A stretch of 47,420 bases of DNA. Source: Bacteroidales bacterium. Lineage in GTDB: Bacteria; Bacteroidota; Bacteroidia; Bacteroidales; UBA7960. The first letter of the stretch is position 1. Each line of letters begins with the position of its first letter. Positions 1 through 47,420 of this stretch are shown here, piece by piece. The position numbers were made by a program, and so were the translations under genes. The stretch covers positions 1-47,420 of the forward strand of contig SLCY01000026.1 in assembly GCA_007125585.1 (NCBI GenBank), written 5' to 3'. Under the pieces are notes generated by a model. It worked only from the letters and a program-made list of their open reading frames with translations, did no database searches and was not told the origin of the DNA.

Positions 1-1
1 G

Positions 2-361
2 CCCAAGGCTGAAGAACCCAAGGCTGAGGAACCCAAGAAAGAGGAACCCAAGGCTGAGGAACCCAAGAAAGAGGAGCCCAAGGCTGAAGAACCCAAGGCT
101 GAGGAACCCAAAAAAGAGGAACCCAAGAAAGAGGAGCCCAAGGCTGAAGAACCCAAGGCTGAGGAACCCAAGAAAGAGGAACCCAAGGCTGAGAAACCCA
201 AGAAAGAGGAGCCCAAGGCTGAGGAACCCAAGGCTGAGGAACCCAAGAAAGAGGAGCCCAAGGCTGAAGAACCCAAGGCTGAGGAACCCAAGAAAGAGGA
301 GCCCAAGGCTGAGGAACCCAAGGCTGAGGAACCCAAGGCTGAGGAACCCAAGAAAGAGGAG
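2..361 (+). repeat. 15-bp tandem repeat array, 24 units
   Basis: Twenty-four in-frame 15-bp units start at position 2. The third codon alternates between GCT (Ala) and AAA (Lys), and silent GAA/GAG changes are scattered through the array. One unit (182-196) ends in Lys instead of Glu. Runs of the order Ala-unit, Ala-unit, Lys-unit recur, suggesting multi-unit duplications as well as single-unit slippage. Such an array should vary in copy number between strains and may be mis-assembled from short reads. Confidence 0.95.
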
Positions 362-397
362 CCCGGGTCAAAAAAGTCTGGAGACAAGGACGAATGA
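2..397 (+). CDS. C-terminal repeat tail of a truncated protein, probably 30S ribosomal protein S16
   Basis: The open frame enters from the window edge and stops at TGA 395-397. It encodes 24 consecutive pentapeptides of the form P-K-(A/K)-E-(E/K), each 15 bp, followed by a short PGSKKSGDKDE end. No folded domain is visible. The identity is inferred from position: rpsP normally sits directly upstream of rimM, and S16 of many Bacteroidota carries a charged Ala/Lys/Glu-rich C-terminal extension. The tail is at least 131 residues long, which is long even for such extensions. The alternating basic and acidic residues suggest a disordered or single-helix segment. If the missing 5' part does not encode an S16 fold, the assignment fails. 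Confidence 0.55.
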   Translation, partial: PKAEEPKAEEPKKEEPKAEEPKKEEPKAEEPKAEEPKKEEPKKEEPKAEEPKAEEPKKEEPKAEKPKKEEPKAEEPKAEEPKKEEPKAEEPKAEEPKKEEPKAEEPKAEEPKAEEPKKEEPGSKKSGDKDE

Positions 398-422
398 ATT
401 ATTCCTTCCTCAGCCCATCAGG

Positions 423-950
423 ATGAGTACAAAAGATTGTTATTACCTTGGATTTATCGTGAAGACCGTAGGGGTTGAGGGGGCACTGGTTGTGTCTTTT
501 GAAGCAGATGACCCGTCAAAATACAATCAATTAGAATCAGTTTTCATTCAGATTGAAGGGAAACTGATTCCTTTTTTTATTGAAGAGATCCATTTCCGTT
601 CCCCCAAAGGTGAAGCTGTAATCCGTTTCGAGGATGTGGACACCATTCATAAGGCACGTCATTTATGCAAACGTGAGATGTACTTGCAGATGGAAGGCCT
701 GCCTCCGGGGGAAGACGGGGCATTCCGCTTTCAGGAAGTGAAAGGTTACAAGGCCTATCATGACCAGGGCGACTACCTGGGCGTTATCCACGAGATACTC
801 GAATACCCGGGAAATCCGGTCTTCAGGATCATCGGGGATGAACAGGAAATTCTGATTCCTGTAGCCGATGATTTTATCCAGAAGATAGACCATGCAGAAG
901 GCAGCATTTATCTGCAGCCACCCGACGGACTGCTGGATCTCTATAAGTAG
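423..950 (+). CDS. rimM: Ribosome maturation factor RimM
   Basis: 175 residues, the usual RimM length. RimM binds the 30S subunit and assists maturation of the 16S rRNA head with S19. The N-terminal barrel starts with a typical LGFIVKTVGVEGALVV segment, and the C-terminal PRC-barrel ends in the characteristic IPVADDFI...DG-LLDLYK pattern. It begins 25 bp after the upstream repeat-tailed gene, matching the widespread rpsP-rimM order. The trmD and rplS genes that follow in many other bacteria are absent here; a convergent transporter gene comes next. Confidence 0.95.
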   Translation: MSTKDCYYLGFIVKTVGVEGALVVSFEADDPSKYNQLESVFIQIEGKLIPFFIEEIHFRSPKGEAVIRFEDVDTIHKARHLCKREMYLQMEGLPPGEDGAFRFQEVKGYKAYHDQGDYLGVIHEILEYPGNPVFRIIGDEQEILIPVADDFIQKIDHAEGSIYLQPPDGLLDLYK

Positions 951-965
951 TGTTCGCTTAGTATT

Positions 966-982
966 CCGGGCTAAGAGCCCGG
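966..982. terminator. Short GC-rich hairpin between convergent genes
   Basis: CCGGGCT, AAG loop, AGCCCGG: a perfect 7-bp stem between the ends of rimM and the convergent symporter gene. There is no T-run on either side, so a role as a bidirectional terminator is a guess from position and stability. Confidence 0.4.
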
Positions 983-1016
983 CCTATCAGCTGAAAAGCA
1001 TCCGGCATTTTTTGGA

Positions 1017-2228
1017 TCATACTTTAAGGGTTTCCCCTTCGGATTTGGCGATGATCACGGCGCCACAGGTATCACTCCAGATATTGACAGAGGTTCTGAA
1101 CATATCGAGTATCCGTTCAACGGCCAGTATCAGGCCTATTCCTTCCAGGGGCATTCCAAGCACCGACATGATGATGGTGATGACCACAAGGCCGGCCATG
1201 GGTATTCCGGCCGCACCAATTGAGGCAAGCAATGCTGTGAACACCACGATGACCTGTTGGATGACCGATAGATCCATCCCATAGATCTGGGCAATAAACA
1301 ATACAGAAACACATTCATACAATGCGGTCCCGTCCATATTGATGGTGGCACCCAGCGGCAGTACAAAGCTGGATGTTTTTTTTGATACCCCGCTGTTTTC
1401 CTCAACCGCTTTCATGGTCAGCGGCAGGGTGGCACTGCTGCTCGAGGTGGTAAAAGCCGTCAGCAGCGGCACCGACATGGCCCGGAAGTGTTTTCCGGGG
1501 TTGATCCCCCCCAGGTTGATCATCAATAAAGGCAAGATCACAAATGAATGAAACAGCAAAGCAATGATCACCGTAAACATGTACATCCCCATGCTGCTGA
1601 AAACACCTGCAAGGTCATCTGCCTGCTCGGCAACAATGCCCGATACGAGACCAAAAATTCCCAATGGTGCAAAACGAATCACAAACATTGTGATGCGCAT
1701 CATCACCTCAAAAACTGCATTGAAAGCCTTTTCAAGGGGCGCTTTGTAGGTGGGCCCAAGACGTGAAGCAAAAAAGCCGAAGAGAAAAGCAAAAAAGATG
1801 ATCGACAACATGTCCGTCTCGGCCAGGGCCTGAAATATATTGGTTGGAATGATCTCCAGCAGCGTTTGCCCCAAAGTGGCGGTATCGGCTTCCAACAGCA
1901 TTTCCTTTTCAAGAGCAATATCCGTACCCACTCCCGGCCTGATGATATTTACCGCTGTAATGCCAATTGTTGAAGCAATGAGACCGGTAACCAGGTAATA
2001 TCCGATCGTTTTTGCACCCATCCGCCCCAGGTTCCTGGTACTCCCAAGGTTCAATACGCCGGATACGATGGCAGAAAGAATGAGGGGTGCAATGATCATC
2101 TGTAGTGCCCGCAAAAACACATCACCCATCCAGGTCACATACCCAACATGGTCTGTGAAGAAATAACCGAATACAATACTCAGCGCCAGGGCAATCAGTA
2201 TCTGCCAGTGTAGTTTTATTTTACTCAT
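1017..2228 (-). CDS. Dicarboxylate/amino-acid:cation symporter (DAACS family)
   Basis: 403 residues with the pattern of the glutamate transporter fold: hydrophobic helices from the N terminus, a serine-rich TSSSSATLPLTM motif at residues 261-272 (re-entrant loop HP1), and the NMDGT substrate/sodium site at about 297-301. It should import glutamate, aspartate or C4-dicarboxylates in symport with Na+ or H+ across the inner membrane. Substrate cannot be decided from sequence alone. It stands alone, convergent with rimM, with a long non-coding stretch behind its start. Confidence 0.92.
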   Translation of the reverse strand: MSKIKLHWQILIALALSIVFGYFFTDHVGYVTWMGDVFLRALQMIIAPLILSAIVSGVLNLGSTRNLGRMGAKTIGYYLVTGLIASTIGITAVNIIRPGVGTDIALEKEMLLEADTATLGQTLLEIIPTNIFQALAETDMLSIIFFAFLFGFFASRLGPTYKAPLEKAFNAVFEVMMRITMFVIRFAPLGIFGLVSGIVAEQADDLAGVFSSMGMYMFTVIIALLFHSFVILPLLMINLGGINPGKHFRAMSVPLLTAFTTSSSSATLPLTMKAVEENSGVSKKTSSFVLPLGATINMDGTALYECVSVLFIAQIYGMDLSVIQQVIVVFTALLASIGAAGIPMAGLVVITIIMSVLGMPLEGIGLILAVERILDMFRTSVNIWSDTCGAVIIAKSEGETLKV

Positions 2229-2719
2229 AGGTCATGGCTTAATGCATGGTGAGACGTTATCTTGTGAAAACCTCCCCAGCAGTCAACAGCCAACAATATT
2301 ACAAAAACAATAGAAATTATACTAATGTCATGTCAACACTCTTTTTGCCGGCCCACAAGTCCTGATCTTTTTCCTCATCTCTGTAAAACAAAGTCTTTAC
2401 GGTGCGACAATCCCTCCCACTTGACCGACACAATAGCATTGACACGGTACCAATGATCCGGTTCCGGGGCTTAAATAATTTTCCTTTGCAGGCAACATGA
2501 CCCTGGTATGAAAGGCCGGCCGCCAATGAGCAATGCCCTTTTGAAGCCAAAAACAGGATGACGGACAAATATCGGCAAACAAGGGACATTGTCACAAACA
2601 CTGCCCGAAGATATGCCATTTTGTCCGAACTGTTTTTAAAGATTATGAATGGTTTACAATTTGATGCCTCTAAAGCGCAAACACAATGATAATGACAATC
2701 ATAAAAATTGGGAACAGTT
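2229..2719. other. 491-bp intergenic region upstream of clpB
   Basis: This holds the 5' regions of two divergent genes, the symporter and clpB. A 155-codon minus-strand frame crosses it and runs into clpB, but its sequence resembles no family I know and it looks like chance. No perfect TAnnTTTG box was found near clpB; the closest is a TACAATTTG at about 2655. No recognisable RNA gene or repeat was seen. A heat-shock promoter for clpB would be expected here. Confidence 0.5.
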
Positions 2720-5314
2720 ATGCATTTTGATCGTTTAACCATAAAATCGCAAGAGGCCTTGCAGAAAGCCCAGGAGATTGCCACGGGGTATCAGCATCAG
2801 GCCATTGACAACGGTCATTTACTGAAAGCCATCCTTACGGTGGATGATAATGTGGCGCCATATCTGTTAAAGAAGAACAATATTGCCATCACTGCCCTAC
2901 AACAGGCACTCGACCGTATCATTGGCAGCTATCCGAAAGTGGCCGGGGGAGAGCCCTATCTTACCGGTGCAGCCAAACAAACTTTACAGGCAGCCATGGG
3001 AATGCTGAAAGCGTTTGATGATGAATATATTTCCATAGAACATCTATTGCTGGGCATGCTTTCGGGGAGTGATGATGTGGCACAGTTACTTAAGGACAGT
3101 GGGTTGACTTTAAAGGGGTTGAAGGAGGCCATCCGGACGCTTCGTCAGGGATCGAAAGCAGACAGCCAATCGGCAGAAGAACGTTTCAACGCCTTGAATA
3201 AATATGCCAACAACCTCAACGACATGGCTCTATCGGGTAAGCTTGACCCTGTGATAGGTCGTGATGAAGAGATCCGCAGGATATTACAGATCCTTTCCCG
3301 GCGCACCAAGAACAATCCCATCCTGATCGGTGAGCCGGGGGTTGGGAAAACGGCCATAGCGGAAGGTCTCGCCCACCGTATCATCAATGGGGATGTACCG
3401 GAGAACCTGAAGTCCAAGAAGATCTTCTCTCTGGATATGGGGTCACTCATTGCAGGCGCCAAATACAAGGGTGAATTTGAAGAACGGGTCAAGGCGGTGG
3501 TAAAAGAAGTGGTATCATCAGATGGCGAATATGTATTGTTTATCGACGAGATACATACGCTGGTTGGTGCCGGTGCTGCCGGGGAGGGGGCCATGGACGC
3601 TGCCAATATTCTGAAGCCTGCGCTGGCAAAAGGGGAGTTAAGGGCCATTGGTGCGACCACCTTAAAGGAATACCAGCGCTATTTTGAGAAGGATAAGGCC
3701 CTGGAGCGCCGGTTCCAGACTGTAATCGTTGACGAACCTTCTAAGGCTGATGCCATCAGCATCTTACGGGGTTTGAAGGAAAGGTATGAAACCCACCACC
3801 AGGTCAGGATCAAAGACGAGGCGATCATTGCTTCCGTCGATTTGTCACATCGCTATATTACTGACCGGTTTTTGCCTGACAAGGCCATTGACCTGATCGA
3901 TGAAGCGGCGAGCAAGCTGAGGCTCGAGATGAATTCGGTGCCTGAAGAACTGGACGAGGCAGAAAGGAAGATCAGGCAGTTGGAGATTGAGCGGGAAGCC
4001 ATCAAGCGCGAAAAGGATGAAGCCAAGCTTAAGGTGTTGACGGAGGAACTTGCCAATTTGCAGGAGGAGAAGAACAAGCTGAAGGCAAAGTGGCAAAGTG
4101 AGAAGTCGGTGGTGGATGATATCCAGAGACACAAGGCGGCCATTGAGCAGTACCGTTTTGAAGCGGAGCAGGCTGAACGTGGCGGCGATTTTGGCAAGGT
4201 AGCAGAGTTGCGATATGGTCGTATCAAGGAGTCGGAAGAAAAATTGCAGCTGCTGCACAAGAAGCTTCAGGAGATGCAGGCGGAATCGGTGATGATCAAA
4301 GAGGAAGTAAGTGCTGAAGATATTGCGGATGTGGTTTCTCGCTGGACAAACATTCCTGTGAGCCGAATGCTGCAAAGCGAGCGGGAAAAACTGCTGCACC
4401 TGGAAGATGAGTTGCACAAACGCGTTGTGGGTCAGGATGAGGCCATTGCAGCCGTGTCAGATGCGATACGTCGCAGCCGGGCCGGACTGCAGGACCCAAA
4501 ACGGCCGGTCGGATCATTTATCTTCCTCGGAACCACCGGCGTAGGAAAGACAGAGCTGGCAAAAGCCCTGGCAGAATTCCTGTTCAATGATGAAAATGCC
4601 ATGGTGCGCATCGACATGTCTGAATACCAGGAAAGGCATGCCGTGAGCCGCCTTATCGGTGCACCCCCGGGGTACGTGGGATATGAGGAAAGCGGTCAGC
4701 TTACCGAGTCCGTCAGGAGAAAGCCCTATTCGGTCATCCTGCTTGACGAGATCGAAAAGGCCCACCCGGATGTCTTCAACATCCTGCTGCAGGTGCTGGA
4801 AGACGGACGCCTGACGGATAACAAAGGCCGTACGGCCGACTTCAAGAATACAATCATCATCATGACCTCCAACGTCGGTTCCGGACTCATACAGGAAAAG
4901 ATGGAAGCCATGACGGATCAGAACAGGGAACAGGTCATCGACCAATGCAGGAGTGAAGTATTCACACTGCTGAAACGTTCTATACGGCCTGAATTTCTCA
5001 ACCGTATTGACGAAACCATCATGTTCAAACCGCTCACCAGGGAAGAGATCAGGGAGATCGTGGAGCTACAACTCCTGCATGTCAGGGATATGCTGAAAGA
5101 CAATAACATAAGCATTGAGCTCAGCCCGAAAGCCACAGAATGGATCGCTGATGCCGGATTTGACCCCCAGTACGGGGCCAGACCGCTAAAACGGATAATA
5201 CAGCGTAAAGTGCTAAACAAACTCTCCATGAGAATACTGGCAGGAAATGTAAAAGCCAATGACCACGTTTTTGTCGACAAGCAAGGTGATGCACTCGTGT
5301 TTAAAGTCAGTTAA
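2720..5314 (+). CDS. clpB: ATP-dependent disaggregase ClpB
   Basis: 864 residues from the ATG at 2720 (MHFDRLTIKSQEA), which matches the usual ClpB N terminus; a TTG four codons earlier is less likely. ClpB works with DnaK to pull apart aggregated proteins after heat stress. Domains in order: N-terminal Clp_N repeats, first AAA+ domain with Walker A GEPGVGKT near residue 203, a charged middle coiled coil at about 400-525, second AAA+ domain with GTTGVGKT near 605, and a D2-small C-terminal domain. It appears complete. Confidence 0.97.
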   Translation: MHFDRLTIKSQEALQKAQEIATGYQHQAIDNGHLLKAILTVDDNVAPYLLKKNNIAITALQQALDRIIGSYPKVAGGEPYLTGAAKQTLQAAMGMLKAFDDEYISIEHLLLGMLSGSDDVAQLLKDSGLTLKGLKEAIRTLRQGSKADSQSAEERFNALNKYANNLNDMALSGKLDPVIGRDEEIRRILQILSRRTKNNPILIGEPGVGKTAIAEGLAHRIINGDVPENLKSKKIFSLDMGSLIAGAKYKGEFEERVKAVVKEVVSSDGEYVLFIDEIHTLVGAGAAGEGAMDAANILKPALAKGELRAIGATTLKEYQRYFEKDKALERRFQTVIVDEPSKADAISILRGLKERYETHHQVRIKDEAIIASVDLSHRYITDRFLPDKAIDLIDEAASKLRLEMNSVPEELDEAERKIRQLEIEREAIKREKDEAKLKVLTEELANLQEEKNKLKAKWQSEKSVVDDIQRHKAAIEQYRFEAEQAERGGDFGKVAELRYGRIKESEEKLQLLHKKLQEMQAESVMIKEEVSAEDIADVVSRWTNIPVSRMLQSEREKLLHLEDELHKRVVGQDEAIAAVSDAIRRSRAGLQDPKRPVGSFIFLGTTGVGKTELAKALAEFLFNDENAMVRIDMSEYQERHAVSRLIGAPPGYVGYEESGQLTESVRRKPYSVILLDEIEKAHPDVFNILLQVLEDGRLTDNKGRTADFKNTIIIMTSNVGSGLIQEKMEAMTDQNREQVIDQCRSEVFTLLKRSIRPEFLNRIDETIMFKPLTREEIREIVELQLLHVRDMLKDNNISIELSPKATEWIADAGFDPQYGARPLKRIIQRKVLNKLSMRILAGNVKANDHVFVDKQGDALVFKVS

Positions 5315-5320
5315 AAATGC

Positions 5321-5328
5321 TACTTTTG
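5321..5328 (+). promoter_or_regulatory. Candidate Bacteroidota -7 box (TACTTTTG)
   Basis: A perfect TAnnTTTG lies seven bases after the clpB stop and 18 bases before the TTG start of the permease gene. No clear TTG -33 element was seen at the right distance. It may give the permease its own short-leader transcript. Confidence 0.4.
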
Positions 5329-5345
5329 AAAAAAACTGACAAGCG

Positions 5346-6566
5346 TTGAACACTCCTTTGTTCATAGCCAGGCGACTGAGTGGATCCGGTGCTGGTAAGA
5401 CCTTTACCTCGCTAATCAGAAAGATCGCCGTCGTAAGCATTGCCCTCGGCCTGGCCGTGATGATCATCTCCATGGCCGTTGTCACCGGCTTCCAGAATGA
5501 AATCCGGGACAAGGTCATTGGTTTTGGGGCACATATTCAAATCACAAACTTTGACTACAATATTTCCTTTGAGCCTTATCCCATCAGCAGCCAGCAAGAG
5601 TTTACGGAAGATATCCGGAAACTTCCTGACGTAAGGCATGTCCAGGTTTTCGCCACCAAACCGGGCATCATAAAAACAGATGAAGACATCCATGGTGTGA
5701 TCCTTAAAGGAGTTGGACCTGATTTCGACTGGTCCTTTTTTGATGACCGGCTAATCAGGGGGACCACCCTTACAATGGACGATACGCTGCGCTCTGATGA
5801 GGCGATCATATCACAACTGGTGGCCAGGCGAGTGCAACTGGAGGTGGGCGATGACCTTTTCATCTATTTCATTCAGGACCCTCCACGCATAAGAAGGCTG
5901 ATGATTGCAGGGATCTATGATACCGGGCTGGAAGAACTGGACAGAATATTTGTCATGGGTGACATCCGCCATATTCAACGCTTGAATGACTGGTTGCCTG
6001 ATCAAATCGGAGGTTTTGAAATACTGGTGTCCGACTTTACAGCCATACCGGAAGTGACCGAAACGATCCTGAACCTGCTGCCCTATCATCTGAAAGCCAC
6101 AAGCATCAGAGACCTATACCCCCAGATCTTTGACTGGCTGTCGTTGCTGGACATGAACGTATATGTGATCATCGCACTGATGATACTGGTGGCCGGAATC
6201 AATATGGTCACCACACTCCTGATATCGGTACTGGAAAAAACAAACGCCATTGGCATACTAAAGGCGGTAGGCGGCTCAAACAACATGATCAGGAAAGTAT
6301 TCCTTTATCATGCAGGCTTTCTGATATCAAAGGGCTTGGTATGGGGTAACCTGGCTGGGATTGCAATATGCATGATCCAGGGACAATGGGGGCTGATCAC
6401 CCTGTCGCCCGAATCGTACTATGTTTCCGAGGTGCCGGTTAATTTGCAACTGAGCCACATATTGCTGCTGAATGCAGGGACGTTTCTCATATCCGTGGCC
6501 ATGCTCATCATTCCCTCCTATGTCATTGCACGCATCTCCCCGGTACGGACAATTATCTTCAGGTAG
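5346..6566 (+). CDS. FtsX/LolC-type ABC transporter permease
   Basis: 406 residues. The topology is that of the MacB/LolCE permease family: one N-terminal transmembrane helix (about 25-48), a large periplasmic domain, then three helices toward the C terminus, ending in the cytoplasmic arm PVRTIIFR. Relatives extract lipoproteins from the inner membrane or act as mechanotransmission transporters. No ATPase gene is beside it. The start must be TTG at 5346: an in-frame stop lies at 5337-5339 and no ATG occurs before the first helix. Exact substrate unknown. Confidence 0.85.
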   Translation: MNTPLFIARRLSGSGAGKTFTSLIRKIAVVSIALGLAVMIISMAVVTGFQNEIRDKVIGFGAHIQITNFDYNISFEPYPISSQQEFTEDIRKLPDVRHVQVFATKPGIIKTDEDIHGVILKGVGPDFDWSFFDDRLIRGTTLTMDDTLRSDEAIISQLVARRVQLEVGDDLFIYFIQDPPRIRRLMIAGIYDTGLEELDRIFVMGDIRHIQRLNDWLPDQIGGFEILVSDFTAIPEVTETILNLLPYHLKATSIRDLYPQIFDWLSLLDMNVYVIIALMILVAGINMVTTLLISVLEKTNAIGILKAVGGSNNMIRKVFLYHAGFLISKGLVWGNLAGIAICMIQGQWGLITLSPESYYVSEVPVNLQLSHILLLNAGTFLISVAMLIIPSYVIARISPVRTIIFR

Positions 6567-6593
6567 CATACCGCGCCGGTAAGAAAGCAGTGA

Positions 6594-7259
6594 CTAAAAC
6601 AGTACGATTCCAAGGGAGACCATGTATTGCCTGGGCCGCATATCAAATTCAAAATGCTCACCACCCACACCTATACCGTCACCAAACTGACTCAGATTGT
6701 CTTCGTATTTAAAGTCCACCTTCAGGTTTCCAAGCTTCAACCCAACCATCAACTGATATCCCACCGTGGAATCTCTGTAGTTAAACCGTGCCTCATCCCA
6801 AACATCATTGATACGATAATGACCCCGGGTATTATTAAGCAGCAAAGAAAAAACCGGTCCGGCCCCAAATCTCAGCGGGCCAAAACGCATGCCCACATTT
6901 AGCGGCATCTTCAGATGACTGTATACCGGGGTGAAATAATCATATCTGGGTAGCATTTCATTGGTACTATGCCTTTTGACAGCCATTTGCTGCCCCGTTT
7001 CGGTATAAAGCAATTCAGGCTGTACAAAAACATTTCCAATAGAAAAGGTGGTAAAAACACCAAAATGGAAACCGACATACGATTCCGGCAATGTTACCAC
7101 AAAATAGCTGGTTTTGAAATGATTACCAAGCCAGACATCTTGTTGTAAATGGTAAGAAGAGAAGTTCAGCCCGCCCCGGATACCAAAATCAGCGCCGTAT
7201 AACTGATCGCCGGAAAACAAAAGGAAAGCCAGTACGGTCAATAACACCATTTTTTTCAT
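6594..7259 (-). CDS. Outer-membrane beta-barrel protein (porin-like, PorT/OMP_b-brl type)
   Basis: 221 residues with a clear Sec signal peptide (MKKMVLLTVLAFLLFSGDQLYG) and alternating hydrophobic/polar strands rich in aromatic residues, ending in SLGIVLF with the terminal Phe expected of a barrel protein. Motifs such as GIRGGLNFS and the GPLRFGAGPVFS strand resemble the small outer-membrane beta-barrel proteins abundant in Bacteroidota. Probably an 8- to 10-stranded barrel of unknown function. It is convergent with the permease gene. Confidence 0.75.
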   Translation of the reverse strand: MKKMVLLTVLAFLLFSGDQLYGADFGIRGGLNFSSYHLQQDVWLGNHFKTSYFVVTLPESYVGFHFGVFTTFSIGNVFVQPELLYTETGQQMAVKRHSTNEMLPRYDYFTPVYSHLKMPLNVGMRFGPLRFGAGPVFSLLLNNTRGHYRINDVWDEARFNYRDSTVGYQLMVGLKLGNLKVDFKYEDNLSQFGDGIGVGGEHFEFDMRPRQYMVSLGIVLF

Positions 7260-7315
7260 GATTCATATTTTTTCAGGTGTGACTCAACTGGGTGATTGGT
7301 TAATGCCTGACTGAT

Positions 7316-9475
7316 TCAGGCGTCGCTTAGTATTTTCATCTTTTCTCTTAAAATGGAAATCTCGCTTTTCGCCCTCTCTATTTTTTCCTCAAATTCAGCT
7401 TTTAAAATATCTGCTTTCTTAGAAGACGCAAAAAAACCAATATTATTTTCCAACACCTGTATGTCTCCTTCCAAATTTTTGATCTTGTTTGTCAGGATGT
7501 TCCTTTCCTTGTAAATAATATTGCCTGCGTTGGGCGCATTTTTCAGGTTTTCAATCTTTGAACGGAATGACAGGGTTGTTTTTGCCTTCTTACTGATATT
7601 CAATACTTCAAACTGATTGTCAATGGCTTTTCTGAATGCTGTCTGTACCTTATCTTTCTGCTTGATCGGCACATGACCAATATCCATCCACTTGCGCTGA
7701 AAATCTTTCAGGATATTCAGGTTCTCTTTATTGTCATTGGAATAGGAATGGTTTTGAATCTCTTCGATCAGGTTGAGCTTCTTTTGCAGATTCTCTTCCT
7801 GTTTTTCCCCGATGTTGGAAAAATGTTCAGATTTTCTGCTGAAGAAAGTATCGCAGGCCTGTCGAAAACGCTTCCAGATCTTGTCAGAAAACTTTGCCGG
7901 CACCGGACCGATCTTCTTCCATTCCTGCTGAAGGTTAATCAACGCTTCGGTTGTCGCACGCCAATCGTCGCTTTCTTTAAGGGCCTCTGCCTGCAGGCAC
8001 AAGTTTAACTTTTGGTTGTAATTTTCTTTCTGCTGGTCTTTATACTTTCTGAAAAACTCCTTCTTGTTGGTAAAAAAAGTATCGAGCGAAGTGCGGAACC
8101 TGTTCCATATTTCGTTATTTACTTTCTTGGGGGCAAAGCCGATGGTTTTCCAAACCTTGAAAAGCTCATTGATCTCATTTGTTTTCTGCTGCCATTGACG
8201 CGGCGTAACCGGTACCAAAGTAATTAGTTCCTCTGCTTTCTCACACAATACAAGCTTGGCAGCATAGTTTTTGTTCTGTTCCTCCCTGAGGCTTTCATAG
8301 TGTTCCTGGCGCCTCTTGTTCAATTTGTCGGTGGCTGCCTTGAAACGCTCCCAGATCTCATCTTTTTTGTCCTGGGGCACAGGACCGATCTCTTTCCAGG
8401 CTTCATGCAGCTTTTGGAGTTGCTGAAATGACCGGATAATTGAAGTTTCAAGTAAAAGTTCTTCCGCCTTTTCGCACAAATCTGTTTTTGCCTCCAGATT
8501 CTTTTTCAGGTCCAGGTCTTTGAGCTCCTTATTGATATTTACTTTATCAAAGAACTTCTCGACCAGAAAATGATAATTGTTCCACAAGGTTCCTTTTGCC
8601 CCTCGTGGAACAGGGCCTGCAGCGCGCCAACGATCCTGCAGGGCATGGAACTGATCGTACGTCTTCTTTAACTCCTCCTCTGAATCTATGAGCTGACGCA
8701 GCGCCTCAAGAATCTCTTCTTTGGCCTTCAGATTGGCCTGCATCTCCAACTCCAAAGCCTTATCGAAAGCCGCCTTTTTCTCTTTATAAATGGAAAATGC
8801 CGCATCGAACCTGTCGGTCAAGGGGTCAGAAACAACTTCTTCGCCTTCCTCATGGGTCTCCTTGCCCAATCTTTGCTCGTAGGATGCCATGTTTTCATCC
8901 CTCAGCAATTTGCGATAGGCAGCTTTTATGAAACCAATGTGTTTGCGAATGTGGTTTACATCCTCACTCGTTACAAGCTCCTCAATGGTCGTGACCAATG
9001 CTTCACGACCCATGGCATTGTATTTATTTAGCAGGGCATCACTATCCTCAGGTTCACTCTCCTGGTCAGTCTTTTGGTCCTTGTCCGTATCCTTCTGACC
9101 GGCAGATGCCTCAACAGATGGCTGGTCACTGGAAGGTTCCTCCGTTTCTTGCTTTTTTTCGGCGGAAGGGCCTTCGGCATCTGGCTTTTCCGCGCCTGCA
9201 TCAGCTTTTTCAGGCTCATCAACCGGTTTTTCCGATGCCGTATCCGGTTTTACTGGTTTTGCATCTGGCTTTTCCGCGCCTGCATCAGTTTTTTCAGGCT
9301 CATCAACCGGTTTTTCCGACACTCCTTCCGGGGTGGCAGGTGCTGTATCTTGTTTTTGTTCCGGCGGACTTTTTTCTTTCGCAGTCTTCGGTTCCTTGGC
9401 TTCATCCCCGGTCATGTGCTCGTCCCCTGCATTTTTTTTCAATGCTTCAGGGGTGGATTGTTCTTTCTTTTCCAT
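7316..9475 (-). CDS. DUF349-repeat protein with charged N-terminal extension
   Basis: 719 residues from the ATG at 9475; a TTG one codon earlier is also possible. The first ~150 residues are a Pro/Glu/Lys/Ala-rich disordered tail containing a near-exact 28-residue duplication. Five DUF349 repeats follow, each carrying a W-(K/R)-x-(I/A)-G-x-(V/A)-P core such as WKEIGPVPQDKKDEIWERF. The C-terminal ~80 residues look like a coiled coil. No enzymatic motif is present. DUF349 proteins are common in Bacteroidota but functionally undefined; the helical repeats suggest a scaffold. It appears monocistronic, with a long leader. Confidence 0.85.
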   Translation of the reverse strand: MEKKEQSTPEALKKNAGDEHMTGDEAKEPKTAKEKSPPEQKQDTAPATPEGVSEKPVDEPEKTDAGAEKPDAKPVKPDTASEKPVDEPEKADAGAEKPDAEGPSAEKKQETEEPSSDQPSVEASAGQKDTDKDQKTDQESEPEDSDALLNKYNAMGREALVTTIEELVTSEDVNHIRKHIGFIKAAYRKLLRDENMASYEQRLGKETHEEGEEVVSDPLTDRFDAAFSIYKEKKAAFDKALELEMQANLKAKEEILEALRQLIDSEEELKKTYDQFHALQDRWRAAGPVPRGAKGTLWNNYHFLVEKFFDKVNINKELKDLDLKKNLEAKTDLCEKAEELLLETSIIRSFQQLQKLHEAWKEIGPVPQDKKDEIWERFKAATDKLNKRRQEHYESLREEQNKNYAAKLVLCEKAEELITLVPVTPRQWQQKTNEINELFKVWKTIGFAPKKVNNEIWNRFRTSLDTFFTNKKEFFRKYKDQQKENYNQKLNLCLQAEALKESDDWRATTEALINLQQEWKKIGPVPAKFSDKIWKRFRQACDTFFSRKSEHFSNIGEKQEENLQKKLNLIEEIQNHSYSNDNKENLNILKDFQRKWMDIGHVPIKQKDKVQTAFRKAIDNQFEVLNISKKAKTTLSFRSKIENLKNAPNAGNIIYKERNILTNKIKNLEGDIQVLENNIGFFASSKKADILKAEFEEKIERAKSEISILREKMKILSDA
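9177..9319 (-). repeat. 59-bp direct repeat (two copies, 84-bp period) in the DUF349 gene
   Basis: Copies at 9177-9235 and 9261-9319 are identical except for one base (C at 9205, T at 9289). They encode a duplicated PDA-to-EKPVDEPEK segment in the disordered tail. One mismatch over 59 bp indicates a recent duplication. Confidence 0.9.
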
Positions 9476-9602
9476 CAAAATGGTTTTCCGTTACTAATTA
9501 AAGTCAAGAAGCAGGTCTTCATTATTCATACACCTGGATTAGGTGTGAGCGCCCAACATATTCGGGCAGTGTGTTTTCGATCGTCATTATGCAATGATAT
9601 TG

Positions 9603-9610
9603 CAAAAATA
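9603..9610 (-). promoter_or_regulatory. Candidate -7 box (TATTTTTG) for the DUF349 gene
   Basis: On the minus strand this is a perfect TAnnTTTG, about 130 bases before the ATG. The resulting leader would contain the small hairpin ACACCT-GGATT-AGGTGT at 9530-9546. No matching -33 element was seen. Confidence 0.35.
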
Positions 9611-9670
9611 GGAATATTTTTCAGGTTTTACATCATTTAAGGGTGTTGGGACCACAGCGCCCCTTCTGTT

Positions 9671-10852
9671 TTATACTTTATCCATCGCCTGTGCCAGGTC
9701 GCTGATGATATCGTTCACATCCTCAATACCGACAGAAAACCTTACCAACCCATCCGTTATACCGCAGCGTTCACGTGCTTCTTTATCCATTTTTGAATGG
9801 GTCATTGAAGCAGGATGTTGGATGAGGGATTCTACACCACCCAGTGAAACGGCCAGCATGCAAAGCTTCACATTGTCCATCAGGGTCTTTCCGGCTGCAA
9901 GGCCGCCCTTCATCTCAAAGCTGATCATGGCTCCGGGACCCCGCATCTGCTTGGAGGCCAGATCATACTGCGGATGAGACAGCAATCCGGGGTATTTAAC
10001 CCATGCCACCTTGGGATGCTCCGCAAGAAAACGGGCAATTTGAATGGCATTCTCCTGTGACCGGTCCATACGGATGGCCAAAGTTTTCAATCCGCGGATA
10101 ATCATATATGCCTGGTGGGGATCCATGTTGCATCCCATATTGATCATCATCGGTCGTAACGTGTCGTCAAACACCTTGTTTTTACTTACAATGATGCCAC
10201 CGACAATATCGGCATGCCCATTCAGGAACTTGGTGATGGAATGAAATACGATGTCAAAGCCGTAATCAAGGGGTTTTTGCAGGTAGGGGCTACAAAAGGT
10301 ATTGTCAGCCACCGTGACAAATTTATGTTCTCTGGCGATCTTTACAACAGCCTCCAGGTCGGTTATGGCCATGGTGGGATTGGCCGGTGTTTCGATATAC
10401 AGCATGCGTGTATTGGGTCGGATCGCCTTCCGGATATTTTCCGGATCATTGGTTTCGACATAAGTTGACTCTATGCCAAACTTGCTGTAATGCTTTTCCA
10501 TCACTACCCTCGAGGGACCATAGACCGCTGCAGTACTGATCATGTGGTCGCCTTGCTTCAACAGGGCGCTGTAAATGGTATTGACTGCACCCATACCGGA
10601 GCTGGTAGCAATGCCGCGGTATCCGTTCTCCAGATCTGCAAGCAGTTTCTCCAGTGAGTCGATCGTCGGGTTATTCAGGCGCGTGTATATGTAACCATCA
10701 GCATCGCCAGCAAAACAGGCGGCCCCATGATCGGCGCTTCTGAACTTAAAAGTACTTGTCTGATAGATCGGTACAGTGGCACTGCCAAACTGATCATCGA
10801 ACATTCCGGAATGTATGAGCTTGGAATCAAAGCCCAGATCTTTTGTATCCAT
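9671..10852 (-). CDS. Cys/Met-metabolism PLP enzyme (methionine gamma-lyase / cystathionine lyase-synthase family)
   Basis: 393 residues, typical of the family. The PLP-binding Schiff-base lysine is K208 in HSITKFLNGH. YIYTRLNNPT at about 55-63 and the C-terminal SVGIEDVNDI are family hallmarks. The enzyme should carry out PLP-dependent gamma- or beta-elimination/replacement on methionine, cystathionine or homoserine esters. The active-site tyrosine (Y111) is followed by GPS, not the GC of characterised methionine gamma-lyases, so that specific activity is not secure. It is followed, 3' on the same strand, by the DUF349 gene. Confidence 0.88.
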   Translation of the reverse strand: MDTKDLGFDSKLIHSGMFDDQFGSATVPIYQTSTFKFRSADHGAACFAGDADGYIYTRLNNPTIDSLEKLLADLENGYRGIATSSGMGAVNTIYSALLKQGDHMISTAAVYGPSRVVMEKHYSKFGIESTYVETNDPENIRKAIRPNTRMLYIETPANPTMAITDLEAVVKIAREHKFVTVADNTFCSPYLQKPLDYGFDIVFHSITKFLNGHADIVGGIIVSKNKVFDDTLRPMMINMGCNMDPHQAYMIIRGLKTLAIRMDRSQENAIQIARFLAEHPKVAWVKYPGLLSHPQYDLASKQMRGPGAMISFEMKGGLAAGKTLMDNVKLCMLAVSLGGVESLIQHPASMTHSKMDKEARERCGITDGLVRFSVGIEDVNDIISDLAQAMDKV

Positions 10853-10883
10853 ATGTATTGTTTATAATTTAAAAATAAAGTCT

Positions 10884-11240
10884 TTAGTACATGCCGGAAT
10901 CAAGCATGACCAAAGTGCAGTCTTCCACACATTCGATACCTGCATCAGTGGCCATTTTCTCCAGCTTACGGTTGTAGGTCCCGGGATTAAATATGATGCG
11001 TTTCGGTTGCAAAGAGAGGATATAATCAAGATACTCTTCCTGGTTTTCCGGGCCGAGATACAACGTTACGGTATGGATGCCTTCCAGTGAGGGCTTTCCT
11101 TTGATAACTTCCAGGTCTTCAATGGTTGTTACCCGTTTTCCAATGGCAACAACTTCCTTATCATGCAAGCGAAGACGTTTTACAGCTTTATTGGAGTATC
11201 TGAGCGGATTGGGGCTTGCACCAATAACGAGTGTCTTCAT
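10884..11240 (-). CDS. CoA-binding (Rossmann) domain protein
   Basis: 118 residues forming a single CoA_binding_2 domain. The N terminus MKTLVIGASPNPLRYSNKAV is the nucleotide-binding loop, and RIIFNPGTYN followed by GIECVEDCTLVML is the typical end. These small proteins resemble the CoA-binding domain of succinyl-CoA synthetase; their role is unclear. It lies 31 bp upstream of the PLP enzyme on the same strand and 70 bp downstream of the thioesterase, so co-transcription is plausible. Confidence 0.85.
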   Translation of the reverse strand: MKTLVIGASPNPLRYSNKAVKRLRLHDKEVVAIGKRVTTIEDLEVIKGKPSLEGIHTVTLYLGPENQEEYLDYILSLQPKRIIFNPGTYNRKLEKMATDAGIECVEDCTLVMLDSGMY

Positions 11241-11310
11241 AGTAGTTTGTTGTTTTACAACAGGTGATCAAATGAACCATTGGGATTTTAATTGTGTTGA
11301 CCAGGAGGGA

Positions 11311-11727
11311 TCACTTGAGGTTCAATGTTTTTTCCCGCAACTTGTCAAGAAACCACCCCGGTGCCGGGCAGGGACGTCCTGTTTCCTTATTCAAAAAAGC
11401 CAGGACAGTATTGCCTTTGCAAAGAAGCGTGCCCTCCTCATTATACACCTCATAGTCGAAATACATTCGTGACGACGGCATTTCAGGAACCATTGTTTTT
11501 ATTGTGAGCAGGTCGTCGTAGTGTGCAGGACGGATGTATTTGATCTGCATGCTGGCGATTGGCATCACCACCCCTTTTTCTTCCATAAGCTTGTAGGTCA
11601 TGCCCATCTGCCGCATGGCATCTGCACGGCCCACTTCAAAGTATTGAGGGTAATTCCCGTAGTAAACGAATCCCATCTGGTCTGTTTCGGAATAACGGAC
11701 ACGAAGCTGTGTTTCAGACGAAAACAT
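11311..11727 (-). CDS. YbgC/4HBT-family acyl-CoA thioesterase
   Basis: 138 residues with the hot-dog fold signature RYSETDQMGFVYYGNYPQYF near the N terminus, where the Asp of the ETDQMG segment is the probable catalytic residue. The family hydrolyses short-chain or aromatic acyl-CoA esters; the physiological substrate is unknown. Length and motifs are normal. It is probably co-transcribed with the downstream CoA-binding protein, with which it shares a CoA theme. Confidence 0.88.
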   Translation of the reverse strand: MFSSETQLRVRYSETDQMGFVYYGNYPQYFEVGRADAMRQMGMTYKLMEEKGVVMPIASMQIKYIRPAHYDDLLTIKTMVPEMPSSRMYFDYEVYNEEGTLLCKGNTVLAFLNKETGRPCPAPGWFLDKLREKTLNLK

Positions 11728-11822
11728 TAGAAGTGGTTATAATGTGAATCAAATTGATGGTTTGATACTTAATTCGATCAATCTTTGGTCTGCCCTATGC
11801 TGTGTGCCCCCGTTCATAACAC

Positions 11823-14800
11823 TCAGTTAGCTTTCCCATGGCACTGCTTGTATTTCTTGCCACTGCCGCAGGGGCACGGTTCATTCCGGCCCACTTTTTT
11901 TTCCACCCTGACCGGCTGTGTTTTCTCCTTGCCACCCTTTCCACCCGGCAGGTCACTACGACCTGTCTGCAGCTTACTCATATCCATGCGCTCCTGCTGG
12001 GTGCCGCGTTCAATCTGATCCGGGTCTCTCACCGGCAAACGTGCTTTGCCAAGGAAGGAAATGATGTCTTTATTGACCTTTTGTATCATTTTCTTAAACA
12101 GTTCAAAAGACTCAAACTTATAGATCAGCAGCGGATCTTTTTGTTCATAGGCAGCGCCCTGTACCGACTGTTTAAGGTCATCCATCTCGCGCAGGTGGTC
12201 TTTCCATGAATTGTCAATATTTCCCAGCGTAATGCCCTTTTCGATAGCCAGGGACACTTCCCGGCCATTGGTCTCATAGGCTTTCCTGAGATTGGCGATC
12301 ATATTCAGGGTCTTCATCCCGTCGGTGATCGGTATGGCGATGTTTTCGTATTTCTGTGCAGCTTTTTCATATACCTCTTTGATAACAGGATACGCTGTAC
12401 TGGCAATGTGCTCGTTCTTTTGCTTATAGGTTGACTGGGCTTTGACGTACAGCGTTTGGACCAGGTTGTCGCCCTTCCCTTCAAGGAACTCCTTTTCATT
12501 GAAGGGGGGTTCGATGCCGAATGTACGCAGCAATTCAAAGGTAAAACCATCAAAATCGCCTGTTTCCTGGTATTCAAAGATCATCTGCTCACAGGTGTCA
12601 TAGATCATGTTGGCGATATCGACGGCGAGGCGTTCGCCAAACAGTGCATTGCGGCGCTTTTTATAGATCACCTCCCTTTGGGCGTTCATCACATCATCGT
12701 ATTCCAGGAGGCGCTTCCGGATACCGAAGTTGTTCTCTTCCACTTTTTTCTGTGCCCGTTCAATGGATTTTGTGATCATGGAATGTTGGATCACCTCTCC
12801 CTCTTTCAACCCCATTCTGTCCATCAGGGATGATATCCGGCCCGATCCGAAGACACGCATCAGGTCGTCTTCCAGTGACACGAAGAACTGGGATGAACCC
12901 GGATCTCCCTGGCGGCCTGCACGTCCGCGAAGCTGCCTGTCCACCCTGCGTGACTCATGCCTCTCTGTACCAATGATGGCCAGTCCGCCAGCCTCACGTA
13001 CCCCCGGCCCCAGCTTGATGTCTGTCCCACGACCCGCCATATTTGTAGCAATGGTGACCGTCCCCGCCTGCCCGGCTTCCTTCACAACCTGGGCCTCTCT
13101 CTGGTGTTGCTTGGCATTAAGGATATTATGGTGCAAAGACCGTAGCTTTAACATACGGCTTAGCAACTCAGACGTATCCACGGAAGTTGTGCCAACAAGC
13201 ACGGGACGACCGACATTCACCAGTTCACTGATCTCATCAATGATGGCATTGTATTTCTCACGCTTGGTCTTATAGATCAGGTCTTCTCTGTCGTTGCGGA
13301 CTACCGGGCGATTGGTGGGAACAACCACCACATCCAGTTTGTATATGTTCCAGAACTCCCCTGCTTCCGTCTCCGCTGTACCCGTCATGCCGGCCAGCTT
13401 TCGATACATCCGGAAATAATTCTGCAGGGTAACCGTGGCATACGTCTGGGTGGCTGCTTCGATCTTGACATTCTCCTTGGCCTCTATTGCCTGGTGCAGT
13501 CCGTCAGAGTATCGCCTGCCCTCCATGATACGACCTGTCTGCTCATCGACGATTTTGATCTTATTGTCCATGATGACATATTCCGTATCTTTCTCAAAAA
13601 GGGTGTATGCCTTGAGCAGCTGATTGATGGTATGCACCCTCTCGCTCTTCACCTGGAAGTCATACATCAGCTCATTTTTCTTTTCCAGCTTCCTTTCTGC
13701 CGGCAGGTCGGATTTTTCCAGTTCGGCCATCTCTGAACCGATATCAGGCAGGATAAAGAACCCCGAATCGTCTGTTTGACTGGTAATCAGGTCAATCCCT
13801 TTCTCGGTAAGCTCAATGGAGTTGCTTCTCTCATCGATGACGAAGAACAATTCATCATCGATGATATGCATGTGCTTGTTCTGTTCCTGCATGTAAAAGT
13901 TTTCTGTCTTCTGCAGGATGGTTTTGATGCCGGGCTCGGAAAGGAATTTTATCAGGGCTTTATTTTTGGGAAGTCCGCGATGGCATCGGAGCAACAGTTC
14001 GCCCCCTTTCTTTTCATCTGGCTCACCTTCTTTGGGCAGCAGGAGTTTACGGGCTTCTGCCAGCAGATTGGTCACGAGCATGCGCTGGGCACTATACAGC
14101 TTTTCCACCTTGGGTTTCATCTCATGAAACTCATGTTTCTCCCCCTGTGGTGTGGGGCCGGAGATGATCAGGGGCGTTCGTGCATCATCAATCAATACCG
14201 AATCCACCTCATCCACGATGGCGTAGTTCAGTTTGCGCTGAACGAGTTCCTCCGGATTTCGTGACATGTTGTCGCGCAGGTAGTCGAAGCCAAACTCGTT
14301 GTTGGTGCCATAGGTGACATCAGCATGGTATGCAGCCCTGCGCTCTAACGAATGTGGCGGGTGTTTGTCGATACAATCCACCTTCATACCGTGAAACTCG
14401 AAGAGCATGCCCATCCATTCTGAGTCACGCTTGGCAAGATAGTCATTAACGGTAACGATATGTACGCCCTTGCCCGATAAGGCATTGAGATATACGGGCA
14501 ATGTGGCTACCAGGGTCTTTCCCTCACCTGTAGCCATCTCGGCAATCTTTCCTTTATGAAGATGGATCCCACCGATCAGCTGCACATCATAATGCACCAT
14601 GTCCCAGGTAATCATATTTCCACCTGCCAGCCATTGGTTCTTGTAGTATGCCTTTTCGCCCCTGATTTCGATACTGGGGCGTGAGGCAGCCAGTTCACGG
14701 TCGTAATCGTTGGCCACGACATCCACTTCATCATTTTCCTTGAACCGGCGGGCGGTTTCCCTTACAACGGAAAAAACCTCAGGGATCAATTCTTCGAGGA

Positions 14801-15107
14801 GCTCTTCCGTCTTTTGGTTCTGACGGTCATCCAACTGATCGATCTGATCATAAATACGCTCTTTCTCTTCAACATCTATATCGTAATTGGTCTCCAGGTA
14901 TTCATTCAAGGTATCTATCTGTGCCTGCTCTTCGGCCACATGGCTGGCGATACGTTCCCTGAAATCCTGTGTCTTGGCACGTAACTGGTCATTATCCAGG
15001 GCCTTGATCTCCTCATAGGTTCGCAATGTCTTTTCAAGGGTTTCCTTGATCTCCCTGAAGTCCCTTTCGGCCTTGCTGCCAAACAATTTTTTGATCACAT
15101 TGAGCAT
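11823..15107 (-). CDS. secA: Preprotein translocase ATPase SecA
   Basis: 1,094 residues, the long form seen in Bacteroidota. SecA drives unfolded preproteins through SecYEG. Seen in order: N-terminal [16 protein letters not shown], Walker [16 protein letters not shown]-type motif [17 protein letters not shown], an inserted acidic segment around residues 330-380, the [10 protein letters not shown] motif VI region, helical scaffold and wing, and a C-terminal zinc-binding SEC-C motif [13 protein letters not shown]. Nothing appears missing. It stands as a single gene. Confidence 0.98.
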
Positions 15108-15129
15108 CTGCGGTTCTGTTTTATAAGGG

Positions 15130-15137
15130 CAAAGTTA
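15130..15137 (-). promoter_or_regulatory. Candidate -7 box (TAACTTTG) for secA
   Basis: A perfect TAnnTTTG on the minus strand, 22 bases before the secA ATG. A second match, TAGATTTG at 15140-15147, lies just upstream. No convincing -33 TTG at the standard distance. Confidence 0.4.
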
Positions 15138-15213
15138 ATCAAATCTAAGCAATCATTACAGCCGGCTTCATATAAACCCGGATTGCACATTGGAAATTTC
15201 AATGACCAGTGTG

Positions 15214-15241
15214 GGATAAAAAAACCGGCAAAATGCCGGTT
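15214..15241 (-). terminator. Rho-independent terminator after the DUF2795 gene
   Basis: Read on the minus strand, AACCGGCA, loop TTT, TGCCGGTT is a perfect 8-bp stem running straight into a T-run. It sits about 30 bp after the DUF2795 stop codon and separates that gene from secA. Confidence 0.85.
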
Positions 15242-15271
15242 CTGGAAACTTATAATTAAGAAACAGGGATC

Positions 15272-15493
15272 TCAGTATTCATCTTCATGAAAGAAGAAGT
15301 CATCTTTGGTGGGATAATCCGGCCAGATATCTTCGATGCTTTCATAAACATCCCCTTCATCTTCTATCTCCTGCAAATTTTCGATCACCTCCATGGGGGC
15401 TCCCGAGCGCAGGGCATAATCGATCAACTCCTCCTTGGTCGCCGGCCAAGGAGCATCTTCAAGCTTGGAAGCCAACTCTAATGTCCAATACAT
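15272..15493 (-). CDS. Small DUF2795 domain protein
   Basis: 73 residues, very acidic. The N-terminal two thirds match DUF2795 (WPATKEELIDYALRSGAP followed by a short helix), a family widespread in Bacteroidota and Actinobacteria with no assigned function. The C-terminal end, rich in Asp and Glu with FFFHEDEY, is typical of the Bacteroidota version. The gene has its own well-formed promoter and terminator and so is an independent transcription unit, divergent from smpB. Confidence 0.85.
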   Translation of the reverse strand: MYWTLELASKLEDAPWPATKEELIDYALRSGAPMEVIENLQEIEDEGDVYESIEDIWPDYPTKDDFFFHEDEY

Positions 15494-15517
15494 ATTGTAT
15501 GGGATTTATATTTTTTG

Positions 15518-15547
15518 CAAAAGTATATTTTTTTATGATTAAGACAA
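15518..15547 (-). promoter_or_regulatory. Bacteroidota-type promoter of the DUF2795 gene (TTG-N19-TACTTTTG)
   Basis: On the minus strand TTG (15545-15547) is followed after exactly 19 bases by TACTTTTG (15518-15525), matching the primary sigma factor promoter described for Bacteroidota. The start codon lies about 25 bases downstream. This is the best-formed promoter in the window. Confidence 0.7.
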
Positions 15548-15634
15548 CATTTATTTAATGATTTGGTTTTGCCCTTTAACAATTATTTTACAAGCCTTGC
15601 TTTTCTTATTAACTTCGCAATCTAAACGATATAC

Positions 15635-16084
15635 ATGTCAGCAAATATCGAGATAAAGAACAAGAAGGCTGGTTTTGAATATTTTTTGCTCGAGCAGTTC
15701 AGTGCCGGCATTGTGCTTACCGGCACCGAGATCAAATCCATACGTGCCGGGAAAGCCAGTCTGAATGAGGCCTACTGTGCTTTCAGCGGTCACGAGTTAT
15801 TTGTCAGGAACATGCACATTGCCCCATATTCACATGGCACTTACAACAACCATGAGCCCAAAAGGGAGCGCAAGCTGTTGCTCACAGCGCGGGAGTTAAG
15901 AAGGTTAAAAACCCGTATCGAGGAGAGGGGCTTCACCCTGGTCCCGGTATTGTTGTACATCAACGAAAAGGGCCTGGCCAAACTGGATATTGCCCTGGCC
16001 AAAGGCAAGAAGCTTCATGACAAGCGCGAAACGTTGAAGAAAAAGGACGTCCAGCGCGAAATAGACAGGGGGCACACATTTTAA
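15635..16084 (+). CDS. smpB: SsrA-binding protein SmpB
   Basis: 149 residues. SmpB binds the tRNA-like domain of tmRNA and rescues stalled ribosomes. The core contains [16 protein letters not shown] and [12 protein letters not shown], and the C-terminal basic tail [19 protein letters not shown] enters the mRNA channel. Length and motifs are normal. A one-mismatch -7 box (TAACTTCG, 15610-15617) precedes the ATG. The tmRNA gene itself was not seen in this window. Confidence 0.97.
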
Positions 16085-16106
16085 GTCGCGGCCGGCCCGG
16101 CAAATC

Positions 16107-17723
16107 TTAATGCCGGATGTTAAGCCTTTCGAAGGTGTCGTCCTCGATGATGGTGATGGCCTTTTGATAAGCATCGTTCATCTGCATGATGACCCGGGTA
16201 TAGGCTGCGAAATCAAACAGGTTACGTGCAATAAGCCCTTTAAGCTGGTTTTTCATGAAGGCAACGGCTTCTTCTGTCTCTTCTTCTTCTTCTTCTTCTG
16301 GTGTCAGTTCCCGGTTGGCGGCATAAGCGTAAAGTTCATCCATCAGATCTTCATCCACGCTGAAGTTTTCAATAAAGCTGTCAACATCGGGATATTTTTC
16401 AGAAAGGGCAGCGCGATGGCGGTTGGTATACTCTATGCCAAAACTGTTCAATGTGCCTCGGCGCAGCAACCTGGAATAGAATTCGGAGACCCTGTTGGTA
16501 TCCATCGGGATAAAAAAGTCGGGCATAATGCCACCGCCGCCATACACGACGCGTTTATTATTTTTGGTCAGATATTGCAGCGAATCGGGGAATGTGATAT
16601 TGTCCGGACTAACCAGTTCTCCTGATGAGAGGCGTTCTGAAAGGTCTTTGTAATATTGTTCTGCGCCCTCGTCATAGGGTTTTTGTATGCTTCTGCCGGT
16701 GGGGGTATGGTATTGTGCAGTGGTTAGCCGGAGTGCGGAACCGTCGGGCAGTTCAAAAGGCCTTTGAACGAGGCCTTTTCCGAAGGTTCGGCGACCCACA
16801 AGCAGGCCCCTGTCCCAGTCTTGCACGGCACCGGCCAGGATCTCGCTGGCAGAGGCGCTGCCTTCATTGACCAGGACCACCAACTTCCCCTCCTGGAAGT
16901 TGCCCCTGAATGTACTTTTAAACTCTTGCCTCGGCGTGGCTTGACCTTCCGTGTAAACGATCATCCTGTCGCGGTCAAAGAACTGATCCGCCAGGTCTTT
17001 GGCAACATCAAGGTATCCACCAGAGTTATAATTCAGGTCAAGGATCAGGTGTTTCATGCCCTGATCCATCAGATCTTGGCTTGCTTGCCGGTACTCGCGC
17101 ATGCTTGTCCTGGAAAAACGGTTGAGCTTGATATAGCCGATTTCCGGGGTGGCCATAAAAGCTGCGTCGATAGAATTAATGGGAATGCGGTCACGGGTAA
17201 TGGTAAAATCCAGCAACTCCCTGGCTCCTGTGCGGAATATCGATACATCAACATTGGAGCCCCGTTCACCACGGAGTTTGTCTTGTACATATTGGTTTGT
17301 CACTTTCGAACCATAGGAGGATTCACCATCTATCTTAACAATCTTGTCACCGGGCATTAACCCGACCTTTTCCGAAGGGCCGCCGGGAATGGGACTGATC
17401 ACCACAATGGTGTCATTAACCAGGTTGAACTGAATGCCAATACCTTCAAAGCTGCCTTCGAGAGGTTCGTTGGCCCGCCGCAGTTCGTCGGCGGACAGAT
17501 AAACACTGTGGGGATCCAGCTCACGGAGCATACCCCGAATGGCATCTTCAACAATTTTCTCGTCATCAAGTTCATCAATATAAGCAAACTCAATGAATTG
17601 TAAAGCACGCTGCAACTTCTCCATCTGCGCCTGGCTCACCTGGCCAAAGGACAGTATGGAAAAGGACAAAAAGAAGATGCATGCCAGTATTGTTATGCGA
17701 TAAATGCTGTCGAATCTTTTCAT
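16107..17723 (-). CDS. C-terminal processing peptidase (S41 family, CtpA-like)
   Basis: 538 residues. An N-terminal signal/anchor helix (about 9-27) is followed by a PDZ domain (about 90-170) and the S41 protease domain. The catalytic pair is probably Ser291 in NEGSASASEI and Lys316 in RTFGKGLVQ. It should act in the periplasm, trimming or degrading envelope proteins. A run of seven Glu codons near residue 480 is encoded by a CTT/GAA microsatellite. It is convergent with smpB, the two stop codons being about 22 bp apart. Confidence 0.95.
   Translation of the reverse strand: MKRFDSIYRITILACIFFLSFSILSFGQVSQAQMEKLQRALQFIEFAYIDELDDEKIVEDAIRGMLRELDPHSVYLSADELRRANEPLEGSFEGIGIQFNLVNDTIVVISPIPGGPSEKVGLMPGDKIVKIDGESSYGSKVTNQYVQDKLRGERGSNVDVSIFRTGARELLDFTITRDRIPINSIDAAFMATPEIGYIKLNRFSRTSMREYRQASQDLMDQGMKHLILDLNYNSGGYLDVAKDLADQFFDRDRMIVYTEGQATPRQEFKSTFRGNFQEGKLVVLVNEGSASASEILAGAVQDWDRGLLVGRRTFGKGLVQRPFELPDGSALRLTTAQYHTPTGRSIQKPYDEGAEQYYKDLSERLSSGELVSPDNITFPDSLQYLTKNNKRVVYGGGGIMPDFFIPMDTNRVSEFYSRLLRRGTLNSFGIEYTNRHRAALSEKYPDVDSFIENFSVDEDLMDELYAYAANRELTPEEEEEEETEEAVAFMKNQLKGLIARNLFDFAAYTRVIMQMNDAYQKAITIIEDDTFERLNIRH
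16279..16299 (-). repeat. Trinucleotide repeat (TTC)7 encoding poly-Glu
   Basis: Seven tandem triplets within the processing-protease gene. Triplet changes keep the frame, so slippage would only change linker length. Confidence 0.85.
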
Positions 17724-17808
17724 TTTCTCTTTTGCTCTTTCTGTTTTTTTAGGTTCATTTTTGAAAAAACAGTCAATGAACCGCCTATGAAAAAAATAAA
17801 ACTATGTG

Positions 17809-17816
17809 TACTTTTG
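17809..17816 (+). promoter_or_regulatory. Candidate -7 box (TACTTTTG) for the rhomboid gene
   Basis: A perfect TAnnTTTG on the plus strand. Transcription would start near 17823, ahead of the upstream coding frame discussed for the rhomboid gene. No -33 TTG is clear. Confidence 0.4.
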
Positions 17817-17973
17817 TTCAAAATCACAAAAACAAAGCCAAATATTGTACCAGAATTAAATAAAACGAACCCTGGAGACAAGTTTTCAATACAAAGGTAA
17901 TAAAAAGCAGGAAAAGGGCCGTTTTATTGCCAGCCTTGCGTATCCCGTATCTTTCGTCCTTATCCTCTGGATT

Positions 17974-18630
17974 GTGAAGTCAGTGGAGGTCCTCCTTGAC
18001 CTGGAATTCCATGCCTGGGGCATTTTCCCTCAGACAGTCCCGGGTTTGAAGGGCATTGTATTTGCGCCGTTTATCCATGGAAGTTTCTCTCATCTCATAT
18101 CCAACTCCTTGCCATTGCTTGTGCTGGGTTCTGCCTTGTTCTATTTTTACCGGGATGTTGCTTTCAGGGTATTTATTTTGGGGTTGCTGATCACGGGGAT
18201 TTGGGTATGGATCATTGCCCGCCCCTCTTTTCACATAGGAGCTTCTGGTGTTTTGTACAGCATTGCTGCATTTTTATTCGTCAGCGGGATCATCCGGAGC
18301 CATCCCCGGCTGATGGCCCTATCCCTGCTCGTTGCCTTCTTATATGGTGGGATGGTATGGGGCATTTTCCCCATCAGGGAACACATTTCCTGGGAATCAC
18401 ATTTAATGGGCATGCTGTCGGGTGCCCTGCTGGCATTGTTCTTCAAAGAACACGGTCCTCAGCGGCCACTCTATTCATGGGAGTTAGAAGAAGAAACAGG
18501 GGAAGAATGGGAAGGTGATGATGGTGGCAAAGACGACCTTGACAAGGGAGAAGATGATGGGGATGAAAAAGAGGATGAGCCGGGAAGCAGCAAGTTTGTT
18601 TATCACTACATCCGGCGCAAGGACCAATGA
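17974..18630 (+). CDS. Rhomboid-family intramembrane serine protease
   Basis: 218 residues from the GTG at 17974, but the true start is probably further upstream. Rhomboids cleave transmembrane substrates. Seen: HGSFSHLISNSLPLLVLG, the catalytic serine in HIGASG, and the catalytic histidine in SWESHLMGM. The frame stays open upstream to 17860 and there encodes a hydrophobic helix (RFIASLAYPVSFVLILWIVK) matching the first helix of related proteins, yet it has no ATG, GTG or TTG. Candidate starts are ATT 17926, CTG 17872 or ATA 17860. The C-terminal ~50 residues are an unusual, strongly acidic tail. Confidence 0.88.
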   Translation: MKSVEVLLDLEFHAWGIFPQTVPGLKGIVFAPFIHGSFSHLISNSLPLLVLGSALFYFYRDVAFRVFILGLLITGIWVWIIARPSFHIGASGVLYSIAAFLFVSGIIRSHPRLMALSLLVAFLYGGMVWGIFPIREHISWESHLMGMLSGALLALFFKEHGPQRPLYSWELEEETGEEWEGDDGGKDDLDKGEDDGDEKEDEPGSSKFVYHYIRRKDQ

Positions 18631-18707
18631 CATTGCCACACAAAGGGTTTACCGGATCCATCTCCACTGTTTGTCAATGCCTCAAAAAAACGGTTTTTCA
18701 GGCCAGG

Positions 18708-19532
18708 TCAAAGAAAAAAGACCAGGCTGATGGCCATGACCGCCATGCCGGTGGTCAGGCCGTACAATGACAGGTGCGGCTCGCCGTATTCCCGCGCGGC
18801 CGGAAGGAGGTTATCGATGGAGATAAAGACCATGATACCTGCCACGGAGGCAAACAGGAAGCCGAAGACAGCTTCATTCATAAAGGGCATCAGGATAAAA
18901 AACCCCACCATTGCCCCCACCGGTTCGGCCAGTCCGGAAAGAAAGGAATACAAGAAAGCTTTTCTGCGGCTTCCGGTGGCATGGTAGATGGGTACCGAAA
19001 TGGCAATGCCTTCGGGAATGTTATGGATGGCGATGGCGATGGCGATGGGCAGCCCGAGCTTCAGGTCATGGAGTGCTGCCAGGAAGGTGGCAAGGCCTTC
19101 CGGGAAGTTGTGGATGGCAATGGCTACAGCCGACATCAAGCCCATGCGGTAGAGTTTCCTGTTTTTGATGGCTTCACTATCGCTCATTCGTTCTACCCTT
19201 TTCAGCTCATGTGGATTTTCAAAGGCAGGCACCAGCCTGTCGACAACGGCGATCAGTATGATCCCGGAAAAAAAGGCGATGATGGTAACCAAATAGCCGG
19301 CATGCAAACCCATCTCTTCACTAAGTATTTCCCTGGCATTTGGAAAAATTTCCACAAATGACAGATAGATCATCACCCCGGCAGAAAAACCCAAAGCCAC
19401 AGATAAGAACTTGGTATTGGTGCGCTTGGCAAAGAAGGCGATCGCACTGCCAATACCGGTGGAGAGGCCCGCAAAAAGCGTGAGGGCAAAAGCGATCAGT
19501 ACCTCGTGCGTGTCAAAAACTTCAGTAAACAT
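18708..19532 (-). CDS. ZIP-family metal transporter (ZupT-like)
   Basis: 274 residues with eight predicted hydrophobic helices. The two metal-binding helices carry HNFPEG and HNIPEG, the defining ZIP motifs, and GFSAGVMIYLSFVEIFP is the ZupT-type helix II. It should import Zn2+ and possibly Fe2+ or Mn2+ through the inner membrane. The central loop is short and only modestly charged, as in bacterial ZupT. It is convergent with the rhomboid gene and lies downstream of the Rrf2 regulator on the same strand. Confidence 0.93.
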   Translation of the reverse strand: MFTEVFDTHEVLIAFALTLFAGLSTGIGSAIAFFAKRTNTKFLSVALGFSAGVMIYLSFVEIFPNAREILSEEMGLHAGYLVTIIAFFSGIILIAVVDRLVPAFENPHELKRVERMSDSEAIKNRKLYRMGLMSAVAIAIHNFPEGLATFLAALHDLKLGLPIAIAIAIHNIPEGIAISVPIYHATGSRRKAFLYSFLSGLAEPVGAMVGFFILMPFMNEAVFGFLFASVAGIMVFISIDNLLPAAREYGEPHLSLYGLTTGMAVMAISLVFFL

Positions 19533-19589
19533 ACGTTGTGTGGTTTATTCCGGAATTCATTCATATGCTTCCCTTAATTTCAGGAAACA

Positions 19590-19997
19590 TCATGTACGTG
19601 TAACAAAATCCTCCAGGGTTTGTTCCTGGAAATATTTTTTGAACTGGTTGGTCACGTCATTGACAAGATTGTTCAAAAGGCATTTATTGAATGGACATAT
19701 TTTCCGGTCCAGGGGACATTCTGGCAGTTCTATCTTCCCCTCAATGGCCTCATAGATTTCCAGGACGGTGATCTTATCGGCAGGTTTGCCCAGGATAAAT
19801 CCACCGCTGGGGCCCCGGACTGATTTCAGGAAATGGTGTTTTACCAGTTGTTGCAGCACCTTGGCCAAATGATTTCTTGATGCACCCATTTCGCCAGCAA
19901 TGCTGTTTACATTGACATGGTTGTCGGTTTTGGCGATCAGGACCATGGCATGCAGTGCCAGGGATGCCGCCTCGGAAAAATGAACCAGTTTTGCCAT
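19590..19997 (-). CDS. Rrf2-family transcriptional regulator with a Cys cluster
   Basis: 135 residues from the ATG at 19997 (MAKLVHFSEAASLALHA); the open frame extends upstream, but this is the conserved start. The winged helix has the recognition pattern GASRNHLAKVLQQL followed by SVRGPSGGF. ECPLDRKICPFNKC near residue 100 gives three cysteines, as in Rrf2 proteins (IscR, NsrR) that bind an Fe-S cluster. It probably senses redox, NO or Fe-S status. It lies 133 bp downstream of hydG on the same strand, so a link to hydrogenase or Fe-S maturation is plausible but unproved. Confidence 0.9.
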   Translation of the reverse strand: MAKLVHFSEAASLALHAMVLIAKTDNHVNVNSIAGEMGASRNHLAKVLQQLVKHHFLKSVRGPSGGFILGKPADKITVLEIYEAIEGKIELPECPLDRKICPFNKCLLNNLVNDVTNQFKKYFQEQTLEDFVTRT

Positions 19998-20130
19998 AAC
20001 GTTTAATGTATTTATTGGATCATGAATATTTGCTAAAAACGGGGTACAGGGGTTGAATCGTTTTGTTGATCCGGGGGCATCGCCAAACTTCACAGTGCTC
20101 TTTGTCAGAGATTTTGCACAATATTCCCCA

Positions 20131-21558
20131 TTAAAAATACAGGTCCCTGTCTCCTGTTTTGATCTGTTCTATTTTTTTCTTCAGCCCGGACACTTCCTGT
20201 TCATGTGTCATCGCCTGCAATTTTTTATCTATCAATTCATAGCCAGCTTTTTTGGTATCCGTGTTCGCATAATCCTCCAGGTACTCAGCCAGTGTAAGCA
20301 GGGCGTTGGGGGTGCAATACCTTTTGATGAAGCCCGGAACGGAAAACGACATGAAATGTTCACCTGTTCGTCCCAGGCGATAGCATGCTGTACAGAATGA
20401 CGGAATATACCCTGAGTTGATCAGTTCACCCATAATTTCATGCAGGGGGCGGGTGTCGTTGATGGGAAACTGCACTTTGTCCAGGCATTTTTTGTCGTGT
20501 TTCCCTTTGGAATAGCCGCCAAGCTCGATGTTGGTCCCGCCGTCGATCTGCGAGACACCGAAACGCATGACCTGGTCGCGGACATGGGAGGGTTCGCGCG
20601 CTGTGAGTATCATGCCTGCATAGGGCACGGCCAAACGAAGGATAGACACCAGGCGCACAAATTCGTTATCTGTAACCAGGTAGTCTTTCCCGATATTCAG
20701 TGACAAAGCATTTTGTATCCTCGGGAAAGAGATGGTATGCGGACCAACATTATAAACGGCTTCAAAATGGTTGACATGGCGAACCAGTCCCAACACCTCG
20801 AAACGCCAGTCATACAATCCCAGGAGCGCACCAATGCCTGTATCGTCAATGCCGGCCTCCTGCGCCCTGTCCAGGGCCGTCAGACGCCATTCATAGTTCC
20901 TTTTTATACCACCCAAATGTACTTTCCTGTATGTTGGCTCATGATACGTCTCCTGGAAGATCTGATACGTCCCGATACCGGCATCCTTGATGGTCCGGAA
21001 ACCCTGAATGTCAAAGGGTGCTGCATTGATGTTCACCCGCCTGATCTCTCCGTTCTTATGCTTGACATCATAAACAATGCGTGCAGTTTCGGCTATGAAC
21101 CCGGCCGAATATTTCGGATGTTCGCCATAAACAAGAATCAGCCGTTTATGCCCCTGTTCTGTCAGCGCTTTCGTTTCCGCAATCAATTCCTGCCTGCTTA
21201 GGGTGATCCGTTTGACCTGCTTGTTGGAAGAACGAAAACCGCAGTACAGGCAGTTATTCTTGCACAGGTCACCGACATAGAGCGGAGCAAAAAGCACAAT
21301 GCGCTCACCATATACTTTCTCTTTCAGGAGGCGTGCGGCTTCCCTGATCTCCTCAATAAGCTCCGGGTCTTCAGCATTTATCAAAACGGCAGTCTCTTCC
21401 AGCGAAAGGCGCTTTTTGTCAAGGGAGGCACTGATCACATCTCGTACCCGCTGCTTGTCCGCCTTCACCCCCTTGAGATAGTTCCATATCTCATCAGCAT
21501 CAATGAAAGGTTGCATGCGTTTATCTGCTAACCGGTATTTTTCGGGACGATAAATCAC
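20131..21558 (-). CDS. hydG: [FeFe]-hydrogenase H-cluster maturase HydG
   Basis: 475 residues. HydG is a radical-SAM tyrosine lyase that makes the CO and CN ligands of the H-cluster. The SAM cluster motif CKNNCLYC (CxxxCxxC) lies around residue 100, and the second, C-terminal cluster has the HydG-specific CX2CX22C spacing in CTACYR...C. Length is standard. The start is GTG at 21558. Partner maturases HydE and HydF are not in this window. A perfect -7 box overlaps a motif shared with the hydC upstream region. Confidence 0.96.
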   Translation of the reverse strand: MIYRPEKYRLADKRMQPFIDADEIWNYLKGVKADKQRVRDVISASLDKKRLSLEETAVLINAEDPELIEEIREAARLLKEKVYGERIVLFAPLYVGDLCKNNCLYCGFRSSNKQVKRITLSRQELIAETKALTEQGHKRLILVYGEHPKYSAGFIAETARIVYDVKHKNGEIRRVNINAAPFDIQGFRTIKDAGIGTYQIFQETYHEPTYRKVHLGGIKRNYEWRLTALDRAQEAGIDDTGIGALLGLYDWRFEVLGLVRHVNHFEAVYNVGPHTISFPRIQNALSLNIGKDYLVTDNEFVRLVSILRLAVPYAGMILTAREPSHVRDQVMRFGVSQIDGGTNIELGGYSKGKHDKKCLDKVQFPINDTRPLHEIMGELINSGYIPSFCTACYRLGRTGEHFMSFSVPGFIKRYCTPNALLTLAEYLEDYANTDTKKAGYELIDKKLQAMTHEQEVSGLKKKIEQIKTGDRDLYF

Positions 21559-21569
21559 TATTTAGGTAA

Positions 21570-21587
21570 TTAATATTTCTTTTACAA
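21570..21587 (-). promoter_or_regulatory. 18-bp motif upstream of hydG, possible Rex operator
   Basis: On the minus strand TTGTAAAAGAAATATTAA, 11 bases before the hydG start. It matches 16 of 18 bases of the sequence in the equivalent position before hydC. It resembles one half of a Rex box (TTGTGAAA) but is only weakly palindromic. Confidence 0.4.
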
Positions 21588-21592
21588 AAATA
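21585..21592 (-). promoter_or_regulatory. -7 box (TATTTTTG) of hydG
   Basis: A perfect TAnnTTTG on the minus strand, 26 bases before the GTG start. It overlaps the 18-bp shared motif, so a repressor bound there would block initiation. The 11-mer TATTTTTGTAA recurs before the ferredoxin gene at 30198. Confidence 0.5.
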
Positions 21593-21658
21593 GGCAATCT
21601 ATTGCGGATAATTGAATAAATAATGGATAAAACGGGATAGGGCATTGGAAAAAAGTGA

Positions 21659-22579
21659 TCAATAAGCCAGGTCTTCAGCCAATGCTTTGGCATGTTCCAA
21701 AACAGATTTGTCCAACAGGCCACTGCCGGCGGGATCCTTTGCCCATACGCGCTTGAAGAAATGAATGGTTCCTTTTTTATTCAGCGGTTTCAACGTATCA
21801 CGGATCAACAGGGTTTCGATCTTTGGCATGCCATCCTTTGCCTGTGAGATACAAGTGATCGATTTCATCCGTTGATCATCGGCGAGCAGTCTGCTGGCGT
21901 AAATTCCCGCGGGCGGAAGAAGTTTTTCATCGGGAAGGGTCCTGACTGCCACAAGGGGATTGGCAGAAAGGGCATGGATCGTGGTGCCTTCATAAAGCGG
22001 ACCTTTGATAATGTAAGGGTGATCAAGAAAAGCATTTGCCTCTGTGATGTTTCCATCTTCAATTGCTTTTCTGATCTTTGCCGAACTCACCGTTTCGTTC
22101 TCGATCATCTTCAACGGGATATCTTCCACCATAAAGCCAAGCTCCCGGCCTAAGCGGTGCAGATATGCAGGGTCACCTTTCCGGGCGTAACCGAACTGGT
22201 GGTTGCGCCCCACCACGATCACACTAGCTCCCACCTGGCTGCTGAGGGTCTTGATCACAAAATCGCGGGGGGTGGTCCTGGAAAAGGCCAGGGAGAAAGG
22301 GATGATGATCAGGTTTTGAAGTCCTGCCTTGCCCAGTAGTTCAATTTTTTCTTCCAGGGTGTTGATCATCTTCAGGTTTTCCTGGTCAGGGTACAGCACT
22401 TTACGCGGGTGTGGATAAAACGTGATGACCACGGACTCGCCTCCGATCTCTTTTGCAGTTTTGTTCAGCCGGCCGATGATCTGTTGATGTCCCAAATGGA
22501 CACCATCGAAAGAACCGGTGGTAACCACGGCATTGTTTATTTTTCCTAATGCCTCGGCGGGATGAAAGAAAACGTTCAT
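21659..22579 (-). CDS. RibF-like FMN adenylyltransferase with a degenerate riboflavin-kinase domain
   Basis: 306 residues, the length of bifunctional RibF. The N-terminal adenylyltransferase half is intact: TGSFDGVHLGHQQI with the HxGH nucleotide site, and VSSAKIRKAI. The C-terminal half should contain a GRxxGxPTAN flavin-kinase motif, but reads GPLYEGTTIHALSANPLVAV, and the later catalytic-Glu region (normally E-V-x-L/I-x-D-F) is unrecognisable. It therefore probably lacks riboflavin kinase activity and may make FAD from FMN only, or do something else. It overlaps rex by four bases (ATGA), implying translational coupling. Confidence 0.82.
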   Translation of the reverse strand: MNVFFHPAEALGKINNAVVTTGSFDGVHLGHQQIIGRLNKTAKEIGGESVVITFYPHPRKVLYPDQENLKMINTLEEKIELLGKAGLQNLIIIPFSLAFSRTTPRDFVIKTLSSQVGASVIVVGRNHQFGYARKGDPAYLHRLGRELGFMVEDIPLKMIENETVSSAKIRKAIEDGNITEANAFLDHPYIIKGPLYEGTTIHALSANPLVAVRTLPDEKLLPPAGIYASRLLADDQRMKSITCISQAKDGMPKIETLLIRDTLKPLNKKGTIHFFKRVWAKDPAGSGLLDKSVLEHAKALAEDLAY

Positions 22580-23205
22580 TTTACCAGGTACGCCAGTTTT
22601 TCCAGTGAAGTGACAATATCGTATTCTTCCAGGTATATGTTGTCGGGGACGGTAAGTGGCACTGAGGTATAATTCAAAATGCCTTTGATTCCTGCTTCAA
22701 TAAGCATTTTCGCAACATCGTATGTAGCCTCGGGCGAAACGGTCAGGATAGCGATACTGATCTTTTCTTTTTGAATGAATTTTTTTATCTGGCTTACATG
22801 GTGGCAAGGGATGCCTGCCACGATGCGGTCGGTCTTTTGAAGGTCGTTATCGAAGGCTGCCACGATGGAGAGCTTGTCCCTTTTGCCCAAAAAATAGCTG
22901 GTAATGGCCCGTCCGAGGTTTCCCATCCCCACAAGGATGATATTCTGCCCTTTTTCGCTGTCGATGATCTTACCAATGAGTGCCACAAGGTCTTTAATAA
23001 CATAGCCTTTGCTCTGACTGCCTGAATAGCCGATCAGCATCAGGTCCCTGCGAACCTGAACGGGTGTAAGGTTCATCATCCTGGCCAGTTCATGCGAATA
23101 GATATTTGACTTCCCCTCATCGATACTGTTGTAAAGGATGCGCCGGTACTGGCTCAGGCGTTCAACTGTTTTTCCCGGTAGCACGGGATTTGTGTTTTTA
23201 GACAT
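22576..23205 (-). CDS. rex: Redox-sensing transcriptional repressor Rex
   Basis: 209 residues. Rex senses the NADH/NAD+ ratio and represses fermentative and hydrogenase genes until NADH rises. The N-terminal winged helix (KTVERLSQYRRILYNS and MNLTPVQVRRDLMLIG) precedes the Rossmann domain with GMGNLGRAI, followed by AAFDNDLQKTD. The LTVSPEATYDVAKMLIEAGI segment is also typical. Its position between the hydABC operon and hydG fits control of H2 metabolism. The gap to the receiver gene upstream is 116 bp, so it may have its own promoter, though none was identified. Confidence 0.95.
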   Translation of the reverse strand: MSKNTNPVLPGKTVERLSQYRRILYNSIDEGKSNIYSHELARMMNLTPVQVRRDLMLIGYSGSQSKGYVIKDLVALIGKIIDSEKGQNIILVGMGNLGRAITSYFLGKRDKLSIVAAFDNDLQKTDRIVAGIPCHHVSQIKKFIQKEKISIAILTVSPEATYDVAKMLIEAGIKGILNYTSVPLTVPDNIYLEEYDIVTSLEKLAYLVK

Positions 23206-23321
23206 GGTCTTGATTTAAAATAATTCACTGCTTCTGATCTGTCTATTCAAATCGGTTAAAACGTGTCCCCTTTCATCTGGTTTACCTTTCACCACCCATA
23301 CGTTTCAATGTTCTCAACACC

Positions 23322-23720
23322 TCAGAGCTTTAACAACTTGTTGATCTCTTTATGCAGCTGGTCCATCCTTATTCCCTTGTTCAGGAAAAGGTCAGCTTTG
23401 ATCCAGTCTTGCTCTTCTTCTGTGGTTACATCAAAAAACATACCCGTTTCGGCCATCACGGCAGAAACGATGATGATGGGCACATCCGGATATTTACTTT
23501 TGATCTTGTGGCAAAGGATAAAACCGGCGTCCTGGTCTTCCATCATCAGATCCAGGATAGCCAGATCAGGCCGCATGCGCTCGCAGATGTCCTCAGCTTC
23601 TTTCCGGCTTCCAGCGGTAACCACATCAAACCCCATCCCCTTTACCCCTGTTTTTAGCTGAAACAGGAAATCCACATCATCATCCACGATCAAAATGGTC
23701 TTTTTGTCTTTTTTTAACAT
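23322..23720 (-). CDS. Stand-alone response-regulator receiver domain
   Basis: 132 residues, one CheY-like domain only. The acidic pocket is VDDDVD (residues 12-17), the phospho-acceptor is D57 in LAILDLMME, and VSAVM and the Lys in FLNKG complete the set. A short insertion-like segment (TEEEQDWIKADL) lies before the conserved Lys. There is no output domain, so phosphorylation must act through protein contact. It begins 18 bp after the hydrogenase-histidine kinase gene and is its obvious partner. Confidence 0.93.
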   Translation of the reverse strand: MLKKDKKTILIVDDDVDFLFQLKTGVKGMGFDVVTAGSRKEAEDICERMRPDLAILDLMMEDQDAGFILCHKIKSKYPDVPIIIVSAVMAETGMFFDVTTEEEQDWIKADLFLNKGIRMDQLHKEINKLLKL

Positions 23721-23738
23721 GGCAAGGTATTTTAAGAT

Positions 23739-25787
23739 TTATCCGGTGAGCTTGTCATCCAGGATTTCCCTTTTTTTTTCCTGTGCTTTCTTGGGCAATG
23801 TAACAATAAACACCGTTCCTGTTGGTCCTTTGCCGGGATCGTCGTTCGATTCAAACTTTATGTTGCCACGGTGCATTTTGATGATGCCATAAATAATGGG
23901 CAGTCCAAGGCCTGTACCCTGACCGGTCTTTTTGGTGGTAAAAAATGGTTCAAACATTTTTTCCATATTCTCTTTGGAGATCCCGGTGCCGGTGTCGCTG
24001 ATCCGGAACTCGAGGGTATCACCGTCATCTTTATCATCTGCGCTTATGGCGAGTATGCCCCCATCGGGCATTGCATCCACGGCATTTTTAAACAAATTAG
24101 AAAACACTTGTTCCATCTGGTCATAATCACATTCCATGACGGGATCGGGGGCATGTATCTTAATGTCAAGCGACACATTCCGGGGCAATGGGAAGGTTTT
24201 TAAGGCACCTTTAATCAACTTGCTTACCTTGACCTTGTCGATGGTCACTTTGCTCTTTCTGGCAAAGTTCAGGAGTCCGCCAACGATTTTCTTGCACCTG
24301 TCGGCTTGTTCAACGATCAACTGCAGGTCTTTATAAAATGGCGAGGAAGGATCGAGTTCTTCCAAAAGGATATGGCTATACATAATGACCACCCCCAGGG
24401 GGTTGTTCACTTCATGGGCGATGCCTGCGGCCAGTTGCCCCATTGAGGCAAGCTTTTCACTTTGCTTAAGCGCCGCCTGTGTCGAGGCAAGCTTCTTGTT
24501 CGACACATCCAGTTCAGAAATATAATCATGCAACTGGTCGATGGTATAAGGCAGGCACATCTCCGATTCCGCCAGTCCCTGTAGAATGGCGACTGCATGT
24601 TCCTGGCAGGTATCATAACCACAAGCGCCACAGTTTAATTCATCTTCCGGTTCTTTTTTGCCAAACTTTTGCAACACCTCCCTGATCTCATTTTCAGGGT
24701 ATTTATAAGGGAAGCGCTGATCATCACCTTCAAAGCTTCTTTTCATGTTGAGCTGAAGGTACGTATCCAGGTCTTGCTGCCATTTGTTTATGTCGATAAG
24801 GTCCGATCGCTTTTTGGCAAAATTGGAGATTTTCTTTCTTTTGAAAAAGAACTGATGTTTATGACTCATCCCGGGCCCTTTGATACAGCCGTTGCAGCAA
24901 AGCAGGTCAAACATTTTGGCTTCCAGGTAACCCTCTTCAAACTCTCGCAACACCTCGATCACATCGTGACGCCCTTCTGCTACGATGATATCCCCTTTCA
25001 TAAAGTCCTCCTCCAGGTCGACAGTTTGAAGCATGCCCCCGCTGATAGGAAAAATGGTGCCTTTTCCTGCCACTGGCGGATCAAACTCAGTGGGTGCCAC
25101 ATTGTCTTCTGTCAGGTTCTTTTCATCAAACATGCGCCTCAACTCGACAAAGGAAATAACCTCATCAATCAAACCCTCAAATTGTTGTTCTCCGGCCTCC
25201 ACTTTCTTGGCGATACAGGGCCCTACAAATACGATACGCAAGTCATCACCATGCTTTTCTCTGAGGACTTTGGCTGTGGCGATCATAGGGGAGACCACCG
25301 GAAACAGCGAATCGACTATCCCGGGATGGTACTTTTCCACATAGCTCACGATGGCAGGGCAACTTGTAGAGATCAGGGGGCGGTTGGGCTTACTCTGCAG
25401 TATTTCCTTGTATTTGTGGGCAACAAGCTCTGCCCCAAAAGCTACCTCGTTAACGTAGTCAAACCCCAGGGCTTTGATCATGCCAACAAAATAAACATAA
25501 CTTGAGATGTCGGTAAATTCTCCGGCAATACTGGGCGCTACGATGGCGGCCACTTTTTGATCGCCTGACAATAATTTTTTTACCTTATCGATCGCAAAGG
25601 CAAACATTTTGGCGTCCCTGTTGCATACACGGATACAGTTACCGCAGGCGATACACCTTTCCGGGATGATCCCTGCCTGGCCGTTCATGATTTTAATCGC
25701 TTTTGCCGGGCATTCGCGCACGCAGGTATAACAGACCTTACAGCGATCCTGGATCGTATATATAATCTCTTTATTCTTTTCTGCCAT
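23739..25787 (-). CDS. Sensory [FeFe]-hydrogenase-like protein fused to a histidine kinase
   Basis: 682 residues. Domains: two ferredoxin-type [4Fe-4S] motifs (about 14-57); an iron-hydrogenase H domain (about 75-330) with TSCP (C143), GPCIAKK (C191, with the conserved Lys) and CCNGCIKGPG (C297, C298, C301); a Fes-type [4Fe-4S] domain (C386, C389, C394, C411); a HisKA domain with H458 in GIAHEVNNP; and an ATPase domain with NLFKNAVDAM, DTGTGI, FEPFFTTK and GTGLGL. The proton-transfer Cys of catalytic enzymes (the first C of TSCCP) is missing, as in known sensory hydrogenases. Its start overlaps the hydA 3' end by 17 bp. It probably senses H2 or redox state and phosphorylates the next gene's product. 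Confidence 0.92.
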   Translation of the reverse strand: MAEKNKEIIYTIQDRCKVCYTCVRECPAKAIKIMNGQAGIIPERCIACGNCIRVCNRDAKMFAFAIDKVKKLLSGDQKVAAIVAPSIAGEFTDISSYVYFVGMIKALGFDYVNEVAFGAELVAHKYKEILQSKPNRPLISTSCPAIVSYVEKYHPGIVDSLFPVVSPMIATAKVLREKHGDDLRIVFVGPCIAKKVEAGEQQFEGLIDEVISFVELRRMFDEKNLTEDNVAPTEFDPPVAGKGTIFPISGGMLQTVDLEEDFMKGDIIVAEGRHDVIEVLREFEEGYLEAKMFDLLCCNGCIKGPGMSHKHQFFFKRKKISNFAKKRSDLIDINKWQQDLDTYLQLNMKRSFEGDDQRFPYKYPENEIREVLQKFGKKEPEDELNCGACGYDTCQEHAVAILQGLAESEMCLPYTIDQLHDYISELDVSNKKLASTQAALKQSEKLASMGQLAAGIAHEVNNPLGVVIMYSHILLEELDPSSPFYKDLQLIVEQADRCKKIVGGLLNFARKSKVTIDKVKVSKLIKGALKTFPLPRNVSLDIKIHAPDPVMECDYDQMEQVFSNLFKNAVDAMPDGGILAISADDKDDGDTLEFRISDTGTGISKENMEKMFEPFFTTKKTGQGTGLGLPIIYGIIKMHRGNIKFESNDDPGKGPTGTVFIVTLPKKAQEKKREILDDKLTG

Positions 25788-27513
25788 GGTCTTTTTGTTC
25801 TTTGAACCGGTTGTTCAGCCACTCCAAGGCCAAATCATTATCTGGTGCCAGCTTATCCGCCTTGAATACGGATTGGACTATGGGGTTTTCTCCTGCGGTT
25901 TCAAAGGGGCTGTTTTTTTCCATTTCGATGCAAAATCGTTTACGGGCCCTGGCATCTTCAAAACCACGGCTGATTGGCTGGCCGCCTCCACCGGCGCAAC
26001 CACCCAGGCAGGCCATCACTTCCACATAGTGGATGTCGTCTCGTTGCTGGTCATCCAGCTGCTTAAGGTAGCTTTCAGCTTCAGCAATACTGCTGACCCA
26101 CGCAAAGCCAACTTTCTTTTTACCGATATTAATTTTTATCTCACGCTTTCCCGTCATGTTTTTGGGAAGGTTGAACTTGAAGCTGTCTTTCCTGGGGTTG
26201 GCCATCATGTTGAATACCTCGTGGGCCACTGCCTCTGCTTTACCTCCTGAGTAGCCGAGCTTCCAGGCGGCAGCAGAAGGGGTATTGTAAGGCTCGTCGG
26301 GCGCCTCCTCCTCCATGTGGGGAAGATCCAGGCCAAAGCCACGCAAGAGCTGAAAAAACTCCCTGACGGTCAGCACAGCATCTACTTCCGAAACGCCTTT
26401 GTGGGTATTCTTCTCGAGTGAGGCTTCATACTTTTTTGCCACACAGGGCATGACAGCTACGGTGAAGATTTCTTCCTGTTCTATTCCGTTGTGCTGGGCA
26501 TAAATGGTTTTCAGCAGGGTGGCCAGGGTCTGTTGTGGTGATTTGTTCAAAGACAGTGCCGAAACAGATTGCGGGCGAAACTCTTCCACATACCGCACCA
26601 GGGACGGGCAACAGGATGAGATCATGGGGGAAGGGCTTGCAACATCGCTTTGCAGCCTTTCTGCAAGCATCCTGGCTTCCTGCAGCACATGGATGTCGTT
26701 AGCGGCACCCAGGTCGAACACTTTTGCTGCGCCACATCTTCTGAGGGCGGCGACGATACGGTGCATCACATTCTGCCTGGGCTTCATCCCCGACTTTTCC
26801 GCCACAGATGCCACCACCGACGGGCTGATGAAGAACATCACCTGTCTGTCCTTTTTTCCAAGCGCTGCCTGCACTTTGTCCACATGGGGGATGTCCAGCA
26901 AGGCAGCCGTGGGACAAACCTGGATGCATTGACCGCAGTGGATGCAGTCAGACACATTCAGCCCCTTGTTAAAGGCACTGTTCACCCTGGTCTGGTTGCC
27001 CCGCGAGATAAAGTCGATGGCGGTGACCAGTTGCACTTCTTCACAAATACGCACGCAACGGCTGCAAAGGATGCACTTGGCAGGGTCCCGTGCCACACTG
27101 CTGCTTGAGTAATCAGGGAAAAAAGCATTCTTCCGCGCAAAATATTTTCTCTCCTTTACATTCATCTCCCCGGCCAACCACTGCAGCTCGCAATGACCGT
27201 TGCGCTGACAATAAAGGCAGTCGTCGGGATGGTTCGACAACAGCAACTCCACAAGTGCCTTGCGGGCACGAATAACCCGCTGGGAATTCGTCCTTACCTT
27301 CATGCCCTTTTGAACAGTGCTAGAGCAGGAGGTGACCAGGTCGCGGGTGCCTTCAACCTCTACCACGCACAAACGGCACGCCCCCGATGGTGAAAAACGG
27401 TTCATGTGGCATAAAGTAGGGATCTTAAAACCATGTTCGCGCAATGCCGACAGCAAGGTCTCCCCTTCACGGACATTGATAAGCTTGTTGTTGACTTCAA
27501 TCTGAAACTCCAT
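25771..27513 (-). CDS. hydA: Catalytic subunit of trimeric [FeFe]-hydrogenase (HydA)
   Basis: 580 residues. N-terminal [2Fe-2S] domain (C35, C46, C49, C63), His-ligated [4Fe-4S] (HPDDCLYC...C), two ferredoxin clusters (about 147-200), then the H domain: SSCCPSLV (C301, C302), MPCVAKK (C357, K360), VMACLGGCAGGGGQ (C502, C506), and a small-subunit domain at the C terminus. All H-cluster ligands and the proton-transfer Cys are present. With HydB and HydC it should couple H2 with NAD(H), and possibly ferredoxin by electron bifurcation. Some second-sphere residues deviate from the clostridial enzyme. It lacks the extra C-terminal [2Fe-2S] domain of the longer Thermotoga HydA. Confidence 0.94.
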   Translation of the reverse strand: MEFQIEVNNKLINVREGETLLSALREHGFKIPTLCHMNRFSPSGACRLCVVEVEGTRDLVTSCSSTVQKGMKVRTNSQRVIRARKALVELLLSNHPDDCLYCQRNGHCELQWLAGEMNVKERKYFARKNAFFPDYSSSSVARDPAKCILCSRCVRICEEVQLVTAIDFISRGNQTRVNSAFNKGLNVSDCIHCGQCIQVCPTAALLDIPHVDKVQAALGKKDRQVMFFISPSVVASVAEKSGMKPRQNVMHRIVAALRRCGAAKVFDLGAANDIHVLQEARMLAERLQSDVASPSPMISSCCPSLVRYVEEFRPQSVSALSLNKSPQQTLATLLKTIYAQHNGIEQEEIFTVAVMPCVAKKYEASLEKNTHKGVSEVDAVLTVREFFQLLRGFGLDLPHMEEEAPDEPYNTPSAAAWKLGYSGGKAEAVAHEVFNMMANPRKDSFKFNLPKNMTGKREIKINIGKKKVGFAWVSSIAEAESYLKQLDDQQRDDIHYVEVMACLGGCAGGGGQPISRGFEDARARKRFCIEMEKNSPFETAGENPIVQSVFKADKLAPDNDLALEWLNNRFKEQKDHGRKE

Positions 27514-27530
27514 AACAAAAGAAGATGGCG

Positions 27531-29480
27531 CTATTTGACGATTACCGCGTTAAACTTACAAACATCATAACAGATGCCACAGCCAATACATTTATCCTGG
27601 ACAATAAAATGAGGGTACCGTGGAGATCCGATGATGGCATCCACGGGACATTTTTTAAAACAAGCCGTACACCCTGTACATGCATCCACATCGATAAAAA
27701 AGTCCTTCAGGTCGGTACAGACATTGGCGGCACATTTTCTTTCGAAAATATGCGCATCGAATTCCTCCTTAAAATATTTAAGCACATTTAAAATGGCATT
27801 AGGCGATGACTTGCCAAGGGAACATAGGGACGTTTCGCTGATAACGCTTGCCAAACTTTTTAGTTGCATCACCCCTTTAAACCGTTCCAGTGTCTGGAAA
27901 GATTTTTCCTTATCAGGCTTGCGGGTTACGTTTTCCATCACCTCCAGCATCCTTGCTGTACCTTCCCTGCACGGGATACATTTTCCGCAGCTTTCTTTTT
28001 GGAAATAGGCCGTAAAGAACCTGGCCAGGTCTACCATACAGACATTCTGATCCAGGACGACAAAAGCACCGCTGCCCAGGGAGGCTCCTGTTTTTTTCAT
28101 TTCTTCAAAGTCCAGCCTTGTATCAAGCGTCTCTTCGGTGATGAAGCTCCCGCTGTTAATGCCCAGCACAATGGCCTTAAAGTCTTTGTCCGTGGCCATC
28201 CCCCCCCCTATTTTATGGATGATATCCTTGAAAGACATACCCATGGGCACTTCAGCGGTGCCAGTATAACACAGGCTGCCGGACAGGGTAAACAGTTTTG
28301 TACCCTTGCTGTTCTCTGTGCCGGCAGAACGGAACCATTCGACCCCGTTCTTCATAATAAGGGGCACATTGAACAATGTTTCCACGTTGTTGACAATGGT
28401 TGGTTTATTCCACAGGCCCTTCTGCGAAGGATACGGAGGTTTGGATGATGGCATGGCCCTTTTGCCTTCGATACTGCTTATCAGTGCTGTTTCTTCGCCA
28501 CATACAAAGGCCCGCGCACCCTTCTTCACCTCCAGCTCAATATTCACTCCCGAATCGAATATGTGGTGTCCGACCAAACCAACTTCCCGTGCCTGACCTA
28601 AGGCCTTTTCAAGGCGTTCGACGGCCAGGGTGAACTCTTCACGGATAAAGATATAGGCTTTGCTCGCCCCAACAGCATAGGCACCTATTAAAACGGCCTC
28701 TATCAAACGGTGCGGATTGCTCTCTATGATGGTCCTGTTCATATGGCTTCCGGGGTCACTCTCAAAAGCGTTGCATACGAAGTATTTCTGGTCGCTCACC
28801 GCCTTCAGGGCGGCAGCCCACTTTTTTCCTGTCGGGAAGCCACCGCCACCACGGCCGGCCAGGCTGCTGCGGGTGATGATGTCACACACCTGATCGGGTG
28901 TATGCCGCGAAATCGTATCGGCAAAAGCCCAGTAACCCCCTTTGGCGATATAGCTTTCTGCCGACACCGGATCAATGACCCCGCAGTGCTCCAGCAACAT
29001 TCTGTGCTGCTGTGCGAAAAACGGATGCTCTTCCACAAAGGGCACCTGGTCCCATTGCTGCACGATAGGATTCTTATACTGACCCAATAAAGGGAGCGAC
29101 GGCAGGTTATCGTTCAGCATATCATCCAGCAGGGTCTGCACCTTGTCGGCGGTCACCCTGGAAAAAGACAAACGGGCCTTGCCGGGCAACTGCACATCCA
29201 CCAAGGGCTCCTCAGTACAAAGACCAACACATCCCCCTTCCACCAAATCAACATCGCTGCCGCTATCCTGAAGGTATTCCTGAATGGCCGCATGGGTCTT
29301 ATCCGCACCTGCAATACGTCCACAGGTAGCCATCCCGACGTAAATGACAGGCCTGTGGACCCTTTCACCGGAGATGTGCGACAAGGGTTTTTTTAAGGAG
29401 GCATTTGCACCCCTCTGGGGATCAAGCAATACCTGGTCGATCAGAAACTGACGGGTGTCTCTGGCTGTACCTGAAGTCAT
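27531..29480 (-). CDS. hydB: NuoF-like flavoprotein subunit of trimeric hydrogenase (HydB)
   Basis: 649 residues. A thioredoxin-like [2Fe-2S] domain (about 45-130) precedes the NuoF core with the FMN loop GRGGGGFPTGKKW, the NADH-site segment CNAFESDPGSHMNR, and the N3-type cluster SCGKCIPCREGT. Two ferredoxin-type [4Fe-4S] motifs close the protein (CTGCTACFKKC and CIGCGICYDVC). It should hold FMN and exchange electrons with NAD(H). Two conserved positions differ: Phe instead of Asp in NADE, and AMPSSKPP instead of the usual G-x-PRxxPP. It overlaps hydC by four bases and precedes hydA by 17 bp. Confidence 0.93.
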   Translation of the reverse strand: MTSGTARDTRQFLIDQVLLDPQRGANASLKKPLSHISGERVHRPVIYVGMATCGRIAGADKTHAAIQEYLQDSGSDVDLVEGGCVGLCTEEPLVDVQLPGKARLSFSRVTADKVQTLLDDMLNDNLPSLPLLGQYKNPIVQQWDQVPFVEEHPFFAQQHRMLLEHCGVIDPVSAESYIAKGGYWAFADTISRHTPDQVCDIITRSSLAGRGGGGFPTGKKWAAALKAVSDQKYFVCNAFESDPGSHMNRTIIESNPHRLIEAVLIGAYAVGASKAYIFIREEFTLAVERLEKALGQAREVGLVGHHIFDSGVNIELEVKKGARAFVCGEETALISSIEGKRAMPSSKPPYPSQKGLWNKPTIVNNVETLFNVPLIMKNGVEWFRSAGTENSKGTKLFTLSGSLCYTGTAEVPMGMSFKDIIHKIGGGMATDKDFKAIVLGINSGSFITEETLDTRLDFEEMKKTGASLGSGAFVVLDQNVCMVDLARFFTAYFQKESCGKCIPCREGTARMLEVMENVTRKPDKEKSFQTLERFKGVMQLKSLASVISETSLCSLGKSSPNAILNVLKYFKEEFDAHIFERKCAANVCTDLKDFFIDVDACTGCTACFKKCPVDAIIGSPRYPHFIVQDKCIGCGICYDVCKFNAVIVK

Positions 29481-29950
29481 AGGGTGCTGTTTTCTTTATC
29501 CCGGATTGACCCAACAAGGTCTTTTAGTTTATCCAGGGTAATGTTCGTATAAAACTGATCATTGATCTCTATCAGTGGGGCCAGTCCGCAAGCGCCAACG
29601 CAGTTCACAACCTCCAGGCTGAACAGGCCCTTTTTGTCTGTTTCGCGGTCACTGACATTCAGTAGCTTTTCAAGCTCTTTCAGCAATGTCGCAGCACCCG
29701 CTACGTGACATGCGGTGCCATGGCACAAACGGAAGTGATACCGGCCAACCGGGCCGAAACGGAAATTATCATAAAAAGTAGCCACCCCATAGATCTTGTT
29801 GGCACTGATTTCAAGATAATCAGCCACAGCATTGACGATCTCTTCCGATAAGAATCCATGAATATCCTGGGTGGACTGTAAAATTGGGATCAAATCCTCT
29901 CGACGCCGATTGGGGAATTTCTGAAATATTTGTGCTGTATCAATTTCCAT
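29477..29950 (-). CDS. hydC: NuoE-like [2Fe-2S] subunit of trimeric hydrogenase (HydC)
   Basis: 157 residues, thioredoxin-like [2Fe-2S] ferredoxin of the NuoE family. The four ligands are C76, C81 (CHGTAC), C117 and C121 (CVGAC). The N-terminal helical bundle contains LIPILQSTQDIHGFL and YGVATFYDNFRF, both typical. It passes electrons between HydB and HydA or stabilises the complex. It is the first gene of the minus-strand operon hydC-hydB-hydA-sensor kinase-receiver, in which the genes overlap or are separated by fewer than 20 bp. Confidence 0.94.
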   Translation of the reverse strand: MEIDTAQIFQKFPNRRREDLIPILQSTQDIHGFLSEEIVNAVADYLEISANKIYGVATFYDNFRFGPVGRYHFRLCHGTACHVAGAATLLKELEKLLNVSDRETDKKGLFSLEVVNCVGACGLAPLIEINDQFYTNITLDKLKDLVGSIRDKENSTL

Positions 29951-29963
29951 TAAAAATTGTGTG

Positions 29964-29981
29964 TTGATATTTCTTTCACAA
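29964..29981 (-). promoter_or_regulatory. 18-bp motif upstream of hydC, possible Rex operator
   Basis: On the minus strand TTGTGAAAGAAATATCAA, 13 bases before the hydC ATG. The first half is exactly the TTGTGAAA half-site of the Rex consensus; the second half is poor. It matches the hydG upstream motif at 16 of 18 positions and sits at nearly the same distance from the start codon. Confidence 0.5.
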
Positions 29982-30054
29982 TATAAAACAAAAAAATTAA
30001 ATGATCATCAATGATATTGGCACCAACAATATAATACTCTTAAAATCAACACTG

Positions 30055-30062
30055 CAAAAGTA
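30055..30062 (-). promoter_or_regulatory. Candidate -7 box (TACTTTTG) for the hydC operon
   Basis: A perfect TAnnTTTG on the minus strand, giving a leader of about 100 nt. The 18-bp motif would lie inside that leader. A poorer alternative, TATATTGTG, adjoins the motif itself. No -33 TTG was seen. Confidence 0.4.
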
Positions 30063-30176
30063 ATTAAAAAACTTTAAGAGGACACGGCAGTCCATAAAAA
30101 CAGTGGCATATTGAACAAAGTAATATTTAGGTTCAGTTCCCGGGCGAGATGTTTTCAAAGATGTGAAGGAATTAAC

Positions 30177-30205
30177 TTGTACATTGAAAAGCTTTTGTAT
30201 TTTTG
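30177..30205 (+). promoter_or_regulatory. Promoter of the ferredoxin/sensor/phosphatase operon (TTG-N18-TATTTTTG)
   Basis: TTG at 30177-30179, 18-base spacer, TATTTTTG at 30198-30205, close to the Bacteroidota consensus. The start codon of the ferredoxin gene is about 70 bases downstream, leaving room for control elements such as the CATTG...CAATG palindrome at 30239. Confidence 0.55.
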
Positions 30206-30277
30206 TAATGGAAGGCATGATAAAACAGGGGCACCCTTCATTGAAAAGCCAATGTCGTGCTATAAAAGCTTTTTACC

Positions 30278-30535
30278 ATGACACACAGATTCAGTGGTGA
30301 GATCGTCATATGTATGGGCAGCAGTTGCTTCTCAAGGGGAAACAAACACACACTTGGGTTGATAAGAAGCTACCTGAAGGAACGGGGACTTGAGGAGATG
30401 CTTGTTTTCAAAGGGGCCCATTGTGTTGGAGAATGTGAGAACGGTCCTGTGCTTTCGATAAATGATACAAAATACACAAAGGTCCGTTTTGAGAACATAA
30501 CGGAATTGCTTGACAGGCATTTTTCAAATCAATGA
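30278..30535 (+). CDS. Thioredoxin-like [2Fe-2S] ferredoxin
   Basis: 85 residues. The whole protein is one TRX-fold ferredoxin domain with ligands C12, C17 (CMGSSC), C49 and C53 (CVGEC), the same spacing as in HydC/NuoE. Similar small ferredoxins accompany sensory hydrogenases and SpoIIE-type phosphatases in other anaerobes. It is the first gene of the plus-strand operon and likely transfers electrons to or from the H-domain protein encoded next. No export signal. Confidence 0.88.
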   Translation: MTHRFSGEIVICMGSSCFSRGNKHTLGLIRSYLKERGLEEMLVFKGAHCVGECENGPVLSINDTKYTKVRFENITELLDRHFSNQ

Positions 30536-30647
30536 TGGTCCGACAGTCCATCAACATATTGATTGACAAGGCCTGTGGTAACAGGATCAGGATAAAGTTG
30601 CCAGAAGTTGTAAAATGCGGGTGCACTATAAAAACCAATATCGGGGC

Positions 30648-32501
30648 ATGCAAATCATAAACATAGACCATGATCGTTGTACAAGGTCCTATGCCTGCAT
30701 CAGGACTTGTCCGGTCAAAGCCATCACCACCCGGGGCAAGGACGGGATGCCGGTTGTGAACCACAACCGTTGCATCGGATGCGGGAGTTGCCTGAACGTA
30801 TGCGCATCCGATGCTGTTTCTCATTTGAGCGATGTGGAGGATACTGTTTCGCTCCTTTCGTCAAAACACCGGGTGGCTGCCATTGTCGATCCGACCATCA
30901 GCGGGGAGTTTCCCGATATCACCGATTACCGCAAATTTGTGGAGATGATACGCACCCTTGGTTTTGACTATGTAAACGAGGTATCTTTCGGCGTTGACCT
31001 GGTAGCGATGAAATACCATGAGTTGCTGTCGAATTTCAAGGGCAAATATTACCTGTTGGCCAATTGTCCGAGCCTGGTATCCTATGTGGGAAAATTTTTT
31101 CCGGAACTTACCGATAACCTGGCCCCTGTTGTCACACCGATGACAGCCACAGCAAAAGTCGTCCGTGAAGCATTTGGCGAGGACCTGAAGGTGGTATTCA
31201 TCGGGCCGTGTTTGTCGGCAAAACATGAGGCCGGGTTGCACAAAGGGACGGGAAAAGTGGATGCGGTGCTGACATTCAGGGAGCTGCGCGAGCTTTTCAA
31301 ACGATCTGACATCAAGGAAGCCAAAGTAGAGTATTCCGATTTCGACAAACCCATTGGCTACCTCGGCTCCCTCTACCCTATCAGTAATGGCATCCTGCAG
31401 GCAGCTGGCCTGGATGATTCGCTGACGGGAGGCAAGGTGATAACCGTAGAGGAAAAGATCAACATGCTGGATGCAGTGGATGAATTCAATGATCATCCTG
31501 AGTCACTGAAAAAGCATTTCAATATTTTTTATCATGCCGGCTGTCTTACCGGCCCCGGCACGACAGATCAATCGAACAGGTACCTGCGCCGGACCATGGT
31601 GGTGGATTATGTTCACAAGCGGCTGAAGGGCTTTGACAAAGGCCAGTGGAAAAAAGAACTGGAAAGATATATGCACACAGACCTGGGGCGGACCTTCCGG
31701 AAAGATGACCAACGACTGCCCCAGCCGGACAATGAACAATTGGAAGAGGTGCTGAAAAGCCTGGGCAAGCGGCTTGAAGAAACCGCGGCCTGCAATGCCT
31801 GTGGCTTTAGGAGCTGCCGCGACTTTGCCACCTCCATCAGCCAGGGACTGTCCAAACCGGAAATGTGCCTGAATTATTCCATCAAAAACAAGCAGGATTA
31901 TATCAAAACCCTGAAAAACAATAACGAGAAACTGAAAAAACAACAGGAAGGATTGCTGGAAAAGGAAAAGTCACTGCTGGAAGAAAACCAGAAACTCAAA
32001 CAGCGATCGGACACCACTTCCACCCTTCTGAAAAATCTGCCATCGGCAGCCGTCATTGTTGACGAAAAACTAAAGGTATTGGAATCAAACGAAAGCTTTG
32101 TCAAGGTCCTGGGCGAGGATGCCAAGATCATCAATGAGGTCATACCGGGACTTACAGGTGCCGATCTGAAAACCTTGCTTCCCTATAACCTGTATAACCT
32201 CTTCATGTATGTATTGGAAAACGATGAAAACATTATCGGTAAAGACGTACAACACGATGACCGTCTGCTGAATGTCAGCATCTATTCACTGAAGCCCAAC
32301 AAGATCGTCGGAGGGGTTTTCCGTGATATGTATGTGGCTGAGGTGAGGCAGGAAGAGATCATCAACAGGGTGAGTGAGGCGATTGACGAGAACCTGAAGA
32401 TGGTGCAGCAGATTGCGTTTTCTTTGGGTGAAGGGGCCAGCACGACAGAGAAGATGCTGAACTCTATCATTGAAACTTACCGGAAGAAAAAGAAGGATTG
32501 A
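30648..32501 (+). CDS. Hydrogenase-like sensor with PAS domain and incomplete H-cluster ligands
   Basis: 617 residues from the ATG at 30648; an ATG 11 codons earlier is possible, but MQIINIDHDRC fits relatives better. Domains: two ferredoxin motifs, the first with Ser14 replacing the second Cys (C11, S14, C17, C21); an H domain (about 75-330) with ANCPSLV (C140), GPCLSAK (C188, Ala191 at the conserved Lys position) and YHAGCLTGPG (C299, but Tyr295 where a cubane ligand is expected); a Fes-type CNACGFRSC...C domain; a coiled coil; and a PAS domain. It probably cannot hold a normal H-cluster. It likely relays redox state to the phosphatase encoded 130 bp downstream. Confidence 0.9.
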   Translation: MQIINIDHDRCTRSYACIRTCPVKAITTRGKDGMPVVNHNRCIGCGSCLNVCASDAVSHLSDVEDTVSLLSSKHRVAAIVDPTISGEFPDITDYRKFVEMIRTLGFDYVNEVSFGVDLVAMKYHELLSNFKGKYYLLANCPSLVSYVGKFFPELTDNLAPVVTPMTATAKVVREAFGEDLKVVFIGPCLSAKHEAGLHKGTGKVDAVLTFRELRELFKRSDIKEAKVEYSDFDKPIGYLGSLYPISNGILQAAGLDDSLTGGKVITVEEKINMLDAVDEFNDHPESLKKHFNIFYHAGCLTGPGTTDQSNRYLRRTMVVDYVHKRLKGFDKGQWKKELERYMHTDLGRTFRKDDQRLPQPDNEQLEEVLKSLGKRLEETAACNACGFRSCRDFATSISQGLSKPEMCLNYSIKNKQDYIKTLKNNNEKLKKQQEGLLEKEKSLLEENQKLKQRSDTTSTLLKNLPSAAVIVDEKLKVLESNESFVKVLGEDAKIINEVIPGLTGADLKTLLPYNLYNLFMYVLENDENIIGKDVQHDDRLLNVSIYSLKPNKIVGGVFRDMYVAEVRQEEIINRVSEAIDENLKMVQQIAFSLGEGASTTEKMLNSIIETYRKKKKD

Positions 32502-32631
32502 TGTGTTGTTTTTTAATAATCTGTTCATGCGGTGAATGGTCGAGCCCCCTGTGCGGACCGGGATGCCACTGAACGCACCAAACCCATATTCAGGCGGATC
32601 TGAGGCCATGCCTTGACACTGAAACAAAAGA

Positions 32632-33816
32632 ATGACCGAACCATTTTACATAGAAGTCGGGGCAGCGCAGCGAAACCACATGGGTGAGCGCATCTGCGGC
32701 GACATCTTCTTGTCTGAGAAGGTAAAGGAAGAGGGCCGCACCGTCGTGGTCCTGTCAGACGGCATGGGACACGGGGTCAAAGCCAATCTTCTGGCCACAC
32801 TGACAGCCACCATGGCACTCAACTTCACCAAAGAGCATAAAGACGCTCACAAGATCGCAGAGATCATCATGAATACACTTCCGGTCTGCAGTGAGCGCAA
32901 GATCAGTTATGCCACCTTTACTGTCATGGACATTGACAAGGATGGACAATGTACCATCCTCAATTATGACAATCCCGATACCATTGTTATACGACAGGAT
33001 AAAAAATATGAGCTTAGATGGGAGCCTATCACCCTGAAGGGCGATGACAGCTTGGAAAAAGAGATCAGGGCATGTACTTTCAAAGCACAAAAAGAGGACC
33101 GGATCTTACTGATGACAGACGGTATTACCCAGTCGGGACTGGGTAAAGACAAGTTTTTGCTTGGATGGGGCTTTGAAAATGTGGCAGAGCATATCGTTTC
33201 GCTGACAAAAGAGCAGCCGGACATCTCCGCTGCCAGGCTGGCATCGATGGTTGTGAACAAGGCCCACGCCAACGATGGCTACCAGGCCAAAGACGACACC
33301 AGCGCTTTGGTGGTCTATTTTCGCGACCCCCGTCGCCTGCTCATATGTTCAGGGCCGCCTTATGAAAAGGATAAAGACAAGGAACTGGCATCGGTGGTAA
33401 AACATTTCAACGGTAAAAAGATTCTTTGTGGCGGCACCACAGCAGACATTGTGTCGAGGGAGCTGGGCATCCCCATTGAGGACAACCTGGAGTTTGACGA
33501 TCCTGACCTGCCCCCTGTCTCTTTTATGGAAGGGATCGACCTGGTAACGGAAGGGATCCTGACGCTCAGCAAGACTGCAGAGATATTGGATAATTACAGT
33601 CAGCGAACGGATCTTGGGAAAGGCCCGGCCGACAGCATTGTCAGGCAGATCCTTGAAAGTGATGAGATCCATTTGCTCACAGGCACCGCCATCAATGTTG
33701 CACATCAGGATCCGAACCTTCCTGTGGAGCTGGAGATTCGAAGGTCGGTCATGGGTAAGATCGCAAAGGTTCTGGAAGAAAAATTTTTGAAAGAGGTGAG
33801 TTTGCGGTATATTTGA
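32632..33816 (+). CDS. SpoIIE-type PP2C serine/threonine phosphatase
   Basis: 394 residues. The N-terminal ~235 residues are a PP2C domain: ICGDIFLSEK, the metal-binding SDGMGHGVKAN, MTDGITQSG and KDDTSALVV supply the usual acidic residues. The remaining ~160 residues contain an ILCGGTTADIVSRELGI segment of a type often found C-terminal to this domain in hydrogenase-linked phosphatases; its function is unknown. The placement after a PAS/H-domain protein suggests that redox or H2 input controls dephosphorylation of an unidentified target. No partner kinase or anti-sigma pair is adjacent. Confidence 0.9.
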   Translation: MTEPFYIEVGAAQRNHMGERICGDIFLSEKVKEEGRTVVVLSDGMGHGVKANLLATLTATMALNFTKEHKDAHKIAEIIMNTLPVCSERKISYATFTVMDIDKDGQCTILNYDNPDTIVIRQDKKYELRWEPITLKGDDSLEKEIRACTFKAQKEDRILLMTDGITQSGLGKDKFLLGWGFENVAEHIVSLTKEQPDISAARLASMVVNKAHANDGYQAKDDTSALVVYFRDPRRLLICSGPPYEKDKDKELASVVKHFNGKKILCGGTTADIVSRELGIPIEDNLEFDDPDLPPVSFMEGIDLVTEGILTLSKTAEILDNYSQRTDLGKGPADSIVRQILESDEIHLLTGTAINVAHQDPNLPVELEIRRSVMGKIAKVLEEKFLKEVSLRYI

Positions 33817-33908
33817 ATCCAACACACCGGCCCTGGAACACCGTGCACGCGGAAGTGTTCTGAGCCGCGAAAACTGGCGACCAAATCAGGCAAGTATATA
33901 AATAAAAC

Positions 33909-34955
33909 ATGTCCGGCGACGAATTATTCATGCAACGGTGCATTGACCTGGCCCGGCCGGGCCTTGGCAGGACGGCGCCCAATCCCATGGTTGGCGCTGT
34001 CGTGGTCAACGCAGGCCGCATCATCGGTGAAGGCTACCATCAGCGATGCGGGGACCACCATGCAGAGGTCAGGGCTGTTGATTCGGTCAGGGATAAAAAC
34101 CTTTTCCGTGATTCTACCCTCTATGTGAGCCTGGAGCCCTGCTGTCACCATGGAAAAACCCCGCCCTGCACTGACCTCATCCTTCAGAAAGGCATCTCCC
34201 GGGTGGTGATCGGTACGGTAGATCCCTTCGATGAAGTGGCAGGCAAAGGGATCGCACGCCTGAGAAGCAATGGGTGTGAGGTGAAGGTAGGCGTGCTCAA
34301 GGAACAATGCCGTCAGCTCAACAAGCGATTCTTTACGTTTCATGAAAAAAAACGTCCCTATATCATTCTCAAGTGGGCGCAGACAGCCGACGGCTTTATC
34401 GATTCCGAGCGTTTGCCCGGATCTGAGCAGCGGCCAACATGGATCACCAGCGAAAAGCTTCGCATGCTTGTACACAAATGGCGCACCGAAGAGCAGTCCA
34501 TAATAGTGGGTACACAAACAGCACTGAAAGACAATCCGCGATTGAATGTCCGCGACTGGCAAGGGCCCTCCCCCACCCGGATCGTACTGGATAGACAATT
34601 GAGGCTTCCTGCCAGCCTGAACCTGTTCGACAACAGCCAACCCACCATCGTCATCAATGAAAAAGCCGAAAAAAAAACAGACAATATCTGCTACATGAAA
34701 CTGCCTTTTGATGACCTGCTGCTTCAAAACATCACAGCCAGGTTATACGGTGACGGGAAACAGTCCCTCATTGTGGAAGGCGGACGCCAGTTATTGCAAA
34801 GATTCATAGATCAGAACCTGTGGGATGAAGCAAGGGTGTTCATCGGCACCCGGTTTTTCGGCAAAGGGGTGCCCGCACCACGCATCCATCCGCTAAAACC
34901 CATGTCACAGATCATCATCGGAATGGAAAGTTTTTATTGTTTCAAGAACACATGA
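33909..34955 (+). CDS. ribD: Bifunctional riboflavin biosynthesis deaminase/reductase RibD
   Basis: 348 residues. The N-terminal zinc-dependent deaminase has HAEV (about residues 51-54) and PCCHHGKTPPC; the C-terminal reductase has the NADPH-binding ILKWAQTADGFID start and IVEGGRQLLQRFID. Together they catalyse two successive steps from the GTP-derived pyrimidine toward riboflavin. Both halves look intact. It follows the PP2C gene by 92 bp on the same strand and may be read through, but no functional link is evident beyond flavin supply. Confidence 0.95.
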   Translation: MSGDELFMQRCIDLARPGLGRTAPNPMVGAVVVNAGRIIGEGYHQRCGDHHAEVRAVDSVRDKNLFRDSTLYVSLEPCCHHGKTPPCTDLILQKGISRVVIGTVDPFDEVAGKGIARLRSNGCEVKVGVLKEQCRQLNKRFFTFHEKKRPYIILKWAQTADGFIDSERLPGSEQRPTWITSEKLRMLVHKWRTEEQSIIVGTQTALKDNPRLNVRDWQGPSPTRIVLDRQLRLPASLNLFDNSQPTIVINEKAEKKTDNICYMKLPFDDLLLQNITARLYGDGKQSLIVEGGRQLLQRFIDQNLWDEARVFIGTRFFGKGVPAPRIHPLKPMSQIIIGMESFYCFKNT

Positions 34956-35015
34956 CAATATACCGATGTTTTTTCATGTGTCTGTGTGTGGTTTTACATA
35001 AAAAATACTAACATG

Positions 35016-35023
35016 TACCTTTG
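35016..35023 (+). promoter_or_regulatory. Candidate -7 box (TACCTTTG) upstream of the YigZ-family gene
   Basis: A perfect TAnnTTTG. It would give a leader of about 160 nt that includes the palindrome CCGGTACCGG (35050-35059) and the inverted repeat CAGTCAC...GTGACTG (35061-35067 with 35089-35095). Confidence 0.4.
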
Positions 35024-35192
35024 AATGAACGGTATGGATCGAAATGGGTCCGGTACCGGCCAGTCACCTGCTCGCCCCTTGCCGGAGAGTGACTGCAGGA
35101 GCAGGACAACATATTGACCATCATCCAAATCCCACGACAGACCCTGCCGGATGTAATGGTTAACCAGCGGCCCGGCCCGAATAAAAGACGGT

Positions 35193-35813
35193 ATGCAAAA
35201 CCAGCCTGAAGACACATACAAAACCATCAAAGGGCCTTCCCGGGGCTTTTACAAGGACAAGGGAAGCAAGTTTATAGCGCTGGCATACCCTGTGCAAAGT
35301 GAAAAGGAGGTCAAACAACTGCTGGATGATATAAAAAAAGAGTACCACGATGCACGACATCATTGTTTTGCATGGATTATAGGCCATGAAAATACCAACC
35401 AGCGGTTTAACGATGACGGAGAACCCTCCGGCACTGCTGGTAAACCAATCTACGGACAATTACTATCCCATGAACTCTTCAATGTGCTGATCGTCGTGGT
35501 ACGTTATTTTGGCGGCACAAAATTGGGCGTAAGGGGCCTGATCAACGCATACAAGGGTGCCGCCAAAGATGCCATCGACAATAACTCCATTGTAACCAAA
35601 ACCATCTGCAATTTTTACAGAATATCATTTGATTACCTTGCAATGAATGACATCATGCGGATCATGAAAGAATATGGACTTGCCCAGCATTCCCATGATT
35701 TTGACCAAGCATGCCGCATCGATTTCTCCGTAAGGAAGGGTCATTGCCAAACCGTACTCAACCAGTTTAAAAAACTCCAAAATGTCCGTATTGATTTTCT
35801 CCGGACTGAATAA
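35193..35813 (+). CDS. YigZ/IMPACT family protein
   Basis: 206 residues. The UPF0029 N-terminal domain has KGSKFIALAYPV and the signature DDGEPSGTAGKPI followed by VVVRYFGGTKLGVRGLINAY. The C-terminal ~70 residues form a DUF1949-like ferredoxin fold. IMPACT proteins modulate GCN2 in eukaryotes; the bacterial role, perhaps linked to the ribosome, is unsettled. Length is normal. It appears to be a single gene with a long leader. Confidence 0.92.
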   Translation: MQNQPEDTYKTIKGPSRGFYKDKGSKFIALAYPVQSEKEVKQLLDDIKKEYHDARHHCFAWIIGHENTNQRFNDDGEPSGTAGKPIYGQLLSHELFNVLIVVVRYFGGTKLGVRGLINAYKGAAKDAIDNNSIVTKTICNFYRISFDYLAMNDIMRIMKEYGLAQHSHDFDQACRIDFSVRKGHCQTVLNQFKKLQNVRIDFLRTE

Positions 35814-36085
35814 TGGTTTTACCCATGAGCAGACCTGAATCCACAAAGGTGCACAGTAATGTAAATGCGTGATTTCAATTTTTCAAGAAAAAAGAATAGA
35901 ACATTCGGCTACCAGATGATCATATAGTGGCAATCAGCAACTTAAAAAAAGGCCTTTCATGCATAGCCTTTCTGGGTTTATTCAGACTGATTTAATTTAA
36001 AAATATTCTTCAAAAAAGGGTTGGATTTATCCTTAATAAACCTTAACATTGCCATTGGTCTTTTTCCATAAAACGTACACACACG

Positions 36086-36859
36086 ATGGTCACATGCCGA
36101 GCTTCCGTAATCGGTAAAGCAACTCTTTTACTCTTTTTGTTGTGGGCCTGCATCAGTCCCCATTCTCCGGTAGAGGTCAGGGGAAAGTTGATCCCGGTTG
36201 ACAGTCTCCACATTCCCGAAAAAGATGGTGCGGTTGATTCGATCATTGCTTTTTACCGGACTTCTCTGGAGGAAGAGATGGGTCAGGTGCTTGCCTATTC
36301 AGCTCATGTAATGGAGAGGGGCAGTCCGGAGGGGTTGCTGAACAATTTTGTTGCCGATTTGATCATGGAAGCCGGTGAGGAGATCTATGCGCCAGATGAT
36401 GGCAAACCCATTGATTTCACTTTGCTCAATTATGGGGGATTGCGCACGAGTATCCCGGAAGGAGCCGTTACACGAGGCAGGATCTATGAATTGATGCCTT
36501 TTGAGAATGAAATGGTTGTCATTACATTGACTCCCGGGAAGACCACAGCGCTTTTTGATTACCTTGCCACAGCAGAGGCAGGCATGCCTGTTTCAGGGAT
36601 CCGGTTGAGGGTCGAAGACAATAAAGTAAGGGATTTACGGATCAATGATGCTCCTTTGGATCAAGAGCGGAATTATAAAGTACTCACCTCCGATTATTTG
36701 GCCGGCGGTGGAGACAACATGGTCTTTTTCCTTGATCCGGTAAACTACGAGCTTTTGGGCAAGCGTATACGGGATGCCATTATAGAACACCTGGTGGATC
36801 AGCATCGCCGGGGTCATGAAATTGAAAGCAGTCTTGACGGACGGATAACCACCGAATAA
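36086..36859 (+). CDS. 5'-nucleotidase C-terminal-domain lipoprotein
   Basis: 257 residues. A signal peptide ends in a lipobox-like LLWAC, so it is probably an envelope lipoprotein. The rest is the 5'-nucleotidase C-terminal (substrate-specificity) domain: NNFVADLI, LNYGGLRTSIPEGAVTRG, YELMPFENEMV and the DYLAGGGDNM segment are characteristic. The metallophosphatase half is absent here and is encoded by the next gene, which starts 2 bp later. The pair therefore represents one enzyme split in two, with the C-terminal part first. Confidence 0.88.
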   Translation: MVTCRASVIGKATLLLFLLWACISPHSPVEVRGKLIPVDSLHIPEKDGAVDSIIAFYRTSLEEEMGQVLAYSAHVMERGSPEGLLNNFVADLIMEAGEEIYAPDDGKPIDFTLLNYGGLRTSIPEGAVTRGRIYELMPFENEMVVITLTPGKTTALFDYLATAEAGMPVSGIRLRVEDNKVRDLRINDAPLDQERNYKVLTSDYLAGGGDNMVFFLDPVNYELLGKRIRDAIIEHLVDQHRRGHEIESSLDGRITTE

Positions 36860-36861
36860 CC

Positions 36862-37776
36862 ATGCAACACATTGACAGGCGTAATTTTTTAAAGACTTTG
36901 GGTATTGCCGGCGCAGCCACCCTGGCGGGCATTCCCGCCATTGCTTTTCGCGATGCCGGGATACACAAGATCTCCATACTGCACACGAACGACACCCATA
37001 GCCGCATAGACCCTTATCCCGCCAAGGATCCCAATTACCCGGGCATGGGAGGCTACGCCCGGCGTGCCAGCCTTATCAACAGGACCAGGGAAAAAGACCC
37101 CCATCTCATCTTGCTGGATGCAGGCGATGTGTTTCAGGGGACACCCTATTTCAATATGTATGGAGGTAAGCCCGAGCTGAAACTCATGAGCAAAATGGGT
37201 TATGACGCTGTTGCTTTCGGAAATCATGAGTTCGACAACGGCCTGGATGGCTTCAAAGATGTCCTCCCATATGCCGGCTTTCCTTTCCTTGCCGCAAACT
37301 ATGACTTTAGCCAGACCATCCTGGCAGGCAAAGTCAGGGACTATATTGTACTGACAAAAGGCGAATACAAGGTTGGCGTATACGGCCTCGGGATAGATCC
37401 CGAAGGTCTGGTAAGCAGAAATTTATACAAAGAGACAAAATACCTGGATCCCATTGAAAAAGCAAGGGAGATGGAAAGCATCCTGGTCAAAATGCAATGT
37501 GATTTGATCATTTGTCTTTCACACCTTGGTTTCGACTACGAGGGGGACAAGGTGAGTGATATGCTGGTGGCCGGAAATACCAAATACACCGATATCATTA
37601 TCGGCGGACATACCCATATGCTGCTGGACCCACCCAGAATTGTCAGAAACCTTCAAAACAGACCAGTTGCCATCGGTCAGGCAGGCTATGGCGGGACGTA
37701 TATTGGTTCAATGGACGTGTTTTTCGATGCGCAGGGAGAGAAAAGTTTTGTCGAGTCATATACAACAAAAATTTAA
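36862..37776 (+). CDS. Metallophosphatase half of a split 5'-nucleotidase
   Basis: 304 residues. A twin-arginine signal (DRRNFLKTLGIAGAA) precedes a calcineurin-like phosphoesterase domain with LHTNDTHS, DAGDVFQG, AFGNHEFD and IIIGGHTHM, all dinuclear metal-site motifs. It should hydrolyse 5'-nucleotides or UDP-sugars in the periplasm together with the preceding C-domain lipoprotein. The two halves carry different export signals (Tat here, Sec lipoprotein there). It is complete at both ends. Confidence 0.92.
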   Translation: MQHIDRRNFLKTLGIAGAATLAGIPAIAFRDAGIHKISILHTNDTHSRIDPYPAKDPNYPGMGGYARRASLINRTREKDPHLILLDAGDVFQGTPYFNMYGGKPELKLMSKMGYDAVAFGNHEFDNGLDGFKDVLPYAGFPFLAANYDFSQTILAGKVRDYIVLTKGEYKVGVYGLGIDPEGLVSRNLYKETKYLDPIEKAREMESILVKMQCDLIICLSHLGFDYEGDKVSDMLVAGNTKYTDIIIGGHTHMLLDPPRIVRNLQNRPVAIGQAGYGGTYIGSMDVFFDAQGEKSFVESYTTKI

Positions 37777-37923
37777 ATTATACAAGTGCAAAAGGGGTTT
37801 TTTTTTAACTTTTTTTTGATAAAATTTGTTGAAAACTTTATGTGATTAACCCGTCCAGTGTAATTGTTGATAACCAAAGCCTTTTAAGTTTCTAAAGTAA
37901 TCATTTTAAACCAGGGACATGTA
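37777..37923. promoter_or_regulatory. AT-rich region upstream of dnaA with DnaA-box-like 9-mers
   Basis: T-runs are followed by two minus-strand 9-mers, TTTTCAACA (37828-37836) and TTATCAACA (37865-37873), the latter one base from the consensus TTATCCACA. They could serve dnaA autoregulation or be part of an origin. Two imperfect boxes are weak evidence. Confidence 0.3.
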
Positions 37924-39372
37924 ATGGAGCAAGGATATGAAAAGGTGTGGACGGGATGTTTGGCTGTCATTAGGGATAATATAAGCCAGAATGCATACAA
38001 TACATGGTTTGCACCGATCAGGCCTGTCCGGCTCAACAAGAATATTCTTACTTTGCAGGTTCCCAGCCAGTTTTTTTATGAATGGCTTGAAGAGCATTAC
38101 ATTGATCTGCTGAAAAAAACCATCAAGAAAGAGCTGGGGCCAAACGGTCGACTGGAATACAGTATTGTGATGGATAACACCTGCCACGCAAATCAGCCAC
38201 AGCCTTTCACTGTCCATGCCCCCACGCTGAACAAGAAAGCCCTGAAGAACCCTCCCATCAGCATGCCTGTTGAGATGAGCCATGAGCCCAAAGGGGTTCA
38301 TGGGCTGAACCCCTTTGTGATACCCGGACTGAAGAAACTAAATGTCCACCCACAACTGATTGATTCTTACAATTTTGACAATTTCATCCAGGGCGATTGC
38401 AACCGTTTGGCGAGAAGCGCAGGGATCGCCGTAGGCCAGAATCCGGGCAAAACATCCTTCAATCCACTGCTTATATACAGCGGCAATGGTTTGGGGAAGA
38501 CCCACCTTGTGCATGCCATTGGGATCGAAGTCAAGGACCATTACCCTGAAAAAACCGTGCTGTACGTCACTGCAGAGCAGTTTACCAATCAATTCATCGA
38601 CAGCATCCGCAATAACAATCAGAACGACTTTGTCCACTTTTATCAGATGATCGATGTGCTGATCGTGGATGACATTCATTGCCTTGCCGGGAAGCCGAAA
38701 ACCCAGGATGTGTTTTTTCACCTGTTCAACCAGCTCCATCAGAACGGAAAACAGATCATCATCACCAGCGATATGCCACCTGTGGAAATGAGCGGGATAG
38801 AACCCAGGCTCCTGTCACGTTTCAAATGGGGGTTGTCGGCCGACCTGCAAGTTCCTGACTTTGAAACAAGGATCGCCATCCTGCAGAAGAAGATCCATAA
38901 TGATGGCGTGGAAATGCCCCAGGAGGTCCTGGAACTGATCGGTTCCAAAATCAAAACCAATGTAAGGGAAATGGAAGGGGCCCTGATCTCGATACTGGCG
39001 CAATCGTCCATGAACAAAAAGGACATCACCATGAAGCTGGCCGCCAGTGTAATTGACAAATTTGTCAAAAACGCCCCGAGGGAGATCACCATTGACTATA
39101 TCCAGCAAGCCGTATGTAAATATTTTGACCTGCCACTGGACAAGATGAAGTCGGCAAGCCGCAAACGTGAAACTGTTCAGGCAAGGCAGCTGGCCATGTA
39201 TTTTTCCAAGATCTACACCAAATCATCCCTGGCCGTCATTGGCAACAAATGCGGTAACAAAGACCATGCTACCGTCCTGCATGCATGCAAAACGGTAAAG
39301 AACCTGATTGACACAGACAAGCGATTTAAAAAGTATGTGGCTGAACTCCAAAATATTATTAAGATTGTATAG
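37924..39372 (+). CDS. dnaA: Chromosomal replication initiator DnaA
   Basis: 482 residues. DnaA binds 9-bp boxes at oriC and opens the duplex. Domain I at the N terminus (VWTGCLAVIRDNISQNAYNTWF) is followed by a linker, the AAA+ domain with Walker A SGNGLGKTH and Walker B VLIVDDIHCLAG (usually DDIQFLAG), sensor segment RLLSRFKWGLSADLQ, and the domain IV signature CGNKDHATVLHACKTV. Small departures in Walker motifs are noted but the ATP-binding residues are kept. dnaN, recF and gyrB are not adjacent. Confidence 0.96.
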   Translation: MEQGYEKVWTGCLAVIRDNISQNAYNTWFAPIRPVRLNKNILTLQVPSQFFYEWLEEHYIDLLKKTIKKELGPNGRLEYSIVMDNTCHANQPQPFTVHAPTLNKKALKNPPISMPVEMSHEPKGVHGLNPFVIPGLKKLNVHPQLIDSYNFDNFIQGDCNRLARSAGIAVGQNPGKTSFNPLLIYSGNGLGKTHLVHAIGIEVKDHYPEKTVLYVTAEQFTNQFIDSIRNNNQNDFVHFYQMIDVLIVDDIHCLAGKPKTQDVFFHLFNQLHQNGKQIIITSDMPPVEMSGIEPRLLSRFKWGLSADLQVPDFETRIAILQKKIHNDGVEMPQEVLELIGSKIKTNVREMEGALISILAQSSMNKKDITMKLAASVIDKFVKNAPREITIDYIQQAVCKYFDLPLDKMKSASRKRETVQARQLAMYFSKIYTKSSLAVIGNKCGNKDHATVLHACKTVKNLIDTDKRFKKYVAELQNIIKIV

Positions 39373-39423
39373 GGAAGATTGAGCGGACGAAGGGACCACG
39401 AGACCATACATTGGTGGAAAGAT

Positions 39424-39455
39424 CCCGGAAAAACAAATTTTTTCCGGGTTTTTTA
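39424..39455 (+). terminator. Rho-independent terminator after dnaA
   Basis: CCCGGAAAAA pairs with TTTTTCCGGG around a short loop and is followed by a T-rich tract. It lies about 50 bp after the dnaA stop and before the phosphatase start. This argues against starting the next gene at a TTG or GTG further upstream. Confidence 0.85.
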
Positions 39456-39480
39456 TTTTCTTTGGATTATAAATTGTAAT

Positions 39481-39957
39481 ATGATGAAGATAATCATGGT
39501 ATGTTTGGGGAACATATGCCGTTCGCCCCTGGCGGAGGGTATATTAAAGGAAAAGGCAGGGGCGCGGGGTTTGGATGTAACGGTTGATTCAGCCGGCACT
39601 GCAGCCTATCATGCGGGGGAACGACCGGACCGGCGCTCCCAGGAAATAGCGCGCAAACATGGCATCGACATTTCCCAACAGCGGGCCAGACAGTTTGAAG
39701 TGGCAGACTTTGATCTTTTTGACAAAATATATGTCATGGATCTCCATAATTTTGATGACGTGGTAAGCCTTGCCGGTTCAGAAAGGGACGCCGAAAAGGT
39801 ACACCTGATCCTGAATACCATCTACCCCGGGAAAAACCTGTCTGTCCCTGATCCCTATTATGGCGGTAAAAACGGTTTTGAAAAGGTTTACCGTATGCTG
39901 GATGCCAGCTGTGAGAAGATTGTGGAAGACATTATGTTACAAAATGCTGACCGCTGA
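39481..39957 (+). CDS. Low-molecular-weight protein tyrosine phosphatase
   Basis: 158 residues from the ATG at 39481. The open frame extends further 5', but that part crosses the dnaA terminator. The P-loop is CLGNICRSP (C-x5-R-S) right at the N terminus, and the general-acid Asp is in DPYYGG. YVMDLHNF is another family motif. It dephosphorylates phosphotyrosine proteins or small phosphates; with no adjacent tyrosine kinase the substrate is unknown. Length is typical. Confidence 0.93.
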   Translation: MMKIIMVCLGNICRSPLAEGILKEKAGARGLDVTVDSAGTAAYHAGERPDRRSQEIARKHGIDISQQRARQFEVADFDLFDKIYVMDLHNFDDVVSLAGSERDAEKVHLILNTIYPGKNLSVPDPYYGGKNGFEKVYRMLDASCEKIVEDIMLQNADR

Positions 39958-39995
39958 CCATCTCTACAGGTGACCCCCGGCAGCGCCAACAAAGG

Positions 39996-41015
39996 TTGGT
40001 CATACCAACTTCAGAAAACAGGATTGGATTGAAAGAATCGGATCATCATGAGGTGCCCGGGAGGCAAAAGATACTGGAGGTCAGGGAGATCATTGCTCCT
40101 TACGTCCACCATACCCCTGTCCTGACGTGTGCAACGCTGGATGCCATGACCGGCGGCAGCTTGTATTTCAAGTGCGAAAACTTCCAGAAAGCCGGATCAT
40201 TCAAGATCCGCGGGGCATCCCATACTGTGATGACCCTGCCTGACGGTGATGCGGTCAGGGGCGTGGCCACCCACTCGTCGGGAAACCATGCCCAGGCACT
40301 GGCACTTGCCGCCGGGATGCGTGGCATCAACGCCCATATCGTGATGCCGGAGAATGCGCCAAAGATCAAGGTCTCAGCGGTCGAATCCTACGGCGGACAC
40401 ATCCATTTCTGCAGGCCTACCCTGCCCGACCGTGAACGTACCCTGCAGGAGGTCATCAAAGAGTGCGGCGCCGTAGAAGTACATCCATACAATGACTACC
40501 GTATCATTGCCGGTCAGGCAACGGCAGCAGCTGAACTCTTTGAAGATGCTCCCAGCCTTGACTGTTTGGTTGTCCCTGTGGGCGGCGGGGGACTTCTCAG
40601 TGGCAGCGCCTTGAGTGCCGCGTACTTTTCACCCGGCACCAGGGTTTATGGTGCCGAGCCGGAAAAAGCAAATGACGCATGGCAGTCGTTCCGTGAAAAA
40701 CAGCTGATCCCTTCGAGCAAACCCCAGACCATAGCCGATGGACTTCGTACCTCACTGGGCAGTCGCACCTTTCCCATCATCCTTGAACGAGTGGCCGACA
40801 TATTGACCACAGATGAGGAAAGTATCGTGCAGGCGATGCATTGGATATGGGAGCGGATGAAAATCGTGGTGGAGCCCAGCGCAGCGGTGGCCCTGGCCGC
40901 AATTCTTAACCACCGGGACCTGTTCGCCGGAAAACATACCGGTGTCATCCTCTCAGGCGGCAACACCGACCTGTACCGATTGCCGTGGACAGAACAAACA
41001 ACCTGCAACCATTAA
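39996..41015 (+). CDS. Threonine dehydratase / serine racemase-like PLP enzyme
   Basis: 339 residues, fold-type II PLP enzyme without an ACT regulatory domain. The Schiff-base lysine is in GSFKIRGA, the phosphate loop is VGGGGLLSG, and SGGN lies near the C terminus. It probably deaminates threonine or serine, or racemises serine. No ATG precedes the conserved region; TTG at 39996 or at 40029 is the likely start. It is 38 bp after the phosphatase gene and 12 bp before the methyltransferase gene. Confidence 0.9.
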   Translation: MVIPTSENRIGLKESDHHEVPGRQKILEVREIIAPYVHHTPVLTCATLDAMTGGSLYFKCENFQKAGSFKIRGASHTVMTLPDGDAVRGVATHSSGNHAQALALAAGMRGINAHIVMPENAPKIKVSAVESYGGHIHFCRPTLPDRERTLQEVIKECGAVEVHPYNDYRIIAGQATAAAELFEDAPSLDCLVVPVGGGGLLSGSALSAAYFSPGTRVYGAEPEKANDAWQSFREKQLIPSSKPQTIADGLRTSLGSRTFPIILERVADILTTDEESIVQAMHWIWERMKIVVEPSAAVALAAILNHRDLFAGKHTGVILSGGNTDLYRLPWTEQTTCNH

Positions 41016-41027
41016 TGAGATCAGCCC

Positions 41028-41753
41028 ATGAACAAAACAGAACCCGCCGGGACCCTTTACCTGATCCCCTCTTCGCTGGGTGAACAGCGCCTGCGTTCAG
41101 TCTGGCCAGACGACCACTTTCGCCTGATCAACACACTGAATATCTTTATCGTGGAGAATATCCGTACTGCCCGCCGTTTCCTGAAACGGGCCGGCTATCA
41201 ACGGCCCTTTGATGAGGTTATCTTCCATGTAATCAACAAGGATGGGCCCGAAAGTGATGATCTGGCTTTTCTGGATGCCGGTTTTGATGGCGGCTCTGTC
41301 GGACTGCTTTCGGAGGCTGGCTGCCCCTGTATCGCCGATCCGGGCCAGTTGGTCGTGTCCCGGGCCCATGAAATGAACATCAGGGTAAAGCCCCTGGTGG
41401 GCCCCAGCTCCATCCTGCTGGCGTTGATGGCATCCGGCCTGAACGGCCAACAGTTCTGTTTTCATGGCTACCTGCCCATCCAAAAAGGCCCCAGGAGCAA
41501 AAAAATCAAAGAAATAGAAAAGAAAAGCCAAAACAGCGGTGCCACACAGATCTTTATGGAAACGCCATTCCGTAATAATACGCTGGCTTCAGATGTGCTG
41601 AGGCAATGCTTGCCTGATACACGCTTCTGCATTGCAGCAGACCTCTGTAAGAATACAGAGTACATCTGCACGATGCCCATCATACAATGGAGGGAAAAGG
41701 GGCTTCCGGAGCTGCACAAACGGCCGGCCATCTTTCTGCTGTCAAGACCGTAA
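41028..41753 (+). CDS. RsmI-like SAM-dependent methyltransferase
   Basis: 241 residues of the tetrapyrrole-methylase fold. Seen: GTLYLIPSSLG at the start, FIVENIRTARRFLK, the SAM-binding LLSEAGCPCIADPG and LVGPSSILLALMASG, and FMETPFRN. This is the RsmI branch that 2'-O-methylates 16S rRNA C1402, although this shorter Bacteroidota form often coexists with a canonical RsmI and may have another substrate. It is the last gene of the plus-strand group. Confidence 0.88.
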   Translation: MNKTEPAGTLYLIPSSLGEQRLRSVWPDDHFRLINTLNIFIVENIRTARRFLKRAGYQRPFDEVIFHVINKDGPESDDLAFLDAGFDGGSVGLLSEAGCPCIADPGQLVVSRAHEMNIRVKPLVGPSSILLALMASGLNGQQFCFHGYLPIQKGPRSKKIKEIEKKSQNSGATQIFMETPFRNNTLASDVLRQCLPDTRFCIAADLCKNTEYICTMPIIQWREKGLPELHKRPAIFLLSRP

Positions 41754-41845
41754 GAGGGGGTACGGTTCATGACTCTTTAAATCTGCAGATCAATGCCTTC
41801 ACTGGCAATGCCAGGGGTTTGAAGATGCTTTCCTGTGGGACAACG

Positions 41846-42685
41846 TTAGCCTTTGGATTGCGGGTGACGGGGTTCTGCATCCTTATTACGCCGGCGGTGT
41901 TGGCTCCTGAACGCATAGACCATGAATCCGATGCCGGCAATGATGGCAGGAATGCTAAGTATCTGACCCATGTTCAGCAACATTTCTTCCTCAAAGGCTG
42001 ACTGAGGTTCTTTGATGAACTCCACCAAAAAGCGGGCGATAAACATGAACAGGGCAAAAAAACCTGTCATAAAGCCTACCGGGAGTTTATGGCGCTTTTT
42101 AATGTAAAACCATCCCAGGGTAATGAACAAAACCAGGTAGGCCAGACCTTCGTAAATCTGTGTGGGATGCTTGGGCACCACCTCTCCGCGGTTTTCAAAG
42201 ATAAAGCCCCAGGGCAGGGAAGTGTCCACCCCGTAAATTTCAGAATTCATAAGATTCCCCATCCTGATAAAGAAGGCCGCCAGCGATACGGGGATCACCA
42301 GCCTGTCCAGCAGCCAGGTAAAACTTTGGCTGCTGACCTTTTTCTGATAGTAGTACAAAGCGATGAGGATACCAATGGCGCCACCATGGCTTGCCAGTCC
42401 CCCTTGCCAGATATACAATACCTCTACCAGGTTTTTTGAATAATATTCAAAATCATAAAAGAAACAGTGGCCCAGCCGGGCTCCTACGATGCTTCCAATG
42501 GCCATGTATATGAGGATACTGTCGGCCTGTTTTACCGGGACATTTTCCTTTTTAAAGATACGGAGAATGATCTCATATCCAAAATAAAACGACAATGCCC
42601 AAAAAAGCCCGTACCATCTGACAGCCAAACTGCCAATTCGAAATATCTCTGGACTGGCGTCCCAACTGATCTGTAGCAAACACAT
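41846..42685 (-). CDS. lgt: Prolipoprotein diacylglyceryl transferase Lgt
   Basis: 279 residues with about seven transmembrane helices. Lgt transfers diacylglycerol from phosphatidylglycerol to the lipobox Cys of prolipoproteins. Signature elements are GARLGHCFFYDF, GGLASHGGAIG, RMGNLMNSEIYG and HPTQIYEG. The C terminus is short and basic. It lies 86 bp downstream of three FKBP lipoprotein genes, whose products are its substrates, on the same strand. Confidence 0.96.
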   Translation of the reverse strand: MCLLQISWDASPEIFRIGSLAVRWYGLFWALSFYFGYEIILRIFKKENVPVKQADSILIYMAIGSIVGARLGHCFFYDFEYYSKNLVEVLYIWQGGLASHGGAIGILIALYYYQKKVSSQSFTWLLDRLVIPVSLAAFFIRMGNLMNSEIYGVDTSLPWGFIFENRGEVVPKHPTQIYEGLAYLVLFITLGWFYIKKRHKLPVGFMTGFFALFMFIARFLVEFIKEPQSAFEEEMLLNMGQILSIPAIIAGIGFMVYAFRSQHRRRNKDAEPRHPQSKG

Positions 42686-42771
42686 ATTAAACAGGTTTAT
42701 TCATTAAAACTCGATTGTCGAAAGGTTGAAATATCAAATATCAATATGTCCAACGTCCTCAAAGCATCAGT

Positions 42772-43998
42772 TTACCGAAGAACATCGATAAGTTCCACAT
42801 CAAAGACCAATGTTTCCCCGGGTGGGATCGGGTCTTTCCCTTCTTCGCCGTATGCCAGGTGCGGGGGGATGATGAGGCGGGCTTTCGTCCCTTTGGGAAA
42901 CAGTGCAAAAGCCTGGTCCCAGCCTTTGAGGACCTGTCCTGTTCCGAGGACAAACCGGAAAGGTTCACTTCGCTGGACTGACGAGTCAAACAAGCGACCA
43001 TCCGACAGGTATCCGGAATAATGCACCTTCAATACACTCCCCAGGGCCGGTGGGTCACCCTTTCCTTCTTCGACCAGGATATACCGGAGTCCCGTGACGG
43101 TTTCAAGGGTGTCTTTGCCCTGTACCGCGTATTTTTCCGGGGAAACGGTGGATTGGGCATCCAGTATTTCCAGTTCGAAAACAAGGTTGGCTTTTGGGGG
43201 TATAGGACCCCTGCCCTGCCTACCATATGCCATGTGATATGGTACCCACATTCTGACCACATCGCCCACCTTGAATTCAGGCAGGGCTTCTTCCCAGCCC
43301 GGGATAACCATTCTTCTTCCCAGGATAAACTGAAGGGGCTCTTCCCTTTCATAGGAACTGTCGAATAGTGTTTGTGCCGCATCATCAATATATCCTGTAT
43401 AGTTGAGGCTGACATGCATTTCTTCCGACAGCTGTATCCCCTCACCGGCTTCAATCACGTTGTATTTGATTCCGGAGGGGGTTTCGTTCATGTAGGTTTC
43501 TTTTGGGTCAACGGGTAGCCCGGGCGAAAAAACCGAAAGCAGTTCCACTTCAAAGGACAGGGTTTCATTCTCCGGGACGGGGCCAAAGCCCATGTCGCCA
43601 TATGCCAGTTCGGGAGGAATGACGATTGTTGCTTTGGTACCTTCTTTAAGCAATGCAATGCCTTCTTCCAACCCTGGCAGGACTTCCCCGCTGCCCATGC
43701 TGAACTGCACCGGCTCATCCCTTTCATAAGACGAATCAAAGACACTGCCATCAGATAGCTGGCCTGTATAATGCACGCTGACCTGATCACCTTCTTGCGG
43801 TGTTGGGCCATCACCATGGCGTATGATGGTGTAGGCCAATCCACTGTCGGTGATTGCCTGCTCCGGTTGCGGTTCGGGGATCCGCAGTACACTGCAGGCG
43901 GAATTGCACATCATGGCAAACAGGCCGCCCAAGACAAGAAAAAAAACAAATATTTGCCTTTGAGGGCCGCCGGCATGAAAGCAGCTCAGTGTCTTCAT
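42772..43998 (-). CDS. Lipoprotein with three FKBP-type peptidyl-prolyl isomerase domains
   Basis: 408 residues from the ATG at 43998; a TTG at 44019 overlapping the upstream gene is possible. A hydrophobic signal ends near MMCNSACS, consistent with a lipoprotein. Three complete FKBP domains follow, each with a VHYTG/LNYTG/VHYSG strand, a VFDSSYER-like segment, a W/L-E/D-E/Q-A/G-(I/L/F) helix and an AYG-x-x-G-x-x-P-(I/V)-P loop. It should catalyse or chaperone proline isomerisation in the envelope. Three tandem FKBP domains in one small lipoprotein is uncommon. Confidence 0.92.
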   Translation of the reverse strand: MKTLSCFHAGGPQRQIFVFFLVLGGLFAMMCNSACSVLRIPEPQPEQAITDSGLAYTIIRHGDGPTPQEGDQVSVHYTGQLSDGSVFDSSYERDEPVQFSMGSGEVLPGLEEGIALLKEGTKATIVIPPELAYGDMGFGPVPENETLSFEVELLSVFSPGLPVDPKETYMNETPSGIKYNVIEAGEGIQLSEEMHVSLNYTGYIDDAAQTLFDSSYEREEPLQFILGRRMVIPGWEEALPEFKVGDVVRMWVPYHMAYGRQGRGPIPPKANLVFELEILDAQSTVSPEKYAVQGKDTLETVTGLRYILVEEGKGDPPALGSVLKVHYSGYLSDGRLFDSSVQRSEPFRFVLGTGQVLKGWDQAFALFPKGTKARLIIPPHLAYGEEGKDPIPPGETLVFDVELIDVLR

Positions 43999-44011
43999 CT
44001 GGCCAGGTTGA

Positions 44012-44899
44012 TTAGTCAATGATATCTACAACCTCTACATCGAACACCAGGGTACTGAACGGGGGGATCATCTGGCCGGCCCCTCGCTCGCCGTATGCAA
44101 GATGTGACGGGATCACCAGGGTGGCAACACCGCCCACATGCATCATGCCGATCCCTTCATCCCAACCCGTGATCACCTGGCCCTGGCCGATCACGAACTC
44201 AAGAGGCTCTTCCCTTTCGTATGAAGAGTCAAAAACCGTTCCATCCAGCAGCCTGCCTTCGTAATGAACAGCGACCCTATCACCGGGTTCCACTTTCGCT
44301 CCTTCACCCCTTGCCTTTTCCACATAGTACAATCCACTTTCGGTTGGGTGAACAGTAATATCCTCATCTTCAAGATATTCCAGCATCAGCCCTTCCTCCT
44401 GCTCTGCCCTGCGCATATCATCCTCCATCTGTTGCTCCATGATGCGTTGTTGTTCCTGCGCAAAACCCTCATCATCCATCGCCTTAAGCAAAGAGACATC
44501 GAAAGTGATTTGGTCACCAGGTTCCAGAAAGGGCGGGACCTCCATCATGCCGGCTGTCAAGAGAAAAAATTGTTCAGCATCCTGAACAAAGCTGGCACTG
44601 TCGCCCACAGACATCATGGCCAGGCCTTCATAGATATCGCCCGGAAATTCGGGCTCCATCATTTCCAAAAACATGGGCAAGCCTGTTTCGCGGCTGTCAA
44701 ACAAGGTGCTGTCATTTAAATGGTAAACCATTTCAAGGCTGAGGATGTCTCCCGGCTGTGGTTTCTCCTGCCCTGTCTCCACATGAAAAGCATATTTAAG
44801 GCCACTTTCAGTCTCTTTATAGTCCACGCCGTTCGTCACGCCGCATCCGACAAAGGAGGCAGAAGCCACAAGAATAAACAAAAATCCCACTTTTTTCAT
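44012..44899 (-). CDS. Lipoprotein with two FKBP domains, the first degenerate
   Basis: 295 residues. Signal peptide with lipobox SFVGC. The first FKBP-like domain (about 30-145) keeps the fold outline but lacks the AYG loop (FFLLTAGMMEVPPFLEPGD). A Glu/Gln/Met-rich helix (about 150-185) links it to a canonical second domain (VAVHYEGRLLDGTVFDSSYER, AYGERGAGQMIPP). The architecture recalls FkpA/Mip chaperones, where one part binds clients and the other isomerises proline. It sits between the other two FKBP genes in one operon. Confidence 0.92.
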   Translation of the reverse strand: MKKVGFLFILVASASFVGCGVTNGVDYKETESGLKYAFHVETGQEKPQPGDILSLEMVYHLNDSTLFDSRETGLPMFLEMMEPEFPGDIYEGLAMMSVGDSASFVQDAEQFFLLTAGMMEVPPFLEPGDQITFDVSLLKAMDDEGFAQEQQRIMEQQMEDDMRRAEQEEGLMLEYLEDEDITVHPTESGLYYVEKARGEGAKVEPGDRVAVHYEGRLLDGTVFDSSYEREEPLEFVIGQGQVITGWDEGIGMMHVGGVATLVIPSHLAYGERGAGQMIPPFSTLVFDVEVVDIID

Positions 44900-44923
44900 A
44901 ATAATTTGATGTTATGTGATTAC

Positions 44924-45466
44924 TTAATGAATTGCCAGCATTTCAACTTCATAGATTATCGTTGCTCTTTTGGGTATCTGTTTGCCATCGCCGGGAACAC
45001 CGTATGCCAGGTGGTGGGGCATGATGAACACGGCTTTTCCGCCTTCCGCAAGCATCAGCACGCCTTCTTCCAGACCCCTCTCCACACCGCCGCGACCCAC
45101 TGTAAATGTCATTGGACCAACATCTTCTGATGTATAGACAGGGTCACCGGTGAGCAAATATATGGTATAATCCAACACCACACGTTGTCCGTAGGATGCT
45201 TTTTCTCCAGCCCCTTCATCATATATCTTAACCCGGAGCCCGGAACCAGTTTGTTGCATTTCCCATCCATAGCGTTCAATGAAATCATCGATGGCTTCTT
45301 CTTCCAGTGCAAGCAAATGCTTGTTGCTTACAAGGAAAGCTTCCTGAAGTTGCCTGGCATCCGGAAGCACCTTTTCCTCCACTTCCTGCCGGCATGCCGG
45401 CAGGAGCAACAGCAGCAGGAAAAATGGCAGAATCTTTACCATACCCCTTTTCATTTTCACAACCAT
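44924..45466 (-). CDS. GldI-like FKBP lipoprotein
   Basis: 180 residues from the ATG at 45466, which follows the upstream stop by one base; a TTG at 45475 would overlap it. Signal peptide with lipobox LLPAC. A helical N-terminal segment (NKHLLALEEEAIDDFIERY) precedes a single FKBP domain with VLDYTIYLLTGDPVY and AYGVPGDGKQIP. This layout and the position next to an NrnA-type gene resemble GldI of gliding Flavobacteriia, where it supports the gliding/type IX secretion machinery. No other gld or por genes are visible here. Confidence 0.85.
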   Translation of the reverse strand: MVVKMKRGMVKILPFFLLLLLLPACRQEVEEKVLPDARQLQEAFLVSNKHLLALEEEAIDDFIERYGWEMQQTGSGLRVKIYDEGAGEKASYGQRVVLDYTIYLLTGDPVYTSEDVGPMTFTVGRGGVERGLEEGVLMLAEGGKAVFIMPHHLAYGVPGDGKQIPKRATIIYEVEMLAIH

Positions 45467-45467
45467 A

Positions 45468-46475
45468 TCAGTCAAAGCCTTTCTTTACCAACGCTACAAA
45501 TTCAATCAAGGTATTTTCAAGCCCCTGAAAGCTTTTACCACCTGCCGCGTTGACATGGCCACCGCCATGGTAATGGGTCCTTGCCAACTGGTTCACGTCA
45601 ACATTGCCGGTCGAACGGAATGATGCTTTCACATGGTCATTTTGTTCCATAAACAGGGCTGCCAGTTTAATGCCTTTGATGCTCAGGGCATAATTGACAA
45701 CCCCTTCTGTATCGCCTTCTTGGTAATTAAAACGTTTCAGCTCATTTTTTGTCAAGCTGATGTAGGCCGCCCGGCAATCTTCCATAACCTCCAGTTTTTC
45801 ACTCAGGCAAAAGCCCAGGAGGCGCATGCGGTCAACGCTATAGGTGCTGTATATTAAGCGATGCAGGTGTGCGCCATCCACTCCCTTTTCCATCAGCCTG
45901 GCTACGATCTCGTAGGTACGCGGGTTATTGCAGCCATAGCTGAATGATCCGGTATCCGTAACAATACCTGCATAAAGGCATTGGGCGATATCCAGGGTCA
46001 CTGCCTCTTCCCCACCAAGCGCAGTGATAATCCCATACACCATTTCTGCCGTACTGCTGGCAGCGGTATCAGAAAACACCACATCAAAGCCGCCTTCCGG
46101 TTCGGGATGATGATCGATCATCACTTTTGGCGCCCGGCTGTCTGCCAGCGGTTTTTCCAGCTGACCGGCACGCCCAAAACCGTTAAAATCCAGAAAAAAA
46201 AGAAGCGCTGCGCCGGCAATGATATTGAGGGCTTTGTTCTTCTCCTCTTCGGCGATGATGATCTGGTCGCTGCCCGGCATCCAATGCAGAAAAGAAGCAT
46301 AGGCATTGGGAGCGATAACATGAACCATGGAATAACCCTGCGTTTTGAGATACCCATACAATGCGAGTGAAGAACCTATGGCATCACCATCGGGATTGGT
46401 ATGCACAACAATGCCAATGGCCTGCTGCTTATCCTTAAGGAGTTTGCCTACTGTATCTGGTCGATTTTTATCCAA
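45468..46475 (-). CDS. nrnA: DHH-family phosphoesterase, NrnA-like (nanoRNase/pAp phosphatase)
   Basis: 335 residues. DHH domain motifs HTNPDGDAIGSS, LDFNGFGR and IDHHPEPEGG, then the DHHA1 motif GGGHVNAAGG near residue 310. Relatives degrade short oligoribonucleotides and dephosphorylate 3'-phosphoadenosine 5'-phosphate. The start is TTG at 46475, since the first ATG would remove the DHH core. It heads a minus-strand group of nrnA, three FKBP genes and probably lgt. Confidence 0.94.
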   Translation of the reverse strand: MDKNRPDTVGKLLKDKQQAIGIVVHTNPDGDAIGSSLALYGYLKTQGYSMVHVIAPNAYASFLHWMPGSDQIIIAEEEKNKALNIIAGAALLFFLDFNGFGRAGQLEKPLADSRAPKVMIDHHPEPEGGFDVVFSDTAASSTAEMVYGIITALGGEEAVTLDIAQCLYAGIVTDTGSFSYGCNNPRTYEIVARLMEKGVDGAHLHRLIYSTYSVDRMRLLGFCLSEKLEVMEDCRAAYISLTKNELKRFNYQEGDTEGVVNYALSIKGIKLAALFMEQNDHVKASFRSTGNVDVNQLARTHYHGGGHVNAAGGKSFQGLENTLIEFVALVKKGFD

Positions 46476-46541
46476 ATTCCCTGTCTTATATCAGCATACA
46501 AAGGTAAAAAAAATGACAGGTTATCTCTGAACTCAAGAAAT

Positions 46542-46676
46542 TTATTCTGAGTATTGATCGATGAACCGAGCCAAGGCGGGTTCATGTTCAGATACAGACG
46601 GTGTTAGGGAAATCAATTTCTTCTTTTCTGAAACGTAAAGGTATTGAAAAGAATCCTTCCCGTTTTTGGGGATCAT
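46542..46676 (-). CDS. Possible 44-residue small protein
   Basis: An ATG at 46676, seven bases after the XRE gene's stop codon, opens a frame of 44 residues ending ARFIDQYSE. The composition (KDSFQYLYVSEKKKLISL) is protein-like, but no family is recognised. It may be a small co-transcribed gene or chance. Confidence 0.22.
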   Translation of the reverse strand: MIPKNGKDSFQYLYVSEKKKLISLTPSVSEHEPALARFIDQYSE

Positions 46677-46683
46677 CGCCGGG

Positions 46684-47172
46684 TCATTCAGAGGGTAGAT
46701 AAGCGGAAAACGTGCCGTCATCAAACATTGCAACCAGTTTTACCATTCGCTTTCCCGCCCCTGTATAACCAATGTTCGGCGGACCATCACCTTTTCTTTC
46801 TGAATCAGTCCGAGCCTGGTTTTCACTGTCTGCCAATGCGCTCTTATCCACCTTCTCGGCAGGCAATTCCCCTTCCTCATTCCCCCCGACATCCCCTTTC
46901 CAACGAGCATCCCCAAACTTTTCCCTGTCCTGATCATCCTCCTGCGAAAACAATGTTTGCATCCCGGCAGCCATGGTTCCACTTCCCCTTACCAGCCATT
47001 CAGTGCTTACGTCAGGAAAAGCATCCAGTATTTTCTGTACCAGCTCAAGGCTTGGCTTATTCCTCCCTGAGATGATATGTGAAATTGTAGAGCGGGGGAC
47101 ACCAACCTTGTCTGCAAAGCCAGATGATGTCAAGTTTTTTGTCGACATGATATTCTTTATCCGCTGGATCAT
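46684..47172 (-). CDS. XRE-family helix-turn-helix regulator
   Basis: 162 residues. The N-terminal ~65 residues are a Cro/CI-type HTH: MSTKNLTSSGFADKVGV, then PRSTISHIISGRNKPSLELV. A hydrophilic, disordered middle (about 75-140) rich in Glu, Asp, Lys and Gly leads to a short conserved C-terminal strand KLVAMFDDGTFSAY, a motif common in Bacteroidota XRE proteins. No peptidase domain. It probably represses its own promoter through the palindromes just upstream. Confidence 0.9.
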   Translation of the reverse strand: MIQRIKNIMSTKNLTSSGFADKVGVPRSTISHIISGRNKPSLELVQKILDAFPDVSTEWLVRGSGTMAAGMQTLFSQEDDQDREKFGDARWKGDVGGNEEGELPAEKVDKSALADSENQARTDSERKGDGPPNIGYTGAGKRMVKLVAMFDDGTFSAYLPSE

Positions 47173-47183
47173 TTTTCCGAGGT

Positions 47184-47199
47184 TTTACATTTGTGTAAA
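47184..47199. promoter_or_regulatory. Palindrome TTTACA-N4-TGTAAA upstream of the XRE gene
   Basis: A perfect 6+6 palindrome with a TTTG spacer, 12 bases before the XRE start codon. It overlaps the near-consensus minus-strand -7 sequence TATATTTA, so binding would block transcription. A likely operator site. Confidence 0.6.
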
Positions 47200-47227
47200 T
47201 ATATGAAAAATCATCATGAGAATGGTA

Positions 47228-47235
47228 TATTTTTG
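47228..47235 (+). promoter_or_regulatory. Candidate rightward -7 box (TATTTTTG)
   Basis: A perfect TAnnTTTG on the plus strand lying between the two palindromes. It suggests a divergent gene beyond the window end that shares the operators. No -33 TTG seen. Confidence 0.35.
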
Positions 47236-47249
47236 TGAAACACTAAGGA

Positions 47250-47263
47250 TTTACATTTGTAAA
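47250..47263. promoter_or_regulatory. Second palindrome TTTACA-N2-TGTAAA
   Basis: Same half-sites as the palindrome at 47184 but with a 2-base spacer. The centre-to-centre distance is about 65 bp. The rest of the window to 47420 is very AT-rich and holds no gene I can recognise. Confidence 0.55.
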
Positions 47264-47420
47264 CTATTGATATTCTTAAATATTTGATATTATTAAGCAG
47301 TATAATAATTTAATATTAAAGGTGTTATTAATTATTAACATTAAATTACAAATATTCCGAATTGTAGAGATTTCAGTTAATTTCATACAAGAAGTAAAAT
47401 CTATAAAATATTGAATTATA

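Follow-up and report, generated by a model that had tools for sequence, protein, structure and literature searches.

The window analysed here is a 47,420-nucleotide stretch of DNA (contig C105) from a Bacteroidales draft genome of 2.57 Mb, which was assembled into 120 contigs and is 96.5% complete. Its plus strand carries a three-gene operon in the order of a small thioredoxin-like ferredoxin (FD2), a HydS-like sensor (HYDS2), and a SpoIIE/PP2C phosphatase. The opposite strand carries hydC, hydB, hydA, a kinase-linked HydS paralogue, a response regulator, and rex, all of which point away from the sensor operon (Table 1). Translation gave the extent of the sensor ORF and the residues Ser14, Ala191, and Tyr295 exactly as claimed in the original prediction for this DNA. 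The phosphatase beside the sensor was the sole SpoIIE match in a search of the host genome, with a score of 73.4 bits against the Pfam cutoff of 25 (PF07228). An extension of approximately 155 residues at its C-terminus (33349–33813) lies outside this Pfam match and is conserved with the phosphatase of Ruminococcus albus; it may be a candidate receiver of the signal from the sensor.

Table 1. Features of the sensor locus (positions in the window; residue numbers are those of the sensor).
Feature	Position	Strand	Basis
HydG maturase gene	20134–21528	-	TIGR03955, E 1.8e-146
Kinase-linked HydS paralogue; every ligand present, internal control	23739–25787	-	Sequence and Pfam
HydABC hydrogenase genes, divergent from the sensor operon	25771–29950	-	Profile matches
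FD2, small [2Fe-2S] thioredoxin-like ferredoxin, first gene of the operon	30278–30535	+	PF01257, E 3.9e-9
HYDS2, HydS-like sensor	30648–32501	+	617-aa intact ORF; AF2 model, mean pLDDT 86.4
N-terminal two-cluster ferredoxin domain, residues 1–60, Ser14 for one of eight Cys	30648–30827	+	PF13237/PF12838
Ser14 codon	30687–30689	+	Translation and alignment
H-domain, residues 75–330	30870–31637	+	PF02906, E 2.9e-37; fold match
Cys140, retained cubane ligand column	31065–31067	+	Cys in 149/156 non-gap orthologue rows
Cys188, retained cubane ligand column	31209–31211	+	Cys in 146/157 non-gap orthologue rows
Ala191, replaces Lys after PCxx	31218–31220	+	Alignment
Tyr295, conserved, non-ligand column	31530–31532	+	Tyr 130, Phe 21 of 158
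His296, actual site of the missing cubane Cys	31533–31535	+	Alignment, tree
Cys299, retained ligand column	31542–31544	+	Cys in 148/153 non-gap orthologue rows
Fes domain, Cx2Cx4Cx16C, Cys382/385/390/407	31791–31868	+	PF04060, over Pfam cutoff
Long helix 408–462, likely coiled coil	31869–32033	+	AF2 secondary structure
PAS domain 467–560	32046–32327	+	Predicted fold, Z 13.9 to CitA PAS
C-terminal signalling helix 564–615	32337–32492	+	AF2 model; mean conservation 0.74, top among segments compared
SpoIIE/PP2C phosphatase, 394 aa with C-terminal extension	32632–33816	+	PF07228, E 3e-20

The sensor is composed of a two-cluster ferredoxin domain, an [FeFe] H-domain, a Fes domain, a long helix, a PAS domain, and a C-terminal helix, in this order. 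Residues 1–353 of the full AF2 model matched [FeFe] hydrogenases, with Z-scores of 39.7 for CbA5H (349 residues at 2.9 Å) and 38.2 for CpI (4xdc). Since this whole-model search of PDB folds listed hydrogenases only, the C-terminal part was folded separately, which gave a match to the PAS domain of CitA over 97 residues at 1.7 Å. The Fes-type cluster domain, which had been predicted together with a PAS domain, was recovered by Pfam, whereas the PAS domain was recovered by its predicted fold, its Pfam score in the window protein falling short of the cutoff; at E 0.01, PAS_8 matched 41 of the 79 rows aligned. Against TIGR04105, the NCBIfam model for monomeric [FeFe] hydrogenase, the window protein scored 177.9 bits, which is below the curated cutoff of 450.

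For comparison, an alignment was prepared that contains 158 distinct orthologue rows (the window protein included and one short fragment dropped), 56 rows of kinase-linked paralogues, and three Firmicutes relatives from plasmid records of R. albus, Monoglobus, and Acetoanaerobium. A SpoIIE phosphatase gene adjoins the relative in R. albus and Monoglobus (two of three); in the Acetoanaerobium record, which is unannotated there, no PP2C gene was evident by eye among the downstream plus-strand ORFs. Orthologues were detected at E 1e-120 in 119 of 393 sampled genomes of one order, most of which are drafts. A sample of the phylum searched at E 1e-80 gave matches in 23 of 395 genomes and no full-length orthologue outside the order: the 22 genomes other than that of the window matched residues 3–432 only, in open frames of 656–710 aa, which is the size of the kinase-linked paralogue. 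Public genome contigs yielded 17 related loci, 16 from metagenome Bacteroidales or related Bacteroidota and one weak cyanobacterial match. Two divergent sensor copies were observed on opposite strands of a single contig (L216 in genome G734, 4091–5956 and 8649–10511).

The original prediction took Tyr295 to be the position of a lost cubane ligand. The loss itself was borne out by the alignment, although the residue concerned is the next one. Column 296 is Cys in all 56 paralogues and all three Firmicutes rows, while column 295 is Cys in just 30 paralogues (Phe 22, Leu 2, Gly 1, Ala 1), so that 296 was identified as the true ligand column. Tyr295 was rejected as the lost ligand, since Tyr or Phe at this position is normal family-wide (151 of 158 orthologues), also among the 87 orthologue rows that keep all four cubane cysteines (Tyr 64, Phe 18). 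The paralogue in the window has two adjacent cysteines at 295 and 296, and these probably misled the first assignment. In a profile alignment to HydA1 of T. kivui (8a6t), column 296 was paired with the first Cys of the L3 motif, in a segment that is below significance alone. As judged from the alignment, the fourth cubane cysteine is lost in the window protein, which has His at 296.

Among the 158 orthologues, column 296 is Cys in 88 and another residue in 70 (Asn 26, His 20, Asp 13, Lys 5, Gly 5, Arg 1). Cys was taken as ancestral because neither the 56 paralogues nor the three Firmicutes rows have any other residue there. The minimum number of changes at 296 was then 10 on the whole-protein tree, 11 on the tree of the C-terminal half, and 8 on that of the N-terminal part; these are quick LG+G4 trees, of which the whole-protein tree was built without the motif columns and carries a warning that some of its long branches meet. 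In 59 rows the Cys at 296 is the only ligand lost, and every one of these rows has Asn, His, or Asp there instead, with the other three cubane ligands present (one row is gapped at one of them). By chance, seven of seven tree changes leading to Asn, Asp, or His would be expected at 2.7e-8; this value, calculated with BLOSUM62 and approximate background frequencies for changes counted from the tree by eye, is a rough guide only and was not used as evidence. His296 is confined to a supported clade that corresponds to the genus-level group of the window, where it occupies 20 of 20 rows. The H-domain showed a median dN/dS of 0.074 in this clade, based on the 71 of 190 pairs that could be used and with dS close to saturation, indicating that the sensor gene is under constraint. 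Such purifying selection, together with the occurrence of His296 in all rows of the clade, shows that this residue is not there by chance. The draft state of the host genome and an in-frame stop in a few relatives of the sensor could be taken as signs of a pseudogene or a sequencing artefact; this is very improbable, as the ORF is intact and conservation across genomes and purifying selection both contradict it.

We also looked for a neighbouring cysteine that might serve as the substitute ligand, a finding that would have spoken against the original prediction. This was ruled out for the window protein, because all of its 14 cysteines are located within cluster columns and no spare one is left. 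Another Cys within residues 60–335 is carried by 24 of the 70 rows without Cys296, most commonly at column 80 (7 rows). Both types of sensor were present as distinct rows in 20 of the fetched stretches. The phosphatase-linked sensor lacks Cys296 in 12 of these, and in all 12 the kinase-linked partner retains every ligand and the Lys after PCxx.

Two or more ligands were lost in 11 rows, which comprise two clades of five and one single row (L069). One clade (L082, L083, L187, L189, L192) has one or none of the four cubane cysteines left, and the other (L086, L197, L198, L200, L201) has none, its fourth column being a gap. The ferredoxin and Fes cysteines are kept in all 10 rows of these clades, as is the PP2C gene where sequence room allows. 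Such rows resemble what would be expected of an empty H-site, for which the H-domain would be a structural scaffold and redox would be sensed by the ferredoxin and Fes clusters alone. For the window protein, however, this is improbable: its clade keeps the other three cubane cysteines in every non-gap row, and the His at 296 common to that clade would not be needed by an empty site.

The remaining two substitutions were found as predicted. Ser14 occupies a ferredoxin-cluster column at which all 56 paralogues have Cys, and Ala191 replaces a Lys after PCxx that is likewise invariant in these paralogues and present in the three Firmicutes relatives. This Lys holds a cyanide ligand in CpI. Its loss is near-universal in the orthologues, of which 2 of 158 have Lys at column 191. 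Column 14, by contrast, is variable (Cys 101, Ser 50, Thr 2, and Asn 1 in 154 non-gap rows), with at least 8 changes on the tree. The three substitutions do not form one package: no linkage was found between the losses at 14 and 296, for which there were just four well-supported independent pairs. Ser14 is located at the middle Cys of the first ferredoxin motif, where it possibly gives rise to a [3Fe-4S] or Ser-ligated cluster. The other seven ferredoxin cysteines are present in all 154 non-gap rows, and the four Fes cysteines in 158, 158, 157, and 158 of the 158 orthologues.

The gene order of the operon is largely maintained among relatives. Where the sequence reaches far enough (151 loci), the sensor is followed by a PP2C gene in 141; in the other ten, every sensor is a four-Cys row. 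Three metal-site motifs of PP2C, searched with patterns of our own choice, are intact in 141 of the 142 neighbours found. FD2 is located upstream of the sensor in 116 of the 145 loci with room; Asn, Asp, and four-Cys rows are all represented among the 29 loci that lack it, and CX4C..CX3C is present in all 122 FD2 sequences found. A divergent HydC gene lies no more than 1500 bases away in 46 of 93 loci with room. In a four-Cys clade (L091, L093, L211, L212, L214, L215), neither PP2C nor the small ferredoxin is adjacent to the sensor, though a PP2C gene lies a few kilobases off in L091. In six other loci (L062, L063, L067, L068, L071, L084), the PP2C gene of the sensor operon immediately adjoins a second HydABC-like cluster.

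HydG was detected over the cutoff in 68 of the 77 genomes tested, including that of the window. It had no match in four (G033, G049, G088, G095) and sub-cutoff matches only in five, and these nine cases may be assembly gaps. Loss of the maturation system was therefore unsupported as a cause of the loss at 296. Genome G049, rated 98% complete, has a four-Cys sensor with an odd L3 motif (L094, 7953–9833). A canonical RsbU/SpoIIE partner-switching partner was also rejected, since no free-standing small STAS anti-anti-sigma protein was present among the PF01740 matches in the 96.5% complete host genome. There were only two such matches; their open frames, 561 and 380 aa long, were judged by eye to encode a SulP-like transporter and a part of an ABC (Mla-like) cluster. 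A second HydABC-like operon is located on contig C51 of the host genome (G000; L219, 1632–9652), preceded by ORFs for a response-regulator/ATPase, a PHP-like protein, and another ATPase (all read by eye), together with an RsbW-like ATPase (PF13581 over cutoff). This locus offers a candidate partner kinase for the PP2C in the window.

At the sequence level, the window protein combines seven of the eight ferredoxin cysteines, four Fes cysteines, and three of the four cubane cysteines with His296 and the loss of the Lys in the [2Fe] pocket. With a probability of roughly 0.55, we consider it to be a phosphatase-linked HydS sensor whose H-site has been remodelled for redox rather than H2 sensing. 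The site would hold a plain [4Fe-4S] cluster of Cys3-His or Cys3-open coordination with little or no [2Fe] subcluster, so that the sensor would read reducing pressure (ferredoxin/NADH) instead of splitting H2. Reducing equivalents would possibly be delivered by the small [2Fe-2S] protein, and the resultant state would be relayed through the Fes domain, long helix, PAS domain, and C-terminal helix of a probable dimer, and would thereby switch the PP2C phosphatase. For TamHydS, a group D sensor without PAS, it is reported that the C-terminal cluster is not reduced by H2 (PMC13104023), which argues against a simple redox relay through Fes and makes the last relay steps guesswork.

The original prediction offered either pure redox sensing or an altered cluster; both options received partial support and both stand. 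The altered cluster is backed by the 59 rows described above, in which the loss is limited to 296 and the other three ligands are in place. A loss of H2 chemistry is backed by the near family-wide loss of the Lys and by the two clades that lack three or four cubane cysteines while keeping PP2C. The latter observations suggest that signalling no longer needs H2 chemistry, and the strict choice of Asn, His, or Asp with three retained cysteines suggests that the cluster still matters. The repeated loss of cubane cysteines within an operon that is otherwise kept suggests that hydrogen may not be sensed by these proteins in the manner of the parent enzyme. Several points weigh against the remodelled H-site. 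Many family members could hold an H-cluster, given that 87 of 158 rows keep four cubane cysteines, and the presence of HydG means that the H-cluster could be made. The replacements at 296 are polar and potentially capable of ligation in 59 of 59 rows, which suggests that the cluster is still tuned at this site.

A full H-cluster may instead be kept, with a His-ligated cubane of raised potential that senses H2 at a shifted threshold and with a bias toward oxidation; the Asn and Asp relatives would then be other settings of the same tuning site. This reading is consistent with the three intact cubane cysteines, including Cys299, which we take to be the equivalent of the bridging Cys, as well as with the uniform replacements at 296 and the HydG gene in the genome of the window. 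It is less likely, because the pocket Lys is gone nearly family-wide, two related clades lack three or four cubane cysteines, and Asn is a rare Fe-S ligand. Sensory enzymes, moreover, are reported to keep the hydrogen-bonding residues of [2Fe] (PMC10055695). What makes it a serious rival is the behaviour of a Cys-to-His cubane variant, in which the potential is raised by approximately 200 mV and H2 oxidation is reported to be enhanced at high overpotential (PMC8569811, PMC11376134).

Viewed more broadly, the fourth cubane ligand might be a natural tuning or gating site, at which Cys was repeatedly changed to His, Asp, or Asn so that an H2 sensor was turned into a general redox or small-molecule sensor driving PP2C. 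The H-domain would then contain a non-cysteine or open-site [4Fe-4S] cluster, and two clades would have discarded most or all of the site; we put this forward tentatively, at somewhat less than even odds. Within one conserved operon, and beside a fully liganded paralogue, the number of cubane ligands ranges in nature from four down to zero, and this allows one to ask directly whether phosphatase-linked HydS signalling depends on H2 chemistry. In addition, a cubane ligand that, to our knowledge, has so far been varied only in the laboratory is here found naturally exchanged for His, Asp, or Asn. The assumption for sensory [FeFe] hydrogenases is that H2 is read via the H-cluster, and their cubane ligands are reported to be conserved (PMC10055695). 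The open-access literature searched, with few subscription journals among it, gave no account of PP2C-linked HydS proteins that have lost ligands of the H-cluster.

HydDB describes group C3 as phosphatase-linked with an undetermined role (PMC5037454). The window protein resembles this group in the sequence and fold of its H-domain, the adjacency of a PP2C gene, and the presence of Cx2Cx4Cx16C and PAS (the latter by predicted fold). It differs in that His296, with no spare Cys, stands in place of the fourth cubane cysteine and Ala191 in place of the PCxxK Lys; on account of these two active-site features, it is not called a hydrogenase here. The HydS locus of R. albus (pRUMAL01, L107) has the same order of ferredoxin, HydS, and PP2C genes as the window operon. 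Full-length matches stand at 24% of 613 columns for the sensor and 32% of 394 for the phosphatase, its C-terminal extension included, which together with the gene order allowed us to assign the window protein to the HydS-PP2C module; FD2 and the R. albus gene in the equivalent position share 31% over 78 columns. Unlike the window protein, R. albus HydS keeps all four cubane cysteines (CxxxC in L3) and the Lys, and its locus also contains adhE and a second hydrogenase-like gene. When R. albus was grown together with an H2 consumer, expression of this gene cluster was reportedly 111-fold lower, and its control by direct H2 sensing was proposed (PMC6776011). In Thermoanaerobacterium, HfsB is described as a PAS-containing homologue of HydS that lies next to a phosphatase-like protein, HfsC, and in this the two resemble the window pair (PMC5707799, PMC11837493); there, deletion of hfsB was reported to increase adhE expression and ethanol yield, and that of hfsC or hfsD to divert flux to lactate (PMC5707799). 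HydS of Thermotoga maritima likewise has an H-domain with PAS, but is reported to keep the cubane cysteines and the [2Fe]-binding residues (PMC10055695). H-domains without [2Fe] are also known: eukaryotic Nar1/CIAO3 is such a homologue (PMC12621388), which has retained the counterpart of the cubane site as a [4Fe-4S] site but, unlike the window sensor, functions in iron-sulphur assembly, and HydA of bifurcating NiFe enzymes has an H-domain with [4Fe-4S] only (PMC9304861).

The kinase-linked paralogue in the window (C1-like) shares 41% identity with the sensor over residues 3–441, so that the H-domain of the window protein is nearer to this paralogue than to the R. albus protein (24%). Its L3 loop is the same as that of the sensor and one residue shorter than that of R. 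albus. In contrast to the sensor, all ligands and the Lys are kept in 56 of 56 paralogue rows, and the output is a histidine kinase. A His at a cubane ligand position, as in the window protein, is also found in the Cys-to-His variant of an algal [FeFe] hydrogenase, though this is an engineered enzyme and not a natural sensor; the PDB fold listing includes the Chlamydomonas HydA1 C377H structure (6gl6). The ligand changed in the algal variant is presumably at the same position as 296. Besides raising the potential and enhancing H2 oxidation at high overpotential, this substitution is reported to abolish H+ reduction (PMC8569811, PMC11376134).
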